Positions 1 to 64,000 of a stretch of DNA of 64,000 nt are shown piece after piece. Every line of letters starts with the position of its first letter. Position 1 is the stretch's first letter. Made by a program: the position numbers and the translations under genes. The notes beneath the pieces are model-generated. The model was not told the origin of the DNA and searched no databases. It saw only the letters and a program-made list of their open reading frames with translations. Source of the stretch: Hawksworthiomyces lignivorus (lineage: Eukaryota > Ascomycota > Sordariomycetes > Ophiostomatales > Ophiostomataceae); contig NTMA01000008.1 of NCBI GenBank assembly GCA_002917075.1, forward strand, positions 248,001 through 312,000, written 5' to 3'.

Positions 1-3000
1 GTTAGTTCACCCCAATTTTTGCCTCCGTCGATACTTGAACAGGTTGTCAGCCCGGAAGGGCTCGCATCCTCTCTGTTGGTCCGGGTCTGGCCGATTGGCT
101 TGCGAAACGGAAGACTCGGTCCAGGGGGGCGCGAACGAGATGCTGGATTTCCGGCATGTTGGATTTCTATTGGGAAACACACGATGCTGCAGCATGCGCA
201 GCACTTTGATGTGAATGGGAACACCTATTTCGTACTCGTATGCGATGCAACAGAAATACGGCAGGGATGGGTCAGGAACAGACATGAGGCAAGCCTGGCA
301 CAAAAAATTGAAGAAAATTTTTTTGCATTCTGTGCTATTCCATTTTCTGTTCCTGGTAATATTCCACTCGCTCGGCGCTGAATGGACGGGAGGCAAAAAC
401 CAAAGAGAGCCAAAAAGGGAATTTAGTATTAGCAATCAAATGGACCCATGGACATTCCCCAGTTTTCCCACGTGGAAAACGTGAGCCAGGGGTCAGGGGC
501 AGGGCTCGCCCTGCTGGGAACAACTGCCTAGCCGAGATTTGTCCAGGCCAGGCACTTCTTTCGACGGAAGATACGTTGCATATTCTTTTTATTTGCTTTT
601 CTTTTGTTGCGCACCCCTTTTTTACGCATTCATTCTAGAGCAGCATGCCTATGAGGTGGCCGGAAACCTTTTTTTCAGCAACTTCAAGACGTGCGTATGT
701 ACCAAATTATGTCCTTGAATGTAAACCAGGTCTTGCATCTGTCTCCTGGAATGCGCCGTGGCGTCACATTAGCCATAATTGTTCTCCGTATTCAGAATCC
801 CTCCAAGCACTCGCAGCCTTCCCCTGGTCCTCTTTCATAGCAGAAACAAGGAGATGCAGTCAGCCTGCATCAGTCTTACATTTATTGCGGCGCTATTGGC
901 GGCTGTATAAAGCCTCTCCGCAGAGCTTGAAGTGTGTCCCTTGAAGATGGCGTTTTCCTTTTCCTTCAGTAGCCAGCGTGTAGTTGCCATTCTCGTCCTT
1001 GTGAAACTTACAATAGATGGCGGCAGCGTGCTTCCTGCCAGACTGGCGTGTTGCTTGATTTGGGTCAAGACATTGACGCTTGGGTGCAGGCTTAGAATGC
1101 CATCTAAATTCAAAAGCGCGCTTTGCTAGCGTCGATTCGACAGTCAGCTTCCGCATGGGACTACAAAACGTGCAGAAGCTGGCAGCTGTCCAGCTTATGG
1201 CGGAAAGATTCCAGGTGGCCTGAGCGCACCAAGGCCAAGTGTCTCGATGAGAACCTGACGGCAATATTGATTTCGACATTGGTCTGGCGATTGAGTTGCT
1301 GGAGCAAGATGTGCGCAGCCTGCTACTTCTGAAGGGCATTAGAGCTGAGAGAGAACAAGTGAATCTCGCATATCTGTTTCAATTTGGGGCAATTGACTGC
1401 TCTACCTTGTCTCCGTCTGCCTTTCCGCATACAAAATAGCAAACAAACGGAAAGCAGTTTGAGGCATCTCGTATCATATATCCATTATGACGTGACAAAC
1501 GCCACCGCACCTCTGCTGCCCCAAACAATCAGTCCTTGCCTCTGGCACGAAACATCTGGCGCCGCATATCTGCTGCAGCTACCTCTAGGCACTGCTGCTG
1601 CTTTACCAGGAACAGCTCGCCGTCCGTTGGCGACTCCATGTGTGCCCCGTATCTAACAAGCAGTAGCCTACAATGCTAAACAGGTTTTCCTTAGTGCATA
1701 GCGGAACTTAGTACATGGCGGAATATCGCCGTACCGCGGCTTTGGTCCCAGACGGGGGACCAAGTTCGGCGCACTACAAACCCGACCACGGCGGCGGCGC
1801 AAAAGACTAGCCGCTGCAAGAGGGCTCCACCGCTCTGTGCCGCCGGCCATAAGGTACGCTACGGGCCCCTTGGGGCAAACTCGCGTGGCTGGCAATGGAA
1901 CTAGTACACCGCCTTTGAGCGTGTAGGCAGATCGATCCAATCCGTAGCTCCGCTCACGACACACATCTCCTTGTCAGGAACAAGAGAGGAAAAGGCTCCG
2001 AAAATGAAGCTTCCTTCCGTAAAAGAGCAAGACAAAATCAACGCTCAGGAGTGGTACGTTGACTTGCGGCTCACCTCGTTCTGCGCAAAAGGAGCACCCA
2101 GGCATATCAGAAGGGGTTCTTCCAATTCCATCAGAAGAGCGCCAGCCATTTTTAGCTACAGAAAAAGGATCTCAACACGGCAACCCCTGGGACCGCTATA
2201 GTACGATGTATTAAGAATGATAGCGTTCTATGTGGGTACGGAGGCTAATGAATAAGCAGCTTCGAGAAGAACTTAAAAAATATCAAGGTATGAGACTCCG
2301 TACTCCGTAGGATTAGTTGTTGGGGATCCCCTTGGAATGAGATGTGGAGCCAATCTGATAATTAAGTGAAATTGAAACGGTGGTATTAGGTGCAAAATGA
2401 ATGAGTAATTTAGGCCTGTAAATATTTTCTAGCCCTAAAAGAAGGCAAGCAATTAGGGGTGCTCTAATATGAAAAACCATCTTGATTTTGTGCTTCTTGC
2501 GTAGTACTTTGTGCTCTCATCTAGCCTGGCTCATCGACCATGTTTACTTGCTATGGTATGGCATTTGTATGCCAAACACGAAGCAGAAACGGTACTGTGG
2601 GTACTTCGAATATTGATGAGCTCCTTTCCCAGCAATGCAGGAAGCGAATATTATATTCACATACCGCTGCATGCTGAACAGCACATTGTTTTCTTCATCT
2701 GATCGCGTTACTTCTATTTCCTCATTTTTCATTTCTTTTTTTCTTTCCTCTTGGATTCTTTATGTGGTACCGTTTTCTTGCGCCCATGTTGTGTACGATA
2801 CAATACTTTTCCCTATTAAGCAATGCCTCTTCTGGAATTATTCGGTGCATTATTGGTTCGCCACTGGCTGCGCGTGGTTTTGGTCCCAAAGAGACAACTT
2901 TTGGCTCAATGTCTCAGTGGCCGTGGAAGGGCGTTTTGCCACCTCCTGAGCCCCGTGCTCGTACCTGCAGTAGTATGCGTGGCATTTGCCCTATTTTGAC

Positions 3001-4204
3001 TCTTCCCCCGGTCAGATTATTTACGACGGATGGACGTCTGCGTGCGTAATGTGTCCTCGTTTAGAGAGCACGTTCCAGCAGCCCCGCGCTTCATCTCGCC
3101 TAGACGAGCAGGTTTCAATCATTTCCCGGCTTTGTGGAGCACTACATCGTAAAAAAAAAAATTTTCCTTTTTTCTTTTTTCAATTTGGCCGCCTTCTGCC
3201 AGGCTTCTACCCGCCTTCTTTAATTGTTCTGGAACAATTCTTCCCGAAAACGTGAAAAGACCCTCCCACTAAAAAGGCATCTCGCAATGTTGAGCCGTGC
3301 TTTTTTTCATCTTACCCCTTTACCTAGTCCACCAGAGAAGAGAAGGGGGGGCGAACATCTCGACGTCGGCGAACTGGCCGTCGCAGTGGNNNNNNNNNNN
3401 NNNNNGGGGGGGGGGGGGGGTGTCTGCATCATACCAAGTCACAGAATACGAGAACTCATCGCCTTCTTTATTTATTTTGTTGAGTTTATTTCATATTTTG
3501 CTCTATTTTGGAATGATGGCTGCCGAGGATGACATTCTGCCATGACACGTCACATGCGTGCCCTGTTACCGTTTTCTGTCTCGGTGAAGCGCCGTTTCGT
3601 ATCGATTTTTCGGATCGCCCTAATCGTCCCATGCTGGTCACATCTGGTCACCTGGCCAAGCGTGGTGACGACGATCGATGTTTTGGTTTTTTGTTCTAGG
3701 CTGCTCACGAGACCATGTCGTAGTTGGAATAAGGACAGACGGGCTGCCAGTAATGTCGCAAAACGGAGACCCAGGTTTTCTTTTTCTTCTCTCTCTCTGA
3801 TTTCCGACCTCTGGCGACTCCGGAATGACAGAGCCTGAGCACGACATCATTGCCACCGCGTAGGGACCAGTCAGTGCGGTTGACTGCAGCCGCCTTCCTG
3901 TGCTGTGCCTGAGGAGAAGCAATGTGTTTTGAAGGCTATTCCTGTATGAGGGTACGAGCTGCATAATCTCTTCCACTCGCTTCCGTATGACGAGGGGAGT
4001 AAAGAAGGCAAGTGGTCTCCTGTACCACCTGTAATGATGTAACCCAAGGAAAGAATGAGTTTGGCCAAGGTCGTGGCGCGTTTGAGCAGAGCCTGCAATC
4101 CTGCTTTTGTCCGTAAGATAGATGAATGTGCATTCGCATTGGCCCTGAGCATTCGCAGCTCGAGCGGGACCCGATGTAGATTGCATGCCATTAGTTTTTC
4201 ACTT
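1..4204. other. No recognisable gene
   Basis: I can support no gene here. The longest frames are a minus-strand frame at 893-1339 and a plus-strand frame at 1971-2201. Neither shows a domain, and base composition drops to AT-rich stretches between 2200 and 2800. The 3.6-4.2 kb part lies just 3' of the minus-strand gene that ends at 4205 and probably includes its 3' UTR. A short GC-rich island lies around 1700-1900. Confidence 0.5.
3390..3405. other. Assembly gap (16 N) abutting a poly-G run
   Basis: Sixteen unresolved bases are followed directly by 15 consecutive G (3406-3420). The homopolymer probably stopped the read or assembly, so the true length is unknown and any frame crossing it is meaningless. 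Confidence 0.95.
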
Positions 4205-5453
4205 TCAAGGCGCATCATCCTCATCAGCGGAGCCCTGCGGCATCTGCGTAGAGGCGATCCAGTTCTCCATCGCTGCCAGGCCGGCGGGCTTCCTCGCTGC
4301 TGCGGCGGCGCTCGCGGACGGCGCGGCGCTGCTGCTCGGGGATGCTGTTGCACCGCTGGCGCCTCCCGCCGCAGTGCGCTGCTGCTGCTGGGACGACAGC
4401 ATGGTCTGGATGCTGCGGCCGCCGCGGGGGACGCCGCGCTGCTTGACCACGAGGCAGAGGACGCGGCCGTAAATGGCGAACCCCTCGTAGATGACGTCCA
4501 CGGCGAGCTTCTTCTTCTTGCGGCCGTCGTCTGCCGTGTCCAAGTCTGCGTCTGCAGCAGTCAGCCGGGACCGCTTGGCAGGCGGCCGGTGCAGGTCGTC
4601 ATCGTCGAGCTCTTCCTCGTCGTTCTCGCTTACAAACAGGGAGTCGTCGGAGTCCTCATCGTTGTCGTTTGCGTTGCCTGCGTCGCCTGCGCCGCCGGGC
4701 CCGCCGTCAGAGTCGCTCTCATCCAGAGAGACGACCTCGTGCTGCTGCCGCCGCCGCCGCTTGGATCGGCGCGTGCCGTACGCATCGCTCTCGTCGCCGT
4801 CGCCGTCGTGCGCCTGCTGCGCCTCACGGATGTCTGGGATGTCATTCAGCAGCACAGGCTTCTCCTCGTCGCTGTCGTCGCGCAACAGGTGGGGCGGCGG
4901 GCCAGAAGCGACCAGCGGGACTTCGCCGTCCTCGTCCACCTCTACGCGCATGCCACCAGCCGCATCGACATCAGCGTCGACGTCGATGGGCGCGTCGCGC
5001 GCGGCCCCCGTCAGCCGGCTCGAGTTGGACACGAGCCGCGTCTGCGTCTTGTCACGGACTCGCCGGTGCTTGTAGAGCAGCGAGTGGCGCGTGTCCGTCT
5101 CGGTCAGGAAGAGCGAGACCTCAAAGTCCTCTGGGTGGCACGGTCAGCTGTCACGTCTCAAAAACGAGGTAAGGATGGGCTTTGAGTAACTGCAGTAGCT
5201 GCCTCTGCTGCGCACCTTCGACCAGAACGTCCCGGATGGCGCCCTTCTTCTTGGTGCCCTTCTTGCGAGACCGCTCTCGCTCCTCCATCAGCTTGGGCAG
5301 CACCAGCGGCCGCACGCTCTCTATGACGCGCGGCAGAACCGGATCGCGTGGGTTCAGCAGCCACGACTGGACCAGGGCCGGGTTGTCGACGTAGATGCGG
5401 CACTCCAGCACCGAGTACTTGGTAATGCGGAGGTAGCGGCGGAGGGGGGCCAT
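4205..5453 (-). CDS. Conserved acidic nuclear-type protein, function not recognised
   Basis: Model complement(join(4205..5130,5216..5453)), 387 aa. The 85-nt intron has a GTGCGC donor and a CTGAC branch just before CAG. Splicing joins DVLVE to EDFEVSLFL, whereas reading through reaches stops. The start ATG (5453) opens MAPLRRYLRI; a GTG lies just upstream but has no ATG. The N-terminal ~110 residues look globular and well conserved in style (a nucleic-acid or complex-binding role is only a guess). Residues from ~130 on are disordered, with Asp/Glu/Ser-rich tracts and basic clusters such as TRRSKRRRR that could act as a nuclear signal. The tail is Ala/Ser-rich with a poly-Gln stretch. It is divergent from the tRNA-synthetase gene, with ~410 bp between starts. 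I do not recognise the family by name. Confidence 0.75.
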
Positions 5454-5862
5454 CGTGCGAGTCACGGCGCTCGGTTGGCTATTTGTAGGAAATCTCTGAC
5501 CGTAGAGCCTTCGCTGCTGGCAGTGATGTGCTGTAATAATGAATGCTGGCTCTTTGCCACCTGGTGAGCGTGTGACGCTGCAGCCTTGTGAGCCACTCGT
5601 AATGTTATGTTGTGTCTAGATGCATAAATTTCGTGATGACGTTAGGCGGGTTGTCTGAAATGTGGGGTAGCAGCAACGAACGGTCCACTAAAGTGGCGGC
5701 GATTGAGTTAACTATCACAGCTCTAAAAAATTGTCGGATGCTCAGGTACTGCAGAACGTCTCTTCACAACACCACCGCATACTTCTCAACCTCGACGCCA
5801 GCTCCCCGGAAACCATTGGCACATTCGTCTCTCGCAGCCCACATTATGCGGCTGCTGGGAAC
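5454..5862. promoter_or_regulatory. Divergent spacer between the acidic-protein gene and ILE-tRNA synthetase gene
   Basis: This spacer separates two head-to-head genes and must hold both promoters. It also contains, from ATG 5738, an Arg/Ser/Thr-rich reading frame that looks like a mitochondrial presequence but is out of frame with the downstream synthetase (see that entry). Confidence 0.45.
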
Positions 5863-6658
5863 ATGGCAAAGTCATGGGCATCGACGCTGAGGCTGCCCAA
5901 ATCCACATTTCCGTGCGTATCCACCGTACAGCTTCTGGAGCTCTCACAGAGAACGTCCTGCTAACGGCATCGGCTCCAGACCCCGCCCCCTACCTGAGCT
6001 CCGCCCAGCGTACCTCAAGCGAAGCACCGACGAGTTTTACAAGTGGCAAGAGACCAACCGACCGGCAGCCAATCCCTTTATAGTCCACGATGGTCCGCCC
6101 TACGCCAACGGCAGCCTGCACGTCGGCCATGCGCTCAACAAGATCCTCAAGGACATGACCCTGCGTGTCAAGGTCCAGCAGGGTCGCCGCGTGCGCTACG
6201 TGCCGGGATGGGACTGCCACGGCCTGCCAATCGAGCTGAAGGCCTTGGCAGCGGCATCCACCACCTCCGACGGGACAGCGCTGCCGCCCGTGGCCATCCG
6301 CAAGGCGGCCCGCGACCTGGCCTCGCGCACCATCCTCGATCAGATGAAAGAGTTCCGCAGCTTCGGCGTCATGGCCGACTGGGACGCGCGCTGGACCACT
6401 ATGGATCCGGCGTACGAGGTGCGCCAGCTGCGGCTGTTCCAGCAGCTCGTGGAGAAGGGCCTCATCTACCGGCGCTACAAGCCCGTGTACTGGTCGCCGT
6501 CGTCGCGCACGGCGCTGGCTGAGGCCGAGCTGGAGTACAACGAAAACCACATCTCGACGGCGGCATTTGTCAAGTTTCCTCTTCTCTCCGAGAGCGGGGA
6601 GAAGGAGGGAATCCGCCTACCCGGCTACGATGGGCGTGGGGCGCGCCTATCGGTGGTG

Positions 6659-6693
<35 letters not shown>

Positions 6694-9085
6694 CGAGGCA
6701 GTCGCGGTGCACCGCGACTTTGACTACGCGGTGGTGCAGCTGGGCGACGGCGACGATGGCATCAGCGAGCACGCGATCGTGGCCGAGTCGTGCTTAGAGT
6801 CGTTTGCGCGCATCTGCTACCCCGAGGAGGGCACGCCGCTGCCGACGGTGGTGGCGCGCGGCGTGCGCGGCGCCGACCTGCTGCGGCTGCGCTACATGAA
6901 CCCGCTGCGGGGCAGTCGCGCGGGGCCGCAGCCGATCCTGCACGCGGACTTTGTAGTGGCAGGGTCGGGCACGGGGCTGGTGCACGTGGCGCCGGGCCAC
7001 GGCTTCGACGACTACGACCTGTGCGCGGGGCACGGGCTGCCGGTGCCGGTGCCCGTGGACGACGCGGGGCGATTCACGGCTGAGGCGTACCCGGATGACC
7101 CAGCGCGGCTGGAGGGCCAGCACGTGCAGGGGGCGGGCGGGGCGGCGGTGCTGGAGCTGCTGGGCGGCGCGGGGGCGGTGGTGGCGACGCACGCGTTCCG
7201 CCACAAGTACCCGTACGACTGGCGCACCAAGCAGCCGATTGTGATCCGGGCGACGGCGCAGTGGTTCGCCGACGTGGCGGCCGTCAAGGCGCCGGCCGTG
7301 GCCAGCCTGGCGGCGGTGCGCTTTGTGCCGCCGGGGGGCCGCACGCGCCTGGCCAGCTTCGTCCAGGGCCGCAGCGAGTGGTGCATCTCGCGCCAGCGCG
7401 CCTGGGGCGTGCCCATCCCCGCCCTCTACGGCGACGACGGCAGCGTCGTGCTGACCGCCGACTCCGTCGCCCACATCCTCGGCGTCGTCGCCCAGCGCGG
7501 CGCCGACGCCTGGTGGGCCGACCCCGCCGACGACCCCGCCTGGGTCCCGCCCGCCTTGCGCGCCGCCAACCCGGCCGTCGCCTACCGCCGCGGCGCCGAT
7601 ACTATGGACGTCTGGTTCGACAGCGGCAGCAGCTGGGCGCAGGCTGTCGACTCTAACGGTGGTGGCGGTGTTCAGGCTGACGTCTACCTAGAGGGCTCGG
7701 ACCAGCACCGCGGCTGGTTCCAGTCGAGCCTGCTGACGCGCGTAGCCGCGCTGTACCGCGCGCATGAGGCGAAGGAGGGCAGCAGCGGCTCGCCCTCCTC
7801 CTCTTCGGCGATGGAAGAAGACACAGCTACCCTGTCGCCGTTCAAGACGCTCGTCACCCACGGCTTCCTGCTAGACGGCGAGGGCAAGAAGATGTCCAAG
7901 TCCTTGGGCAACATTGTGACCGGAGCGCAGGTCATGGACGGCACGCTGCTGCCGCCGCTCAAACCTAAGAAGAACAAGGGCCGCGGAAAGGACAAAACCA
8001 AGGCCAAGGACGGACAGACCACACCTGCAAACAAGGCCGTCACCTACGACGCCCTCGGCCCGGACGCGCTGCGGCTCTGGGTCGCCGGCAGCGACTACAC
8101 GGGCGATGTCGTCATGAGCGAGACGGTGCTGCAGGCCACGCATGCCGCCCTGGTCAAGTACCGCGTCATCCTCAAGATGCTGCTGGGCTCGCTGCGCGCC
8201 GAGGCCCGCACCGCACCCCTAGCCGCCCTCGACCGCATCGCCCTACTGCAGCTGCGCGACGCCATGGCCGAGGTCGCCGCCCACTACGACCGCTTCGAGT
8301 TCTACCGCGGCGTCGCCGCCCTCAACCGCTGGCTGACCACCGACCTGTCCGCCTTCTACCTCGAGGCCGCTAAGGACCGCCTGTACTGCGCCGACGGCGG
8401 CGGCGTCCTGGAGCCCCTGTTCCTGGGCCTCACGCGCATGCTGGCCCCCGTCGTGCCCATGCTGGTCGAGGAGGCCTGGGACCACGCACCCGTCTGGCTG
8501 AAAGAGTAAGTTTTTTGCCGCCGAAGGGATATATACAGGCAGCTGACCAGAGGCTAATCTTTTTTTTTTTTTTTTTTTTTTTTTTTGGTTTCCAGAAGCC
8601 ACATCCACCCCCTACAGCAGCTGTATGATGCGCCCCTCTTTGATGAAAGTCAGCTGCAGGCAGGTAGCACAGGCGACGACGACTCCGCAGAGCTCCGCGC
8701 AGCTATCCCGGCCATCTTCGCAGCGCACGCCGCCGTCAAGGCTGCCCTCGAGGCCGCCCGCGGCGACAAGGTGCTGGGCTCATCGCTGCAGTGCTCCGTC
8801 GTGTTGCAGCTGCCCGAGGGCTCGGCCGCCCTAGTGCGCCTGCAGCCCTACGCTGGCGAGCTCGACAGCATGTTCGTCGTGTCCGCGCTGGCCCTCAACG
8901 CGCCCGTGCCCGCCGCTGACCAGGCCGCCTGGCGCTACAGCGCGCCCATCCAGCTGGACGGCGACGAGCAGGGAACCGCCTGGGTGCTGCCGCCGCAGCA
9001 GCACAAGTGCCCGCGGTGCTGGCGGTATGTGGCCGAGGAGGAGGACCACCTGTGCGACCGCTGCACCGACTTGGTGGTGGACTAA
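5863..9085 (+). CDS. ISM1: Isoleucyl-tRNA synthetase, mitochondrial
   Basis: Model join(5863..5912,5980..8505,8596..9085), 1021 aa, close to yeast Ism1. It charges mitochondrial tRNA-Ile with isoleucine. The class I HIGH motif reads HVGH (residues 64-67) within GPPYANGSLHVGHALNK, and KMSKS is at 654-658. A C-terminal Cys4 zinc finger is formed by C997, C1000, C1012 and C1015. Intron 1 (67 nt, GTGCGT..GCTAAC..CAG) restores LRLPKSTFPPRPLP. Intron 2 (90 nt) contains a 27-30 nt T run and joins VWLKE to SHIHPLQQLYD. A Lys-rich insert (PKKNKGRGKDKTKAKDG) follows the KMSKS loop. The start is uncertain: ATG 5863 gives no clear presequence. ATG 5738 opens a typical presequence in another frame; a 56-nt intron (GTACTG..CGCCAG) would connect it in frame but would remove most of that presequence. 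Confidence 0.95.
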
Positions 9086-9664
9086 TAGGAAGGAGAGATC
9101 AGATAAAAGGGGAATTACAAGAGATAGAAAACAAAGCAAAGAGTAGAAAAGCTGAAGAGATACGAGAGACGAACTGTACGATATTTACTAACAAAGAGCG
9201 GAATATGTACGCTATAGCGGAAGGGGAAAACAAGATAAAATAGACGAGAAGAGAATAGAAGATACCCTCTACTTTAAACCAAGGTCTACACTACGTAGGG
9301 AAAACAACATAAATACATTCAAACGTCAATGCTCTTTCTACTCTCATAAAGTGTAGAATATAACCACTTCTGGGCATCGCAGAACAGAAAAAAATCTTCA
9401 AGAACTCATCAGAACCTGCAGGTTACACGTTGTGATCGGTTGCTCTGTTGCTGGTGGCGGTCTTAATGTCTTAAAGCTGCCCCACCATAGCTGCATAGCA
9501 CATCTTTACAGCACGTATTAAGGAACTAAATCTAATTTTTATGACTCTGCCGTCATCACAATGCCAATAAAAGATGTGATAGCGGATCGCACATGCTCAC
9601 CAAATGGATATGGAAGCAGACGCACATTGAGATTGGATAGTGAAGCTGTAATACCTCGAATCTG
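9086..9664. other. Intergenic, no gene seen
   Basis: A purine-rich stretch (about 9088-9255) follows the synthetase stop and is probably 3' UTR. The rest is AT-rich upstream sequence of the folylpolyglutamate synthase gene. Confidence 0.5.
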
Positions 9665-11503
9665 ATGTCGTGGATTGGTACTATTATTTCCCAAGCGACA
9701 AGACGAACTCAAAAAGTTTCTAGGTTATCAGGACCTCTGCGGGCCTTCTCGAGTGAGGTAGGATTCAGACCGCGAGGAATACGAAACTTGCTTGGTCTGG
9801 CCGATATTGGAAGATCCTGCGGCCACAATAAATGTTTTTCAGGAGCTAGGCAACAGAAACGGCTTTTCAGAGTTACCATGTCGTCTTTGTCGGCAGGTCT
9901 TGGCAACACCGGTGGTGATGGCGCCCCGCTGGACTTTGCTGGCATGCCGCGTACCTATGCGAATGCCCTGCACCTCCTGTCGCTGCTGCCGACCAACCGC
10001 GACGTGACGTCTCTGTTTGAGACGACCCAGCAGCAGTCCGACGACCTCAACGCGCTCGCCATCCCAGAAGTGGTTGCGTGGCTGGCCCGCGCCGGCTACT
10101 CGGACCTGCCGCGCGACCTTGCGGGCCTGCGGTGCGTGCATGTGGCCGGGACCAAGGGAAAAGGGTCCGTCTGCGCGTTTGTGACGGCGATCTTGGTTGC
10201 AGCCTCGTCGTCGTCGGCCGGCGTCGGCCGCGTCGGCACCTACCTCTCGCCGCACGTCATCTCAGTGCGCGAGCGCATCTGGCTCGATGGCCAGCCCATC
10301 TCGCGCGACATCTTTGCAAAGTACACCTTTGAGATGTGGGAGCGGCTGAGCCGGGCGGCGGCGGCGGTCGACCCTGCCGACGGCAACCCGTACGGCCCGC
10401 ACACGAAGCCGTTCTACTTCCGCTTCCTGACGCTGCTGGCGCTGCACGTCTTTGTGCGCGAGGGGGTACGCTCCGCCGTCGTCGAGTGCGGCATCGGTGG
10501 CGAGTACGACGCCACCAACGTGCTGCCGGCGTCCTCTGTCACAGCGTCGGTTGTGACGCGCCTCGGCATCGACCACGTGGCCATGCTGGGCCACACGCTG
10601 CCGGAGATCGCGTGGAACAAGGCCGGCATCTTCAAGGAGGGCGTGGCGGCTTTTACGCTGCAGCAGCAGAATCAAGGAGAGGCCAATGACGAGACGGAGC
10701 CCGCGCTGGCGGTGCTGCGGGCGCGCGCCAGCGAGAAGAAAGCCAGCGCTCTGTACGAGTTGCCACCGGAGACTGTCGCACGCTGGCAGGGCGTGCCCGA
10801 CGCTGCGCTGCCGGGCGACTTCCAGAAGTACAACATGGCGCTCGCGGCGGCCGTGGCGCGGCACCATCTGCAGGTAGTGGCGGGCGAGACAGGCAGCGCC
10901 CAGAGCTGCGACGCGGATGACCTCGGTCCGTCCACCATGCCGGCCAGCTTCCGCGAAGCATTGGCAAAGGCGACCCTGCGCGGGCGCTGCGAGACGGTCT
11001 ACGATAGGCCGGAGAATGGCGGCTCCCCGGACACAGCGGCGGCCGCCGTGTGGCTAGTCGACGGCGCTCACACCGCGGACAGCCTGCGCGCCGTTGCGGC
11101 GCACTATGCCTCGCGGTGTGCCGCTGCAAGTGCTCCCAAGGTGGACGTGCCACTGCCTCCTCGCCACGTCCTCCTCTTTAGCGTGCGCGACCGCCAGCCC
11201 GGCGACCTCGTGCGCGCCGTAGTCGCCGGTGCGAGTGCAGGCGCGGACGGTTCTCCATCTGTCGTCTTCGATGACGCCGTGTTTGTGTTTCCGCCAGACT
11301 CTGCTGCGGCTCGCGCGGCGGCACTCGCGGCCATGGCCGAGGCAAGCCCTCGCACAGCCGCCAGCGCTTATGACGACGTCGCCGCCGCGGTACGTCGCAT
11401 CCGTGCGTTCTCTGCACCTCCGGCGCAGAGAGTGCTCGCGACGGGCAGTTTCGTTCTGGCGCGGGATGTACTACAAGAACTAGGGGTGGACGCAGATGAT
11501 TAG
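9665..11503 (+). CDS. MET7: Folylpolyglutamate synthase
   Basis: Intronless, 612 aa. It adds gamma-linked glutamates to tetrahydrofolates, retaining them in the cell and in mitochondria. The ATP-binding loop GTKGKGS is at 162-168, followed by the family signature TYLSPHVISVRERI and by GIGGEYDATNV and GIDHVAMLGHTLPEIAWNKAGI, which distinguish FPGS/dihydrofolate synthase ligases from Mur ligases. The C-terminal glutamate-ligase domain carries VWLVDGAHTADS. Two in-frame starts are plausible. ATG 9665 gives an Arg/Ser-rich extension (ATRRTQKVSRLSG...) resembling a mitochondrial presequence. ATG 9878 (residue 72), in the good context ACCATGT, gives a cytosolic form beginning just before the conserved PRTYANAL. 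This fits the dual location known for fungal and animal FPGS. Confidence 0.94.
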   Translation: MSWIGTIISQATRRTQKVSRLSGPLRAFSSEVGFRPRGIRNLLGLADIGRSCGHNKCFSGARQQKRLFRVTMSSLSAGLGNTGGDGAPLDFAGMPRTYANALHLLSLLPTNRDVTSLFETTQQQSDDLNALAIPEVVAWLARAGYSDLPRDLAGLRCVHVAGTKGKGSVCAFVTAILVAASSSSAGVGRVGTYLSPHVISVRERIWLDGQPISRDIFAKYTFEMWERLSRAAAAVDPADGNPYGPHTKPFYFRFLTLLALHVFVREGVRSAVVECGIGGEYDATNVLPASSVTASVVTRLGIDHVAMLGHTLPEIAWNKAGIFKEGVAAFTLQQQNQGEANDETEPALAVLRARASEKKASALYELPPETVARWQGVPDAALPGDFQKYNMALAAAVARHHLQVVAGETGSAQSCDADDLGPSTMPASFREALAKATLRGRCETVYDRPENGGSPDTAAAAVWLVDGAHTADSLRAVAAHYASRCAAASAPKVDVPLPPRHVLLFSVRDRQPGDLVRAVVAGASAGADGSPSVVFDDAVFVFPPDSAAARAAALAAMAEASPRTAASAYDDVAAAVRRIRAFSAPPAQRVLATGSFVLARDVLQELGVDADD

Positions 11504-12028
11504 GCTCTCTTACAAGAGGAACTTGAGTCAGTTTACTCCGCCATAAGGTCTAGTATTTTATGTGTTTAAATGATCTTGTCCCGGCATCTTTCTCTTAGCC
11601 ATGATCTACTTGAATTTTCTCGAAGATATCCTAGCTTAGATAATCAGAAGTGTGGTCTTGTAAAATTAATATACAACTGTAATGTCGTGAGGTCATGTAT
11701 CCATCCATCTTGCCTACTTCTGCAGCGCATATATTCGATCTTATGTTCCTTTGGGGATCCGCCGTGTTTTGGCTAATCATGACATTCTTAGATGTTTGTG
11801 GACTGATAAGCAATGTATCATGCTCGAGCCCCTTTGTGTTAAGAGATGACCTCTAGTAAGTACATAAAGTTTTTCTTCTAAGTTAGGATATAGAACAATG
11901 ACTGCTCTGCTTGGGTGTCTGTTAAGAAAGCCTGGGAGGCGAATAGGCAGCTTTTTTTTGGAATTTCGAAGTACGGTGATTAGACATCTTAATTAAATTA
12001 GATGCTTAATTTCTTTAACAATAAGCAA
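11504..12028. other. Intergenic, no gene seen
   Basis: AT-rich sequence between the FPGS stop and the tRNA gene. Only short frames without domain features are present. Confidence 0.5.
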
Positions 12029-12120
12029 GGCAAGATGGCCGAGCGGTCTAAGGCGCTAGCTTCAGGTTCCTGAACATGCTAGTGTGGCAACACGCGTGGG
12101 TTCGAATCCCACTCTTGTCA
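12029..12120 (+). tRNA. tRNA-Leu(CAG) with a 10-nt intron
   Basis: A cloverleaf folds by eye. Acceptor stem GGCAAGA pairs with TCTTGTC (one G-U), with discriminator A. Box A is TGGCCGAGCGG, anticodon stem CTAGC/GCTAG, T arm GTGGG-TTCGAAT-CCCAC. The long variable arm GTG-GCAA-CAC marks a class II tRNA. The anticodon is CAG (12063-12065), reading CUG. The intron (12067-12076) follows position 37. Its CCTGAA pairs perfectly with loop TTCAGG, the usual anticodon-intron helix of eukaryotic pre-tRNAs cut by the Sen endonuclease. Confidence 0.95.
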
Positions 12121-12123
12121 TAA

Positions 12124-12128
12124 TTTTT
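12124..12128 (+). terminator. RNA polymerase III terminator of tRNA-Leu
   Basis: A T5 run begins four bases after the tRNA 3' end, as expected for Pol III termination. A second, much longer T run follows at about 12140-12159. Confidence 0.8.
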
Positions 12129-12159
12129 AGTATTATTTCTTTTTTTTTTTTTTTTTTTT

Positions 12160-13088
12160 GCCAATTTCTAAGTGCCTATTCCATATACAGACATTGGTTC
12201 GGGCTACCTCACTGGCTGCTGCGGCTGAAATAGCACGGCAGAGCGCACAATGCACCGAGAAATCTCTGTTCTAACTGCCGCTTTGGGTTGCCATGTGGCG
12301 CCTGCAGATACATATAAACCTGTCAATTGTAACACTCGCTGCCTAATGATGGCTGTAGTTATGCATTAGTTTGTATCTGGGCGGTGAGGCATTTTCTGCT
12401 ATGTATCCTCGGACACTGTAGCTGGTAACTATAAGTCAACCGACGCTGTGGTGGTGTTGGTGTGAATGTGGTGAAGTGGCCATCACTCGTGGTGAAGAAG
12501 CGCTCCGAAATAAAACTGGCGTGTCTGTCTCAGTTGTCTTTTTATTTCTTTTTAACTCACCAAGCCCTCTTCTGATCCATGCGATTTGGCTACAAGTTTG
12601 TTCGCTGGCATGATGCCATCGGCGCCCCAAGGAGCTCAAGGCAGAGCTTCTTCCTTGCCAGACACCTTGTGTCCATCATGTACGGATGCCGCTATTTGTT
12701 TATTTTTGACCGGAAACTAAAATCAAAATCGAAGTCGATATGTGGGTTTCCATCCCCACATGTTCTTGGTACAGTGGATGAGCTGAGATCTCGAGCACAT
12801 TGCGTCCTCTGCTTCTTAGCCATCTATATGTTCCTTGTAGATCATATTCAAGAGCCTCTCTCGCCAGAGACGCGATCCAAACAAGTATCGATCAGCCATC
12901 TCCTCGGATTGAATACCTCTCGCGGCGAACGTATTACTGAGTTTTTGTTGTTGGATGGCGTATCTACTGGGTTACCTATTTCGATGACCAGGAGTTCCGC
13001 TATCGTCAGTGCAATCATGTGGCGCTTTGTTCCGCAGCTTTATCAACTTCAAAAAATCGATCTTCTTTTTGTACATCGATAGCTTCAG
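12160..13088. other. Mostly non-coding; possible 5' remnant of the HET gene
   Basis: Nothing certain. A plus-strand frame around 12.78-13.08 kb (with AHCVLC) resembles the Cys-X2-Cys start seen in many HET proteins, but frame and splice are unclear. Just before 13089 a CTTCAG could be a splice acceptor leading into the HET-like segment. Confidence 0.3.
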
Positions 13089-14917
13089 TATTGTGAAAAT
13101 AACCAAGGGGATCAGTGCGCCCATTCCAACATTACTCGGGAGGTTATGGACATTGATCTTATCGACATCGAATCCGAGTGTCTCGTGAAAGCGACTACAG
13201 ACTACAGGTATGTCGCGCTGAGTTACGTCAATGGGCAGACTCGAGCCTTTAAGACCACGATAGCGACGAGGCCGTCTCTGTCAGAGAAAAAGTCGCTGTT
13301 TCGACAGGGTTCTTTATCCGCAGTCGTTAAACAAGCACTGCTGTTTGCTGCTTTTGCGGGTGTGCGATACCTCTGGTGTTATACTGTTTGTATTGTTCAG
13401 GATGACCCCCAAAACAAACATGACCAGATCGCTAGCATGGATGAGATATACTCTCGTGCGGTGGTAACTTTTGTTGCACTATCGGATTGTGAAGCTAACG
13501 ATGGTTTGCTTCCTTCACTGAGATGACCGTCCAGATCGGAACATCAAACTTGCGTGGGACGCACGCCTTGAGAACCAGTTGGTGGGCACAAAACGCTCAT
13601 CATTTATGAGAGGACTGCTTGGACGGATCGGACAATCCTCATCTCACCAAAAAGTGCAAGTCATGTACCACCCTCCCCCCTTGCAGAACATATCCTGCCT
13701 TTCACCCAATACGAAACGCGCGGCTGGACGTTCCAGGAACAAATGTTATCGCCTCGGATCGTCTACTTCTCCAACTGGCAAATGTACGCTTACTACCAGA
13801 AAAGCGCTGCGATGGAATATATGAACGAGATGTCTGAAGAAATTGAAACCAATAAGCCATTGGAAGCCATTATGAGATGTGGTGTCGAAGACGACTGGCT
13901 GGCTTCGAGAACTACGGCAAGATCGTGTCAGACTATACGAACCGAAATCTGACATACAATTCTGCCATACTCAACGCCTTTGCAGGCATCTCCAGAGTCC
14001 TGGAGAAAACGCTGTCGACTAGGGTCAGGTACGGCCTTCCTGAGAGCTATTTCAGTCAAGCATTGTTCTGGCTACCTACTCGTCGGCAGGTTCGACGAGT
14101 TCTCGAGCCAGACAGCGAAAATGACATGCACTTTCGGGTGCCTTCTTGGTCCTGGGCCGGGTGGCAAGGGCAGGTCCACTATCCTCATAATTTCTATTCC
14201 CTCCGAGAGCCGGAGAATTACCAGTTTTGTCCGGAAATCGTTCTGCGAGATGGCTTGCACCCTAACAACAATGCGGAATTAGCGCAGGGTGATGACACAA
14301 ATGTTACTTCAGCAGAGACGTCACATCACGATCCCATATTGTGCTTTGACGCATGGAGTGTGCCTGGGGATATCCTCAATTACCTAACCGAAGAGCAGGA
14401 AGAAGAGAACTGTTCATCAAAGGATATTATAACATTCCACACTCTCAACAAACCAGTCCTTATGTGTCCAATCGAGAGCCTACGCATTTCGATATCAGAT
14501 AAAGCAGCCACTGGATTGGCTGTCGAAAGTGACAATGACCCGGTTACGAACAAAAGGGTGGCACTCAGCTCGGACGACGACTCTGATGGAGGTTGTACGG
14601 TGATCGGCTATGCGTGGTTAACTCACGAGCATTCACCACTAAGTGAAACAGTTCAGAGAGGGGAGCACAACTGGATCCTCCTGGCTAAGGAAAGAGGGCT
14701 CGTATCTGGTGACATGTCATTCGTTACTGGGCAGGCTGATTTCCCAGATGAATCCTCGAGTTCAGACTCTGGACCGTCGCCACGGATGGCACAGCTGATG
14801 CTGGTACGAAGGGATGGGAGCCTCGCGGAGCGAATTGCGGTAGCGTATGTTCGGGAAGATGTCTGGAGTCAGATAGTAGCAGCACAGGGCCAGAAAATCA
14901 GTATTCAACTAGCTTGA
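13089..14917 (+). pseudogene. Decayed HET-domain (heterokaryon incompatibility) protein gene
   Basis: HET proteins trigger allorecognition cell death in ascomycetes. Recognisable blocks, in order, are CENNQGDQCAH and RYVALSYVNG (usual motif YVALSYVWG, so the Trp is lost). Then come RYLWCYTVCIVQDD, EIYSRAVVTFVALS, ETRGWTFQEQMLSPRIVYFS and, near the end, FRVPSWSWAGWQG. The first blocks share one frame, interrupted by TGA at 13524-13526 and again near 13555. The frame then shifts near 13,880, where DYTNRNLTYNSAILNAFAGI continues in another frame to 14917. An unusual intron (GTTTGC..CCAG, about 13503-13577) could hide the two stops, but not the shift. The gene is therefore broken, or it contains a sequencing indel. 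C-terminal ~200 residues are acidic and unrecognised. Confidence 0.75.
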
Positions 14918-15619
14918 AAATTAACATGACACTGTACTTTATGCTATGGTTACTACGGCTTCCAGATTTCTCTCTCGCTGACGTTTCTCTGCGTCAACTA
15001 TCAATGCCGCGTGCGTGCCCATAGATATCAGCTCTCTTCCTGGGTAACAATCAAAATAACGTATATACAATAAGATCTTAACAAACTTACGTACAATGCT
15101 GAATTTATGTCGAATAATATCAAATACACTGTCTTTAATAATTCTTAAGAATAAAGTGTAATCTTCGTCGTCTCAGAGCCTCTTCACCGCAGACGCCCTT
15201 GACTTCACTTCCAGCTTGACTCGGCGCGCCCTTTTCGTCTCAGAGACCATCACCATAGGGAGCCCCACCCCTCTACTCTCTGTCTTGCTTCTCTACTTCT
15301 CTCCCTGCTCTCAACACGCTTCCCTCCACTACCGCCGCCACGCTCACTGCAATGATGACCAACGACAACAGCACCCTCCTGCCCTTCTGGCCCAGCCGTC
15401 CGCGCCGTCCGTGCCCCCGGCTACAAGTAGGTCATCTGCCTCATGTGCCTCATCTGCCTCGGCGACCTGGCCATCGCCGGTGTCACCGTTTCCGGGCTCT
15501 TCCGTCCGGCCGCGTACGACCCGGCCGCGCACTACGCCGCGGTCGTGCCCCCGTGCGGTCGTGCCTCCAGGCCTGTTTTATGAACAGTAAATAACTGGTC
15601 CTCCGTGGTACGAGCAGAA
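14918..15619. other. Intergenic; possible small membrane-protein remnant
   Basis: AT-rich until 15.17 kb, then GC-rich. From 15431 one plus frame reads a hydrophobic VICLMCLICLGDLAIAG segment after an in-frame TAG. An ATG at 15352/15355 opens a different frame. This may be the relic of a membrane-protein exon, but no intact gene can be drawn. Confidence 0.25.
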
Positions 15620-18600
15620 TTAAGAGAGCAGTGTCACAATCTGGGCATTGCCGTTCCGAACCGCCCAATCTAGCGGCGTCCGCCCAGTGTTGTCTTTCCC
15701 CTCTCTTTTAGCGCCCGCCTGGACCAGCAACTTCACCACCTCGACGTGGCCGTTTCTGGAGGCCCCATGCAGAGGCGTCTCCTCGATGGTACTTATGGCA
15801 TCTCTCTTGGCGCCTTTCTCAAGAAGCAGCTTCACGACCTCTACGCCGTTGTTCTCAGCGGCCCAGTGTAGCGGTGTTTTCCAACCAGCGTCTTCGGCAT
15901 CCCTGTTGGCGCCTTTCTCAAGAAGCAGCTTCACGACCCCTACGCCGTTGCCCTCAGCGGCCCAGTGCAGCGGTGTTCTCCGACCAGCGTCTTCGGCATC
16001 CCTGTTGGCGCCTTTTTCAAGAAGCAGCTTCACGACCTCTACGCCGTTGTTCTTAGCGGCCCAGTGTAGCGGTGTTCTCCAATCATAGTCTTTGGCCTCC
16101 GTGTTGACGCCAGCATCAACAAGCAGCTTCACAATCTCTATGTAGTTGCCTCTAGCGGCGTAGTACAGCGGCGTTCGCTCGTAGTTGGCCCCCGCCTCTT
16201 TGCCGACGCCCTCTATGTCGGCGCCTACCTGCACAAGCAGTTTCACAACCCTGGAGTGGCCGGCGAACGCGGCCCATTGTAGAGGCCTTAGCCTACTGCT
16301 GTCTGACGCCTCAATGTCGGCGCCCGCCCCCACAAGCAGCCTTACAATCTCAAAATTGCCCCTTTCGGCGGCGTAAGAAAGCGGTGTCCTCCAGTTTCCA
16401 TCTTCGGTCTCCGTGTCGGCACCGGCCTCGAAAAACAACTTTATGACCTCTATGTGGTTGTTCTTAGCGGCCCAGCACAGCGGCGCCCACCTTACGCTGT
16501 CCTTGATATCCTTGTTGGCGTCTGCTTCCACAAGTAGCTTCATGGCCCTGGCATGGCCGCTCGCGTCAGCCCGTTGAACATGGTCTTCTGCCTTCATGTT
16601 GGCGCCCGCTTCCGCAAGCAGCCTTACAAACTCAAAGTTGCCCTCTTGGACGGCACGGGACAACGGGGTCATCCCGTCCCTGTCTTCCCCTCCCCCTTTA
16701 GCGCCAGCCTCGATAAGCAGCCTCGCGACCTCCATGTGGTTATTCCAGGCGGCCCAATACAGCGGTGTCCTCCCGGCTTTGTCCTCCACCTCTTTGTCGG
16801 CACCCGCTTCGAGGAGTAGCTTCGCCACGATCAAGTAACCGTCCTGGGCTGCCTGGTGCAGGAGGTTCGCGTCCGACGTGTGGTTACGTACATCGTATTT
16901 CTCGAGAAGATTATGGAGATAGATCCACGTCTGTGTGGGAAACCGCTTCAAGAAGCTGCTTTGCTCAGTCCCTTCCGACCCGGCCCTGTCCGCATGGTAC
17001 AAAACGCCACGGATAGCATATTTGAGAAAGGGAAATGAGTTTTGGACTTTGTCTCGAAGAGCAGCTGCGTCCTCGCTCGATGCCCTTGGGAGCTCTTTCG
17101 GGAGGCGCAAATGTTCGGAGATATTCGCGTATAGGTACTTTAGACAGTATTGTTTTAGTCGTTCGTGGCTTTGCCCTTGGAACTGGTCGCCGAGATCTGG
17201 CCAAATCTTTCGAACTCCGTCGTCTTTGACAAGGAAATCCCGCACCGATTCGTGGATGAACTGGACTGCCGGCGTCTTCGACTTGGTGGTCTCGGCGAGC
17301 CCCTTGGAAGAATCTACTATGAATCTCTGAATAGCGACAAGGGTGGTAAGTTCTTGGTCCCAGGGTTCGATTTCGATGTTCATCCCGGCGTCGTTGTCCA
17401 CTCCGGCAAGAATGGCAAAGTACAGCTCTTCCGGCTTTAGGGGCCGCATGGCAAAGAGGATCCACTGGATGCACAGAACCAGCTCATCTCGGTCCCGGGT
17501 ATCTCGCGAAATGATGTCCCGGAAGAGATCGTGCAGGCCAGCGGGGATTTCTCGGAGCCGTTTGCGCAGGGCGTATATGCGGCCGCGGTCGTGTTCCTTG
17601 TTGAGGATGCCCACGACGAGGACGACCCACATGAAGACGCCGGACGCCTTGGCCTGCAGCTCCGCTCGGATCTCTTCCGCAACTCTGCTGTTTCCGATCT
17701 TGAGCTCGTTGTCGACGTAGTTGGCAATGTCCTGGTCGTGCCCCTCCTGGCCCTCCAGGACTAGCTCCAGCCCGTGGGAAATGGTGATGTAGGGATAGTG
17801 CCGGCTGGAGAAGCAGACCTGGAACTGGACGTCCGACTCGATGGTCAGCTTGCCGATGTGCTCGAAAAAGGACACCATATCGCGGATCTGGTCTTCATTG
17901 CACTCGTCTAGCGCATCAATGAAGCAGACTACGGATGACCGGCCGAGACCCTGGATGGCTTGCTCGAAAAGGTCCTTGAGTAGTTCGACGCTCCATTGCG
18001 TCTGGTCACTCTGCGACCGCGCAGTCAAAGGGAGCGAGTCGAAAATCGCTTCGAGCCCCGTGGCTCGCTGCAGCAACTGCAAGAGAAGAGACCGGTACAT
18101 TCCGGCGGTGGACTGCTCCAGCTCCTCGCCGCGCGCGTTGAAGAAAAATGACAGAATTATCTTATTCTTCATCGTTCTTTTCGCCTGATCGAAGGCGAAC
18201 TTCATCAGCGTCGATTTCCCTGTTCCTGGCTTTCCTTTGATCCAGAGGAGCCCGCGATGTTCGGCGGTCTTGTTGGGATCCAGCCACTCGAGATATTCGG
18301 CCTTTGTCTTCAGCCATTTGCAAGTCCCTGCGTGCGCCTTCTTGATGGTTGTGTACCGTGCATCGATTTGGTTAAAGCCTAGAGAGTCTCGAAACTGGTG
18401 CCTTTCTTTGTCCGTGAGGGAGGGGCTAGCGTTGACAATCTGTTGACCGGGCATGTTGGCCGTCATGCGCCGGAGGGCTACGGCAACCTTTTTGTACTCG
18501 ACGTCGTCGAGACCACTAAAACGACACATGTCCATGTGGTCCCGGCCAATATGCTCGGTGACTTCAATGGCCGGAAAGCTGAGATACGAGGAATGATCTT

Positions 18601-19519
18601 CTACAACCTGGTCACAATTCATGTCAGTTGAAATGAAAAAGGAAATTGCAAGGGCTCATAAATACCTTGTGGCCGCCCAGGGCTTTAATGCCCAGTTGCT
18701 CCTGGAAAGAGTGTATGACCCACTGCTGCTCGTGCGCCATGGGACTAAACTCGTCCCTCAGTTCCCTCAGGCGCTCAGACGAAGGGAGCAGGGCATTCAC
18801 AATCTGCTCGTTGACCCTGAAGCCAATTGTCTTGATCACCATCTCGGCGACGTGCTGGAGAAACCCGCGCGGGTCGGCGCCCCCGTGCGGCGTTCCGAAA
18901 AACATGATGCCGGCGGCAGACTCGAACACGCTTCGAAGGTGGGCCTGTCCCTGGCGGCATCCGCTAGAGCGCCGAAGCATCTCCTTGGCAATGATTCCGC
19001 CGAGGCTATGGACAACAAAGAGGAGGGGCCTCGCCGGGTCCCCACGGTGGCTGCCTTCGAGAGCGACTAAAAAGTCCCACGCGATGTCGCGGACGGTATT
19101 GTGGCTGACGGGCTGGCCAGTCCAGTGCCGGATGTGGGTGTCGTATCCATAGGTCATGACCCGCGCATTCGGGACGGTCGCCGGCAGGAGGTCGCGGGGC
19201 CAATACACCGTGGAATGGACGCTGTCCTTGCCCTGATGCGCTGCCAAGAAAGAGGTGAATCGCCGAGTCTTGTGTGGGGGCTCGGGGATCTCGTCGTTGT
19301 CCTCTTCAGGCCGTGTAGCGTTCCCTCTTTTGCAGCTCCATGTTCGCTCTGGATGTCCGGTAAATCCGTGGACAAAAACGATACTAGCTGGTCAGCTCGG
19401 AACCCGAAGACTCAGAAACGGCAGGCTGCAACTTACTCCAGTGTTGGATTATCGCAAGGCACCACGACCGTCAACCCAGTAGCGGGGACAATGTCTGCGT
19501 CTATTGATTGAGCGCTCAT
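15620..19519 (-). CDS. NLR: alpha/beta-hydrolase (SesB-like) - NACHT - ankyrin repeat protein
   Basis: Model complement(join(15620..18607,18666..19383,19437..19519)), 1262 aa. Intron 1 is 53 nt (GTAAGT..CTGACCAGCTAG) and intron 2 is 58 nt; both keep frame. Residues ~28-265 form a serine-hydrolase fold: IVFVHGFTGHPERTW, nucleophile Ser154 in VVHSLGG, and FFGTPHGG. The NACHT P-loop GKPGTGKS is at 392-399 and the Walker B region reads VVCFIDALDECNED. Thirteen ankyrin units fill residues ~850-1262. This architecture belongs to fungal STAND/NLR proteins, where the repeats sense a ligand, NACHT oligomerises and the N-terminal domain acts as effector; the role in self/non-self recognition is inferred. 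Ankyrin units 9-11 are almost identical, including at DNA level. No frame break is seen, so it looks functional. Confidence 0.93.
15806..16083 (-). repeat. Near-identical 99-nt ankyrin-coding units
   Basis: Inside the NLR gene, blocks starting with the same bases recur at 15858, 15957 and 16056, exactly 99 nt (33 codons) apart. The protein units read TPLHWAA(K/E)(N/G)NGV(E/G)VVKLLLEKGA(N/K)RDA with a few substitutions. Other ankyrin units of the gene are far more diverged, so these were copied recently. Confidence 0.9.
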
Positions 19520-20550
19520 AGTGTGCCGGCAGGCAGCTGAGTATTTTGCGCAGCAGCTGATTGACGACAAGGCTAGGCTTTAGAGTGGGCGCGACAAGGA
19601 GCTGGAATCTGGGCACGACTGAAAAATATCTCTGCGGCGAAGAAAACCATGCTGCAGCGAGACAGAACAAATGTCGCTCAGATAAACTCTCTTGCATATA
19701 GCAAAACTTTCAAACTGTGCAAAAGGCTCACGAAAGCGCTGAAGTCCTCAGAATCTACATTTGTCTTGGTACTAAAGACGCCCGCTATTATTGTTCAAGA
19801 GCTAAGCCTTCTTTTTCATCATTTTGCAGTCGGCGGTTGTGAGGCACCCTTGTTTCAGAACATCATTGGCTGACAGCAAATACGAGTACTGCCTTGGAAT
19901 CCTGTGGCGGTCGACGCATTGCTGCGGATCGGTGCGAATCTCCGCCACTACAGAGAGTAAACGGCGGCGAGGGTCTGGCACTGATTGGATGACCATCGCT
20001 GGTGAAGGCGATAAGGCTGACTGGCGAACAGCTTCCCCCTGTACCGCACCTCTTCGCTAATCGAGGCTCAGCCTCATAGCTGAGTTTCGTGTTTCGTGAG
20101 GTGCTCTCATTCAGCTGTGTTTATTTAGATGAAACGCTACTTAAAAGCATGCTTGTAGAGCAATTTGTGAATCTCTTGGATAGTTGATGTGTTTTGTTGA
20201 TGTGTGTCTCCTGTCATTTGTCGTTTACGGAAGAAAGTTGACAAAGCATTGTTATTGCAGCTGAGTTTAGTTGACGCCGATCGCTGATTTTTTTTTTTTT
20301 TTTTTTTTTGGGTTTGGCGGAATTACTGGCCAGCTCTAGGGAGCAGCCTGAAACTTGCACTCTTCCTCGAAGCTGGTTGCAGCCCTGGGACTACGAGGCT
20401 TTATATTTGAATTGGTTGAGGTTTTCCTGTATGTTTAATATAATTTCTAGCTGGAGAATATATGTAGATATTTGTAATAGGTTAATGCAGTAAAGTTTTA
20501 AAAAAAAAAAGCTATAGATGTGGGTTGCAGTTACGCTTTGTGCTCTGCAG
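19520..20550. other. Intergenic, no gene seen
   Basis: This is the upstream region of the NLR gene (minus strand) and 3' flank of the secreted-protein gene. It holds a run of ~20 T near 20,290 and only short unsupported frames. Confidence 0.5.
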
Positions 20551-21246
20551 TTACGCCACACAATCTACTTGAAACAGAGATATATTGTCGATGGCTACGG
20601 ACCCAAAGTCTGGAGCCTGCAATGTAAAGTAAACCACGAAACCGCTGTCTGGAGTGGTCAAAAAAATCGGAATAGCCCCGCCGAGCAACTCCTTCTGCGG
20701 CCAGACATCGAGGTAATATTCCTCGGGCGAGCCGCCACGCCCACCGATTGTGATGTTGAACAGCGTAGACGCCCCGACGGTTTGATACACGACAAATTGA
20801 AAATTGAGTATGTAGGTGCCTGGCGGCAATGTCGGAAGATGCTGGGACAGCTGGATGCTGCCGGCGCCATTCGCATTGTCGCGGATGTCCAAGATGCCGC
20901 AAGTGTTGCTGCCGAAGTATTGCTGGCAGGCCGGATTCGATATCGATATCTCTGTGTCACCCTCGAGGACAGGGTGCCATCCAGCAAAGGCGTTGCTGAA
21001 GCCGCCGTTTTGTATCTGGTTCGAACAAGGCGATGGCGGGCTGGGGGATGGGGCCGCAGATGAGGTAGACGAGCTCAAAGACGGGACGAACGAAGAAGAC
21101 GTGGGAGACGGCGTGGACGAGCTTACGGAACTTGTTGACGATCTTGTTGACGTCGAAGATACCGATGATTGTGAAGACGGCCTGCACTTGGACGCAGTGG
21201 CGGCGCCGGCGGAGAGAAGCAGCGCCACAAGAGGAATGACCTTCAT
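20551..21246 (-). CDS. Small secreted protein with Ser/Thr-rich linker and carbohydrate-binding-like C-terminal domain
   Basis: 231 aa, single exon, start ATG 21246. Residues 1-19 (MKVIPLVALLLSAGAATAS) form a clear signal peptide. A Ser/Thr/Pro-rich stretch (~20-75) is likely O-glycosylated. The C-terminal ~155 residues begin NQIQNGGFSNAFAGWHPV. They continue with a central NPACQQYFGSNTCGILDI and end VAIDNISLFQVDCV. The NGGF...W opening and AIDNISL ending resemble beta-sandwich domains of the galactose-binding/CBM4_9 kind found in extracellular fungal proteins. I infer a cell-wall or matrix-binding role; no catalytic motif is visible. A longer in-frame reading upstream of ATG 21246 would bury the signal peptide, so this start is preferred. 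Confidence 0.8.
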   Translation of the reverse strand: MKVIPLVALLLSAGAATASKCRPSSQSSVSSTSTRSSTSSVSSSTPSPTSSSFVPSLSSSTSSAAPSPSPPSPCSNQIQNGGFSNAFAGWHPVLEGDTEISISNPACQQYFGSNTCGILDIRDNANGAGSIQLSQHLPTLPPGTYILNFQFVVYQTVGASTLFNITIGGRGGSPEEYYLDVWPQKELLGGAIPIFLTTPDSGFVVYFTLQAPDFGSVAIDNISLFQVDCVA

Positions 21247-22533
21247 TGTTGCTGGGAGCTGGCGATGCTTGTTTATTAAGATGAAAAGAGGGAAATGTGA
21301 CAAAACTGGACACTCATTTTCTTCGTCGGAAAGAATGAAAATAAAGCTGTAATGAGAAAAGGACGAGGTGAATGGTATGTATATGGGAACGGGGATTCAC
21401 AATTCAAAGAAACAATTATTATGATTTACAGTTCACACAAGTTATGTTACTGGGGCCAGCAGACCCTTTACCCCCTTATCTCCAAATGCGCATGAAAACA
21501 AAAGCACAAAGAGACAACAAGGGCTGCTTGTTCGGAGAACTCTAAAAACGAATGTTAATTTTCATGATGGGCTTAATGTCCTTGGAAAAGCGAAATTGCT
21601 ATTCCTTCTGCTGCAGTAGGGTAACTTTATGGAGAAAGAAGTTAAACTAAATTATGTCGATATGTCACTGCGTCGTAATTACAGGCTTACAAGGGATAAT
21701 AAACGTTATTTTGATACATCTATTTTGGTGTGATTTCTATGTTGGGCAATGTACCCAGATCTGTTTTCTGTCAGCTTTTGTGGCGTTTTCCTCAGCCTTT
21801 AAGCTGCTCCGACGTTCCCACCCTGTCTTTGAACAGATCAAATAACATTTTCTACCCTTGGGGGGGGGAGTATCTGTGCCTTTTTGATTTTGTTCGTCAA
21901 GATGGCTTTTTACTTGACTCTACCAGTTAAGAGCGTAACACCGTTGATGCAAATTTGGCGGCCTTGGTATGAAAATACACCGCGTGACTCGTTTATCCCT
22001 GAAGAAGGCGATTCCAAAGAGTTTTCGATGCTAATTCGTGATGATGTTTTTGAATTTGAATCTGGCCGCGAATCTGAGCCTGAAGAGGAGGGCTGAAGTA
22101 TTGAACGTTTTTTTTTTTTTTTTTTTTTTTTCGGTTGAAGGGGGGGTGAGATGCCACGCTAACATGTTTTAGACATACAGCTCTTACCTCCTTGGGGCGA
22201 TTCCAAAGATGAGATTGACGATGAGAAATAACGCCAAGATTTACGATGGGAATAAAGACTAATCTACATTTTACTAACATTCTTTGCCCCGTCGACGTAT
22301 TTATTTTTCCTTTTTAAAATAAAAACTCTATGCCAGCCTCCGCCATAGAACAAGGGAACTAAACACAAGAGCTCGTCCCCTCTGCAGTACCTTGCATTGC
22401 TGCACCTACAAACACTGGTAGCAGCGGTCTCCTTTTAACCTTTATCTTCTTTTTCTTGTCACATATGGTGTACACTATTCCTCCGTATCTTTCTCCGAAT
22501 ACCGAGTATATCCTACTCCGTACTACTCATCGC
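21247..22533. other. Intergenic; one unsupported small frame
   Basis: Mostly AT-rich, with a T run at 22107-22131. A plus frame ending at 22096 contains MAFYLTLPVKSVTPLMQIW and an acidic tail (SGRESEPEEEG). It has no domain I recognise, no clear promoter and no introns, so it is not called as a gene. Confidence 0.4.
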
Positions 22534-24836
22534 TTAGCTAGCGAATTCGCCAAAATCGCCGTTGGGTAAGCCGATGCCTGCCATATCGATGTCTGGCAGT
22601 GAAAAGTCGCCGAACGGCCAGCCGCTGGACAATTGCAGCCAGACGGACTGTACGCTTATGGCTGAGACAGACGTATCTGACGTGGCGAATTTGACTGATG
22701 CTTGTAGGTTCGGCAGCGATATAATGGGTGGGTAGCCGTCGCCGGGCTGTGGGCGGAAGTCGGGATCGTCAGAATCATCATGGAGGTTGGGATTGTCCGG
22801 CTGATTAGGAATGTCTGCGTGGTCCCCACGGCGCGATCCGCCAGGCACCTCCACGGCGTCAGCGTTTTCCGGGCAGCCTCCAGCCGAATGGGCGCCGCGT
22901 TGCTCCCTCCCATTTTCGTCTGTAGTCGAGCCAGCAGCCCCTTGGTCACCCTGGATACCTTCGTCAATTTCGCCAAGATAGGCAGCCTTGTAGAGGCCCT
23001 GCATGACACGCAGCGCAACCAGCCATCGCCGGGCCGATTTCCGGTCGGAAGTCCATGATAGCACAAGCTGGTGGACGAGGTCAAAGTAATGCTTGGCTTT
23101 TTCTTTAACGCCATTCGCTCGGCAGGCCTCGTCGTCGGCGTACTGAAGCCATAGGAGCGTGTTAGAGACGATGAGCGCCGAAGATGCCACCCATATAGAC
23201 TGTAAAGCTGGGGCAGCGACAGGCGGCGTGCCTGCGCCGGTACTGCCGTCCCCTTCCAGGAAGTATTCAAGCATTGCACCCATTTCAAGAGCATTATACA
23301 CGCACGTATCGATCAGCTTGGGCTCTCGGTGAAGATACGACAGCCCAGCGCCGTCGACAAGATCGGTCATCCGCGTATATGGTGTCAGGTGTGGTAAATA
23401 GCACTGGTGGGCAACACATGAAGCGCTGCATAGCAGGAAGTGCATTGCAACAAACGCTGGTGCTTGGCCTAGCGCGCACTGTCCGTGGAAGTTGGCCATG
23501 CTCCATGTCAGGCTAGGGGGTATGGCGCGGTGCCAGGCTATAAGGGCTGTGCTGCGGGAGAAGAAGATGCCGCGTGGGTCTGTCGGTGGGTAGGCATCCT
23601 GATGGCGCCGCGACTTCAGTGCGAAGTCGGCCAGATCGCTCCAGAGGCATACTGTCTTCAAGAAATACGCGCTGAGGCCGAGGTTAGATGGCCGGCGATA
23701 TGCGGCTAGGCTGGAGAGCGTGACGCCCCTAGGAACCTCTTGGTGGACAAGACAGGCCGAGTCGGTGCCTGGAAGAGCAATCGACACATTCTCGAGGCTG
23801 ACGGTGCGGTGTTTGCCTAAAAGGAAGGCCAAGATGCGGTCAAAGAGCAGGCAGGCCCAGAAGGTGCGCCGGCGGACCTCTTGGTCTTTTAAGCTGTGCT
23901 TTTGATGAAACTCTTGGTTAAGGCGCATGATCTCGGCCATGCGCAGGGCCGTGCCGGCAAACAGCCAGTGGCGAGAGCCTGCATTCGACAGCAGCTCGGC
24001 CAGAGCAAGGACCAGGTTGGCCTGTACATGAGCTACGGTGGGCTCGTCCGCCGCAGCCTTAGCCAGCTGGCGTGCGCGGTGCAGAGCAGACCGGGCTACG
24101 TGATGGGCCGACGGGCAGCCAAAGAGAGCCTGAGCATCGGCAGCAGACACATAGCGCCCAGAGAGCGAGATGACAGCGTAGGCCAGCAAGGGGTCCGTGC
24201 GACACTTGTGTTCAAAGTCAGGGCGGTGGTCAAAGGAACTGAAGTCCACGGCAAAGTGGCGGGCAAAAAAGAGATCGAGGCAGAGGTGCAGGCCGCGCAG
24301 GTCAAGATCTGATGACCGAGATGAGGACAAGGAAAGATGAGCCGCAGGCGAGGACGGCGAGGATCCAATACTCCCAGCTATGCCCAGGAATGCAGAAGCA
24401 GGGACGGACACCCTGGGGCCGGGATCGTTGCCGCGGCCAGCGCCAGGACCGAGTCCAGGGCCGGACGCGGGACTATCTGGAGCTGGTGCCACGCGGTGAT
24501 ACACCATAAAATTGCTGCCGCTCAGCTGCTCGGTCGGATATTCTGGTACGTGGCTTCGTGGTGTTGCGGGGACCCTAGACACCTCATGCACTGCTCCAAC
24601 ACTGGAGCCACTGGATGAAGGAGCCGGGATGGCAGACGGCAGGCCGGGCGTGGGCCAAATGCACTCCAGATTCCTGGCCCGGCAATAGGTGCAACGAGGG
24701 CGCACACCATCGCACTTAGTCTTGCGTCGGCGGCTAGTTACCGATGTTAGCTGTCATTTTCCACATCTCCTTCTTCAGGAGCATTCCCTTACCATAGGCC
24801 ACAGGCCTGCGGCGTACGTGAAAACGATCGGCTCAT
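22534..24836 (-). CDS. Zn2Cys6 transcription factor (fungal_trans family)
   Basis: Model complement(join(22534..24733,24793..24836)), 747 aa. The 59-nt intron (GTAAGG..CTAACATCGGTAACTAG) splits the zinc cluster. Once spliced, all six ligands appear: C12, C15, C22, C29, C32, C39 (spacing 2-6-6-2-6), in ACGLCRRRKTKCDGVRPRC. The fungal-specific middle domain (~175-420) carries the typical HWLFAGTALRMAEIMRLNQE and EVRRRTFWACLLFDRILAFLLGK. The C-terminus is acidic with Pro/Asn/Asp-rich activation-like sequence. It lies on the same strand as, and ~1.2 kb from, the AnmK-like kinase gene, and nothing else is annotated between them. It is therefore the best candidate regulator of the amino-sugar cluster, although this is inferred from position alone. 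Confidence 0.92.
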
Positions 24837-26048
24837 TAGAGTCGGTCTAGGCGTTCGTCGGACGTCGGCTGGCGGATGTGACGCGCCTCGGCAGCTAGGC
24901 GGAGGTAATAGATACTTAAAAAGGGTTGATTGAAACTTCTTGGTGGTCAACTTTCGCAGGTCATCGGAAAAGCCGGGTCTAAAGCCGGAGTTGTCGAGTA
25001 AACGCAGTAGCAACTAGGACACTAGCCAGAAAGATTGCCAACTCACTAGGAAGGCTTACTGCTTGGTGCATATTCGGGCTAGATTATTTCAAAACCACAT
25101 GAGTACTTTGTACTTTCGCTCGATTCACAAAATCACTACCGGCACTAAACTTTTACAAACTAGGAGCCCGGCCACCAGCCGTGAGACCTGGCCGGCAATT
25201 GGTAAGTTTGGTGATACCTGCCTGGAGGGTAGCCGAAAGTATGGCAGGTGTATGCTTATCCGTGTTCGCGCGAGGTGGCCTTTGTTTCGCCTCTTTGTTT
25301 AGTCTTCCTTTTGACGTTCTTTGTCTCTAGGGTTCCGTCCCGATGTTGCTGTGACTTCCTTCACGTATGTCTTATCTAATTGATTTCGGAGTAACAAACG
25401 CACTTGCAGCAGCATGTGTCGATCGTAGCCTCATTCTCTTAGCGTGACTTGCTCGAGTTACAATGTCGGGTTTTCCGAGACGACCTCCGACGCTGGCTGA
25501 GCCTGGCCATGTTGAGAAGAAAGAGCTGGCCTAGCTAATCTACCCAATTCATAACCACCTCCAGGAGGCTACTAGTTATTACTGGGAAATGCAAAAATTA
25601 TGGAAGCACTTCCCTGTCACTGTAATTTTTACAGGCGATGCACAAGAGGCTCCATTAAATTTTAACAGCGAATTGTACAATGAACGAGGAATTGCACATT
25701 AAAAATTACGTCTAGATAGATACTAAGTACTAAAAATTAATATTTTGTATACCAGCTGCGTGCCAGACGTACGGCGGCCAACCTTCTGCGCACAGTATTA
25801 ATTAGCCTTTTTACGAAAGACCGATATTCTCAGCGGTTTTCTTTAATTCCCATATATCAGGATACTTGTCAGTTAAAATGCTTTTAAGTGAGCTCAAATA
25901 TGCTCGATTGGGTTCAACTGTAGGGAGTGGATGCGCTAGAAAGGTAGCATTTCAATTCTCTTCTCGAGGAGCCAATTCATCGGCATGGGGCAAACATGAA
26001 TTGATGCGTAATTACCATAATGTTAACATAGTGTTGACACTTATACAA
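24837..26048. other. Intergenic, AT-rich, no gene seen
   Basis: Promoter side of the Zn2Cys6 gene and 3' flank of the kinase gene. GTAATTTTT near 25,620 and AAAAATTAC near 25,700 form a short inverted pair, too short to call an element. No coding frame is supported. Confidence 0.45.
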
Positions 26049-27466
26049 TTATCTAGCCTTCGGGGCTGTCGTCTCCACCCTAATGCGCCCTACTGCTCCG
26101 ACAGACCCGCTCGCCATTGCCCTAGACATGACCTCCTGATAGTTGTCGCTGGGCGTGATCAGTCCCAGCACGGCCGGTGTCGTCGTTTCCGCGTCGGACG
26201 GCAGCGGAATTGTGCGCCCACATACACAGAGGAATCCCAGCAGTGCAAAGAGCACGGCCTCCTTGGCGCTGGGATCGAGCTGGGATGGGCTGTTGTTGCC
26301 TAGAGCCTCATCCAGCTTACCGACCTTGCTGCTCGGAAAACGTGCCTGTATGTGCCGTAGAATGTTGGGGTTGTAAGCGCCGCCGCCGCAGATGTAGATT
26401 TCGTCAATCGCCTTGCCAGGTGCCAGTCTTGGGACCACATAATCCTCATAGGCTCGAGCAATGGACTCGGCCGTGATACGCGTCAGCGTCGCCACAATGG
26501 CTGCTGGTGACCGACCGCGCTCTTTGAGCTGCTCAACGAGGCGCCGGGCAACGTCGTCCGAGAATAGTTCGCGACCTGTCGTCTTCGGGGGCGGCTGGCT
26601 GAAGTATTTTTCCTCGGTTAAGTACGTGTTGACAAACTCGGTGTCGATGTCCGCTTCGCCTTCGGCGCCCAGCACGCCGTCACGGTCGTAGTGGTGTTCA
26701 CCGTTGGTCAGGAGACGCATGGCTGCATCAATGAAAACATTTCCCGGGCCCGTGTCGAATGCAAAGTAGCTTGTTTGGCTGTCGTCTGCCAGGAGGACTG
26801 TGGCGTTGCCCATGCCGCCAATATTTTGGCTGATGCGGGTGATGCCCGGCTCGCGCAGTAGACCAGCCTCAAAAAAGCCCGACAGTGGCGCGCCCTGCCT
26901 GCCAGCAGCCACCTCAGCTGCGCGGAAGCCAGAAACCACTGTCCTGGGAGAGGAGCCAAGGAGTTAGCAGGATATTAGATGAGCAAAATAATTCAAAGTT
27001 ATCAAGATGGCCCACCTCCGCGTCTCCTGAGCAATCACCGCAGGTTCAGCCATCTGTAGCGTCGACCGCCGAGGGCCAACCGGCTGGTGCCACAAAGTCT
27101 GGCCGTGGCTGGCTACGATATCGACATTCGCAAGATCGATACCCGAGGCGGCCACGGCGCGTGCAAACTCCTCGCCTAGCGCAAAGTTGAGGTCGCACAC
27201 CTCGGCCATGGAGGTGGTGGCATCTGCCTGTTTGGGCCGGCACAGTCGCAGCACCTGCGCACGTATTTTCTGATTTACAGGCACTTCTGTGTACGTCAAC
27301 AGCTTGATATGCACATCATTGGTGCCTTCTACCTCGCTGATGAGACAGTGCGCGACATCGATGCCTTGTAGTTTCAGCTAGTTGAAGCAGCGAGAAGATA
27401 TAGGCAATATTACCTACCATCGACGCTAGTGCCGCAGTTGAGCCCAAGAATGTTGAGGAAGACCAT
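26049..27466 (-). CDS. anmK: Anhydro-N-acetylmuramic acid kinase (AnmK) homologue
   Basis: Model complement(join(26049..26943,27016..27364,27418..27466)), 430 aa, against ~370 in bacteria. In bacteria AnmK uses ATP and water to open 1,6-anhydro-MurNAc into MurNAc-6-phosphate during cell-wall recycling. The ATP-binding start GLNCGTSVDGID (8-19) is split by intron 1 and restored by splicing. DIVASHGQTLWHQP and SQNIGGMGNATVL are typical of the family, as is the late EIYICGGGAYNPNIL. The segment normally resembling DFRxxDxAxGGQGAPL reads GFRAAEVAAGRQGAPL here, so acidic positions that I remember as conserved are changed; the substrate could differ. The next gene upstream on the same strand is the MurQ homologue, ~290 bp away, which strongly links the two in one pathway. 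Confidence 0.92.
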
Positions 27467-27755
27467 TGCGATTGTGCGAGTTACTCTGTGTAAGTGGTAG
27501 TGAGAACTAGACTTGCAGGAGGGAGGGCTATCGCTGGTAATTATATCAATCACAAAATCGGCCGCCGGGCGCTAGCGGGCAGTACTGGACTAAATCTTAC
27601 TGGCGGCGACGAATTGCCCAGTGCGAGCAGAGCCACCACTCCAGTTCTCTATTGCAGCCAACTGTGTATAGGTGTATAGTACAAATGAATTATATGTTCA
27701 GCCACTCATGTCTATTATCTATTCTATCTTTTCAATGCAACAACGGATTAAACAA

Positions 27756-28836
27756 TTATGTTTTACTATTTAATCGTATTTCCTTCAGTGCCTGTCGTAA
27801 TGAGCCATCCGCAGCCTTCAACTTAGCCCTCCCTTCGTCTGGCGTGCAACCTAGGGCGGCTACTAAAATACTCAGCTTAACCTGGCCGTCACAGCGCTCT
27901 AGCACGTCGTCCAACACCTCTTCCTGCTGCACATCCAGCGCCGGCTGTGGCGGTACGGCCGCGCGTACTACTCGTCGTGCCCTGTCGACGAGCTTGGCGT
28001 TGGACATCCGTAAATCAACCATCAGATTGCCATAGGTCTTTCCTAGGCGAATCTGTGATCCGGTTGAGATCATGTTGAGGATCTAAGAGAGTTAGCCAGC
28101 AGATCTCATGAATATATACAGTGTCCGTTCTAACTTTCTACTCACCAGTTTTGTTGCCGTGCCAGCCTTGAGGCGTGTGCTGCCGGTGACAACCTCCGGC
28201 CCCGTCACGCACTCGATCAGGACGTCACAGTTTCTGTCTAGTGCGCTTGGCTTGACACACGCTAGCCCGATCGTGGCGGCGCCCACCGACTGCGCGTGCT
28301 TCAGACCGCCGATGACGTACGGCGTGCGGCCCGACGAGGCAACGCCGACCAAGACGTCGGCGGCCCCGAGCGGCGGCGACAGCGCAGCCAGGTCAGCGGC
28401 GCCATTCTCCTCCGAGTCTTCAGCACCTTCTACGGCGTTGCGGATTGCGTAGTCGCCACCGGCAATGATGCCAATAAACTGACCGGGCGGTGCTGAGAAA
28501 GTCGGAGGAATCTCAGAGGCATCGAGGATGCCCAGCCGACCGCTCGTACCGGCACCAGTGTAGACTACTCGGCCGCCAGCCCTCAGCCGCGGCACGATCA
28601 CATCGATGGCGGCAGCGACCTCCGGAAGGACTGTCTTCACGGCCGGCGGGACAGTGGCATCCTCGTCGTTGATTATTTCTGCAGCGGAAGATTAGCAAAG
28701 CCGTTTACTGAGCTATTCGGGCAGGGCGAAAGGGCCAAAAAATACGGCATAGCTCTAGCGTTGAAACAGCATCAATGTTTGCCGTGTGCGTGTTCTTCTG
28801 CTCCGTCTGCAGCGACGCAAGGTCGAGGACGGTCAT
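27756..28836 (-). CDS. murQ: N-acetylmuramic acid-6-phosphate etherase (MurQ) homologue
   Basis: Model complement(join(27756..28082,28146..28678,28746..28836)), 316 aa, near the bacterial ~300. It would cleave the D-lactyl ether of MurNAc-6-phosphate to give GlcNAc-6-phosphate and D-lactate. The SIS fold shows YTGAGTSGRLGILDASEIPPTF with catalytic-type Glu86, and NAVEGAEDSEENG (from ~111) holding the second conserved Glu. GVASSGRTPYVIGGL, GPEVVTGSTRLKAGTATK and IRLGKTYGNLMVDL follow. Introns are 67 and 63 nt; a GCTAATC branch precedes exon 2. ATG 28836 is preferred because family members start just before the LxxLxTE segment; an in-frame ATG at 28965 would add 43 residues. All catalytic-region motifs are intact. 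It is divergent from an MFS permease gene. Confidence 0.95.
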
Positions 28837-29787
28837 GGTGCTGTATGGACCACGGGTATCGATATCAGTGTGCTGGTGTGTATGCACGTCTTTCGCCTTT
28901 GCTCGGGGTTCTATATGCCACAGTCCGAAGGTAAATGGGATCATTAATGGCACGTGAACCACCATCCCCTGCTGTATTGAAGATAGTACTGATCGCCCAT
29001 CATATTAATGTAGGTGCATCGTATCTGCATACCGGTCGGTCCTTGCTCTGATTGGCAGCCACTGTGCTCATACTGTCCTTATTGTTTTTATTGTATAGTA
29101 TCAAACCAAATTTTTTGGAGGAACCTTTCGTTCTTCTTTTCTTTTTTGTCTCATCCTTCTCATCTGACCAACGGCGTATTGAACCCTTTGTCCGACGACC
29201 CGCCTGCTTCTCCGAGAATCAGTCCGACGCTAGCGGAGAACACTCTCCATTGTTGTGCTCTTATCCTTTCGCCTCCATTTTTACACCTATCTGGCGCCGT
29301 GCATATTTTATGGAAACGGGATATCCGACGCCTGGAAAAATCCTTGCAATCTCTATCTCGCTTTCCAGGCTGTTCAGAACTGCCTCTTCACGTCGTACTT
29401 TCGAGCAGAAACCCCAGTCTTCTGCTGAAGAGGCTGGAGCATTACGTACAAACTTACGGGGAAGCCTTGCAGATGGTCCTTATCTTGGAATCGGAAAGCG
29501 AACTTTATGCACTGATGCTGGCATCTCTGGGGTAACTGACTGTGGAATCAAAGCACTGGTTCCTGGGGTCATGAAGGCCGCTGCGACTCCACGCCTCCCT
29601 CTGGAGATAAGACGAAAATTGTGCCAGGCTCAATTCCTTTTAAAGACCCATCGCTGCACCCTGCATGGCAGCTTGCCATTCAACAGCTCAAACTTCAAAG
29701 CTATTGTTTCTGACCCCCTCCCTATTCGCTTGGGAAGCAAGACCAGACAAGAACTTTTCAGCCTCCTTAATTGGAACCCTGAACACC
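28837..29787. promoter_or_regulatory. Shared divergent promoter region of the etherase and permease genes
   Basis: About 950 bp separate the etherase ATG (minus) from the permease ATG (plus), with no other supported gene. A 285-codon plus frame (29052-29909) overlaps the permease start in another frame and has no domain. The region contains CGGTCGG (29033-29039), an inverted CCAAT (ATTGG, 29051) and the CCG-N7-CGG listed separately, all suitable for a Zn2Cys6 regulator or CCAAT complex. Confidence 0.5.
29224..29236. promoter_or_regulatory. Candidate Zn2Cys6 binding site CCG-N7-CGG
   Basis: Inverted CCG/CGG triplets 7 bp apart, in the spacer between the etherase and permease genes. Zn2Cys6 dimers commonly bind such everted or inverted triplets; the spacing preference of the neighbouring factor is unknown, and chance occurrence in 950 bp is possible. 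Confidence 0.25.
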
Positions 29788-31566
29788 ATGGGTGTACTGC
29801 ACAACCTTCGTGTCGCCGCTTGGGGCGAGGCCCCGGAGACTCCCGAGGAAAGAAAGGTATGTGCCCGCTCTTCGCTCTGAGAGGCCATCCGATTCTGCTG
29901 ACGACGTGAAAGCTCCTGCGGAAGATTGACGCCGCCATCCTGACGTACTGTTGTGTGGCCTTTTTCTTCAACTACCTCGGTATGTATTTTTTGTTGACAG
30001 GGTGCGCCTCATTGATCGTATTAGATTATTTGCTGATCTTCAGACCGTGCCGTTCTCGCCAATGCCTACGTCTCGGGCATGAAAGAAGATGCCAACATCA
30101 CTGGTAATCAGTACAACTTGTTAGTTACGATTCTGTCCGTCGGCTGTATGTTATTCCTCCTGCCTCCGTTCTTTCCCTTGCATATTTATTTCTATACTTA
30201 ACACAACCCCCAGACATTCTTGGTCAGGCTCCCCACGGAATCGTCATCCAGGTCGTCCCTCCCCGCATCTGGTTCCCTCTGATGACTCTAGTCTGGGCTT
30301 GCCTCACCATGGTCTGCGCGGCCTGTAATAGCTTTTCCAGTCTAGCAGCTGTGCGTTTCTTCCAAGGCTTTATTGAGGCGTCCACCTATAGTGGCACGCA
30401 GTACGTCATCGGTAGTTGGTACAAGGGCTCTGAGGCCGGCAAGCGTATCGGTCTCTTCCAAGCATCGGGTATGGTCGGCACCATGTTTGCTGGCTTCCTC
30501 ATGTCGGCCATCTGGTCTACGATGGACGGCAAAGCCGGTTTGGCCGGTTGGAGATGGGTACGTGTATTCGCAAAACATGCTATTTTTTTATTTTTTTTTT
30601 TGGTGCTACAGGGTTTAACCCGCCCTAGTCCTTCATAATCGACGGTCTCATCACTGTCCCTGTGGCCATTTTCGGCTTCATCTTCTTTCCTGATCTTCCT
30701 GAGACAACCAAGGCCTTCTACCTCAAACCGCACGAGCGCGAGCTGGCCCTGTCGCGTCTACCAGAAAAGGACCCAAATGGCCACAAGATTGGCTTTTCTA
30801 TCGTCCGACGCGTCCTGGGTACGGCCAACTTCTGGATCTTCTGCATTTTTTGGATGATTGGTGGTGCTCTCGAGGCCTACTCGACACAGACTTGTATGGT
30901 GCTTTGGATGAAGGCCTCGGGCGAGTTCACCGTCACCCAGAACAACAACTATCCGCAAGGAATTGCCGCGATTGGTGAGTAATTTTTTCGACCTCCGAAT
31001 TCATATTATGACTCTGGCGGGAATCTAACCGCACAGGAATTGTCGTCACACTGGCAACGTCTGTGGCCATTGACGCGACTGGCGTGCACGCCCCCTACGG
31101 CCTCTTCGCCTGCGCTGTTCAAATCGTGTCTTCCGCTGTCCTTCTCTGCTGGAACACGGTCGGCTCAAGCGCTAAAATGAGCGCCTTCTATCTAGCCGGC
31201 ACAGCCTACTTGATCCAGCCCGTCGTTTTCGTCTGGGCCAACCGTGTGCTTACGCGGAGCGGCGACGATGCTGCGCGTGCTGTTACTTTGTACTCGATGA
31301 ACGGTGCGTCATCGGTGCTGTATGCGTTCTGGGGCATCGCGCTGTACCCGGCCACGGATGCGAAAACGGGTTTCCGCAAAGGCGCTATTTCTATGATTGT
31401 TGTGGCAGTTGCGCTGGCGTTCTGGATTGGTGTTGTATGGTGGCAGGACTGGCGCACGGAGCGTGCACAGCAGCAGGCCATTGCAGCCGTGGATGGCAAG
31501 CTGTCCAAGGACGAGGAGGCCGCGGGCCCAGAGGCCGTGGAAGACCTGCCGACCAAAAAGGAGTAG
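29788..31566 (+). CDS. MFS permease, anion:cation symporter (Dal5/Tna1/Liz1-like) family
   Basis: Model join(29788..29856,29913..29979,30044..30145,30214..30557,30629..30974,31037..31566), 485 aa. Five introns of 56-71 nt have consensus ends and keep frame. About 12 membrane segments are visible. The first is followed by NYLDRAVLANAYVSGMKEDANITGNQYNLL and ILGQAPHGI. In the middle come FFQGFIEASTYSGTQYVIGSWY and IGLFQASGMVGTMFAGFL, all typical of the fungal allantoate/nicotinate/pantothenate permease group, which carry carboxylates with protons. Its head-to-head position with the etherase suggests it imports an acidic amino sugar such as MurNAc or anhydro-MurNAc. That substrate is inferred; allantoate, a vitamin or another carboxylate are alternatives. 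Confidence 0.92.
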
Positions 31567-32607
31567 ACTCTTTCCGTATAAAGTTTCACACGAGCGAAGC
31601 GAGGAGTCCAGCAAGGACTGCCACCCTTACATTCCATCATCTAATATTATAAAGTCCAAGGAAATACATACAGTTCCAATAATCGATGTGTTTCATTTGT
31701 TGTCACTTGACTATATTTGTTCAGTCAGACCTATACTATTGCCTCGGGGGTCCATTGCGCTCCTTGACTGCAGAGCCCTCACATCACCAAAGCGATAGAA
31801 GTCGCAAAAACTTTGATTTACTGGCCGTATAGAATTTAAAACCTTATCGACCTTTTCCATTTCCTTAGAATTATAGTGATGCTGCGTTTAGTGCTGTATG
31901 TGGTGCTGAGCTGAAAATGAAAAGTCATAGTTAGCTGATTTTGGAGCAACTGATGCTGATAAGTCAATAAACTTTGCTGGTGCTGCTTCTCTGCTTCCTT
32001 TTTTTAGGCCCCTTGCTGAAAAAACTGCTCGGATCTTGCCTAGCGTTCTAACAGCAGTAGCTGGATATAAAATACCTTGCCTTTCATTGCTCCTCGCTGA
32101 ATTCCTTTAGTAGAGCTCAAGTATCTTACATCAGCTTTTTTTTTTTTTTTCTTTTTTTCTTTTTCTTTTTTTTTTTCGTTTAGAAGTTGCTGAATTCATG
32201 TTCATGAGATGAGAAGTCCTAGAATAGATTTACGACCTCCTGTTGATATTACAAGTATTTCCCAATGGCGGCTCTGAGGGCTACTGGATATCAATCGGAT
32301 CACGCTAACGGCTCTTTTCACTGGCTGCTTAGAGGCTACTGATGGCAAAACTGGTGGTTATGTACTCTTACACTGTACCTAAGAGTAACTTCTACCACGC
32401 TGCAAAAGCCGAAAAAAAAAAGGTGACACACGCCGCCATATTTTGCGGCCCCAACAGCGTATCTCGCTCGTTTTCTGTTATATACAGGCGCTAATAGACA
32501 AAGATATCGTGTCACTTCTAATTTTCGACGCGTTCACCCACTTTCTCTGGGCTCACCAAAATCAACCACCAAACGACAAATCGCCATTTCCTTCATTATG
32601 GTCAAAA
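31567..32607. other. Intergenic, no gene seen
   Basis: 3' flank of the permease followed by AT-rich sequence with a long T/C-rich tract near 32,140-32,176. No coding frame is supported. Confidence 0.5.
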
Positions 32608-33108
32608 ATGGCCAAACCACAGTACAGTCCTCATAAAAGGGCTAGAATTGCATCTGCAAAAATAGCTGGTTATTCTCATGCATATATCGCGCTTACGGAG
32701 GGCGTAGAGAAGCACTCAATATTTGGCATTGCCAAGCGTTATTCGGAGCAGAACTCAGGACAAAACAAACCACGTTCTGGCCGCCCTTCAGCATTAACTG
32801 AACGGCATATGCGCCAAATAGACCGATTAATCGGCCAGAAGCCTTCTATTTCAGCCCGTGAAATAGTGGCTGAATTAAGTCTTCCATGCAGTCCAGCCAC
32901 GGTAACTCGCGCGCTTAAGAAAAAGAGTATCCAACATCACAAAGCCCAAATTAAGTGAGCATGCTGCGAAAAGAGGTTGATGTTTGCGAGACTTTGTCCA
33001 TAAACCTAGACGTTTTTGGAAGCGCAAAGGTGGGTTGATGAATCCACGGGCGTCGGTGGTGATGGCAGCGGGACGAGCTGGGCGCGTTCTCAATGTACGC
33101 GATTCACT
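32608..33108 (+). mobile_element. Tc1/mariner-type transposase remnant (N-terminal part)
   Basis: From ATG 32608, 116 codons (stop at 32956-32958) encode two helix-turn-helix units of a Tc1-family DNA-binding domain: SPHKRARIASAKIAGYSHAYIA, then the linker RSGRPSALTERHMRQIDRLI, then SISAREIVAELSLPCSPATVTRALKK. Such domains bind the terminal repeats. After the stop, a shifted frame (about 32980-33108) still reads RRFWKRKGGLMNP and resembles a decayed catalytic segment. The DDE domain is otherwise gone. I could not find convincing terminal inverted repeats, so the limits given are only those of recognisable coding remains. Confidence 0.75.
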
Positions 33109-33636
33109 ATGACTTTTTGGATCTTAACACGGCAGCGTCATTATACCCATGAAAAAACGTCGTGAGGCTGTCATTAAGACAAATGCTTAGTATACTAAAT
33201 GCTTACATATTTCATTGGGAAAGGCGTTTTTCAAGGTATCTGTTCATACATTCGATTTTATTTTAATTCAGTGTATTTAGAAGGAGTGATTTGAATTTAA
33301 AGGCATGGTATTTGTTTGATGAAAACGATGTTTCTTCAAATTGCGTCATTATTTTGTCTACCCACTGCATAAGGATAAAAGCCAGGGATTTTTTATTAGT
33401 GGCTTAATGTGCTTCTATTTTTTGTCTTCCGTTATTACCCCGCTGCGCTTTTCGATCCAAATCAATCTCTATTATTGTGCTGTGCAGAATGGATCTGTTG
33501 GCTGTGCTTTTAGCTTTCTCGCCATTGCAGCATTCGCAAAAGTAATCAACAAACTCGTAGGACTTTTCCAGTGTACCACCAGCCAGACCAAAAGAAATAT
33601 ACTGCAATACCTGAAATTGCACTAGCCCCTGTCTCA
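33109..33636. other. Intergenic, no gene seen
   Basis: AT-rich sequence between the transposase remnant and the 3' end of the oleate hydratase gene; it may contain the rest of the decayed element. Nothing recognisable. Confidence 0.45.
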
Positions 33637-35819
33637 TCAGCTCATAATTGTCATTAGCATCTCGCCCAGTACCTGAACATCACGATCGCCCCGGTGCACG
33701 GGAGGCAAAACATATTGACCGGCGCCGTCTTTGTTCAGCCCCATCAGCTCCACGACCGCCATCTGGGCCGAGCGTGCCGAATACTCCATGGTGAATGTGA
33801 CGTCTCGCTCGATCTCGACAAACTGACCCAGCAGGCCCAGGTTCTTGCTCCCCGGCGGCACCACGGCGGGGCGGTCGCCGGCGGCGCGCGGCAGGAAGGG
33901 GCTGCCGATGAAGGGCATGAAGCAGGGAATGGTGGTGACGGGCGGCCGGTCGGTGGAGGGCACCTGTAGCTGCATGTCACCATCGATGCTGCTGACGGTG
34001 CTGGCGGCACTGGCGGCGCTGCTGCTGGAGCTGCCCAAGACGTCAGGGCCGAGGTCCAGGTAGGACACCAGCTCTGCGTAGATCTCCGCGCCCGTGCACG
34101 ACAGCATGGGCTTGCGCACAAAGAGGCCCTCCTGGTCCGGGTACAGGCCGTAGCCCCACAGCACCCGGACGTCGTCGGGCTGATCAGTGAAGTACGGCTG
34201 CTGCGGGACGGTAAGCGAGAGCATCCAGGGGCTGTCGCGGAAGGTGATGAGCGGGCCGTGGCTGTTCGTGTAGCTCTGGGGATGAGGCGGGGACAGGGGC
34301 TGGCCAGGATGGCCATCGGGCGTGGCAGTGGTGAACGAAGCCGGGGTAGTGGACCCGCCGCCACCCTCTTTGCTAGTCAGCTCATCGTCATCGTCGAACC
34401 CCGCCCACGCGGCCAGATAATCGAACAGGCGCACAGCGTCAGCGCCGGCGAGCGTGATGGTGAACGAAAGCCACGATGACTTGGCGACGCGGCTGTAAAA
34501 GGCCTGCGGGCGGCCGAATGCGGCGTAGTGGCGCGGGTTAGTGGCTGGGTCGGCCAGTCCGGCCCAAAAGCGCCACACGGGACCCGGGTCGCGCAGGATG
34601 GCGTCCTGCGTGGGCATCGGCGGGGGTGGACGGTCGTTGGCTCCAAAGCGGACACCGGACGTCAGCGAGCCGAGCGTGATGAACACAATGTCGTGGTCAC
34701 CGAGGGACAGTGTCGCGTCGGTAAATTCCCCAGCAGCGTCTTGTCTGCGGCGGCGTGTGCAGAGCGCGGAGACCCGTAGCTCGTCCTCTGGTGCAATCAC
34801 GACCTCTGTTACCTGTGTTTCTACACGGGGAGACAAGAAATCTTAGCCTCGGTTTCTTACAAATACAAGGTTTAAAAAGGGAATGGAGAATTGTAAAGAA
34901 AGGCAGTCCCCTCCTTGGATATTTGCCTACCATATCGAAAGTCGACACCAACGCTCTTCAAGTGCTGCTCCATTGGCAAGATGATGCACTCGTAGTCGTT
35001 CAGCGGCGCGTGGTCGATGCCCTCGAGCGTGCTAATGTGCGAAAACTCGTGGAGAAACCGCACCAAATACCGCCGGAACTCGACGGCGCTGTGCCAGGGC
35101 TGGAAGCCGTACAGGCTGGCCCAGACGTCCCAGAACTTGGACTCGAAAAAGTCCGGCTTGAAGAGCGTCTGGATCTCCCGGCCGTCGTCGACGTTCTCTT
35201 CTGCCTCCAAGATGAGGCCTAGCAGGCTCATGCGCTGCTCTGGCAGCAGACCCATGCTGCTGATGTTGACGATCTCAGGGCCGTCGGGGCCACTGGCCAC
35301 AAGTCGGGCGGGCAGAGCCTTGACCGAATGGCGGGATGTCCTGGAGCCAAGCTTTTGTTTCTTGTGGTCATCCGCGTGTGCTCCAGCGTCGTGCTCGCTA
35401 TCAGTCTGGCTGTGTTCGCATTCCGCCGGCCGCTTCACCTCCTCGAACTCATCCGACTCGGGAGACTCTCCCGCGCCGCCCGTGCCTGCTTCTGTCGTGT
35501 CGATGGCCTCAGCCGCGATGCCCCGCACGTCGTCCAGCACGGACTGCCCAGGATGCCGCGCGGACGGTACCTTGGCCAGGGTGGCGTACAAGCAATGGTA
35601 CGAGAAATTCAGCTTCCGCGCCGCCAAGAGGACGTAGCCCTTGTTTCCATACGGCTGGCTGCCACCCATGGACCCGCCCGGCTGAGGGGCTGCCTCGATG
35701 ATATGGATCTGGTGAGCAGGCACGCCAGCATCGTGGTAGAGGTGTACGGCGGCAGTAAGCGATGCAATACCGCCGCCGACAAGATAAGCGTGGGTGAGTT
35801 CCGGTGAACGCTCTGGCAT
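33637..35819 (-). CDS. ohyA: Oleate hydratase (myosin-cross-reactive antigen family)
   Basis: Model complement(join(33637..34820,34931..35819)), 690 aa; bacterial members are ~590-650. The enzyme uses FAD to add water to the cis-9 double bond of oleate, forming 10-hydroxystearate. The FAD-binding start AYLVGGGIASLTAAVHL (12-28) and the family's GGSMGG and NISSMGLLPEQRMSLLGLILEAEE are visible. So are SKFWDVWASLYGFQPWHSAVEFRRYLVRFLHE and, near the end, ERDVTFTMEYSARSAQMAVVELMGL. The 110-nt intron joins VDFRY to ETQVTEV. An acidic, Lys/His-containing insert (~135-175) absent from what I know of bacterial enzymes sits in the N-terminal half. ATG 35819 is the first ATG before the FAD motif. No signal peptide is seen. 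The family is much commoner in bacteria than in fungi. Confidence 0.9.
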
Positions 35820-37511
35820 GGCGGGGAAACAGCAAATGAGCCCCCCTTCGCGCAAGATCCAGTGCACGACGTGTCAGATATCAAGACGAGCTAAGAGGCC
35901 AAGAGGCTGCGAGACTGCAGATGCTCGGCTCAAATAGGTGAAGATCTGCTCTGGCACACGAGCCGATTGGGATCGGGACGAGAGGCGATCTGATTTAGAA
36001 ATGATCGCCACGCAACAATGAAGCAAAATAATGAAGCAAAACGATGATATCGTCAATAAAGTTTGTTTCTTAACCTCTCGTCATTATCAGGACACTATCC
36101 CTGTCGAGCCAAACCCCACTTCACAGCGCAGCTGGCTCTTAAAAGCTTGCACGACAGTCTCCCTTGCTTTGAGAATTTTTGCGCGTAGCACAAAAAAAAA
36201 AGCAACAGAAGCCGATTTTGCCCAATTCGGCATTTGTGATATCGTCCATTTCCGTTGGTCCTTTCCCCTGTGCATTTCGTAACATTCAGCGTTGACTTGG
36301 CGATGGACGGGACCTTGCGCAATGGAGCGGCCTGCAAATCGTACGATTCTGCCGAGTGCGCGCTTTTTTCTTCTCATGACCCTCTTTCTTTTTATGATAA
36401 CCAAAAAAAGACGAGGCCATTCTCACATTCTCACCTAAAAAAAAATTAGAAAAGCGCAACTTAGCACAATCGTTATCGCCCTCCCGCGAAACGCGCATTT
36501 ATGGCTTCCCTGCATTCCTGAGCGGTCCTTAGCGCTGCATGGCATGACCGGTGACTTGCCCACACATGCAAGGGCCCGTGTTTGCCAACTTGCGGTTCGT
36601 TTCGTAGATCCGGCAAACATCGGGAAGGATTTAAATGTCATGAAAATATTGTATCAAGAAAGAGAAGCACCAGACGTTGCGTGGGCTTTGTCTCGCTATC
36701 ACGTCTCATCAGGGTCCTGGTCGATCCACTGAGAGAGAGACTCTAAGAAACCCCTATACTCCTATTTCGACTTGTGTCTTTCATTTTCGCAAGGGCAGCC
36801 GGATGCTGCTCTCGGCTGCCAACAGCTGACTTCTCACAAAAGAAAATCAAACACACACAGGACGCAGCCTTGCCCCTGATATATATACAGAAGAGAGCTG
36901 CAAGTCACGGGCTGCTCCATATGCTTGTCAGACACACTAAGGGCTGCTTTCTAATATGCAACCTCTGCACTTCTGTGCTCTGCCCCCCGGAAGGACGAAA
37001 CCGCGGATGTGAACTACCAGCTGAGATGCGGAGAAATTATTTTTTTTGTCGCCCTCAACGGCGCTTTGTCAGCCTCACTGCGGTTAAACTTCCCCAAACT
37101 CCCCCAACTTGGCCCATCATTGCGGGGTCCGTTAATCGTTTTTCCGCCATTGGCTTCGACTTTTGGCCGCTGCCATTCGCCGACTTCGGGTGACGTCGTC
37201 TTCTTCCCCTGCCATTCGTCTGCTCAAGTACGTCTTTTTGCCTGTAGCTCCAGCTTGCGTAGAGTACTAGCAAGAGTCGCAACACTTAGTGCCGTCGGTG
37301 CCGTTCCGGGGCGTGCCAGTTTGATGGGGGGGGGGGGGAAAGTCGCAATTGACAGACGGCTTGCAGTTGGGTATTTAGATCCCCATCTCTTGGAGTCTTT
37401 TCTTTCCGGAGCACCTGCCTGTCCCAAGGCTCCAACAACCACATGCGTTATATATCGCTATTTCGAGCGGCTGCGACTTTACGACGACCACTATCCTCGC
37501 ATATCCGCATC
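35820..37511. other. Divergent spacer, no gene seen
   Basis: About 1.7 kb between the oleate hydratase start (minus) and the hydroxyacid dehydrogenase start (plus). It contains an A run near 36,190, a poly-G run near 37,330 and only short frames. The last 70 bp can encode an N-terminal extension of the dehydrogenase. Confidence 0.5.
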
Positions 37512-38715
37512 ATGGCTCCGATCAAAGTTGCCGTCCTTGACGACTACAAGGACCATGCCACGCCTATTTTCGCCACGCTCGACCCCAATGAGTACGAAGT
37601 AGCCCATTTCAAGGACACTCTGTTGGCCTACAACCACCCCCAGACGCCACAAGCAGAGAAGGACAAGCTGGTGGCAAGACTGGAGCCGTTCCAGATCATC
37701 TGTATGTGATTAAAGAGGCTGAAAAGGGAAGGGGAAAAAATTAGCATTGGCCTGCTGTGTGGTCTTTTACGAATGTTCTGCTTACTCATTCTTCTTCTTT
37801 TGCTCCTCTGCAGCCACAATGCGTGAGCGGACACCGTTCCCGGCTGGCCTTGTGGAGCGGCTGCCGAACCTCAAGCTGTTGCTGACCACGGGCGGCCGCA
37901 ACCTGGCCCTGGACCTGGATGCGTTCAAGAAGGCCGGCGTGGCCGTGGCGGGCGCCGTCGAGCGCGGCGGGCCAAAGGAGGGTCCGGACAGCACGACGCA
38001 GCACTTTATCACGATGCTGCTGGCGTCGGCGCGCAGCGTGGCTGAGGACGACCTGTCGGTCAAGACGGGCGGATGGCAGACGCCGCTAGCGCCATTCGGC
38101 CTGGCCGGCAAGGTGTACGGCAGCGTGGGACTGGGCCGGCTCGGTGCGACGACGGCCAAGATTCTGCGGCAGTCGTTCAACATGCGGGTGATCGCGTGGA
38201 GCCCGAACCTGACGCAGGAGCAGGCGGACGAGAAGGCGAAGGCGGCGGGCCTGCCGGTCGAGACAACCGACCCGGAGACCGGCGTCACCTACAAGACGTT
38301 CCAGGCCGTCAGCCGTGAGGAGCTGTTCCGTACGGCCGACGTTGTGGCCGTCCACGTGGTGCTGTCTGACCGCTCGCGCGGCATGATCACGGCCAAGGAC
38401 CTCGGCCTGATGAAGCAGGACTCCATCTTCATCAACACGGCGCGCGGGCCCATCGTGGTCGAGGAGGACCTGCTCGACGTGCTGCGCCACGGCAAGATCA
38501 ACCGCGCCGCCCTCGACGTCTTCGAGATCGAGCCGCTGCCCGCCGACAGCCCCTGGCGCACCACCGCGTGGGGCAAAGACGGCCGCAGCCACGTGCTCCT
38601 GACTCCGCACATGGGCTACGGCGAGCGCCTCACCATGGAGAAGTGGTACAAGGCGCAGGTCGACAACATCAAGCGGTGGAAGAATGGAGAGGAGCTCCTG
38701 GTCCGGATGGTGTAA
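37512..38715 (+). CDS. D-isomer-specific 2-hydroxyacid dehydrogenase
   Basis: Model join(37512..37701,37814..38715), 363 aa; the 112-nt intron joins FQIIS to TMRERTPFP. Members reduce 2-oxo acids or oxidise D-2-hydroxyacids with NAD(P). The nucleotide-binding GLGRLG is at 169-174, and the catalytic Arg (NTARGPIV), Glu (DVFEIEP) and His (LTPHMGY) are all present. An in-frame ATG at 37443 would add 23 residues, MRYISLFRAAATLRRPLSSH and three more, rich in Arg/Ser and free of acids, which resembles a mitochondrial presequence; both starts may be used. Substrate is not evident from sequence (glyoxylate, D-lactate, D-glycerate or formate-like relatives are possible). The last ~50 bp of the gene recur in mutated form at 41.1 kb as part of a tandem duplication. 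Confidence 0.9.
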
Positions 38716-38716
38716 G

Positions 38717-38775
38717 AGGGAGAAGAAGGGGGAAGAAGGGAGAAGAAGGGAGAAGAAGGGAGAAGAAGGGGGGGA
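38717..38775 (+). repeat. Purine microsatellite, 10-nt unit GGGAGAAGAA
   Basis: About five imperfect copies start right after the dehydrogenase stop codon and end in a G run. The related stretch in the second duplication copy (41150-41185) is shorter and degenerate. Confidence 0.85.
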
Positions 38776-39850
38776 GAGCAAGAGACGCGGAGCTTGGCGT
38801 GTCGAAGGGGCTGCGTGCGCGTATTACAGGCCTAGGTATTGGTGTCTCTACGCGGTGCCGACAGCAGACGTGTCACGCGTCGGGAGGCGTTCTTGGATTT
38901 GGCTAGCTGGGCTCTTTTCCATCTTGACAGTGCCCCATCTTCTACTGGCTCCTTGAGACGGGTGCCGCACTTGCCGTACTTGCTGTGGCAACGACACGAA
39001 AGACGCGGCCATGAGACGCGGGGAATGAGTAGCGCGGATGAGGATCGAAAGTTAGTGAACAAGACACGTCCAAGAAAAGAAAAGCATTGATAGTGGATGG
39101 ATAAGAACACGCATTAGGGACGGAAAGTGAAACGGGCGGAACTAAGTGGCATCTGTGTAAACACATGAACCCGTCAGCCACTCTGATTCTTATGTGTCCA
39201 GCAACAACAACAACCTTGTTTCAGTGCTACTTTATTTTTGCACAGTTTGGGTTTCTCTTTCTTATAAAATAAGTAGCCTGCTTCTTTTTCTCTTATCTCA
39301 CCAATATCCACCTCTTTCCTACACTATATTTGCTTCTTCTCTTTTGGTTTATGCTCATCATCCACTATAGGTCTGGCTGCTCGTTCCGCATGACCCCTCC
39401 ACTCATGTCTCTAGGTGGCCTATGATTCTCTCGGACATGGGCACTGCTCGTTTCTACCACCCCTATTCAGAGGCATTTTCGTTACATCCTTCTCAGTCAA
39501 GCCCTCCTTTCGCATCTTAAGACCCTTGTTTGGTAGGATCCATACCTGAACGAAAGTGGGCAATTGTTGCCGCGCCAGAGCCTGCCTACAAGGCTCGTGG
39601 CACTCAGGAGTGCTATCCTAAATAGCCGCCTTATACTCCTTCTCGGCGGTAAGTCATGAGGATGCCCCTATATCCTTAACATGTGATAGATGTTCATATG
39701 ATTCTAAGGTCAGGAAAGAGCACGCAAGGAAAGTGACGTCCTACAAAGACTCTGTTTGTACCAAACAAAACAACTCCTGTGCCCGTGCCTATCGGTCCTC
39801 CGCCGTCCGTAATCAATTGAGCTTCTGAAAGACCAATACCTGATCCAATC

Positions 39851-40363
39851 ATGGAAGACCATAAGAAGATACCAAGGCAGAACGAAGCAATGTCGAGCCC
39901 GCACGGATCATCATCTTCAGAAGAGTCTCAATCACGCACTTCAAAGAAAGAAAAGCACAATGCGAAACCCAAGTCTCCAAGTCGCGGTAGGCGGGCCTAC
40001 AAAGAGGAGATGAATGGGCAATGTGAGACTGAGATGAAGACCAGAGCCACGTTGAAGAACGATCATGGAACAGCAAAGAAGAAGAGCTACCGCACTGAGC
40101 AAGCATCTAAGCTTAGGATCGACGTAGAATACGAGACAGAGAAGTCTAGTGGCTCTTTGGCTTCGGGTCATCTTACTTCTTTTTCTGATTTTGGCCCAGT
40201 GTCGATTAATCCTCTGCACTCTCCTTTGACTACCCTTCTCTTTCTCCTCGTCTTTCTCCTCGCATTTGCCCTCGTCTTTCTCGTCCTATTGATCCACGAC
40301 CGGCGCAGCACAAGAGATATCGATGCCAATCGCGGCCGCTTTCTGGTGGAGACAGAACAATAA
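39851..40363 (+). pseudogene. Copy-A remnant of the Lys/Ser-rich duplicated gene
   Basis: A 170-codon open frame from ATG 39851 starts Lys/Ser-rich and then runs into SGSLASGHLTSFSDFG, which parallels SGVSVASDHLDSDFG in copy B. It finishes with a hydrophobic segment (TTLLFLLVFLLAFALVFLVLLI) and HDRRSTRD. Sequence upstream of the ATG (39755-39850) still matches the coding region of copy B (TPVPVPI and PPP) but carries in-frame stops. This looks like the rear half of a decayed copy, perhaps kept open by chance; the membrane-like segment has no counterpart in copy B. Confidence 0.5.
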
Positions 40364-41103
40364 AGCGGGCTAGGAAAAAGATAATCACAACCTACACCAC
40401 AGTAGACATGCTTGCAGAATATCTTCTAACAGCCAGCATGTCTCTAGTAGGCTTTCTTTTCGGAAGCTGTTCTCTAAGATACGACGGCGAGTACAGGGTG
40501 GGCGCTAAGACTAGGCATTTACAGGTAGGTTTTCATTTGTTTCCTAAGATTGTGCCTTTACGAAATCCTACCTCTTATTTTACAACTCGCCCATTTGTTA
40601 TGCGGAACTTTTCTTCTTGTTTTGATTTTCACGCCTCATGTGCCTTTGTATCTATGCGATTCTTCATTTTGTGAGCAACATTTATACAGTGTCTGATTTG
40701 CGTCTCGCTAATAACCCCTGAAAAGGACTACATAGGTATTTCCATAGCACAATGAGTGAAGGGGTCAAGGGACAAAATGTGCTGGACACATGTAATGCAT
40801 TGTGAGGCTCTCCTGGAGAGACCGGTAATCACAGATAGAGAATAATGTTAGGAGGTCACAGGAATGTACCATGAAATTCATCCTTCTCCCCTGTTCCGGG
40901 TGGCTAAGGGTAGTTTGAAGAGATCGAAAGGGGCAATCATTCCGATTTTAAGGACAAGAATGAATCTAATTGCAGCTGCGACATGCATTTTTACATCCAT
41001 CACCGTTCACTCTCGTATACTGTATTGTACATTGATGATGCTAGAACAAGACTATTAAAGAAGACAGACAGATCACCGCCCTCGCGCCTAGAGATGCGCA
41101 GGT

Positions 41104-44100
41104 CAGTGATGGAAGAATGGAGAAGAGCTCTTGGTCTGTATGGCATAAGGAGGGAAGAATGGATAGGGGGAAAGAGAAGAGAAGCCCAGAGTATTGGGGG
41201 AAACTGTGTACGTGTATGATAATCCGCACAACGGTGTCACTGTGAATATCTGTAGGCCGTGTAAACAATAGATATGCTGTGCGCTGGCTGAGAGATGCAC
41301 GATGATCTAACCAACTGAGCTCTTTCCAGTTTTGGCAGTTCCTTGCCGTCCTCTGCTCTTTCCTCAGATAAACATCACGTCTGCTATAAGACTTGACACG
41401 AAAGACGCGAAACGCGGGACGCGTGAAGGAACAAAAACGAGAAGGGCTGAACATTAGAAAACACGACACGTCTTAGGGAAAAAGAAGTGGCTGGCCGTGA
41501 ACTAAGAGAATATACGTGAAGGAGCTGAGGGGAGACAGAAGACCTATGTGGCATCTCTCCCAACATCTGAACACGCGGGCGTCTCTGATATTTTCTCTCA
41601 AGGCCATTACAATATCTAGGCATTCCTATTTACACCAACAAACGGAAGGCCCACACCCTTTCTTGTTCTTACAATTACCTAGCCCTGTCCTGTTTACGAT
41701 CATTACCTACAATAATTCTGTCTGCCCTGCTCGCTTAGCAGAACCATTAGTGAATGACCCGTTTCTTCATTTCTCATGATGGACTATGATCCACTGAGGT
41801 ACCCGCGAACCGCCCGAGGCGCCACCCCGTATCCAGAGACGTGGTCACCACGCCCAGCCAATTCAAGCCCTGTGCTCGTGCCTCAAGAATATTTTTCGAC
41901 TGCATCCACTCCAGAGAGTAAGCCAGCAATCGACGCTGCGCCGAAATCTGAATTTCGTCAAGGGTACTCTTCTCGTCAGCCCTCATACGCACCCCCTTTT
42001 TAGTAAGTCGCAAGATGTCCTGCTATGCAGATTTTAGCATATGTTTGGTTTCTATTCAATATCTGCATTAAGTAATTGGATGTAATGTTGACACGAGTAG
42101 CAGTGAGTCTTATAACAATGGTGGCAGTGAAAGTAGATATTCAAATCGTGAGTCGTCTGTAGAGTTGCTGGGAATCAAGTACATGCATCGCAGTAGAACC
42201 CACCATGGTACTCCTGTTCCAACATCTTTCAACTTTGTTTTGGGTCAACCCGGTGTTGTCGAGCGTATACCGGAGCATCAGATTTCTTCGCATAATGCAT
42301 TGGATCATAGAAGATCTGTATTTCCCGCTGCAGCAAGGTCAAAATTTGAAAACAGAACTCAGATACCAGAATCACGCCCCCTACCTCTGCGACCAAAAAT
42401 AGATGCTCGAATGGACTCGGGGCCAAATAAGAGCAAGCAGATAAAGCAGCCTCCGAAGATTCCGTTTATACCTGACAAAATGACACCCGTGCCTGTGCCG
42501 ATTATCCCTCCGCCGCCCGTCACCAACAGAGTTTCTAAAAGACCAGTATCGGATCCGATCATTCCACGTCCTTGTAAAATAGCAAAGCGGAATGAAGCGA
42601 CATCCAGTTTATGTGAAGAATCAACGGAAGATGAGCCTAAATCAAGCAACCCCGAAAAAGGGCAACTAAATAAGAAACATAAAGCTTCGAGAAGTGACAG
42701 TCGGACCCGCAAAGAAAAGACGAAGAGATGTGAAAAAGTGCCAGAGACCGAGGAAGTGGGACCGAAGAAAACGATAGTTAAGAAAAGCGTTAAAAATAGG
42801 GAATCTGAGAAAGAGACAAGAAAAATTGACAAGGAAGAGAGCAAGGCTAGTGATGAAAGAAAAAAGAAAGAAAGAAAGACAAAGAAAAGGGCCAGTCGAA
42901 AGATTTCAGAAGAAGTTTTGCAAAAGCTGTCTAAATAAACAGGCACAAGACAAAAGCACGACGCATGAGACAGAAACCTCTGGTGTTTCTGTTGCTTCAG
43001 ATCATCTTGATTCTGATTTTGGTCTTGGTACAGCCCCTATTATTTTTTTGAGCTCTTCTGATTATTATAATTCTAACTCTCTTGTCACAGCCGAGACTTT
43101 AGCTATCAGGCAGCAATTGTCTCTTGAGTGCAGGAAGCGAGGTATCGACCCATTGTGGATGTATGAAGAAAAAAGTGGTAGACTTTGCCGACGTGCTGTT
43201 GACCTCGGACACTACACTCTTTTTGCCAACTCAAACATAACGGATGTGGAGGCTCGCACCAATGACTTGGAAGAGAGGGCACTGCAACAGGTACGCAAGT
43301 GGCCGATACGAGGAAAGCTCGCGGCCAAGCGGTCTGCCGATGTTGTGAATACTCCGCAGCGGAAGTGGAGCATTGAACCACCCTTTAGGGACAAGCAGAA
43401 ACACGAAAGATACCTCTGCTGATCGGTCTGAAAATTTCGAGCTGACAGAAAAATTTCTTGGCAAAGTCAATCTGGATTTGGAAAAGGGCGATCCAAAAGT
43501 CGCTGAAGCCTACGTCGCTGGATTCACTACCGCAGCCAATATGCTTAATGCGGCGAAGAGAGCGGACTCTAGCGCCGTCAAGTCATCGTCTCCTGTTAAT
43601 TATCGTTCTCCTCCCCGTGGTCCGAGGGGGTCTCAGCAGATGAGCCATCTGCATCGATCGCGGCCGCGGCCGTCTTTTGGAAGGAGACAGAGCAAGTCAT
43701 AGCCTGCGGAGCAATTCTTCCATCATCATCAGTGAAATCTCTGTTGATCGACCCCAATATTTGAGATTGCACCTTTCCAAAGTTTGCTTACTTTTTTTGT
43801 TCTGCGAGTTTCTTTACATCTTTCTCAAGCCCCTTCTTGTATTACTACATTTGAGCTGTCCAAGTATTCTAGCGGCTAAGTCAAGAAAGATAGGGGGAGA
43901 GTGTGCCGGAGGCAAAGGTACAAATGCTGAATTCTCGTGGCAATGTCAGCCACGAAAGAATCGGAGCGATTTTGATTGAGCAACCTGGCACTGCATTACG
44001 GACCTGCATTATGTATTCTGTAGCACTCCACGACTGAGGGAAATATAAAATAAAAAGTTAAGAGCACTTTGCTCACACATAGCCGACAGATATAAAAACA

Positions 44101-44230
44101 ATTTCACCTCTGTTATGTACATTTACATCCGTTTAACATTTTCTATACTGTACACGGTTGATGGCTAAGACAAGATTGTAAAAGAAGAGAGACAGACCAC
44201 CGCCATCACGCTCAGAGACGCGCAGGCATC
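41104..44230. repeat. Tandem duplication, copy B
   Basis: Opens with a mutated copy of the dehydrogenase 3' end (GGAAGAATGGAGAAGAGCTC, compare the gene at 38680) and closes in the genuine SDR gene 3' end. The junction with copy A at about 41,100 therefore fuses the tails of two genes that are otherwise 5.5 kb apart. Divergence is heavy, with many substitutions and indels, so the duplication is old. Confidence 0.8.
41776..43702 (+). CDS. Lys/Ser-rich low-complexity protein, unknown function (copy B; frame disturbed)
   Basis: Exon 1 (41776-42002) joins exon 2 (from 42101) through a 98-nt intron with perfect GTAAGT donor, TTGACAC branch and TAG. Residues ~1-130 are Pro/Ser/Tyr-rich, followed by a Pro-rich segment (PVPVPIIPPPPVTNR) and a long Lys/Glu/Arg tract likely nuclear and disordered. 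That frame stops at 42936-42938. The continuation, from KSTTHETETSGVSVASDHL through RQQLSLECRKRGIDPLWMYEEKSGRLCRRAVDLGHY, lies in the next frame. SENFELTEKFLGKV...VAEAYVAGFTTAANML lies in the third, ending at 43702. I found no introns that repair these shifts, so the gene is probably frameshifted, or has sequence errors. No known domain. Coordinates span all frames. Confidence 0.45.
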
Positions 44231-45175
44231 CTGCTTGCGCCGTCGAGCCGAATGACGGCACCGTTAAGCATGGTGTTTTCGATGGCGTGGCGCACGAGCT
44301 GGGCGAACTCGTCGGGGCGGCCGGCGCGGGGCGGGAACTCCATGGACTTGACGAGGCTGGTCTTGACCTTCTCGGACAGGACCTGGGTCATGCTGGTGTC
44401 GAACATGCTGGGCGCGATGGTGACGACGCGGATGCCATGCCGCGACAGGTCGCGGGCCATGGGCAGCGTCATGGAGGCCACGGCGCCCTTGGAGGCGGCG
44501 TAGGCCACCTGGCCCATCTGGCCGTCGAAGGCGGCGGAGCTGGCGACCATGACGACGACGCCACGCTCGCCATCGGGCCCATCGGGTGCGCCAGCTTTGC
44601 TGGCGCCGGCCATATGCGGCAGGACCTGGCGGACCAGGTCGACGGTGCCGCGCAGGTTGATGTTGAGCACAAAGTCGAAGCTGTCGAGGGGGAGCGGGCG
44701 CAGCTTGCGGTCCAGCATCAGGCCCGGCAAGCCGACGCCGGCGGCCGGCACCACGCCGCCCAGCGGCTTGCCCGTGGCGGCGACCCATGCCACGGCACCT
44801 TCGACGGCCGACGTGATGCTCGCCGGGTCTGTCACGTCGACGAAAAAGAAGCGCGCCACGTCGCCGCCGCCGAGCGCCTCCGCCACCTTGGGGCCGTCCT
44901 CCTCGTTGCGGTCTAGCAGGGCTACGGCGGCGCCGTGCTGGCGGAGGTCCTCCGCCACAGCGCGGCCCAGGCCAGATGCGCTGTGCCAATAAGCATTAGA
45001 AGAGAACTCGAAATAAATAAGTAAAAGTGAAGAAAAGGAAAAGGAATTGAGACGGAAGCAACCAGAGAAGAGCAGAAAAAAAAAAAAAGAAAAAAAAAAG
45101 AGAAAGTGGTATGTCCACCACCACAGGGAAAACTTACCCGCCTGAAATGATGAAAGTACGGCCGTCGATCTTCAT
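44212..45175 (-). CDS. Short-chain dehydrogenase, 3-hydroxyacyl-CoA dehydrogenase type 2-like
   Basis: Model complement(join(44212..44980,45138..45175)), 268 aa. The 157-nt intron joins FIISGG to ASGLGRAVAEDL. The cofactor motif GGASGLG (12-18) and ALLDRNEEDG, with Asp after the second strand, suggest NAD(H). Catalytic Tyr173 and Lys177 sit in YAASK, with Ser in MVASSAAFDGQ. The order FVDVTDPASI, AAGVGLPG and PMARDLSRHGIRVVTIAPSMFDTSM resembles animal HSD17B10 (mitochondrial branched-chain and fatty-acid 3-hydroxyacyl-CoA dehydrogenase). The C-terminus NTMLNGAVIRLDGASRMPARL also fits. The extra Gly/Asp-rich loop (KAGAPDGPDGERG) is often seen in this fungal group. Substrate is inferred from family resemblance only. 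Confidence 0.88.
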
Positions 45176-45357
45176 CGTCGCTTGATACACGCTGCAGCCG
45201 CAGATGTAATAAATTGCAAGCTTGAGCAAGGTGTTAAGATCGAATCCGTGACCTCGCAGTGTGAACAGTATACGGCCAAGCAGACAAGCAGACTTGGAAG
45301 TGAGATCTGGTAGATCAGAAGCGGCCTTCGGCAAGCCACTCTGACATGGGGTTCATA

Positions 45358-45573
45358 TTAGTTGGATAGCATCGGCATGTGATGTTGCAGCCACAGCAGC
45401 ATTGCCGAGAGGGTGCTGCCGCTGTCTTTGTCTGAGCTTTGTCTAAGCTGGTCTTGCCTAGGCTCTTTTAACTGTGGCGCAGGCCCATGGGGATGGAGTC
45501 GCAGCGTGTGCGTCGCAGTGTGGAGTGCTGCTGATAAGATAAGCAGCGAAACAACCGCTAAGTGGGGAGACAT
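45358..45573 (-). CDS. Possible small secreted peptide
   Basis: A 71-codon frame from ATG 45573 begins MSPHLAVVSLLILSAALHTA, which looks like a signal peptide, followed by a polar HPHGPAPQLKEPRQDQLRQS stretch. It lies upstream of the SDR gene on the same strand, so it might instead be chance coding in that promoter. No domain, cysteine pattern or intron supports it. Confidence 0.22.
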   Translation of the reverse strand: MSPHLAVVSLLILSAALHTATHTLRLHPHGPAPQLKEPRQDQLRQSSDKDSGSTLSAMLLWLQHHMPMLSN

Positions 45574-46022
45574 AAAGAAAAAGGAAGGAGGCTTATCCAT
45601 TTTGGCGGCCCCAAAAATATGAGAAAAGTCACACTGCACTTTCTTAATAGAATTCCCTCCCTGATATCACGTCGTCATACTCTGTTTTCGCCTCATTCCT
45701 GTGTTGCGTTTTGTCTTGCCTTTCTCAGTCACCACGCAACCCCAATTTTGGCATTTGTTTGTTTCGCTTGTCAAGTTCCCTTTGTTTCCATTTGAATGCG
45801 ATACTCTCTTTACACAAACGCGATTAGCGAGCTCAGCTTCACGGCCCTTGAAACGACTTCTTGTCCCGGTGCTTCCGCCCCATCCGCTCCCCCCCGCTGT
45901 GCGAGATCTGACAGCAATCCTCTACGAGAATCATAGTGCGGGGCAAGAAATAAGGGATAGAAACAGAACACGATCCCGATACGTCATCGAAAGGCCAGCA
46001 TTAGCTGAGAAACTTTCTCACA
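45574..46022. other. Spacer upstream of the Rab gene, no gene seen
   Basis: Pyrimidine-rich sequence at 45650-45800 and a short C run just before 45900 precede the GTPase start codon; it probably holds the promoter and 5' UTR of the Rab gene. Confidence 0.45.
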
Positions 46023-47331
46023 ATGACCCGGCCGCGCGGATCATCCGCCGCGAGCGAGGAGAGCACGGGGACGGAACGGGAGCAGGTGAGGCGTGCTTGA
46101 TAAGAAGGGACGCGCAGCGCAGGATGCAATATATCTGACACTGGATTTCTCTTTCTGCAGGAGCTCGGCAGCATGTACGACTACCTTGCTAAGATCATAT
46201 TATTGGGCCCGAGCGGATCTGGAAAGTGAGTTGCGATGGAGTGAAGAATCAAAGAAAAAAAAAAACCCTGGAACATGCTTGGATGGCGTGGAGGATATCC
46301 GACAACTTGGAACCCATGACGTATACCGGCTGTTTCGATGCATGATAGATTGATCCATTCTGAACTAACCTAGACGTGGCTGACACTTATTCGCTGGCAG
46401 GTCCTGTCTCTTGCACCGGTTTGTCAAGAACGAGTGGCGCGTGCTGTCGTCGCAGACCATTGGCGTGGAGTTCTCTAGCAAGATCATCAAGGTCGGCACG
46501 GGCGCGCGCCGGAAGCGCATAAAGCTGCAGCTCTGGGACACGGCCGGCACCGAGCGGTTCCGGTCTGTGTCGCGGTCCTACTACCGAGGCGCCGCCGGCG
46601 CCATCCTCGTCTACGACGTCACATCGCACAAGTCCTTTGACAGCCTGCAGCCGTTTCTGAACGACGCGCGCGCGCTGGCCTCGCCCAACCTCACCACGCT
46701 CCTCGTCGGCAACAAGCTCGACCTGGCCACCGATGTGCTGGTTGACACGAGCCTACCGCCACCCACGCCCTCGTCCGCCTCCTTTCTGTCGTCTTCGCCG
46801 TCCACGATCGGCGGCACGTCGGTGCCGACAGGGACGGTGACGGGGCCCGGCGGCAGCGGCAGCGGAAGCAACGCGCCGCTGGGGCTGGGCGCGCAGCTCA
46901 AGGCGACGGTGGCACCCGAGGGCCGCGAGGTCAGCGCCGCCGAGGCCGGGCGCTGGGCCGGCAGCGTCAACGTGCCGGTGGCGCTCGAGGTGAGCGCGTT
47001 CAGCGGCGAGGGCGTTGACGACGTCTTCAGCCGCATCGCCCGCATGATCCTGACCAAGATCGAGCTGGGCGAGATCGACCCGGACGACCCCATGAGCGGC
47101 ATCCAGTACGGCGACGCCGGCGCCAGCTGGAACACGGGCGCCAGCGACGGCGGCAGCATCAAGAGCTACATGACCACCGGCGACGAGGCCAGCGGCGCTG
47201 CTGGCGGCGCCCGCCGGCGGCGTGGCGCCGGTGGCCGCGGCAACAAGCGCGGCAGCGGCATGGCCCTGCGCGAGTGGGAGGAGGTCTTTGCCCTGCCTAC
47301 CCGGCGGCGGCGGAACGCGTGCGGGTGCTGA
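46023..47331 (+). CDS. Rab4-like small GTPase with a long insert
   Basis: Model join(46023..46085,46161..46225,46401..47331), 352 aa, far longer than the usual ~210. Rab GTPases switch membrane traffic; Rab4 acts in endosomal recycling. The P-loop GPSGSGKS (37-44) is split by the 175-nt intron and restored by splicing. TIGVEFSSKII (switch I), WDTAGTERFRSVSRSYYRG (switch II), NKLD and SAFSGEG complete the nucleotide site. GVEFSSKII and SRSYYRGAAGAILVYD point to the Rab4/Ypt4 branch. A ~55-residue Ser/Pro/Gly-rich insert separates NKLD from the SA motif. The tail is Gly/Arg-rich and ends CGC, a geranylgeranylation signal. The first 21 codons come from a separate exon. Confidence 0.92.
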
Positions 47332-49268
47332 CCGTAGAGAGTGGCAACCAAGCGTCTGCCCGACGCCGTCTTGCATGGCCGCCATGGCTTGCTCCCTCTC
47401 TCGCTCGCTCGCGCTCAAGCCGTATCTGATGAAGCTTTTCTATTCTCTCGCATTTATGATGATATCTATGTTTGATGGTTTTTTATCCCTTTTCCTGTCT
47501 GGTTTCCATGCCCTCTATTTACTTTCATAGCCAGCACCCGCCGTTTCCTCATCTGCACTGCAACGAACATTAATATCCCTCTGCCGTTTCTTCACCTCTT
47601 ATGCCCCTTTTATTCTTTTCACGTCCATTCCATTTGCATTCTTAGACCTTGTCTACACTTTCAACTGCTAGCCTTGATCCCTCTTGTGTTATGGGGCATC
47701 TTTTTTCTAATATGAGCATTTTCCCTTTATGGTATTGACGATAGATGTGATTTTGTACGGCACGCAGCTTATAAAGAAGAGCAATGAAGTTTGTATCAGA
47801 AAAAAGGCGAGCCATGCCTATGCCAAGAGATTTCACCTGGCTTTGAGAAGCTCCGCCTTGCTCAATACCAGCATCATAAAGTTTGTCTAGTCTTATTCCA
47901 CCAATGATGGCTGTTGTGTAATGAAAGCTGACTGGCCTTGATGAAACCGTAACGTAGACCGCTGCTGGGAACAGTTCCTCGGAGCTCCTATCAAGATCCT
48001 TGCTGGCTCCACAATTCCAGCTGCAGCGCCCGTGATGTTGCGTATATTGCGAACGACCAAGCCTGAAGATTATCAAAGATACGATCCACATCTACATATC
48101 TTGTGAACTTGCCTATTCCCTAGCTCGCAATGCGAAAAAGCGATGGAGACAGTGAATGGCGGCTTAGAGTTAGCTTCTCTCGTCGCGAGCTTGCACCAAA
48201 TCAAGCCAGACCCAGTGCTAAATTTTAGCCTAAATGGGATGTCGGAAAGCGATGCTCCGCTTACCATCGCCTCACAACACATCTCGCCTGGGCCGATGCC
48301 CATCTGTTCCTTGGCTATGGTGCCTTACTTCAACAGCAAGCTACGATGTAGGAGCAAGTATATGTGTATAAATGTGCACTTTCGGAGGAATTGCGGGAGC
48401 CACCGCCACGGTGCAAAGCTGGGCAACCAAAGCGGACGCATTGGCGGGAAGGATAGCAACAGATAGCAGCATCATAGATGCGGCTTTGGCACAGCTGTGA
48501 TCGAGAACACTATCTATCTGCAATTGATGTATATCTCTGCATATAAATATGCATATGAGAAGAGAGAAAAAGAGAGTACGAAGTACATGTGCATCCTTCT
48601 TCACGCAGCACGAGGCTTTTAAGCCCCACCATAGCAGCCGCCCTTGTCGTCCACACTTCATCCCACTTTTCGGCATCACCTCCCATCCTCCCACGCCCTA
48701 GGTTACCATTTCACCAGCCGATGCAAAAGAAACCCACTTTGCTGGTATTTTACTGGGTTTCTCCGTAATATTTGTTTCGTACTTTTCTTTCCGTCCCGCA
48801 ACCGGCCTGGCCAGGCTTGCCGTGTGTGCTTCTGCTCCCTGTCCGCCTTTGCCCGCTCTGCAGCGTCTCCAACCAGATTTCCAAACACAACCAGCCTGCG
48901 GCTTACCAAAGAGCAGGCGGTTGGGCTGCTTCCACCGTCTTTTGATTCTTCCAATCCTCTCGGCGCTTCTCCTCCCGAGGTCAACTTTCCTTGCTGCTGG
49001 CATATCGAAGCTCTACGTCGAGAGACTGCTGTTGATCGTGCAGCTGCCTGGCTCATAAATACGAAGCAGCTGGCAGCGTCTTAATCCTGCGTAGCTTGCG
49101 ACTCGTATGCATTTCTATCTCACGCCGTAATTCTTCCTTCCCTCTTCGTCTTTGTTTTAGACGGACAAACAGCGGCGCACAGATCCGCAGAGCTCAACTT
49201 CTTCGCCCCAAGGCAGCTACTCACATCCCCTCTCCAGACCGGCCGCACCTAAACTGCTGCTGCCCACC
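47332..49268. other. Intergenic, no supported gene
   Basis: A minus-strand frame at 47642-48091 (149 codons) and a plus frame at 48143-48466 have ATG starts but no domain, and they show AT-rich, spacer-like composition. The last 500 bp are pyrimidine-rich, as in many fungal promoters, leading into the beta-mannosidase gene. Confidence 0.5.
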
Positions 49269-51983
49269 ATGGCCCCTCGCGCGGTCATTGCCGTCGACCA
49301 GGGCTGGACGTTCAAGCAGGCGGACCAGGACGACGAGCACTGGCTGCCCGTGGGCCAGTTCCCCACCAATGTGCACCTGGACCTGCTGGCGCACGGCCGG
49401 ATCCCCGACCCGTTCATCGGCAAGAACGAGCTGGAGGTGCAGTGGATCGGCGAACGTCAGTGGGTCTACCGCACGACCTTTGCGTCGCCGGCCGTCGGCA
49501 GCGGCCGCCACGCCGTCCTGGCCTTTGACGGCCTCGACACCTTTGCCACGGTCGTGCTCAACGGGCAGACCATCCTCGAGAGCGACAACATGTTCCTGCC
49601 GCACCGCGTCGACGTGGGCGCCGCCCTGGCGCCCGCCGGCGCCGCCAACGAGCTGGTCATCACCTTTGACAGTGCCTACCTGCGCGGCTGGAAGCTGGTG
49701 GAGCAGTACCCGGACCACAAATGGGGCTGCTGGAACGGCGACAACTCCCGCCTGGCGGTGCGGAAAGCGCAGTACCACTGGGTAAGCGGCTCAATGCATT
49801 TTTCGAACAGCTTTTACAGAGAGTTCTCTACGAGCTAGACTGGTTCCATGCTAATAGGCCGGCAGGGCTGGGATTGGGGCCCAACATTGATGACCTGCGG
49901 GCCCTGGAGGCCGATTCACCTCGAAGTCTACGAGGCCCGCATTGCCGACCTCTCTTTCGCGACGACCGTCGACAAGTCGCTCAAATCCGCCACCGTGGAA
50001 GCGTGGGCAGACATCGAGACGGTAGCATCTGCTTCGGGAGGGGGCGCAAAGGTGCGCTTTGACGTTTCTCTCAGCGGCACATCGGTCGCATCGGAGACGG
50101 TGGACGTGGATGCCACATCGGGCCGCGCGACGGCCACTTTCCACATCAGCAGCCCGGCCCTGTGGTATCCGGTGCGGTACGGCAAGCAGCCGCTGTACAC
50201 GGTGCAGGCCACGCTGCTGGACAATGGGGGCACAATGCCAGAGGAGGTAGACACGGCGACCAAGAAGATCGGCCTGCGGCGCGCGGAGCTCGTGCAGCAC
50301 GCGCTCGAGGAGCAGCCCGGGACGAGCTTCTTCTTCCAGATCAACAACATCCCGATCTTCTGCGGCGGCAGCGACTGGATCCCGGCGGACAACTTTGTGC
50401 CGCGCATCGACCGGCAGCGCTACTACGACTGGGTCAAGCTGGTGGCGGACGGCAACCAGTTTATGATCCGGGTGTGGGGCGGGGGCATCTACGAGGAGCA
50501 GGCGTTCTACGACGCGTGCGACGAGCTGGGGGTGCTGGTGTGGCAGGACTTTATGTTTGGGTGCGGCAACTACCCGGCGTGGCCGGCGCTGCGGGAGTCG
50601 ATCCGGCGCGAGGCCGAGGCCAACGTGCGGCTGCTGCGCCACCACCCGAGCATCGTGATCTGGGCGGGCAACAACGAGGACTACCAGTACCAGGAGGGCG
50701 AGGGCCTGACGTACGACTACGCCAACAAGGACGCGGAGAGCTGGCTGCAGACGGACTTCCCCGCGCGCTACATCTACGAGAAGATCCTGGCGGACGTGTG
50801 CGCGGCGCTGATCCCGGACACGTACTACCACTTTGGCAGCCCGTGGGGCGGGGGCGTGGACACGCACGACCCGACGGTGGGCGACATCCACCAGTGGAAC
50901 GTGTGGCACGGCACGCAGGAGAAGTACCAGAACTTTGACAAGCTGGTGGGCCGGTTCGTGTCCGAGTTCGGCATGGAGGCGTTCCCGAGCGTGCGCACCA
51001 TCGACGCGTACCTGCCGCAGGGCCGCGCGGACCCGGACCGCTACCCGCAGAGCGCGACGGTCGACTTCCACAACAAGGCGGACGGCCACGAGCGGCGCAT
51101 CGCGCTGTACCTGGTGGAGAACTTCCGGTACGCGCCGGACCCGCTGGAGCAGTTTGTGTACTGCACGCAGCTGATGCAGGCCGAGTGCCTGGCGTCGGCG
51201 TACCGGCTGTGGAAGCGGCAGTGGCGCGGGCCCGGGCGCGAGTACTGCGGCGGCGCGCTGGTGTGGCAGATCAACGACTGCTGGCCGGTCACCAGCTGGA
51301 GCATCTGCGACTACTACCTGCGGCCCAAGCACGCCTACTACACGGTCAAGCGCGAGATGGCCCCGCTCAGCGTCGGCATCACCCGCCGCGAGCACGCCCA
51401 CCCGCGCGACCGCTACACGCGCGTCGACATTGACCGCCGCACCCAGATCGAGATCTGGGGCTCCAACCTCGGCCTGGCCGACCTCGTCGTCGACTGCGTC
51501 GTCCGCGCCTGGGACGTCGAGTCCGGCCGCCTGACCCACGAGAGCCGCGTCGCCGAAGCCCTCGTCCTGCCCGCCAACCGCTCCACCGAGATCGCCGCCC
51601 TCGACGTCCCCGCCGCCCTGCCCGCCGACGCCGCCCGCACCGTCGTGGCCGCCTACCTCGTGCGCGCCGGCAGCAGCGGCGGCGACGGCGAAGAAGAGCA
51701 GCTCGCCCGCTACGTCAACTGGCCCGAGCCGCTCAAGTACCTGCACCTGCAGCAGCCGCAGAAGCTCGCGGCCGTGCTCGCATCCAGCGGCGACGCCGTC
51801 GAGATCAGCGCCGAGGTGCCCGTCAAGGGCGTCGCCGTCGAGGTGGACGACGCCGACGCAGACGCCGTGCAGTTCGACGACAACCTGCTAGACATTGTGC
51901 CCGGCGAGGTCGTCCGCATCGGCGTGCGCGGTGCTACCGCGGCTACGAAATTCTACACGCGCTATCTCGGCATGAAGGTCTAG
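49269..51983 (+). CDS. mndB: Beta-mannosidase, glycoside hydrolase family 2
   Basis: Model join(49269..49781,49866..51983), 876 aa. It releases beta-1,4-linked mannose from the ends of manno-oligosaccharides. The 84-nt intron joins KAQYHW to GWDWGPTLMTCGPWRP. The N-terminal sugar-binding sandwich contains HWLPVGQFPTNVHLDLL and FDGLDTFATVVLNG. The catalytic barrel shows RVWGGGIYEEQAFYDACDELG, acid/base Glu442 in WAGNNED and nucleophile Glu538 in SEFGMEAFPS. VWQINDCWPVTSWSICDYY follows. No signal peptide is visible, which fits the intracellular clade-B fungal enzymes (MndB type) rather than the secreted MndA type. GC content is very high, so long antisense frames appear but are artefacts. Confidence 0.95.
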
Positions 51984-53754
51984 CCGCATTCACCCGGCCT
52001 TTTTTTTTTTTTGGTCGGTCGGCGGAAGACCTGGGTGCCGGAGGGGGGAGGAGGAGGCATGCCGGCTGCGAAGGCCAATTTTTACACCTGCTTTTGCCTT
52101 CTTATATCTGAATTTTTTCTCTTTTTTTTACTCCTTGTCATGTCTATTCTATTGCTTCTCATGATTTATTGTTCCTCTTCCCTTTACACCATGTTTACGT
52201 ACAGAGGGCTTTCTTACCGACCTAGATAATCGGCTGATTACAACAAAGAAAATGTAATACCCATAAAAGCAGCGGAGCACCTCCCCGAAAGTATTGTTGA
52301 TTTAGGCCTGTGGGGAATCATCTTTCGGCTCTCGGGGGGCCTTCACCGTCTGTTAACGAATTCCAAAGACTCGCTGCCTACCCCACAATTGCCAGCCTCT
52401 AGAGTGATGCCCCGGCGGGGGGGGGAACAAGCCCCGTGAGCAGTAGATTCTTTCTTGAGCCTATTTCCTGAACCCACATGATTTGACACTCGTGCAGGCG
52501 CACAGGCGAAATCCCTACGATGCAGTGAGCCGACACTGCAACGTCTACTTTATTTCGTTCTGTTGCATGATCTCGAATTCGTAGTCTCGAGAGTCTAGCA
52601 GACAATCTCGTGAAAGAGCATGCTCCGTGGACCCGGTACACCTGACAAGCCTGCGACCGCGCGTAACGGGCGCACCGCGAACTGCCCAAAGCCCCTAACG
52701 CTTGTTTCCGTATTTACGCCTTCCCTGTTTGGCGCTGGGCTGGGGGGAATGCGTGTTGCGCGATTGGCGCGGGTAAAATGGATAAATTGCAAAATCAGTG
52801 AGCTCGTAGTCGGATTAGTAGGAGGAGGGGATGAGGGGGGGGGGGGGGGGCAAAAAGCTATACAGCAAAAAAGACCATTTCGTTGTCATGACGGAGCTCC
52901 CAAGGAGCACGGGAGGGGCAGGAAGGGGGAGGCGAAGAGATGGCAGCTGGGAAAAGAAATTTTCTTATTTTATCATTTTACGGTGCTTAAATTGGTAATT
53001 GGTCCCGAAGATGAGAAATTGACCCGGCCTTTGCGCGCAAATCGAGAGCTGCAGAGAGGCTGCAGAGATGTTACGCTGATTGGTGTCATTGCTTGCTCTA
53101 TGCGCCTCGGGCAAGAGACCGAAATTTACAAGTGTTTCTGTATTTCATCCCTATGCTGCCCAATAGAAGCAGGGCAGAAGACTTGCCGAACTTGTAGATC
53201 TAGTCCAACTCTCTGAAAAGAAGGGCCCGGCAATTCAAGAAAAGATAGGGCAAAGGCAAGAGACTCAACAAGCAGAGGAGAGTGTAGGTCTTGAGACCAG
53301 GTCGTCGAAGACAAGACAGGTCAGATTCCAAGGCCGAGCTTCGGATTCGACGGGGCTGGGCGGCAGCAGAGGGAGTAGAGGGAGTCGAGTTGAGGGTGTC
53401 GAGGGGTAAAGACAAAGGGAAGCACATCGCGGGCGTCGGAGGAGCACACAGCAAGACACAGCTTAAACCCTCACTGGGTGCTAGGGATCACAGTGTTCTC
53501 CAAATGTGAAATATATACCTACCCCACGCTAGCACGATCTCCGAGAAGCGGTGCTCCTCAAAGAAGTCATACCGCTGGCGTCCTGCAACGGTCCAGCCTC
53601 TGGTCTCTCTGGGTCTTTCTGGGTCTCCCTGGCTATTTGGGTCTCGAAGAGCTATTTCGGAGTCGTTTAGGACGAAGCTACTGGGATAGCTCCTGATATT
53701 AGCCCGATCCAAAGCAGAGAGCAATCTGCTGAGACTAAAAAAACCTTAGCTGCG
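51984..53754. other. Intergenic, no gene seen
   Basis: Contains a T run at 52001, a poly-G run near 52,840 and several short frames without domain features. Nothing supported. Confidence 0.5.
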
Positions 53755-53992
53755 ACTTTTTTTCCTTTTTCATCGTGTCTTCTTTTCTTTTTTCTTGATT
53801 TTTTTTATCTTTGTCTTTTCCTTTCCTTCTTCTTCTCTGTTTTGACTTTTTCTTCATTTGTTCTTTCTGACTTTGTGTCATAACATCTTCGTCTCTGTTG
53901 TTGCCTCATCTATCGTATCTTGTCTTACACAATACTGTTTTCACTATCTTCCCCCTCCCGCAAATACTACATCGCCTACATCACCTGCCACA
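53755..53992 (+). promoter_or_regulatory. Pyrimidine-rich promoter/leader of the xylitol dehydrogenase gene
   Basis: A ~110-nt almost pure C/T tract (53755-53865) is followed by a further CT-rich leader ending CACAATGG at the start codon. Such CT boxes upstream of the start are common in well-expressed filamentous-fungal genes. Confidence 0.5.
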
Positions 53993-55227
53993 ATGGCTTC
54001 TGTGACAGAAGGCAAATCTGTACGAGTCTCTCTTTTCTTTTTTTTCTTTTTTTTGCTCTTACCGCTTCTTGTGAATTTCATATTTCGTCTTCATTATTGG
54101 CTCGTCCCGGCTGGACGACGACTAACCCTCTCTCTTCATTCTTCTAGAACCTCTCCTTTGTGCTCAAGAAGCCCCATGACGTCACCTTTGAGGAGCGTCC
54201 CGTGCCCTCGGTCCAGTCGCCGCACGACGTGCTGGTCGCCGTCAACTACACCGGCATCTGCGGCTCCGACGTCCACTACTGGGAGCACGGCGCCATCGGT
54301 CACTTTGTCGTCAAGGACCCCATGGTGCTGGGCCACGAGTCGGCCGGTACCGTCGTGGCCGTCGGCGGCGAGGTGAGCGACCTCAAGGTCGGCGACCGCG
54401 TCGCCCTGGAGCCGGGCTACCCCTGCCGCCGCTGCGGCCAGTGCCTGGCCGGCCACTACAACCTGTGCCCGCTGATGCGCTTCGCCGCCACGCCGCCCTA
54501 CGACGGCACGCTGGCCGGCTTCTGGGCCGCCCCCTCCGACTTCTGCTACCGCCTGCCCGACAGCGTCTCGCTGCAGGAGGGCGCCCTGATCGAGCCCCTG
54601 GCCGTCGCCGTTCACATTGTCGGCCGCCAGGCCCGCGTCCAGCCGGGCCAGACCGTCGTCGTCATGGGCGCCGGCCCCGTCGGCCTCCTGTGCTGCGCCG
54701 TCGCCCGCGCCTTTGGCGCTAGCAAGGTCGTCTCCGTCGACATTGTGCCCTCCAAGCTGGCCTTTGCCAAGGAGTTCGCCGCCACCCACACCTACATCAG
54801 CCAGCGCGTCTCCCCCCAGGAGAATGCCAAGAACATCATCGACCTCGCCGACCTGGGCGCCGGCGCCGACGTCGTCGTCGACGCCTCGGGCGCCGAGCCC
54901 AGCATCCAGGCCAGCCTGCACGTCGTCCGCGTCGGCGGCACCTACGTCCAGGGCGGCATGGGCAAGCCCGACATCACCTTCCCCATCGTCGCCCTCTGCA
55001 TCAAAGAGGTCACCGTCCGCGGCAGCTTCCGCTACGGCGCCGGCGACTACAAGCTCGCCATCGAGCTCGTCGCCTCCGGCAAGGTCGACGTCAAGAAGCT
55101 CATCACCACCACCGTGCCCTTTGGCAGCGCCGAGGAGGCCTTCAAGAAGGTCAAGACCGGCGAGGTCATCAAGATCCTCATCGCTGGGCCCAACGAGGCC
55201 GAGTCCAAGACCACCGTGGTGGCGTAG
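53993..55227 (+). CDS. xdhA: Xylitol (sorbitol-type) dehydrogenase, zinc MDR family
   Basis: Model join(53993..54019,54148..55227), 368 aa. It oxidises xylitol to D-xylulose with NAD+, in the fungal pentose pathway. A 27-nt first exon (MASVTEGKS) precedes a 128-nt intron. Catalytic zinc ligands Cys47 ([10 protein letters not shown]) and His72-Glu73 (LGHES) are present. The structural zinc cysteines are in [19 protein letters not shown]. The cofactor loop reads [11 protein letters not shown] with Asp after the next strand (VSVDI), consistent with NAD+. [18 protein letters not shown] and the [11 protein letters not shown] segment are typical of fungal XDH. L-arabinitol or sorbitol dehydrogenase activity is the main alternative. 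Confidence 0.94.
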
Positions 55228-57380
55228 GCGGGGCAGCAATGCTGGGAGTCAATCCAGGAGCTCTGCCGCCTGCGAGACCGGTCGGCGTCTGCAGCACAGG
55301 CTGCTTGTTGCGGTCAGACAGAGGCAAATTAAAACAATATCAGCATCGACAGCGGCCAAGTGGGGTAAAAAGCAAGGAGTCAGAGTCAGCAGTTTAGGTG
55401 CAGCTCAAAAAAAAAGGAGCACACCACATCCACCAAGGCGAGCGTTAGGAGTTGGTCTGAGAGGCGCCTGCAGCAGCGTCACGACAGAGAGCTGGTATCA
55501 AAGCCGGCACAAGTGGCCGCGATCGTGGACACGCTGGATCGGTGTCCGCTGTCGAGCCTGTTCCAATGGTCACGGACATCGCTGTCGTATAAAACAAGAA
55601 AAGTTAGTTCGTATCGTTCTATGTTGTCCTTAATCATGTTGGCTTTGTTCTGCCCGCTCCTTTTTTTTCTGTATCTACGTATGGACCTAGTCGATTTGTT
55701 TGGTCTACCTAACAGCGCATCATCAGCATAATCAGAAAGGATGACAATAATGATGATAATAATGACATTGTCTCTTTTGTTTCGCTGTTTGTGATATGCT
55801 TTCTCACGAGCGTGTAAATGATGCATTTAGTGAGATCTCACTCCACACGGCAGAGGCTGATTCTGTTGTCAACCTATCCCGTCCTGGGGTTCATTTATTC
55901 CTACAATCCTATTTATTTTTGTCATCATCTCCTAAAGTCTTTATTCGGAAAATTTTTCTTAATCATACAACAAAGTGCTCTGCATGAACTAGTCGGAAAA
56001 ATACATAGAGAACACAATAGTTCCCACGTTCATGCTGCACGAGGTCAAATGCCGTGAACCAGGTATTGCTCTTTTCAAAAATGAACAGTTTGCTTCTATA
56101 TACCCTCATGGAGCTGGAACTCGTCACCGCATGTATGGTGTCCACATCTCTAGGTCGTCACATTTGAGTTCTTCCTCTTGAGAAGCACAGTATGGACATC
56201 CGAAGGAGATCTGCAAGTGCATGTTCAACCTGCTGTGTTCCAATAGACTGTGGTGACACTTCGATGATTACCAAACCCTGCTTGTCTAACTATTGGAGCT
56301 TTTCATTTCTCATTTTTCACTTTTTGGGTTCTAATTTTCTATACGCTTTTATGTTTATTCTTTTGTTCAGTTGTTGTTCCTCTTTTTGCCTTTTATTCTT
56401 TTTGCTTCGGGCATCTGGATCGACAAACCCAATCTAATGCAGCCTCGTCTACCGGATGTCCGAAGGGAAAAAAAGGTGACGTGAGAAAGCCTTAATTTAA
56501 TGCCGACCATTGCGCTCACATTCTTTTACCTGGTCCGGCAAAAATGTATGTACTCCACGGCTTACTCCAATGATATTAGTGGCTGGTACACAAGCACAAA
56601 GGTATCTCAGCTTCTCCACGACGCAGATCTCGCCCCCAAATTGAAAAAGCGTACAGAATAGGGGAAAAGAATGAAAATTTCACCAGGAGAAATCCAAAAA
56701 AAAGTAATACCATTGAATCGATAACCATATGCTGTTTATCTTACCTTATTTTCACATTTTGTTGGGATACAGCTGATGTCTGTCGTACATTAAACTTTAG
56801 ATTGTGACTCCAGTAGTTCTCTTCCCACTTGAGCATCGGCATATTGTGAGACAAGCGGGTTCAAAGGTGGATTTCCAAGCATGGGAAACATATACTGGAT
56901 ATTAAATGAACAACCCGAAATAAGGGATGATTAGGACCGAGGAAAAGTAAAAACAAAACTTTGTTCTCAGCCTTACATCATTCAAGTGGTCTGTCGGTAC
57001 TTCATAATGCATGCACATCCCAGCTCGAGGTTTAAGCGAGGAGAGACGAATGGGATTTTAACCACATTCAATAAAAATCTTCCCCCCGAAAGACAACACC
57101 ATACCAGCCAGACAGAAGCTGTGGAGAGACACTTGTGGATTGCAGACTGCATTAGATTACTCCGTCAGCAATCAAGACTCGCTCACCTTGAAACCGTATA
57201 AGACACTGAATCCTCGGCTACGTGCGATAACATAAGTTAAAGTAAAAATGAAATAAGAATGGCAGCTTACGGCCTCGCAAAAAAAAACCTGCTGCTCTTT
57301 TCTAGCCCACATCTTATTTCACCACTCTGTTTTTCTCTCTTAGGCTTTATTGAGATAGCAGAACAGTACTGTTAACAAAA
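55228..57380. other. Intergenic, no gene seen
   Basis: The first ~500 bp are probably 3' UTR of the dehydrogenase gene; the rest is AT-rich. Only short frames without domains are found. It must include the promoter of the MFS transporter starting at 57381. Confidence 0.5.
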
Positions 57381-59335
57381 ATGGCGAAGGAACACGTTGA
57401 CGGAGACCTTATACCAGGAACCGAGTGGATATTCACATCCGACTCGTCTGTTTCTAGTACTGCTAAGGATGCTGGAGAGGAAAAGCTCGTTCTCGTCCCA
57501 GCTCCCTCTCCAACGGATCCACATGATCCTCTCAACTGGAGCAACACGTGGAAGGCGATTGTCATCGTCAACCAATTCGTCTTCGTCTTCGTCTCTATCA
57601 TGACGCCGCTTGCCATTGCGCCTCTGACGCAGATCTTCATGGCCGAGTTTGACAAGACGATCCCCCAAGTCAATTTACTCTTTGGAGTGGCTGCCATCAC
57701 GCTCGGCTATGCCAACTTTCTCATCGTGCCTGCGGCCAACGTCTTTGGCCGCCGCCCTGTTGTTTTTGTCTGCGGCGTGGTGTGCCTTCTCGCCAACGTC
57801 TGGCAGGCCCTCGTCACCAGCTATCCCAGCTTTCTCGGTGCGCGTGTCATTTCTGGCCTGGGTGCCGCTGCCAACGAGTCCATTATGCCGATGATTGTGG
57901 CGGACGTCTTGTTCTTGCATCAGCGTGGCCGGTCCATGGCGCTTTATTTGTAGGCTCTAGCTGCTTTCCTTAGCCATCGTTTCTTTCCGCATATATCTTG
58001 CATGAACGCATACTGACTTCTGTAGCTGGGCGTATTTTCTCGGCCTCTTCTTTGGCCCCATCATTTCGGGAAGCATTGCCCTGCAGATCAACTGGCGCTG
58101 GTTTGTAAGACAGCCTTGGCGGCCCTCCGCTCTATCTGTTCTTTATTTCTTGCTTGCGTTTTTGAAGAAATCAGAAAGCTGACGGTATCCTCTACATAGT
58201 TCTGGGTCTGTGCCATTCTTCAAGGAGTATCTCTGGTTCTCATCGTCATAGCACTGCCAGAAACCAAATACAACCGGATAGATGAGAGCCATCTCGGTGG
58301 AATCTCCACGGCACCGAAAGCAGTTGGCACGACCGCCGGCACAGACTCCGACGTAGGCGAAAAATCAGCCCCGTCAGCGGCAGTCGGAGAGAGCACCGCT
58401 AACGCCGATCTCGCAAACGTGGAGGGCCAGGCCGCCGGCCCGCTTCCCAGCAAGCTGACCCCAGACGGCGCGGGCAGCCCGCTCCTGGGCCGGGGCCGGC
58501 CGTCGCGCCACCAGATGTCGCTGGTGCCGCGGCCACGGTTTGCGCACGGGCTCGCCATGGTGGTGCGGGACGTGGTGTCGCCGGTGCAGATCCTGGTGCT
58601 GTATCCGATCGTGACGTGGGCGTCGCTGGTCATGGGCTTCGCGGCCAACTCGCTGCTGGCGCTCAACCTGACGCAGGCGCAGGTGTTTGGCCCGCCACCC
58701 TACCTGTTCACGGCGGCCCAGATCGGCTACGTCAACTTTGCCTTTGCCGCCGGCGCCGTGCTCGCGCTGGTCACGGCGGGCCCCCTGTCGGACTGGATCG
58801 CCCTGCGCACGGCGCGGCGCAACGGCGGCCTGCTCGAAGCCGAGATGCGCCTGCCGGCCCTGGTGCCCTTTGTCGCCACCAACCTCGTCGGCATGACCAT
58901 CGCCGCCGTCGGCTATCAGCGCAGCTGGGACTGGGCCGTCATCGTCGTCGTCGGCTATGGGCTCGTCGGCGTGCAGGTCGTCGGCATCCCAGCCATTGTC
59001 ATCGCCTACGCGGTCGACTCGTACAAGCACCTGCCCGGCGAGATCATGATCGCCGCGACCATCGTCAAGAACACATTCGGGGTGAGCATTCAAACAGTCC
59101 CTTGCCGGGCCTCTTTTGCACCCTCTTTCTGAAGACTGACTTTGCTAACCCTGTTGAATGGCAGTTTGGCATGATCTTTTTCTACAACGACTGGGCCGCG
59201 CAGGGCTACATCGCGCCAGTGCTGACTCTCATGGCCCTGACGGTCGGATTCTCCGTGCTGGGACTTCTCATCTTTCTACCGTATGGCAAGGCATTCCGCC
59301 GGTGGACCAAGGACTCCAAGCTACACTCGTTATAA
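57381..59335 (+). CDS. MFS transporter, DHA1-type
   Basis: Model join(57381..57949,58026..58104,58200..59081,59165..59335), 566 aa. Three introns (76, 95 and 83 nt) keep frame; the first restores ALYFWAYFLGLFFGPIISG. The N-terminal half holds DPLNWSNTWKA, common before helix 1 in fungal DHA1 carriers. VNLLFGVAAITLGYANFLIVPAANVFGRRPV (drug-antiporter-like motif A region) and GARVISGLGAAANESIMPMIVADVLF follow. Then comes a long central cytoplasmic loop (~230-305, Ala/Gly/Ser-rich) and six more membrane segments ending in YGKAFRRWTKDSK. Such proteins export toxic compounds or carry small metabolites and cations (Hol1-like relatives); the substrate cannot be told. No biosynthetic genes surround it. 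Confidence 0.9.
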
Positions 59336-60917
59336 ATATCCAACAGGAGGGGTGCAATTATGCATTGCACACATTCAATATAGTGCAAGACCCGATGCCT
59401 CGATTGCGTTCTGCCTTAGGTCCCCTTGTTCAGTTTGTAGTAAATTTTGTAGATTGTGGCAATACAAATTATCAACTATGGTTTACGGAAAGTGGCGCTG
59501 TAGAAGGCAGAGAGAAGGGAAGGGAAGAAGCTATATAAAATCTCCAGTACACACAGCAAGAGGCTATCCTGTGGCATGTTCTGTTTTATCACTAGTGCTG
59601 TCAGCTTGAGCTCTCGTTTGGTGAATCAACATATGGTACGTGTCCAGGGTAAAGAGAGTGCCAATGTTATAGCCGTAAGCCTCGTGGGACGGCAGCGGCT
59701 TGCCTTTACAGCAAATGCTTATCTCACAAGAAACAGCGCCCACAGTGGCGGGCACGTTGCTGCAAATGGGGATTCTTTCTTTCTTTCAGCCAGCAGTTAT
59801 TTGACTCGATTGATTGCAGATGTGGTCATAATAGTTGTGGCTTGCAAATGTAGAATTTCATTTTTGCAAGAGAAAGCTACTAAAAAGACAGAAGAGAAGC
59901 AACTATGCATAATTACATACATGAGGTAAGCAAAGGAAGGAAGACCGCCAACACTCTTGTGAGGATGCCAATGATACAATTTGATTTTAATTGGAAGAGT
60001 AGAAAGCGTGGCTGATTTGGGCTACAATACTCACGTTGGGGCGCCCTTGTGTCAGCGAGTGCATAACTCTGACCAATCAGAGGCCAGTATTCTTAGGGCC
60101 TTAGGCACCTCTATCACATAGATAAATAGTGAGGCAATTAGGCTTAGATCGCTTAGATCACTTAGTTGGCCTCAATCAACAACACAATGCATTCTCCACA
60201 ACTGCGCTGACACCTTGTACTCCGCATTGCCTTTTTTCTTTTCAGTACATAGCTATTCTCTTCCTCCTTTCCTGCCTGATCTTATCATTCTTTTGGCCCC
60301 CAAAGTTCACATTTTCTTGGTCATAATACATACGAGTACATAAAGTAGCGTACGAGCGGTGTCCTCTTTCATCGAACATAAAACCACGTTATACCTAATC
60401 ACGAAAGTACTGCAAAAACGCCTCAGGCAGCCATTGGTCATTTGGTAGGAAGGCATGGATACTTGAAACCGGTTAACCGCCTGCCTCTTGCTTGACCTTT
60501 CTTTTTGGAAACCTATGTCATTACGTGCTTTATTTTCTTCGTAACTCGTCGTTTATGTATCTCCAATACTGGAAAATGAGTTAAATAGTTTGTTGCAGTA
60601 TCCATAAACATTCGCTTAATTAGAGCAGCATAAACAAGCTCGAGACTTCGACGACCTAATTATATCATTTTCTCTGCTAATGTCGGCTTCAAGAACCACC
60701 CTGGCGAACCTTAGGTGAACCGTTTACTCTTCAACTACTATTCTTCCGACCGCTGTACTACGCCGCAACTAACGTAAACTTGTCCGCGACCATACGCAAA
60801 GAAGCACCCTCGGTTGAACTTGCGACAACCACCGAAAGTTCCTAGACGCGGCGGGAAATTGGTGAGCTGCGCTCACCTTTGGCCAGAGATAAACAGTTGG
60901 GACGCCTGCGATCCACC
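59336..60917. other. Intergenic, no gene seen
   Basis: AT-rich sequence between the transporter and the HET-NACHT gene. Short plus and minus frames occur but none has support. Confidence 0.5.
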
Positions 60918-63900
60918 ATGCGTCTTCTCAAGGTCGAAGACGATGGCAGGCTTAGTTTGACTAAGGATCTTATCAGCAACATTCCATCTTATGCTATCCT
61001 GTCGCATACGTGGGGAACTGATGAAGAAGAGGTCACCTTCAAAGACATCATGGAAGGTGCTGGGAGAGACAAGGCTGGCTATCGCAAGATCCAGTTCTGC
61101 CGTGAACAGGTTGCTTCCAATGGTCTCCAATATTTCTGGGTAGACACCTGTTGCATTGACAAATCGAACAGCACAGAGTTGTCCGAGGCTATTAATTCTA
61201 TGTTCAAGTGGTATCAAAAAGCAACACGGTGCTACGTCTACCTGTCAGATGTGTCGAAAGATCAGAACGACGAGTTGCTCCGGTCCACCTGGAAGCTAGC
61301 TTTTCAGAAGAGTAGATGGTTCTTTCGTGGCTGGACGCTTCAAGAACTCATTGCGCCGTCGTCAGTGGAATTCTTCTCCAAAGAAGGCCAGCGACTCGGT
61401 GATAAGAATTCTCTCGAGCTGCTCCTTCATGAAATTACGGGGGTTGCAATCGACGCACTTCGGGGATGCGCCTTATCGGATTTCACCGTGGATGAGCGGA
61501 TGTCTTGGTCAGCCAGACGCGAAACAAAGCGCGAAGAAGATAGAGCTTACTCGTTACTGGGTATATTCAACGTTCATTTATTACCTATGTATGGCGAGGG
61601 AGTGAGCGAAGCTTTTAGACGGCTTCAAAAAAAAATCTCTAAGCGTCCAATTGTCGGTAGTAAATCTCGTATTGATATGTCTACTTATGGTAAGTGGTTA
61701 TTATCTCTTCGTAAAAATTCCGAGCATAAAAAATTTAATTTTTATATATAAAAGATTTTTATTGTTGTTAACGAATATGGCTAGAGTTACGAGCCTTTTA
61801 TCCAACGTTAATTCAAAACGACGAGACTATCGACAGAAAAGTCGAAATGCGAAAAGTCGAAATACGGAAAGAATTACTTAACTTGTTATACTTTAACCAT
61901 ATCGACGAACGACTTTTAACAATAAGACAAGCTCATAACAAAACATGCCAGTGGTTCCTCAATACGAAACAATACAAAGATTGGATCAATACAGAAACCT
62001 TACATGAACACCATGGATTTCTTTGGGTTAAAGGAAAACCTGGTGCTGGAAAGTCGATCTTAATGAAGTTCCTTGATTCTAAAGCGAAGAAGACGGCGGC
62101 CAAGTCCGATTCAAAGACGCTTGTCGTATCATTTTTCTTCAACGCGCGAGGCGAACACTTGGAGAAGTCCGCGGCTGGCCTTTATCGGTCTCTTCTGTGG
62201 CAGCTCTTCGAGAAGGCCGAAGATCTCCAAAGAATCTTGGATGATTTTGACTCCAACGCTGGACGCATCATTCAGAGGAAAGGTTGGCAACTAGAGAGTC
62301 TAAAAGAAACTTTAACCAAAGTTATCGAAAATCTTAAAGGCCGAACACTACAATTCTTTATTGATGCACTTGATGAATGTCACGACGACGATGTGACAGA
62401 TATGGTCTCATTTTTTGAAGACATAGGAGAACGCGCTGTCGAGGCCAAAGCCCATTTATATATTTGTTTTTCAAGCCGTCATTATCCGACAGTCAGCATC
62501 AAATGGGGCATCCAGATCGTCCTCGAAGATGAGACAGAGCACGACATTGATATTGCTCGATACGTCAAGTCGAAGGTAAACTTAGACGACACAAAGCAGG
62601 CAGACCGTCTGCGAACTCAGATACTAGAGAAATCCGCTGGAGTTTTCCTCTGGGTTGCTCTGGTTATCCCAATACTTAACAAAGCATGCGCCACTGGCCG
62701 AGTCGGTGATTACCAGAAATGCCTTGATGAGATTCCCCCTGGATTGGACGATTTATTTGAATTGATCCTGACGAGGAATACTGAGGATGTAGAAGAGCTT
62801 CGGTTCTGCATCCAATGGGTTCTCTTCGCTGCGCGGCCTTTGACATTGAAAGAGTACTTCTTCGCTATTCGCAATCGTAATGCTTCTGAGAGAACCATAT
62901 CCTGGGCTTCAGGCTATGTTTCTCTTGATAGTATGCATCGATTCCTGAACAACTCCTCCAAAGGTTTAGCGGAGGCAACCAGGACCTGGAGCATAAACGA
63001 AACTCCAACCGTTCAGTTCATTCATGAATCAGTCAGGGACTTCCTTCTTGCCAAGCAAAGACACCAAAAGCTCTGGCCATATCTCGATGGACCGTTCGCA
63101 GCCTATAGTCATGAAGTACTAACAGACCGCTGTTTGACCGAGATCAACTGCAGTGTTGACAACAGCTCACTTGCAAGATTCCAGCAGTCTATAGCTCTAC
63201 TTCTTCAAAGAACTTCATCACAGATAATGATTGATACCTCACAATCTGTACTTCCGAACGAAGTACTTCTAGAGGCTGGTTCTCTAGAAGCATCGGCATT
63301 GAGCCGATCGGCGTCTATTGAATTCCCACTTCTTGAATATGCAGTTCATCATGTGCTTTACCATGCAGATGCTGCCGATAGCGATACAATCAAGCAGGAG
63401 ATTTTCTTAAAGATGTTTCCCTTCAAATATTGGATATTTCTCGACAATCTTTTTGAGAGACATGAGATGCAGCGTCACACACTAGATGCGAGTCTCCTAT
63501 ATATACTTGCAGAGAATAACTTGCCGAAGCTCATAAAATGTGAGCTAAGTCGAGTCCCAAGCATAGACATCCAAGGAGAGCGTCATTTCTTTCCAATGTT
63601 TGCGGCTTGTGCCAAAGACAGTCAAGATGCAATTATAGCACTTTTAATACAAGGGACCAACCCACAAATCGACCAACAGCTAGCTGTAGAACTTCGACAT
63701 TTACGCGAACTCAAGCCTAGACAAGACCGAACGCCACTATCATGTGCCGCAGAAGAGGGCTACGAAGGTATTGTCAAGCTGCTGCTCGACACTGGCAAGG
63801 TCGATGTTGATTTTAAAGCTACGGGTTATGATGCTGGGAGGACGCCACTATCATATGCCGCAGAGGAGGGGCACGAAGGCATTGTTAAACTGTTGCTCGA

Positions 63901-64000
63901 CACTGGCAAGGTCGATGTTGACTCTCAGGTTACAGGCTATTATGATACTGGGCGAACGCCACTATCGTATGCCGCAGTAAGAGGCCACGAAGGTATTGTC
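60918..64000 (+). CDS. NLR: HET - NACHT - ankyrin protein (partial, runs off the window)
   Basis: Model join(60918..61689,61785..>64000); 996 codons visible, no stop before the edge. The 95-nt AT-rich intron (GTAAGT..TTAACGAATATGGCTAG) joins IDMSTY to ELRAFYPTL. Residues 1-~245 form a HET domain: YAILSHTWG (25-33), FWVDTCCIDK, WFFRGWTLQELIAP and RAYSLLGIFNVHLLPMYGEG. The NACHT P-loop GKPGAGKS is at 341-348, with LQFFIDALDECHDD and YICFSSRHYP. The leader KELLNLLYFNHIDERLLTIRQAH is typical of HET-D/E-like proteins. Ankyrin units start near residue 900 (TPLSCAAEEGYEGIVKLLLDTGKVDVD). HET is the cell-death effector in this class, NACHT the switch and the repeats the sensor. Here ankyrins replace the WD40 repeats of the HNWD genes. 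No break is seen in the visible part. Confidence 0.92.
63731..64000 (+). repeat. Near-identical ankyrin-coding units of 111 and 114 nt
   Basis: Blocks beginning ACGCCACTATCATRTGCCGC recur at 63731, 63842 and, with one more change, 63956. They encode TPLS(C/Y)AAEEG(Y/H)EGIVKLLLDTGKVDVD with a few differences, plus a short variable linker (FKATGYDAG, SQVTGYYDTG). The array continues past the window edge. Confidence 0.9.

Follow-up and report, generated by a model that had tools for sequence, protein, structure and literature searches.

Can a fungus use the sugars of bacterial peptidoglycan as food? Muramic acid is regarded as a marker of bacteria and its degradation as their business, and to our knowledge fungi make no MurNAc. 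The question is raised by a 64,000-nucleotide stretch of the Hawksworthiomyces lignivorus genome (contig NTMA01000008.1, positions 248,001 to 312,000; hereafter the window, in whose coordinates all features are given). It contains four intact spliced fungal genes jointly spanning 22534-31566, together with two promoter regions of interest:

22534-24836, minus strand: Zn2Cys6 transcription factor gene, 747 aa, candidate regulator; 2 exons (24793-24836, 22534-24733)
26049-27466, minus strand: AnmK-family sugar kinase gene ('AnmK2' clade), 430 aa; 3 exons (27418-27466, 27016-27364, 26049-26943)
27467-27755: kinase promoter region, 289 bp; CGCTAGCGG at 27570, a weak candidate site
27756-28836, minus strand: MurQ gene, 316 aa; 3 exons (28746-28836, 28146-28678, 27756-28082)
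28837-29787: divergent promoter region between MurQ and the MFS gene, 951 bp; CGCTAGCGG at 29228, a weak candidate site
29788-31566, plus strand: MFS permease gene (Liz1-like, organic-anion type), 485 aa; 6 exons (29788-29856, 29913-29979, 30044-30145, 30214-30557, 30629-30974, 31037-31566)

Gene models, permease and candidate regulator

Introns were set manually at GT...AG borders, giving 14 exons and 10 introns in total, and the spliced models of all four genes are open in frame through to a single stop. The kinase and MurQ genes lie on the same strand, with 289 bp between the end of MurQ and the kinase start codon, and the permease gene is divergent from MurQ. An initial annotation had reported this set of four genes, and we confirm it: all are present, with introns and family matches. 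An artefact arising from contaminating bacterial DNA or decayed genes is hardly credible. We found no point in its support, and against it stand the introns in all four gene models and the close orthologues in fungi. The contig carrying the window measures at least 942 kb (assembly, 43.7 Mb) and the genes around the window are fungal, which rules out bacterial contamination as an explanation.

The permease matches PF07690 (7.5e-33) as well as the TIGR00893 D-galactonate transporter model (8.3e-31, under that model's cut-off), and its nearest relatives are organic-anion carriers. The Zn2Cys6 protein contains PF00172 (Zn_clus) and PF04082 (Fungal_trans), its six-cysteine motif being completed by the 44-base first exon. 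Two candidate regulator sites were rejected. The CGCTAGCGG motif is found in both cluster promoters, yet the window has a third copy elsewhere, at 38083, and three copies are also reached in 5 of 100 shuffles. CGG-N5-CCG occurs at 35 places in the window, above all of 100 shuffles, and is therefore not cluster-specific. CGG-N0..15-CCG pairs as a whole are not enriched in the three promoter regions analysed, where 23%, 13% and 91% of 300 shuffles equal or exceed the observed count.

Family assignment of MurQ and the kinase

The family assignment of the window MurQ is strong at the level of sequence: the protein scores 357.9 bits against the TIGR00274 equivalog model, above the curated cut-off of 302, and the initial annotation was right to name it so. 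It carries E86 and E117, invariant in all eight aligned sequences, which we take to be the equivalents of the E. coli MurQ catalytic glutamates E83 and E114. Its Pfam matches are GKRP SIS models and animal GCKR is a distant relative, two points that would fit a SIS-family sugar-phosphate sensor or isomerase like GCKR in place of an etherase. Such a role is nevertheless highly improbable given the single-length protein scoring above the TIGR00274 cut-off, the similarity of 268 bits to bacterial MurQ versus at most 74 to GCKR, the retention of both presumed catalytic glutamates and an adjoining kinase that belongs to the family producing the MurQ substrate. A quick MurQ tree with a weak root, built from a hand-picked 39 of 120 listed matches and all 80 bacterial loci, has a fork uniting fungi with some Chloroflexota at a support of 29, from which we claim no grouping. 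Two metagenome MurQ sequences (P0030 and P0032) were taken as fungal on similarity.

The window kinase matches PF03702 over its whole length (8.8e-70, profile positions 3-366 of 367). It reaches none of the 14 NCBIfam AnmK equivalog cut-offs, models that were built for bacterial and archaeal proteins, the top one scoring 348.4 bits against a required 387. Its closest solved structures are the Lipomyces levoglucosan kinases (LGK), at 45% identity, and it scores 344 bits to LGK versus 138 bits to the AnmK of P. aeruginosa. The name AnmK given by the initial annotation stands for the family, but the nearest solved relative is an LGK, a rival identity which had been overlooked.

Under that rival, the locus would be a cluster for levoglucosan or another neutral anhydro-sugar, the kinase a second LGK, and MurQ either there by chance or otherwise employed. 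Besides the Lipomyces structures, it can call on a Rhodotorula toruloides protein named AnmK that is reported to have given levoglucosan kinase activity in yeast (PMC9476349). We nonetheless hold it to be distinctly unlikely. In kinase trees built from a hand-picked 32 of 120 listed matches, the later one leaving out the very long C66 sequence, the LGK clade (support 100/100, 13 sequences) excludes the window kinase, which falls in a different, sister fungal clade. The H. lignivorus genome has a separate true LGK copy, itself inside the LGK clade (100/100) and with a Sugar_tr transporter gene some 2 kb away, leaving the window kinase free to be something else. The gene neighbours also argue against levoglucosan: MurQ is not known to act on glucose-6-phosphate, the pairing of kinase and MurQ is recurrent in ascomycetes and basidiomycetes, and the permease is closest to organic-anion carriers. 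Set beside Lipomyces starkeyi LGK in particular, the window kinase is alike in its PF03702 membership, its identity of 45% and its sister position, and unlike in its clade, its neighbours, its HxP / TxQ loop and the existence of the separate genome copy.

This loop is AnmK-like: with H109, P111, T118 and Q120 the window kinase agrees with the bacterial kinases, and the corresponding residues of LGK are L, S, A and T. The loop is presumably substrate-side. Counted over the whole alignment, AnmK-like residues are not in excess in the window clade, and the tally favours neither identity: among 60 columns invariant in bacterial kinases, 42 are kept by both fungal clades at a 90% threshold, five by the window clade alone, five by LGK alone and eight by neither. 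Apart from one PDB chain, the bacterial kinases compared were picked up through their nearness to murQ, and this sampling accounts in part for their location next to it. One metagenome kinase sequence (P0151) was taken as fungal on similarity.

Linkage across genomes and a second MurQ locus

The initial annotation had stated that its reading would be refuted if linkage were not conserved in related fungi. Linkage of the kinase, MurQ and permease was found in several fungi. Using the 120 matches listed per search and judging a shared contig by identical contig size, the three genes lie on one contig in at least five other fungal assemblies, a basidiomycete among them; among the same listed matches, the kinase shares a contig with MurQ in at least eight assemblies and with the MFS gene in at least nine, one of these permeases being just 46% identical. 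Locus tags are consecutive for kinase, MurQ and permease in F. oligoseptatum (CEP52_004235/4236/4237) and F. lateritium (ACHAPJ_006654/6655/6656), and two predicted proteins join MurQ and AnmK within one gene model, in the same order as in the window. The arrangement varies elsewhere. In Mariannaea MurQ is on a different contig from the kinase and permease genes, in Coniochaeta the kinase and permease genes are separated, and the Purpureocillium lilacinum matches lie on three different contigs, perhaps from different assemblies. For two yeasts and Saitoella, the 120 matches listed per search include the kinase and no MurQ. The presence of all three genes together in at least five other fungi among these matches, with consecutive tags in two of them, shows that their grouping in the window is more than chance.

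Bacteria recycle peptidoglycan sugars by the successive action of AnmK, MurQ, NagA and NagB, as in E. coli. The fungal enzyme families and their logical order are identical, and 4 of 80 bacterial murQ loci, all from Chloroflexota, have a gene of the AnmK family immediately upstream, its kinase 40-44% identical to that of the window; at one of these loci kinase and murQ lie within a single ORF. Unlike the bacterial system, that of H. lignivorus has a fungal host, an MFS permease of another family instead of AmpG or MurP, a candidate Zn2Cys6 regulator, and NagA and NagB at a separate locus with a second MurQ.

This second locus, on contig C107, is a GlcNAc-catabolic cluster comprising MurQ2 (TIGR00274, 353.2 bits; cut-off 302), NagA (246.6 bits; cut-off 225.65), NagB (388.4 bits scored minus its uncertain last 61 residues; cut-off 236.9) and a MurK/NAGK-type kinase. 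The NagA and NagB family assignments, like that of MurQ, are strong as sequence matches, and with them the conversion of MurNAc-6-phosphate to fructose-6-phosphate appears to be encoded in the genome. Fungal GlcNAc catabolic clusters occur in Trichoderma and Candida; as in these, NagA, NagB and a kinase stand side by side on C107. The C107 cluster differs in including MurQ, and we know of no described fungal GlcNAc cluster that does so. Tannerella and Clostridium are among the bacteria with a MurK-MurQ route for free MurNAc. In Tannerella, MurK is genetically linked to MurQ (PMC10465942). The C107 locus resembles this route in that its MurQ is accompanied by a BadF-type kinase, for which the best match among solved structures is a MurNAc/GlcNAc kinase. 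It departs from the route in that the similarity of the fungal kinase is just remote (44 bits), and the C107 enzyme may simply be a kinase of GlcNAc. In vitro, human NAGK phosphorylates MurNAc at levels similar to GlcNAc (PMC9477735).

Probable salvage of bacterial cell-wall sugars and its alternatives

Taken together, these gene assignments make it likely that the cluster serves the salvage of anhydro-MurNAc or MurNAc from bacterial peptidoglycan. The MFS permease would import the acidic sugar 1,6-anhydro-MurNAc (or MurNAc), and the AnmK-family kinase, judging by its family, clade and linkage, would open the anhydro ring and phosphorylate the sugar to MurNAc-6-phosphate. MurQ is predicted to take D-lactate off this product, yielding GlcNAc-6-phosphate, which NagA and NagB, encoded beside the second MurQ, would convert to fructose-6-phosphate. 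The MurK/NAGK-type kinase of the second locus could channel free MurNAc into the same route and, more speculatively, the Zn2Cys6 protein may turn the cluster genes on. The initial annotation had proposed an inducible route for eating bacterial peptidoglycan sugars. The fungal linkage, the MurQ match and the presence of NagA and NagB in the genome support this interpretation in part; the kinase, nearest to LGK among solved structures, speaks against it. As to diet, peptidoglycan sugars as food fit the gene set. A diet of whole peptidoglycan is less likely, and the scavenging of free fragments likelier, because the genome has no match for any of the seven lytic enzyme families searched; the fungus thus probably scavenges bacterial cell-wall fragments.

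The same lack of matches to the seven lytic families would also suit enzymes of muramic acid that dispose of muropeptides or read them as signals, for example against endohyphal or competing bacteria, and do not serve nutrition. A relevant case is the murQ of Camponotini ants, likewise of bacterial origin in a eukaryote: in the portion available to us, a 2026 paper proposes a defence role for it, states that murQ transfer had not been reported before and may be confined to these ants, and mentions no kinase or permease partner (PMC13320244). We regard disposal or signalling as unlikely for the fungal locus, since the linked permease and the NagA and NagB beside the second MurQ look like carbon and nitrogen catabolism. 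In fungi, a Monascus genome paper places murQ among chitin-pathway genes (PMC9159588). We found no description of a fungal MurNAc pathway in the open-licence literature, a scope that makes this a weak negative.

How fungi came by a salvage pathway for muramic acid can be outlined only tentatively, and the following scenario, taken as a whole, is possible rather than probable. Early fungi would have acquired anmK and murQ as a pair from bacteria, perhaps in the form present in Chloroflexota, before or soon after the split of ascomycetes and basidiomycetes. One descendant of the kinase would have become levoglucosan kinase, while the other kept MurQ and gained an anion permease. Living fungi such as H. 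lignivorus would then have two entries to MurNAc-6-phosphate, with AnmK handling anhydro-MurNAc, the MurK-like enzyme handling MurNAc and a separate MurQ for each, and would thereby use bacterial cell walls as food.

If salvage is indeed the function of the cluster, a fungal pathway common to several lineages would alter how the turnover of dead bacteria is read, offer a straightforward account of the fungal genes that at present merely carry the labels 'AnmK' and 'MurQ', and bear on the origin of levoglucosan kinase. Should the scenario of an early uptake hold as well, fungi would act in soil as a sink for muramic acid from bacteria.

The four-gene cluster

All four genes of the initial annotation proved genuine and intact. 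Their models together comprise 14 exons and 10 introns, and Pfam and NCBIfam are consistent in assigning them.

Genes of the window cluster (hand-built spliced models)
22534-24836, minus strand: Zn2Cys6 regulator gene, 2 exons, 747 aa
26049-27466, minus strand: AnmK-family kinase gene, 3 exons, 430 aa
27756-28836, minus strand: MurQ gene, 3 exons, 316 aa
29788-31566, plus strand: MFS permease gene, 6 exons, 485 aa

The proposed MurQ identity holds: the protein scores 357.9 bits against a curated equivalog cut-off of 302, which also argues against its being a non-etherase. The permease is MFS_1 by domain. Its top NCBIfam match is a D-galactonate transporter, yet the score is far under the cut-off (107.3 vs 395), and of the three solved sequences that it matches, two belong to a D-galactonate transporter and the third is a plant protein. 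Several relatives carry the name Liz1-like or pantothenate transporter, an organic-anion permease family. The Zn2Cys6 gene lies 1.2 kb past the kinase gene, with a first exon of 44 bases that completes the zinc-cluster motif; its product is a candidate that may regulate the cluster. A search of the cluster promoters found no convincing common site.

Around the cluster we observed NLR-like gene pieces with a NACHT-type ATPase and many ankyrin repeats (15620-19391; PF24883, Ank), adjoined by a hydrolase-like stretch with no Pfam match. Directly downstream lie a weak Tc1-like transposase fragment under Pfam cut-offs (32389-32958) and an adjoining MCRA-family (fatty-acid hydratase) gene of at least two exons (33637-35873). 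A D-isomer 2-hydroxyacid dehydrogenase (PF02826; 37723-38715), in principle a candidate D-lactate enzyme, lies 6 kb from the permease.

Substrate of the window kinase

The initial annotation named the kinase AnmK. Family membership stands, with PF03702 covering the protein end to end; the specific identity is less secure. The kinase scores below the AnmK equivalog cut-off of all 14 NCBIfam models (best-scoring model, 348.4 vs 387), and the closest solved structure is a fungal levoglucosan kinase (LGK) at 344 bits, against 138 bits for P. aeruginosa AnmK. This raises an alternative that the annotation had missed, in which the window kinase belongs to levoglucosan use. The product of LGK is glucose-6-phosphate, for which we know of no use by MurQ. 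We therefore checked the rest of the genome for AnmK-family copies, which brought the total to three loci.

AnmK-family loci outside the window
Contig C104 (locus L012, positions 695-9020 of the locus): LGK, flanked on its two sides by a Zn2Cys6 gene and a Sugar_tr transporter gene
Contig C66 (locus L013, about 4294-5556): a third member of the AnmK family, encoded in one exon and 420 aa long as read here

By descent the C104 kinase is a levoglucosan kinase: it groups with the LGK sequences (clade support 100/100), and 69% of it is shared with the enzyme of Lipomyces. The layout of its locus parallels the window cluster, for a different anhydro sugar. The C66 copy is extremely divergent (branch 5.5), and no MurQ match was found on that contig. 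The window kinase belongs to a separate fungal clade, AnmK2 (21 entries; support 92/84, or 100/99 without Saitoella). Both the existence of a separate LGK copy and this placement in another clade argue against levoglucosan use.

At 33 alignment columns AnmK2 and LGK are each conserved but different, and there the bacterial kinases resemble AnmK2 at 11, LGK at 4 and neither at 18. One loop accounts for four of these 11 (H109, P111, T118 and Q120, numbered as in the window protein), in which bacterial kinases carry H, T and Q in 8/8 and P in 7/8, and LGK carries L, S, A and T. Across the 60 columns invariant in bacterial kinases, a stricter count, both fungal clades keep 42, AnmK2 alone 5, LGK alone 5 and neither 8. 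Residues would thus favour an AnmK-like substrate solely through the loop, the stricter count having no lean. Caution in deriving function from the label is warranted, since a Rhodotorula toruloides protein labelled AnmK can show levoglucosan kinase activity, according to the available part of one study (PMC9476349).

A second MurQ and the proposed pathway

Another MurQ, MurQ2, is found inside a fungal GlcNAc cluster.

GlcNAc catabolic cluster
Contig C107, 270500-280400: NagB, NagA, MurQ2, BadF-type kinase, UNC-93-like MFS

MurQ2 is full-length and 67% identical to the window MurQ (209/314). It has both introns of the window gene in the same place and phase, plus three of its own, a pattern indicative of duplication within the fungi rather than of two transfers. 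NagA scores 246.6 bits (nagA cut-off 225.65) and NagB, minus its uncertain last 61 residues, 388.4 bits (cut-off 236.9). With MurQ2, NagA and NagB present, a predicted route from MurNAc-6-phosphate to fructose-6-phosphate is encoded in the genome, and the cluster content ties MurQ to amino-sugar catabolism in H. lignivorus independently of the window cluster. For the BadF-type kinase the top solved match is a MurNAc/GlcNAc kinase (44 bits). Human NAGK also matched; in vitro it phosphorylates MurNAc at similar levels to GlcNAc, as an excerpt of one paper states (PMC9477735). A relative of the C107 kinase occurs near murQ in 25 of 80 bacterial murQ loci (up to 4 kb each side). Judged by eye, a Purpureocillium MurQ model continues into the apparent start of a BadF-type kinase, its short tail giving no Pfam match. 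A further, weak match to the MurQ model (1.6e-4; contig C134, 169263-169493) belongs to a frame of 654 aa that may encode a SIS-domain aminotransferase.

Linkage and family suggest that the permease would import anhydro-MurNAc or MurNAc, and the kinase would open the ring and phosphorylate it. By strong family assignments, MurQ would then take off D-lactate, NagA would deacetylate and NagB would deaminate. D-lactate might be oxidised by an FAD-oxidase_C enzyme, a non-specific family match that occurs seven times in the genome (five strong, two weak).

A role in defence or signalling has in its favour that none of seven lytic families was found in the genome (GH25, NamZ, phage-type lysozyme, Amidase_2, NlpC/P60, SLT transglycosylase and M23 peptidase), in searches whose responding built-in controls were all prokaryotic and which very divergent or exon-split enzymes could escape. 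The route onward to fructose-6-phosphate through the NagA and NagB encoded beside MurQ2 argues against such a role. For the salvage reading, the same negative makes free fragments the likelier source of the sugar; bacteria shed anhydro-muropeptides, so a scavenger would not need lysozyme. Such enzymes do occur in other fungi: Umbelopsis has lysozymes and a lytic transglycosylase family, according to an excerpt (PMC7928374).

Linkage in other fungi and origin

Linkage was read from matching contig sizes and locus tags among the 120 best entries in each of three protein searches; each entry is a cluster of proteins, and for most of them linkage is not readable. Within this set, kinase, MurQ and permease share a contig in at least five assemblies: Fusarium oligoseptatum (with a shortened MurQ model, 261 aa), F. 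lateritium, Dactylonectria macrodidyma, Cephalotrichum gorgonifer and the basidiomycete Naematelia encephala. Kinase and MurQ do so in at least eight, adding F. nematophilum, Clonostachys rosea and Penicillium riverlandense to these five, and kinase and permease in at least nine, adding Malbranchea cinnamomea, Clonostachys rhizophaga, Mariannaea and one metagenome contig, on which the permease has only 46% identity. A common megabase contig is weak evidence alone; consecutive locus tags are strong. The linkage that the annotation had proposed as a check holds for kinase, MurQ and permease, with consecutive tags for all three genes in two Fusarium (F. oligoseptatum CEP52_004235, 4236, 4237; F. 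lateritium ACHAPJ_006654, 6655, 6656). F. nematophilum likewise has consecutive tags on its kinase and MurQ genes (ACJ41O_013622, 013621), as does Malbranchea on those of kinase and permease (VTO42DRAFT_5866, 5867). Two predicted proteins (F. decemcellulare, Paramyrothecium) merge MurQ and kinase in window order; these may be annotation errors, and even so require the genes to be adjacent. As exceptions among the listed entries, the Mariannaea MurQ is on a different contig, Coniochaeta kinase and permease are separate, and the three Purpureocillium lilacinum entries lie on three contigs, perhaps from different assemblies. Likely permease orthologues stand apart, with 26 entries at 56-77% identity followed by values of at most 53%, one partial entry at 77% excepted.

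In a quick MurQ tree of 121 entries, one set (SH-aLRT 99) unites 23 entries labelled fungal here (21 fungal, 2 metagenome), both H. lignivorus copies and five further metagenome entries. MurQ2 groups there with Niveomyces (87%) and Sporothrix, which suggests a host near the Ophiostomatales; the window copy belongs to another subclade, together with Fusarium and Clonostachys among others. The kinase tree places the two fungal clades jointly beside Chloroflexota kinases. A kinase of that type lies directly upstream of murQ in 4 of the 80 bacterial loci, all Chloroflexota; in one of these, from Longilinea, AnmK and MurQ form a single open frame of 685 aa (locus L022, 2672-4705), which is either a true bacterial fusion or an error of sequencing. 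Three more loci, all Planctomycetota, carry a more distant AnmK downstream of murQ on the opposite strand. Transfer of a ready-made bacterial kinase-murQ pair would be a natural reading. The bacterial kinases compared, bar one PDB chain, were sampled through nearness to murQ, which favours "beside murQ" and allows closer kinases elsewhere.

Searches of open-licence literature turned up no account of a MurNAc pathway in fungi. In the parts of these sources available, an ant study states murQ transfer as previously unreported (PMC13320244), Monascus murQ is placed among chitin-pathway genes (PMC9159588), a peptidoglycan endopeptidase is secreted by Aspergillus fumigatus with no mention there of MurNAc as food (PMC12332128), and the murQ mentioned is bacterial only (PMC12168751).

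The linkage in other fungi, MurQ2 and the separate LGK copy make the observation stronger than at first reading, and muramic-sugar salvage, which we regard as fairly probable, is the best available interpretation. Because kinase sampling was biased to murQ and the MurQ fork on the donor question has a support of 29, we give somewhat less than even credence to a wider scenario: early fungi would have taken up a bacterial anmK-murQ pair, one kinase descendant would have become LGK, and two entries to MurNAc-6-phosphate would let the fungus use bacterial walls as food.
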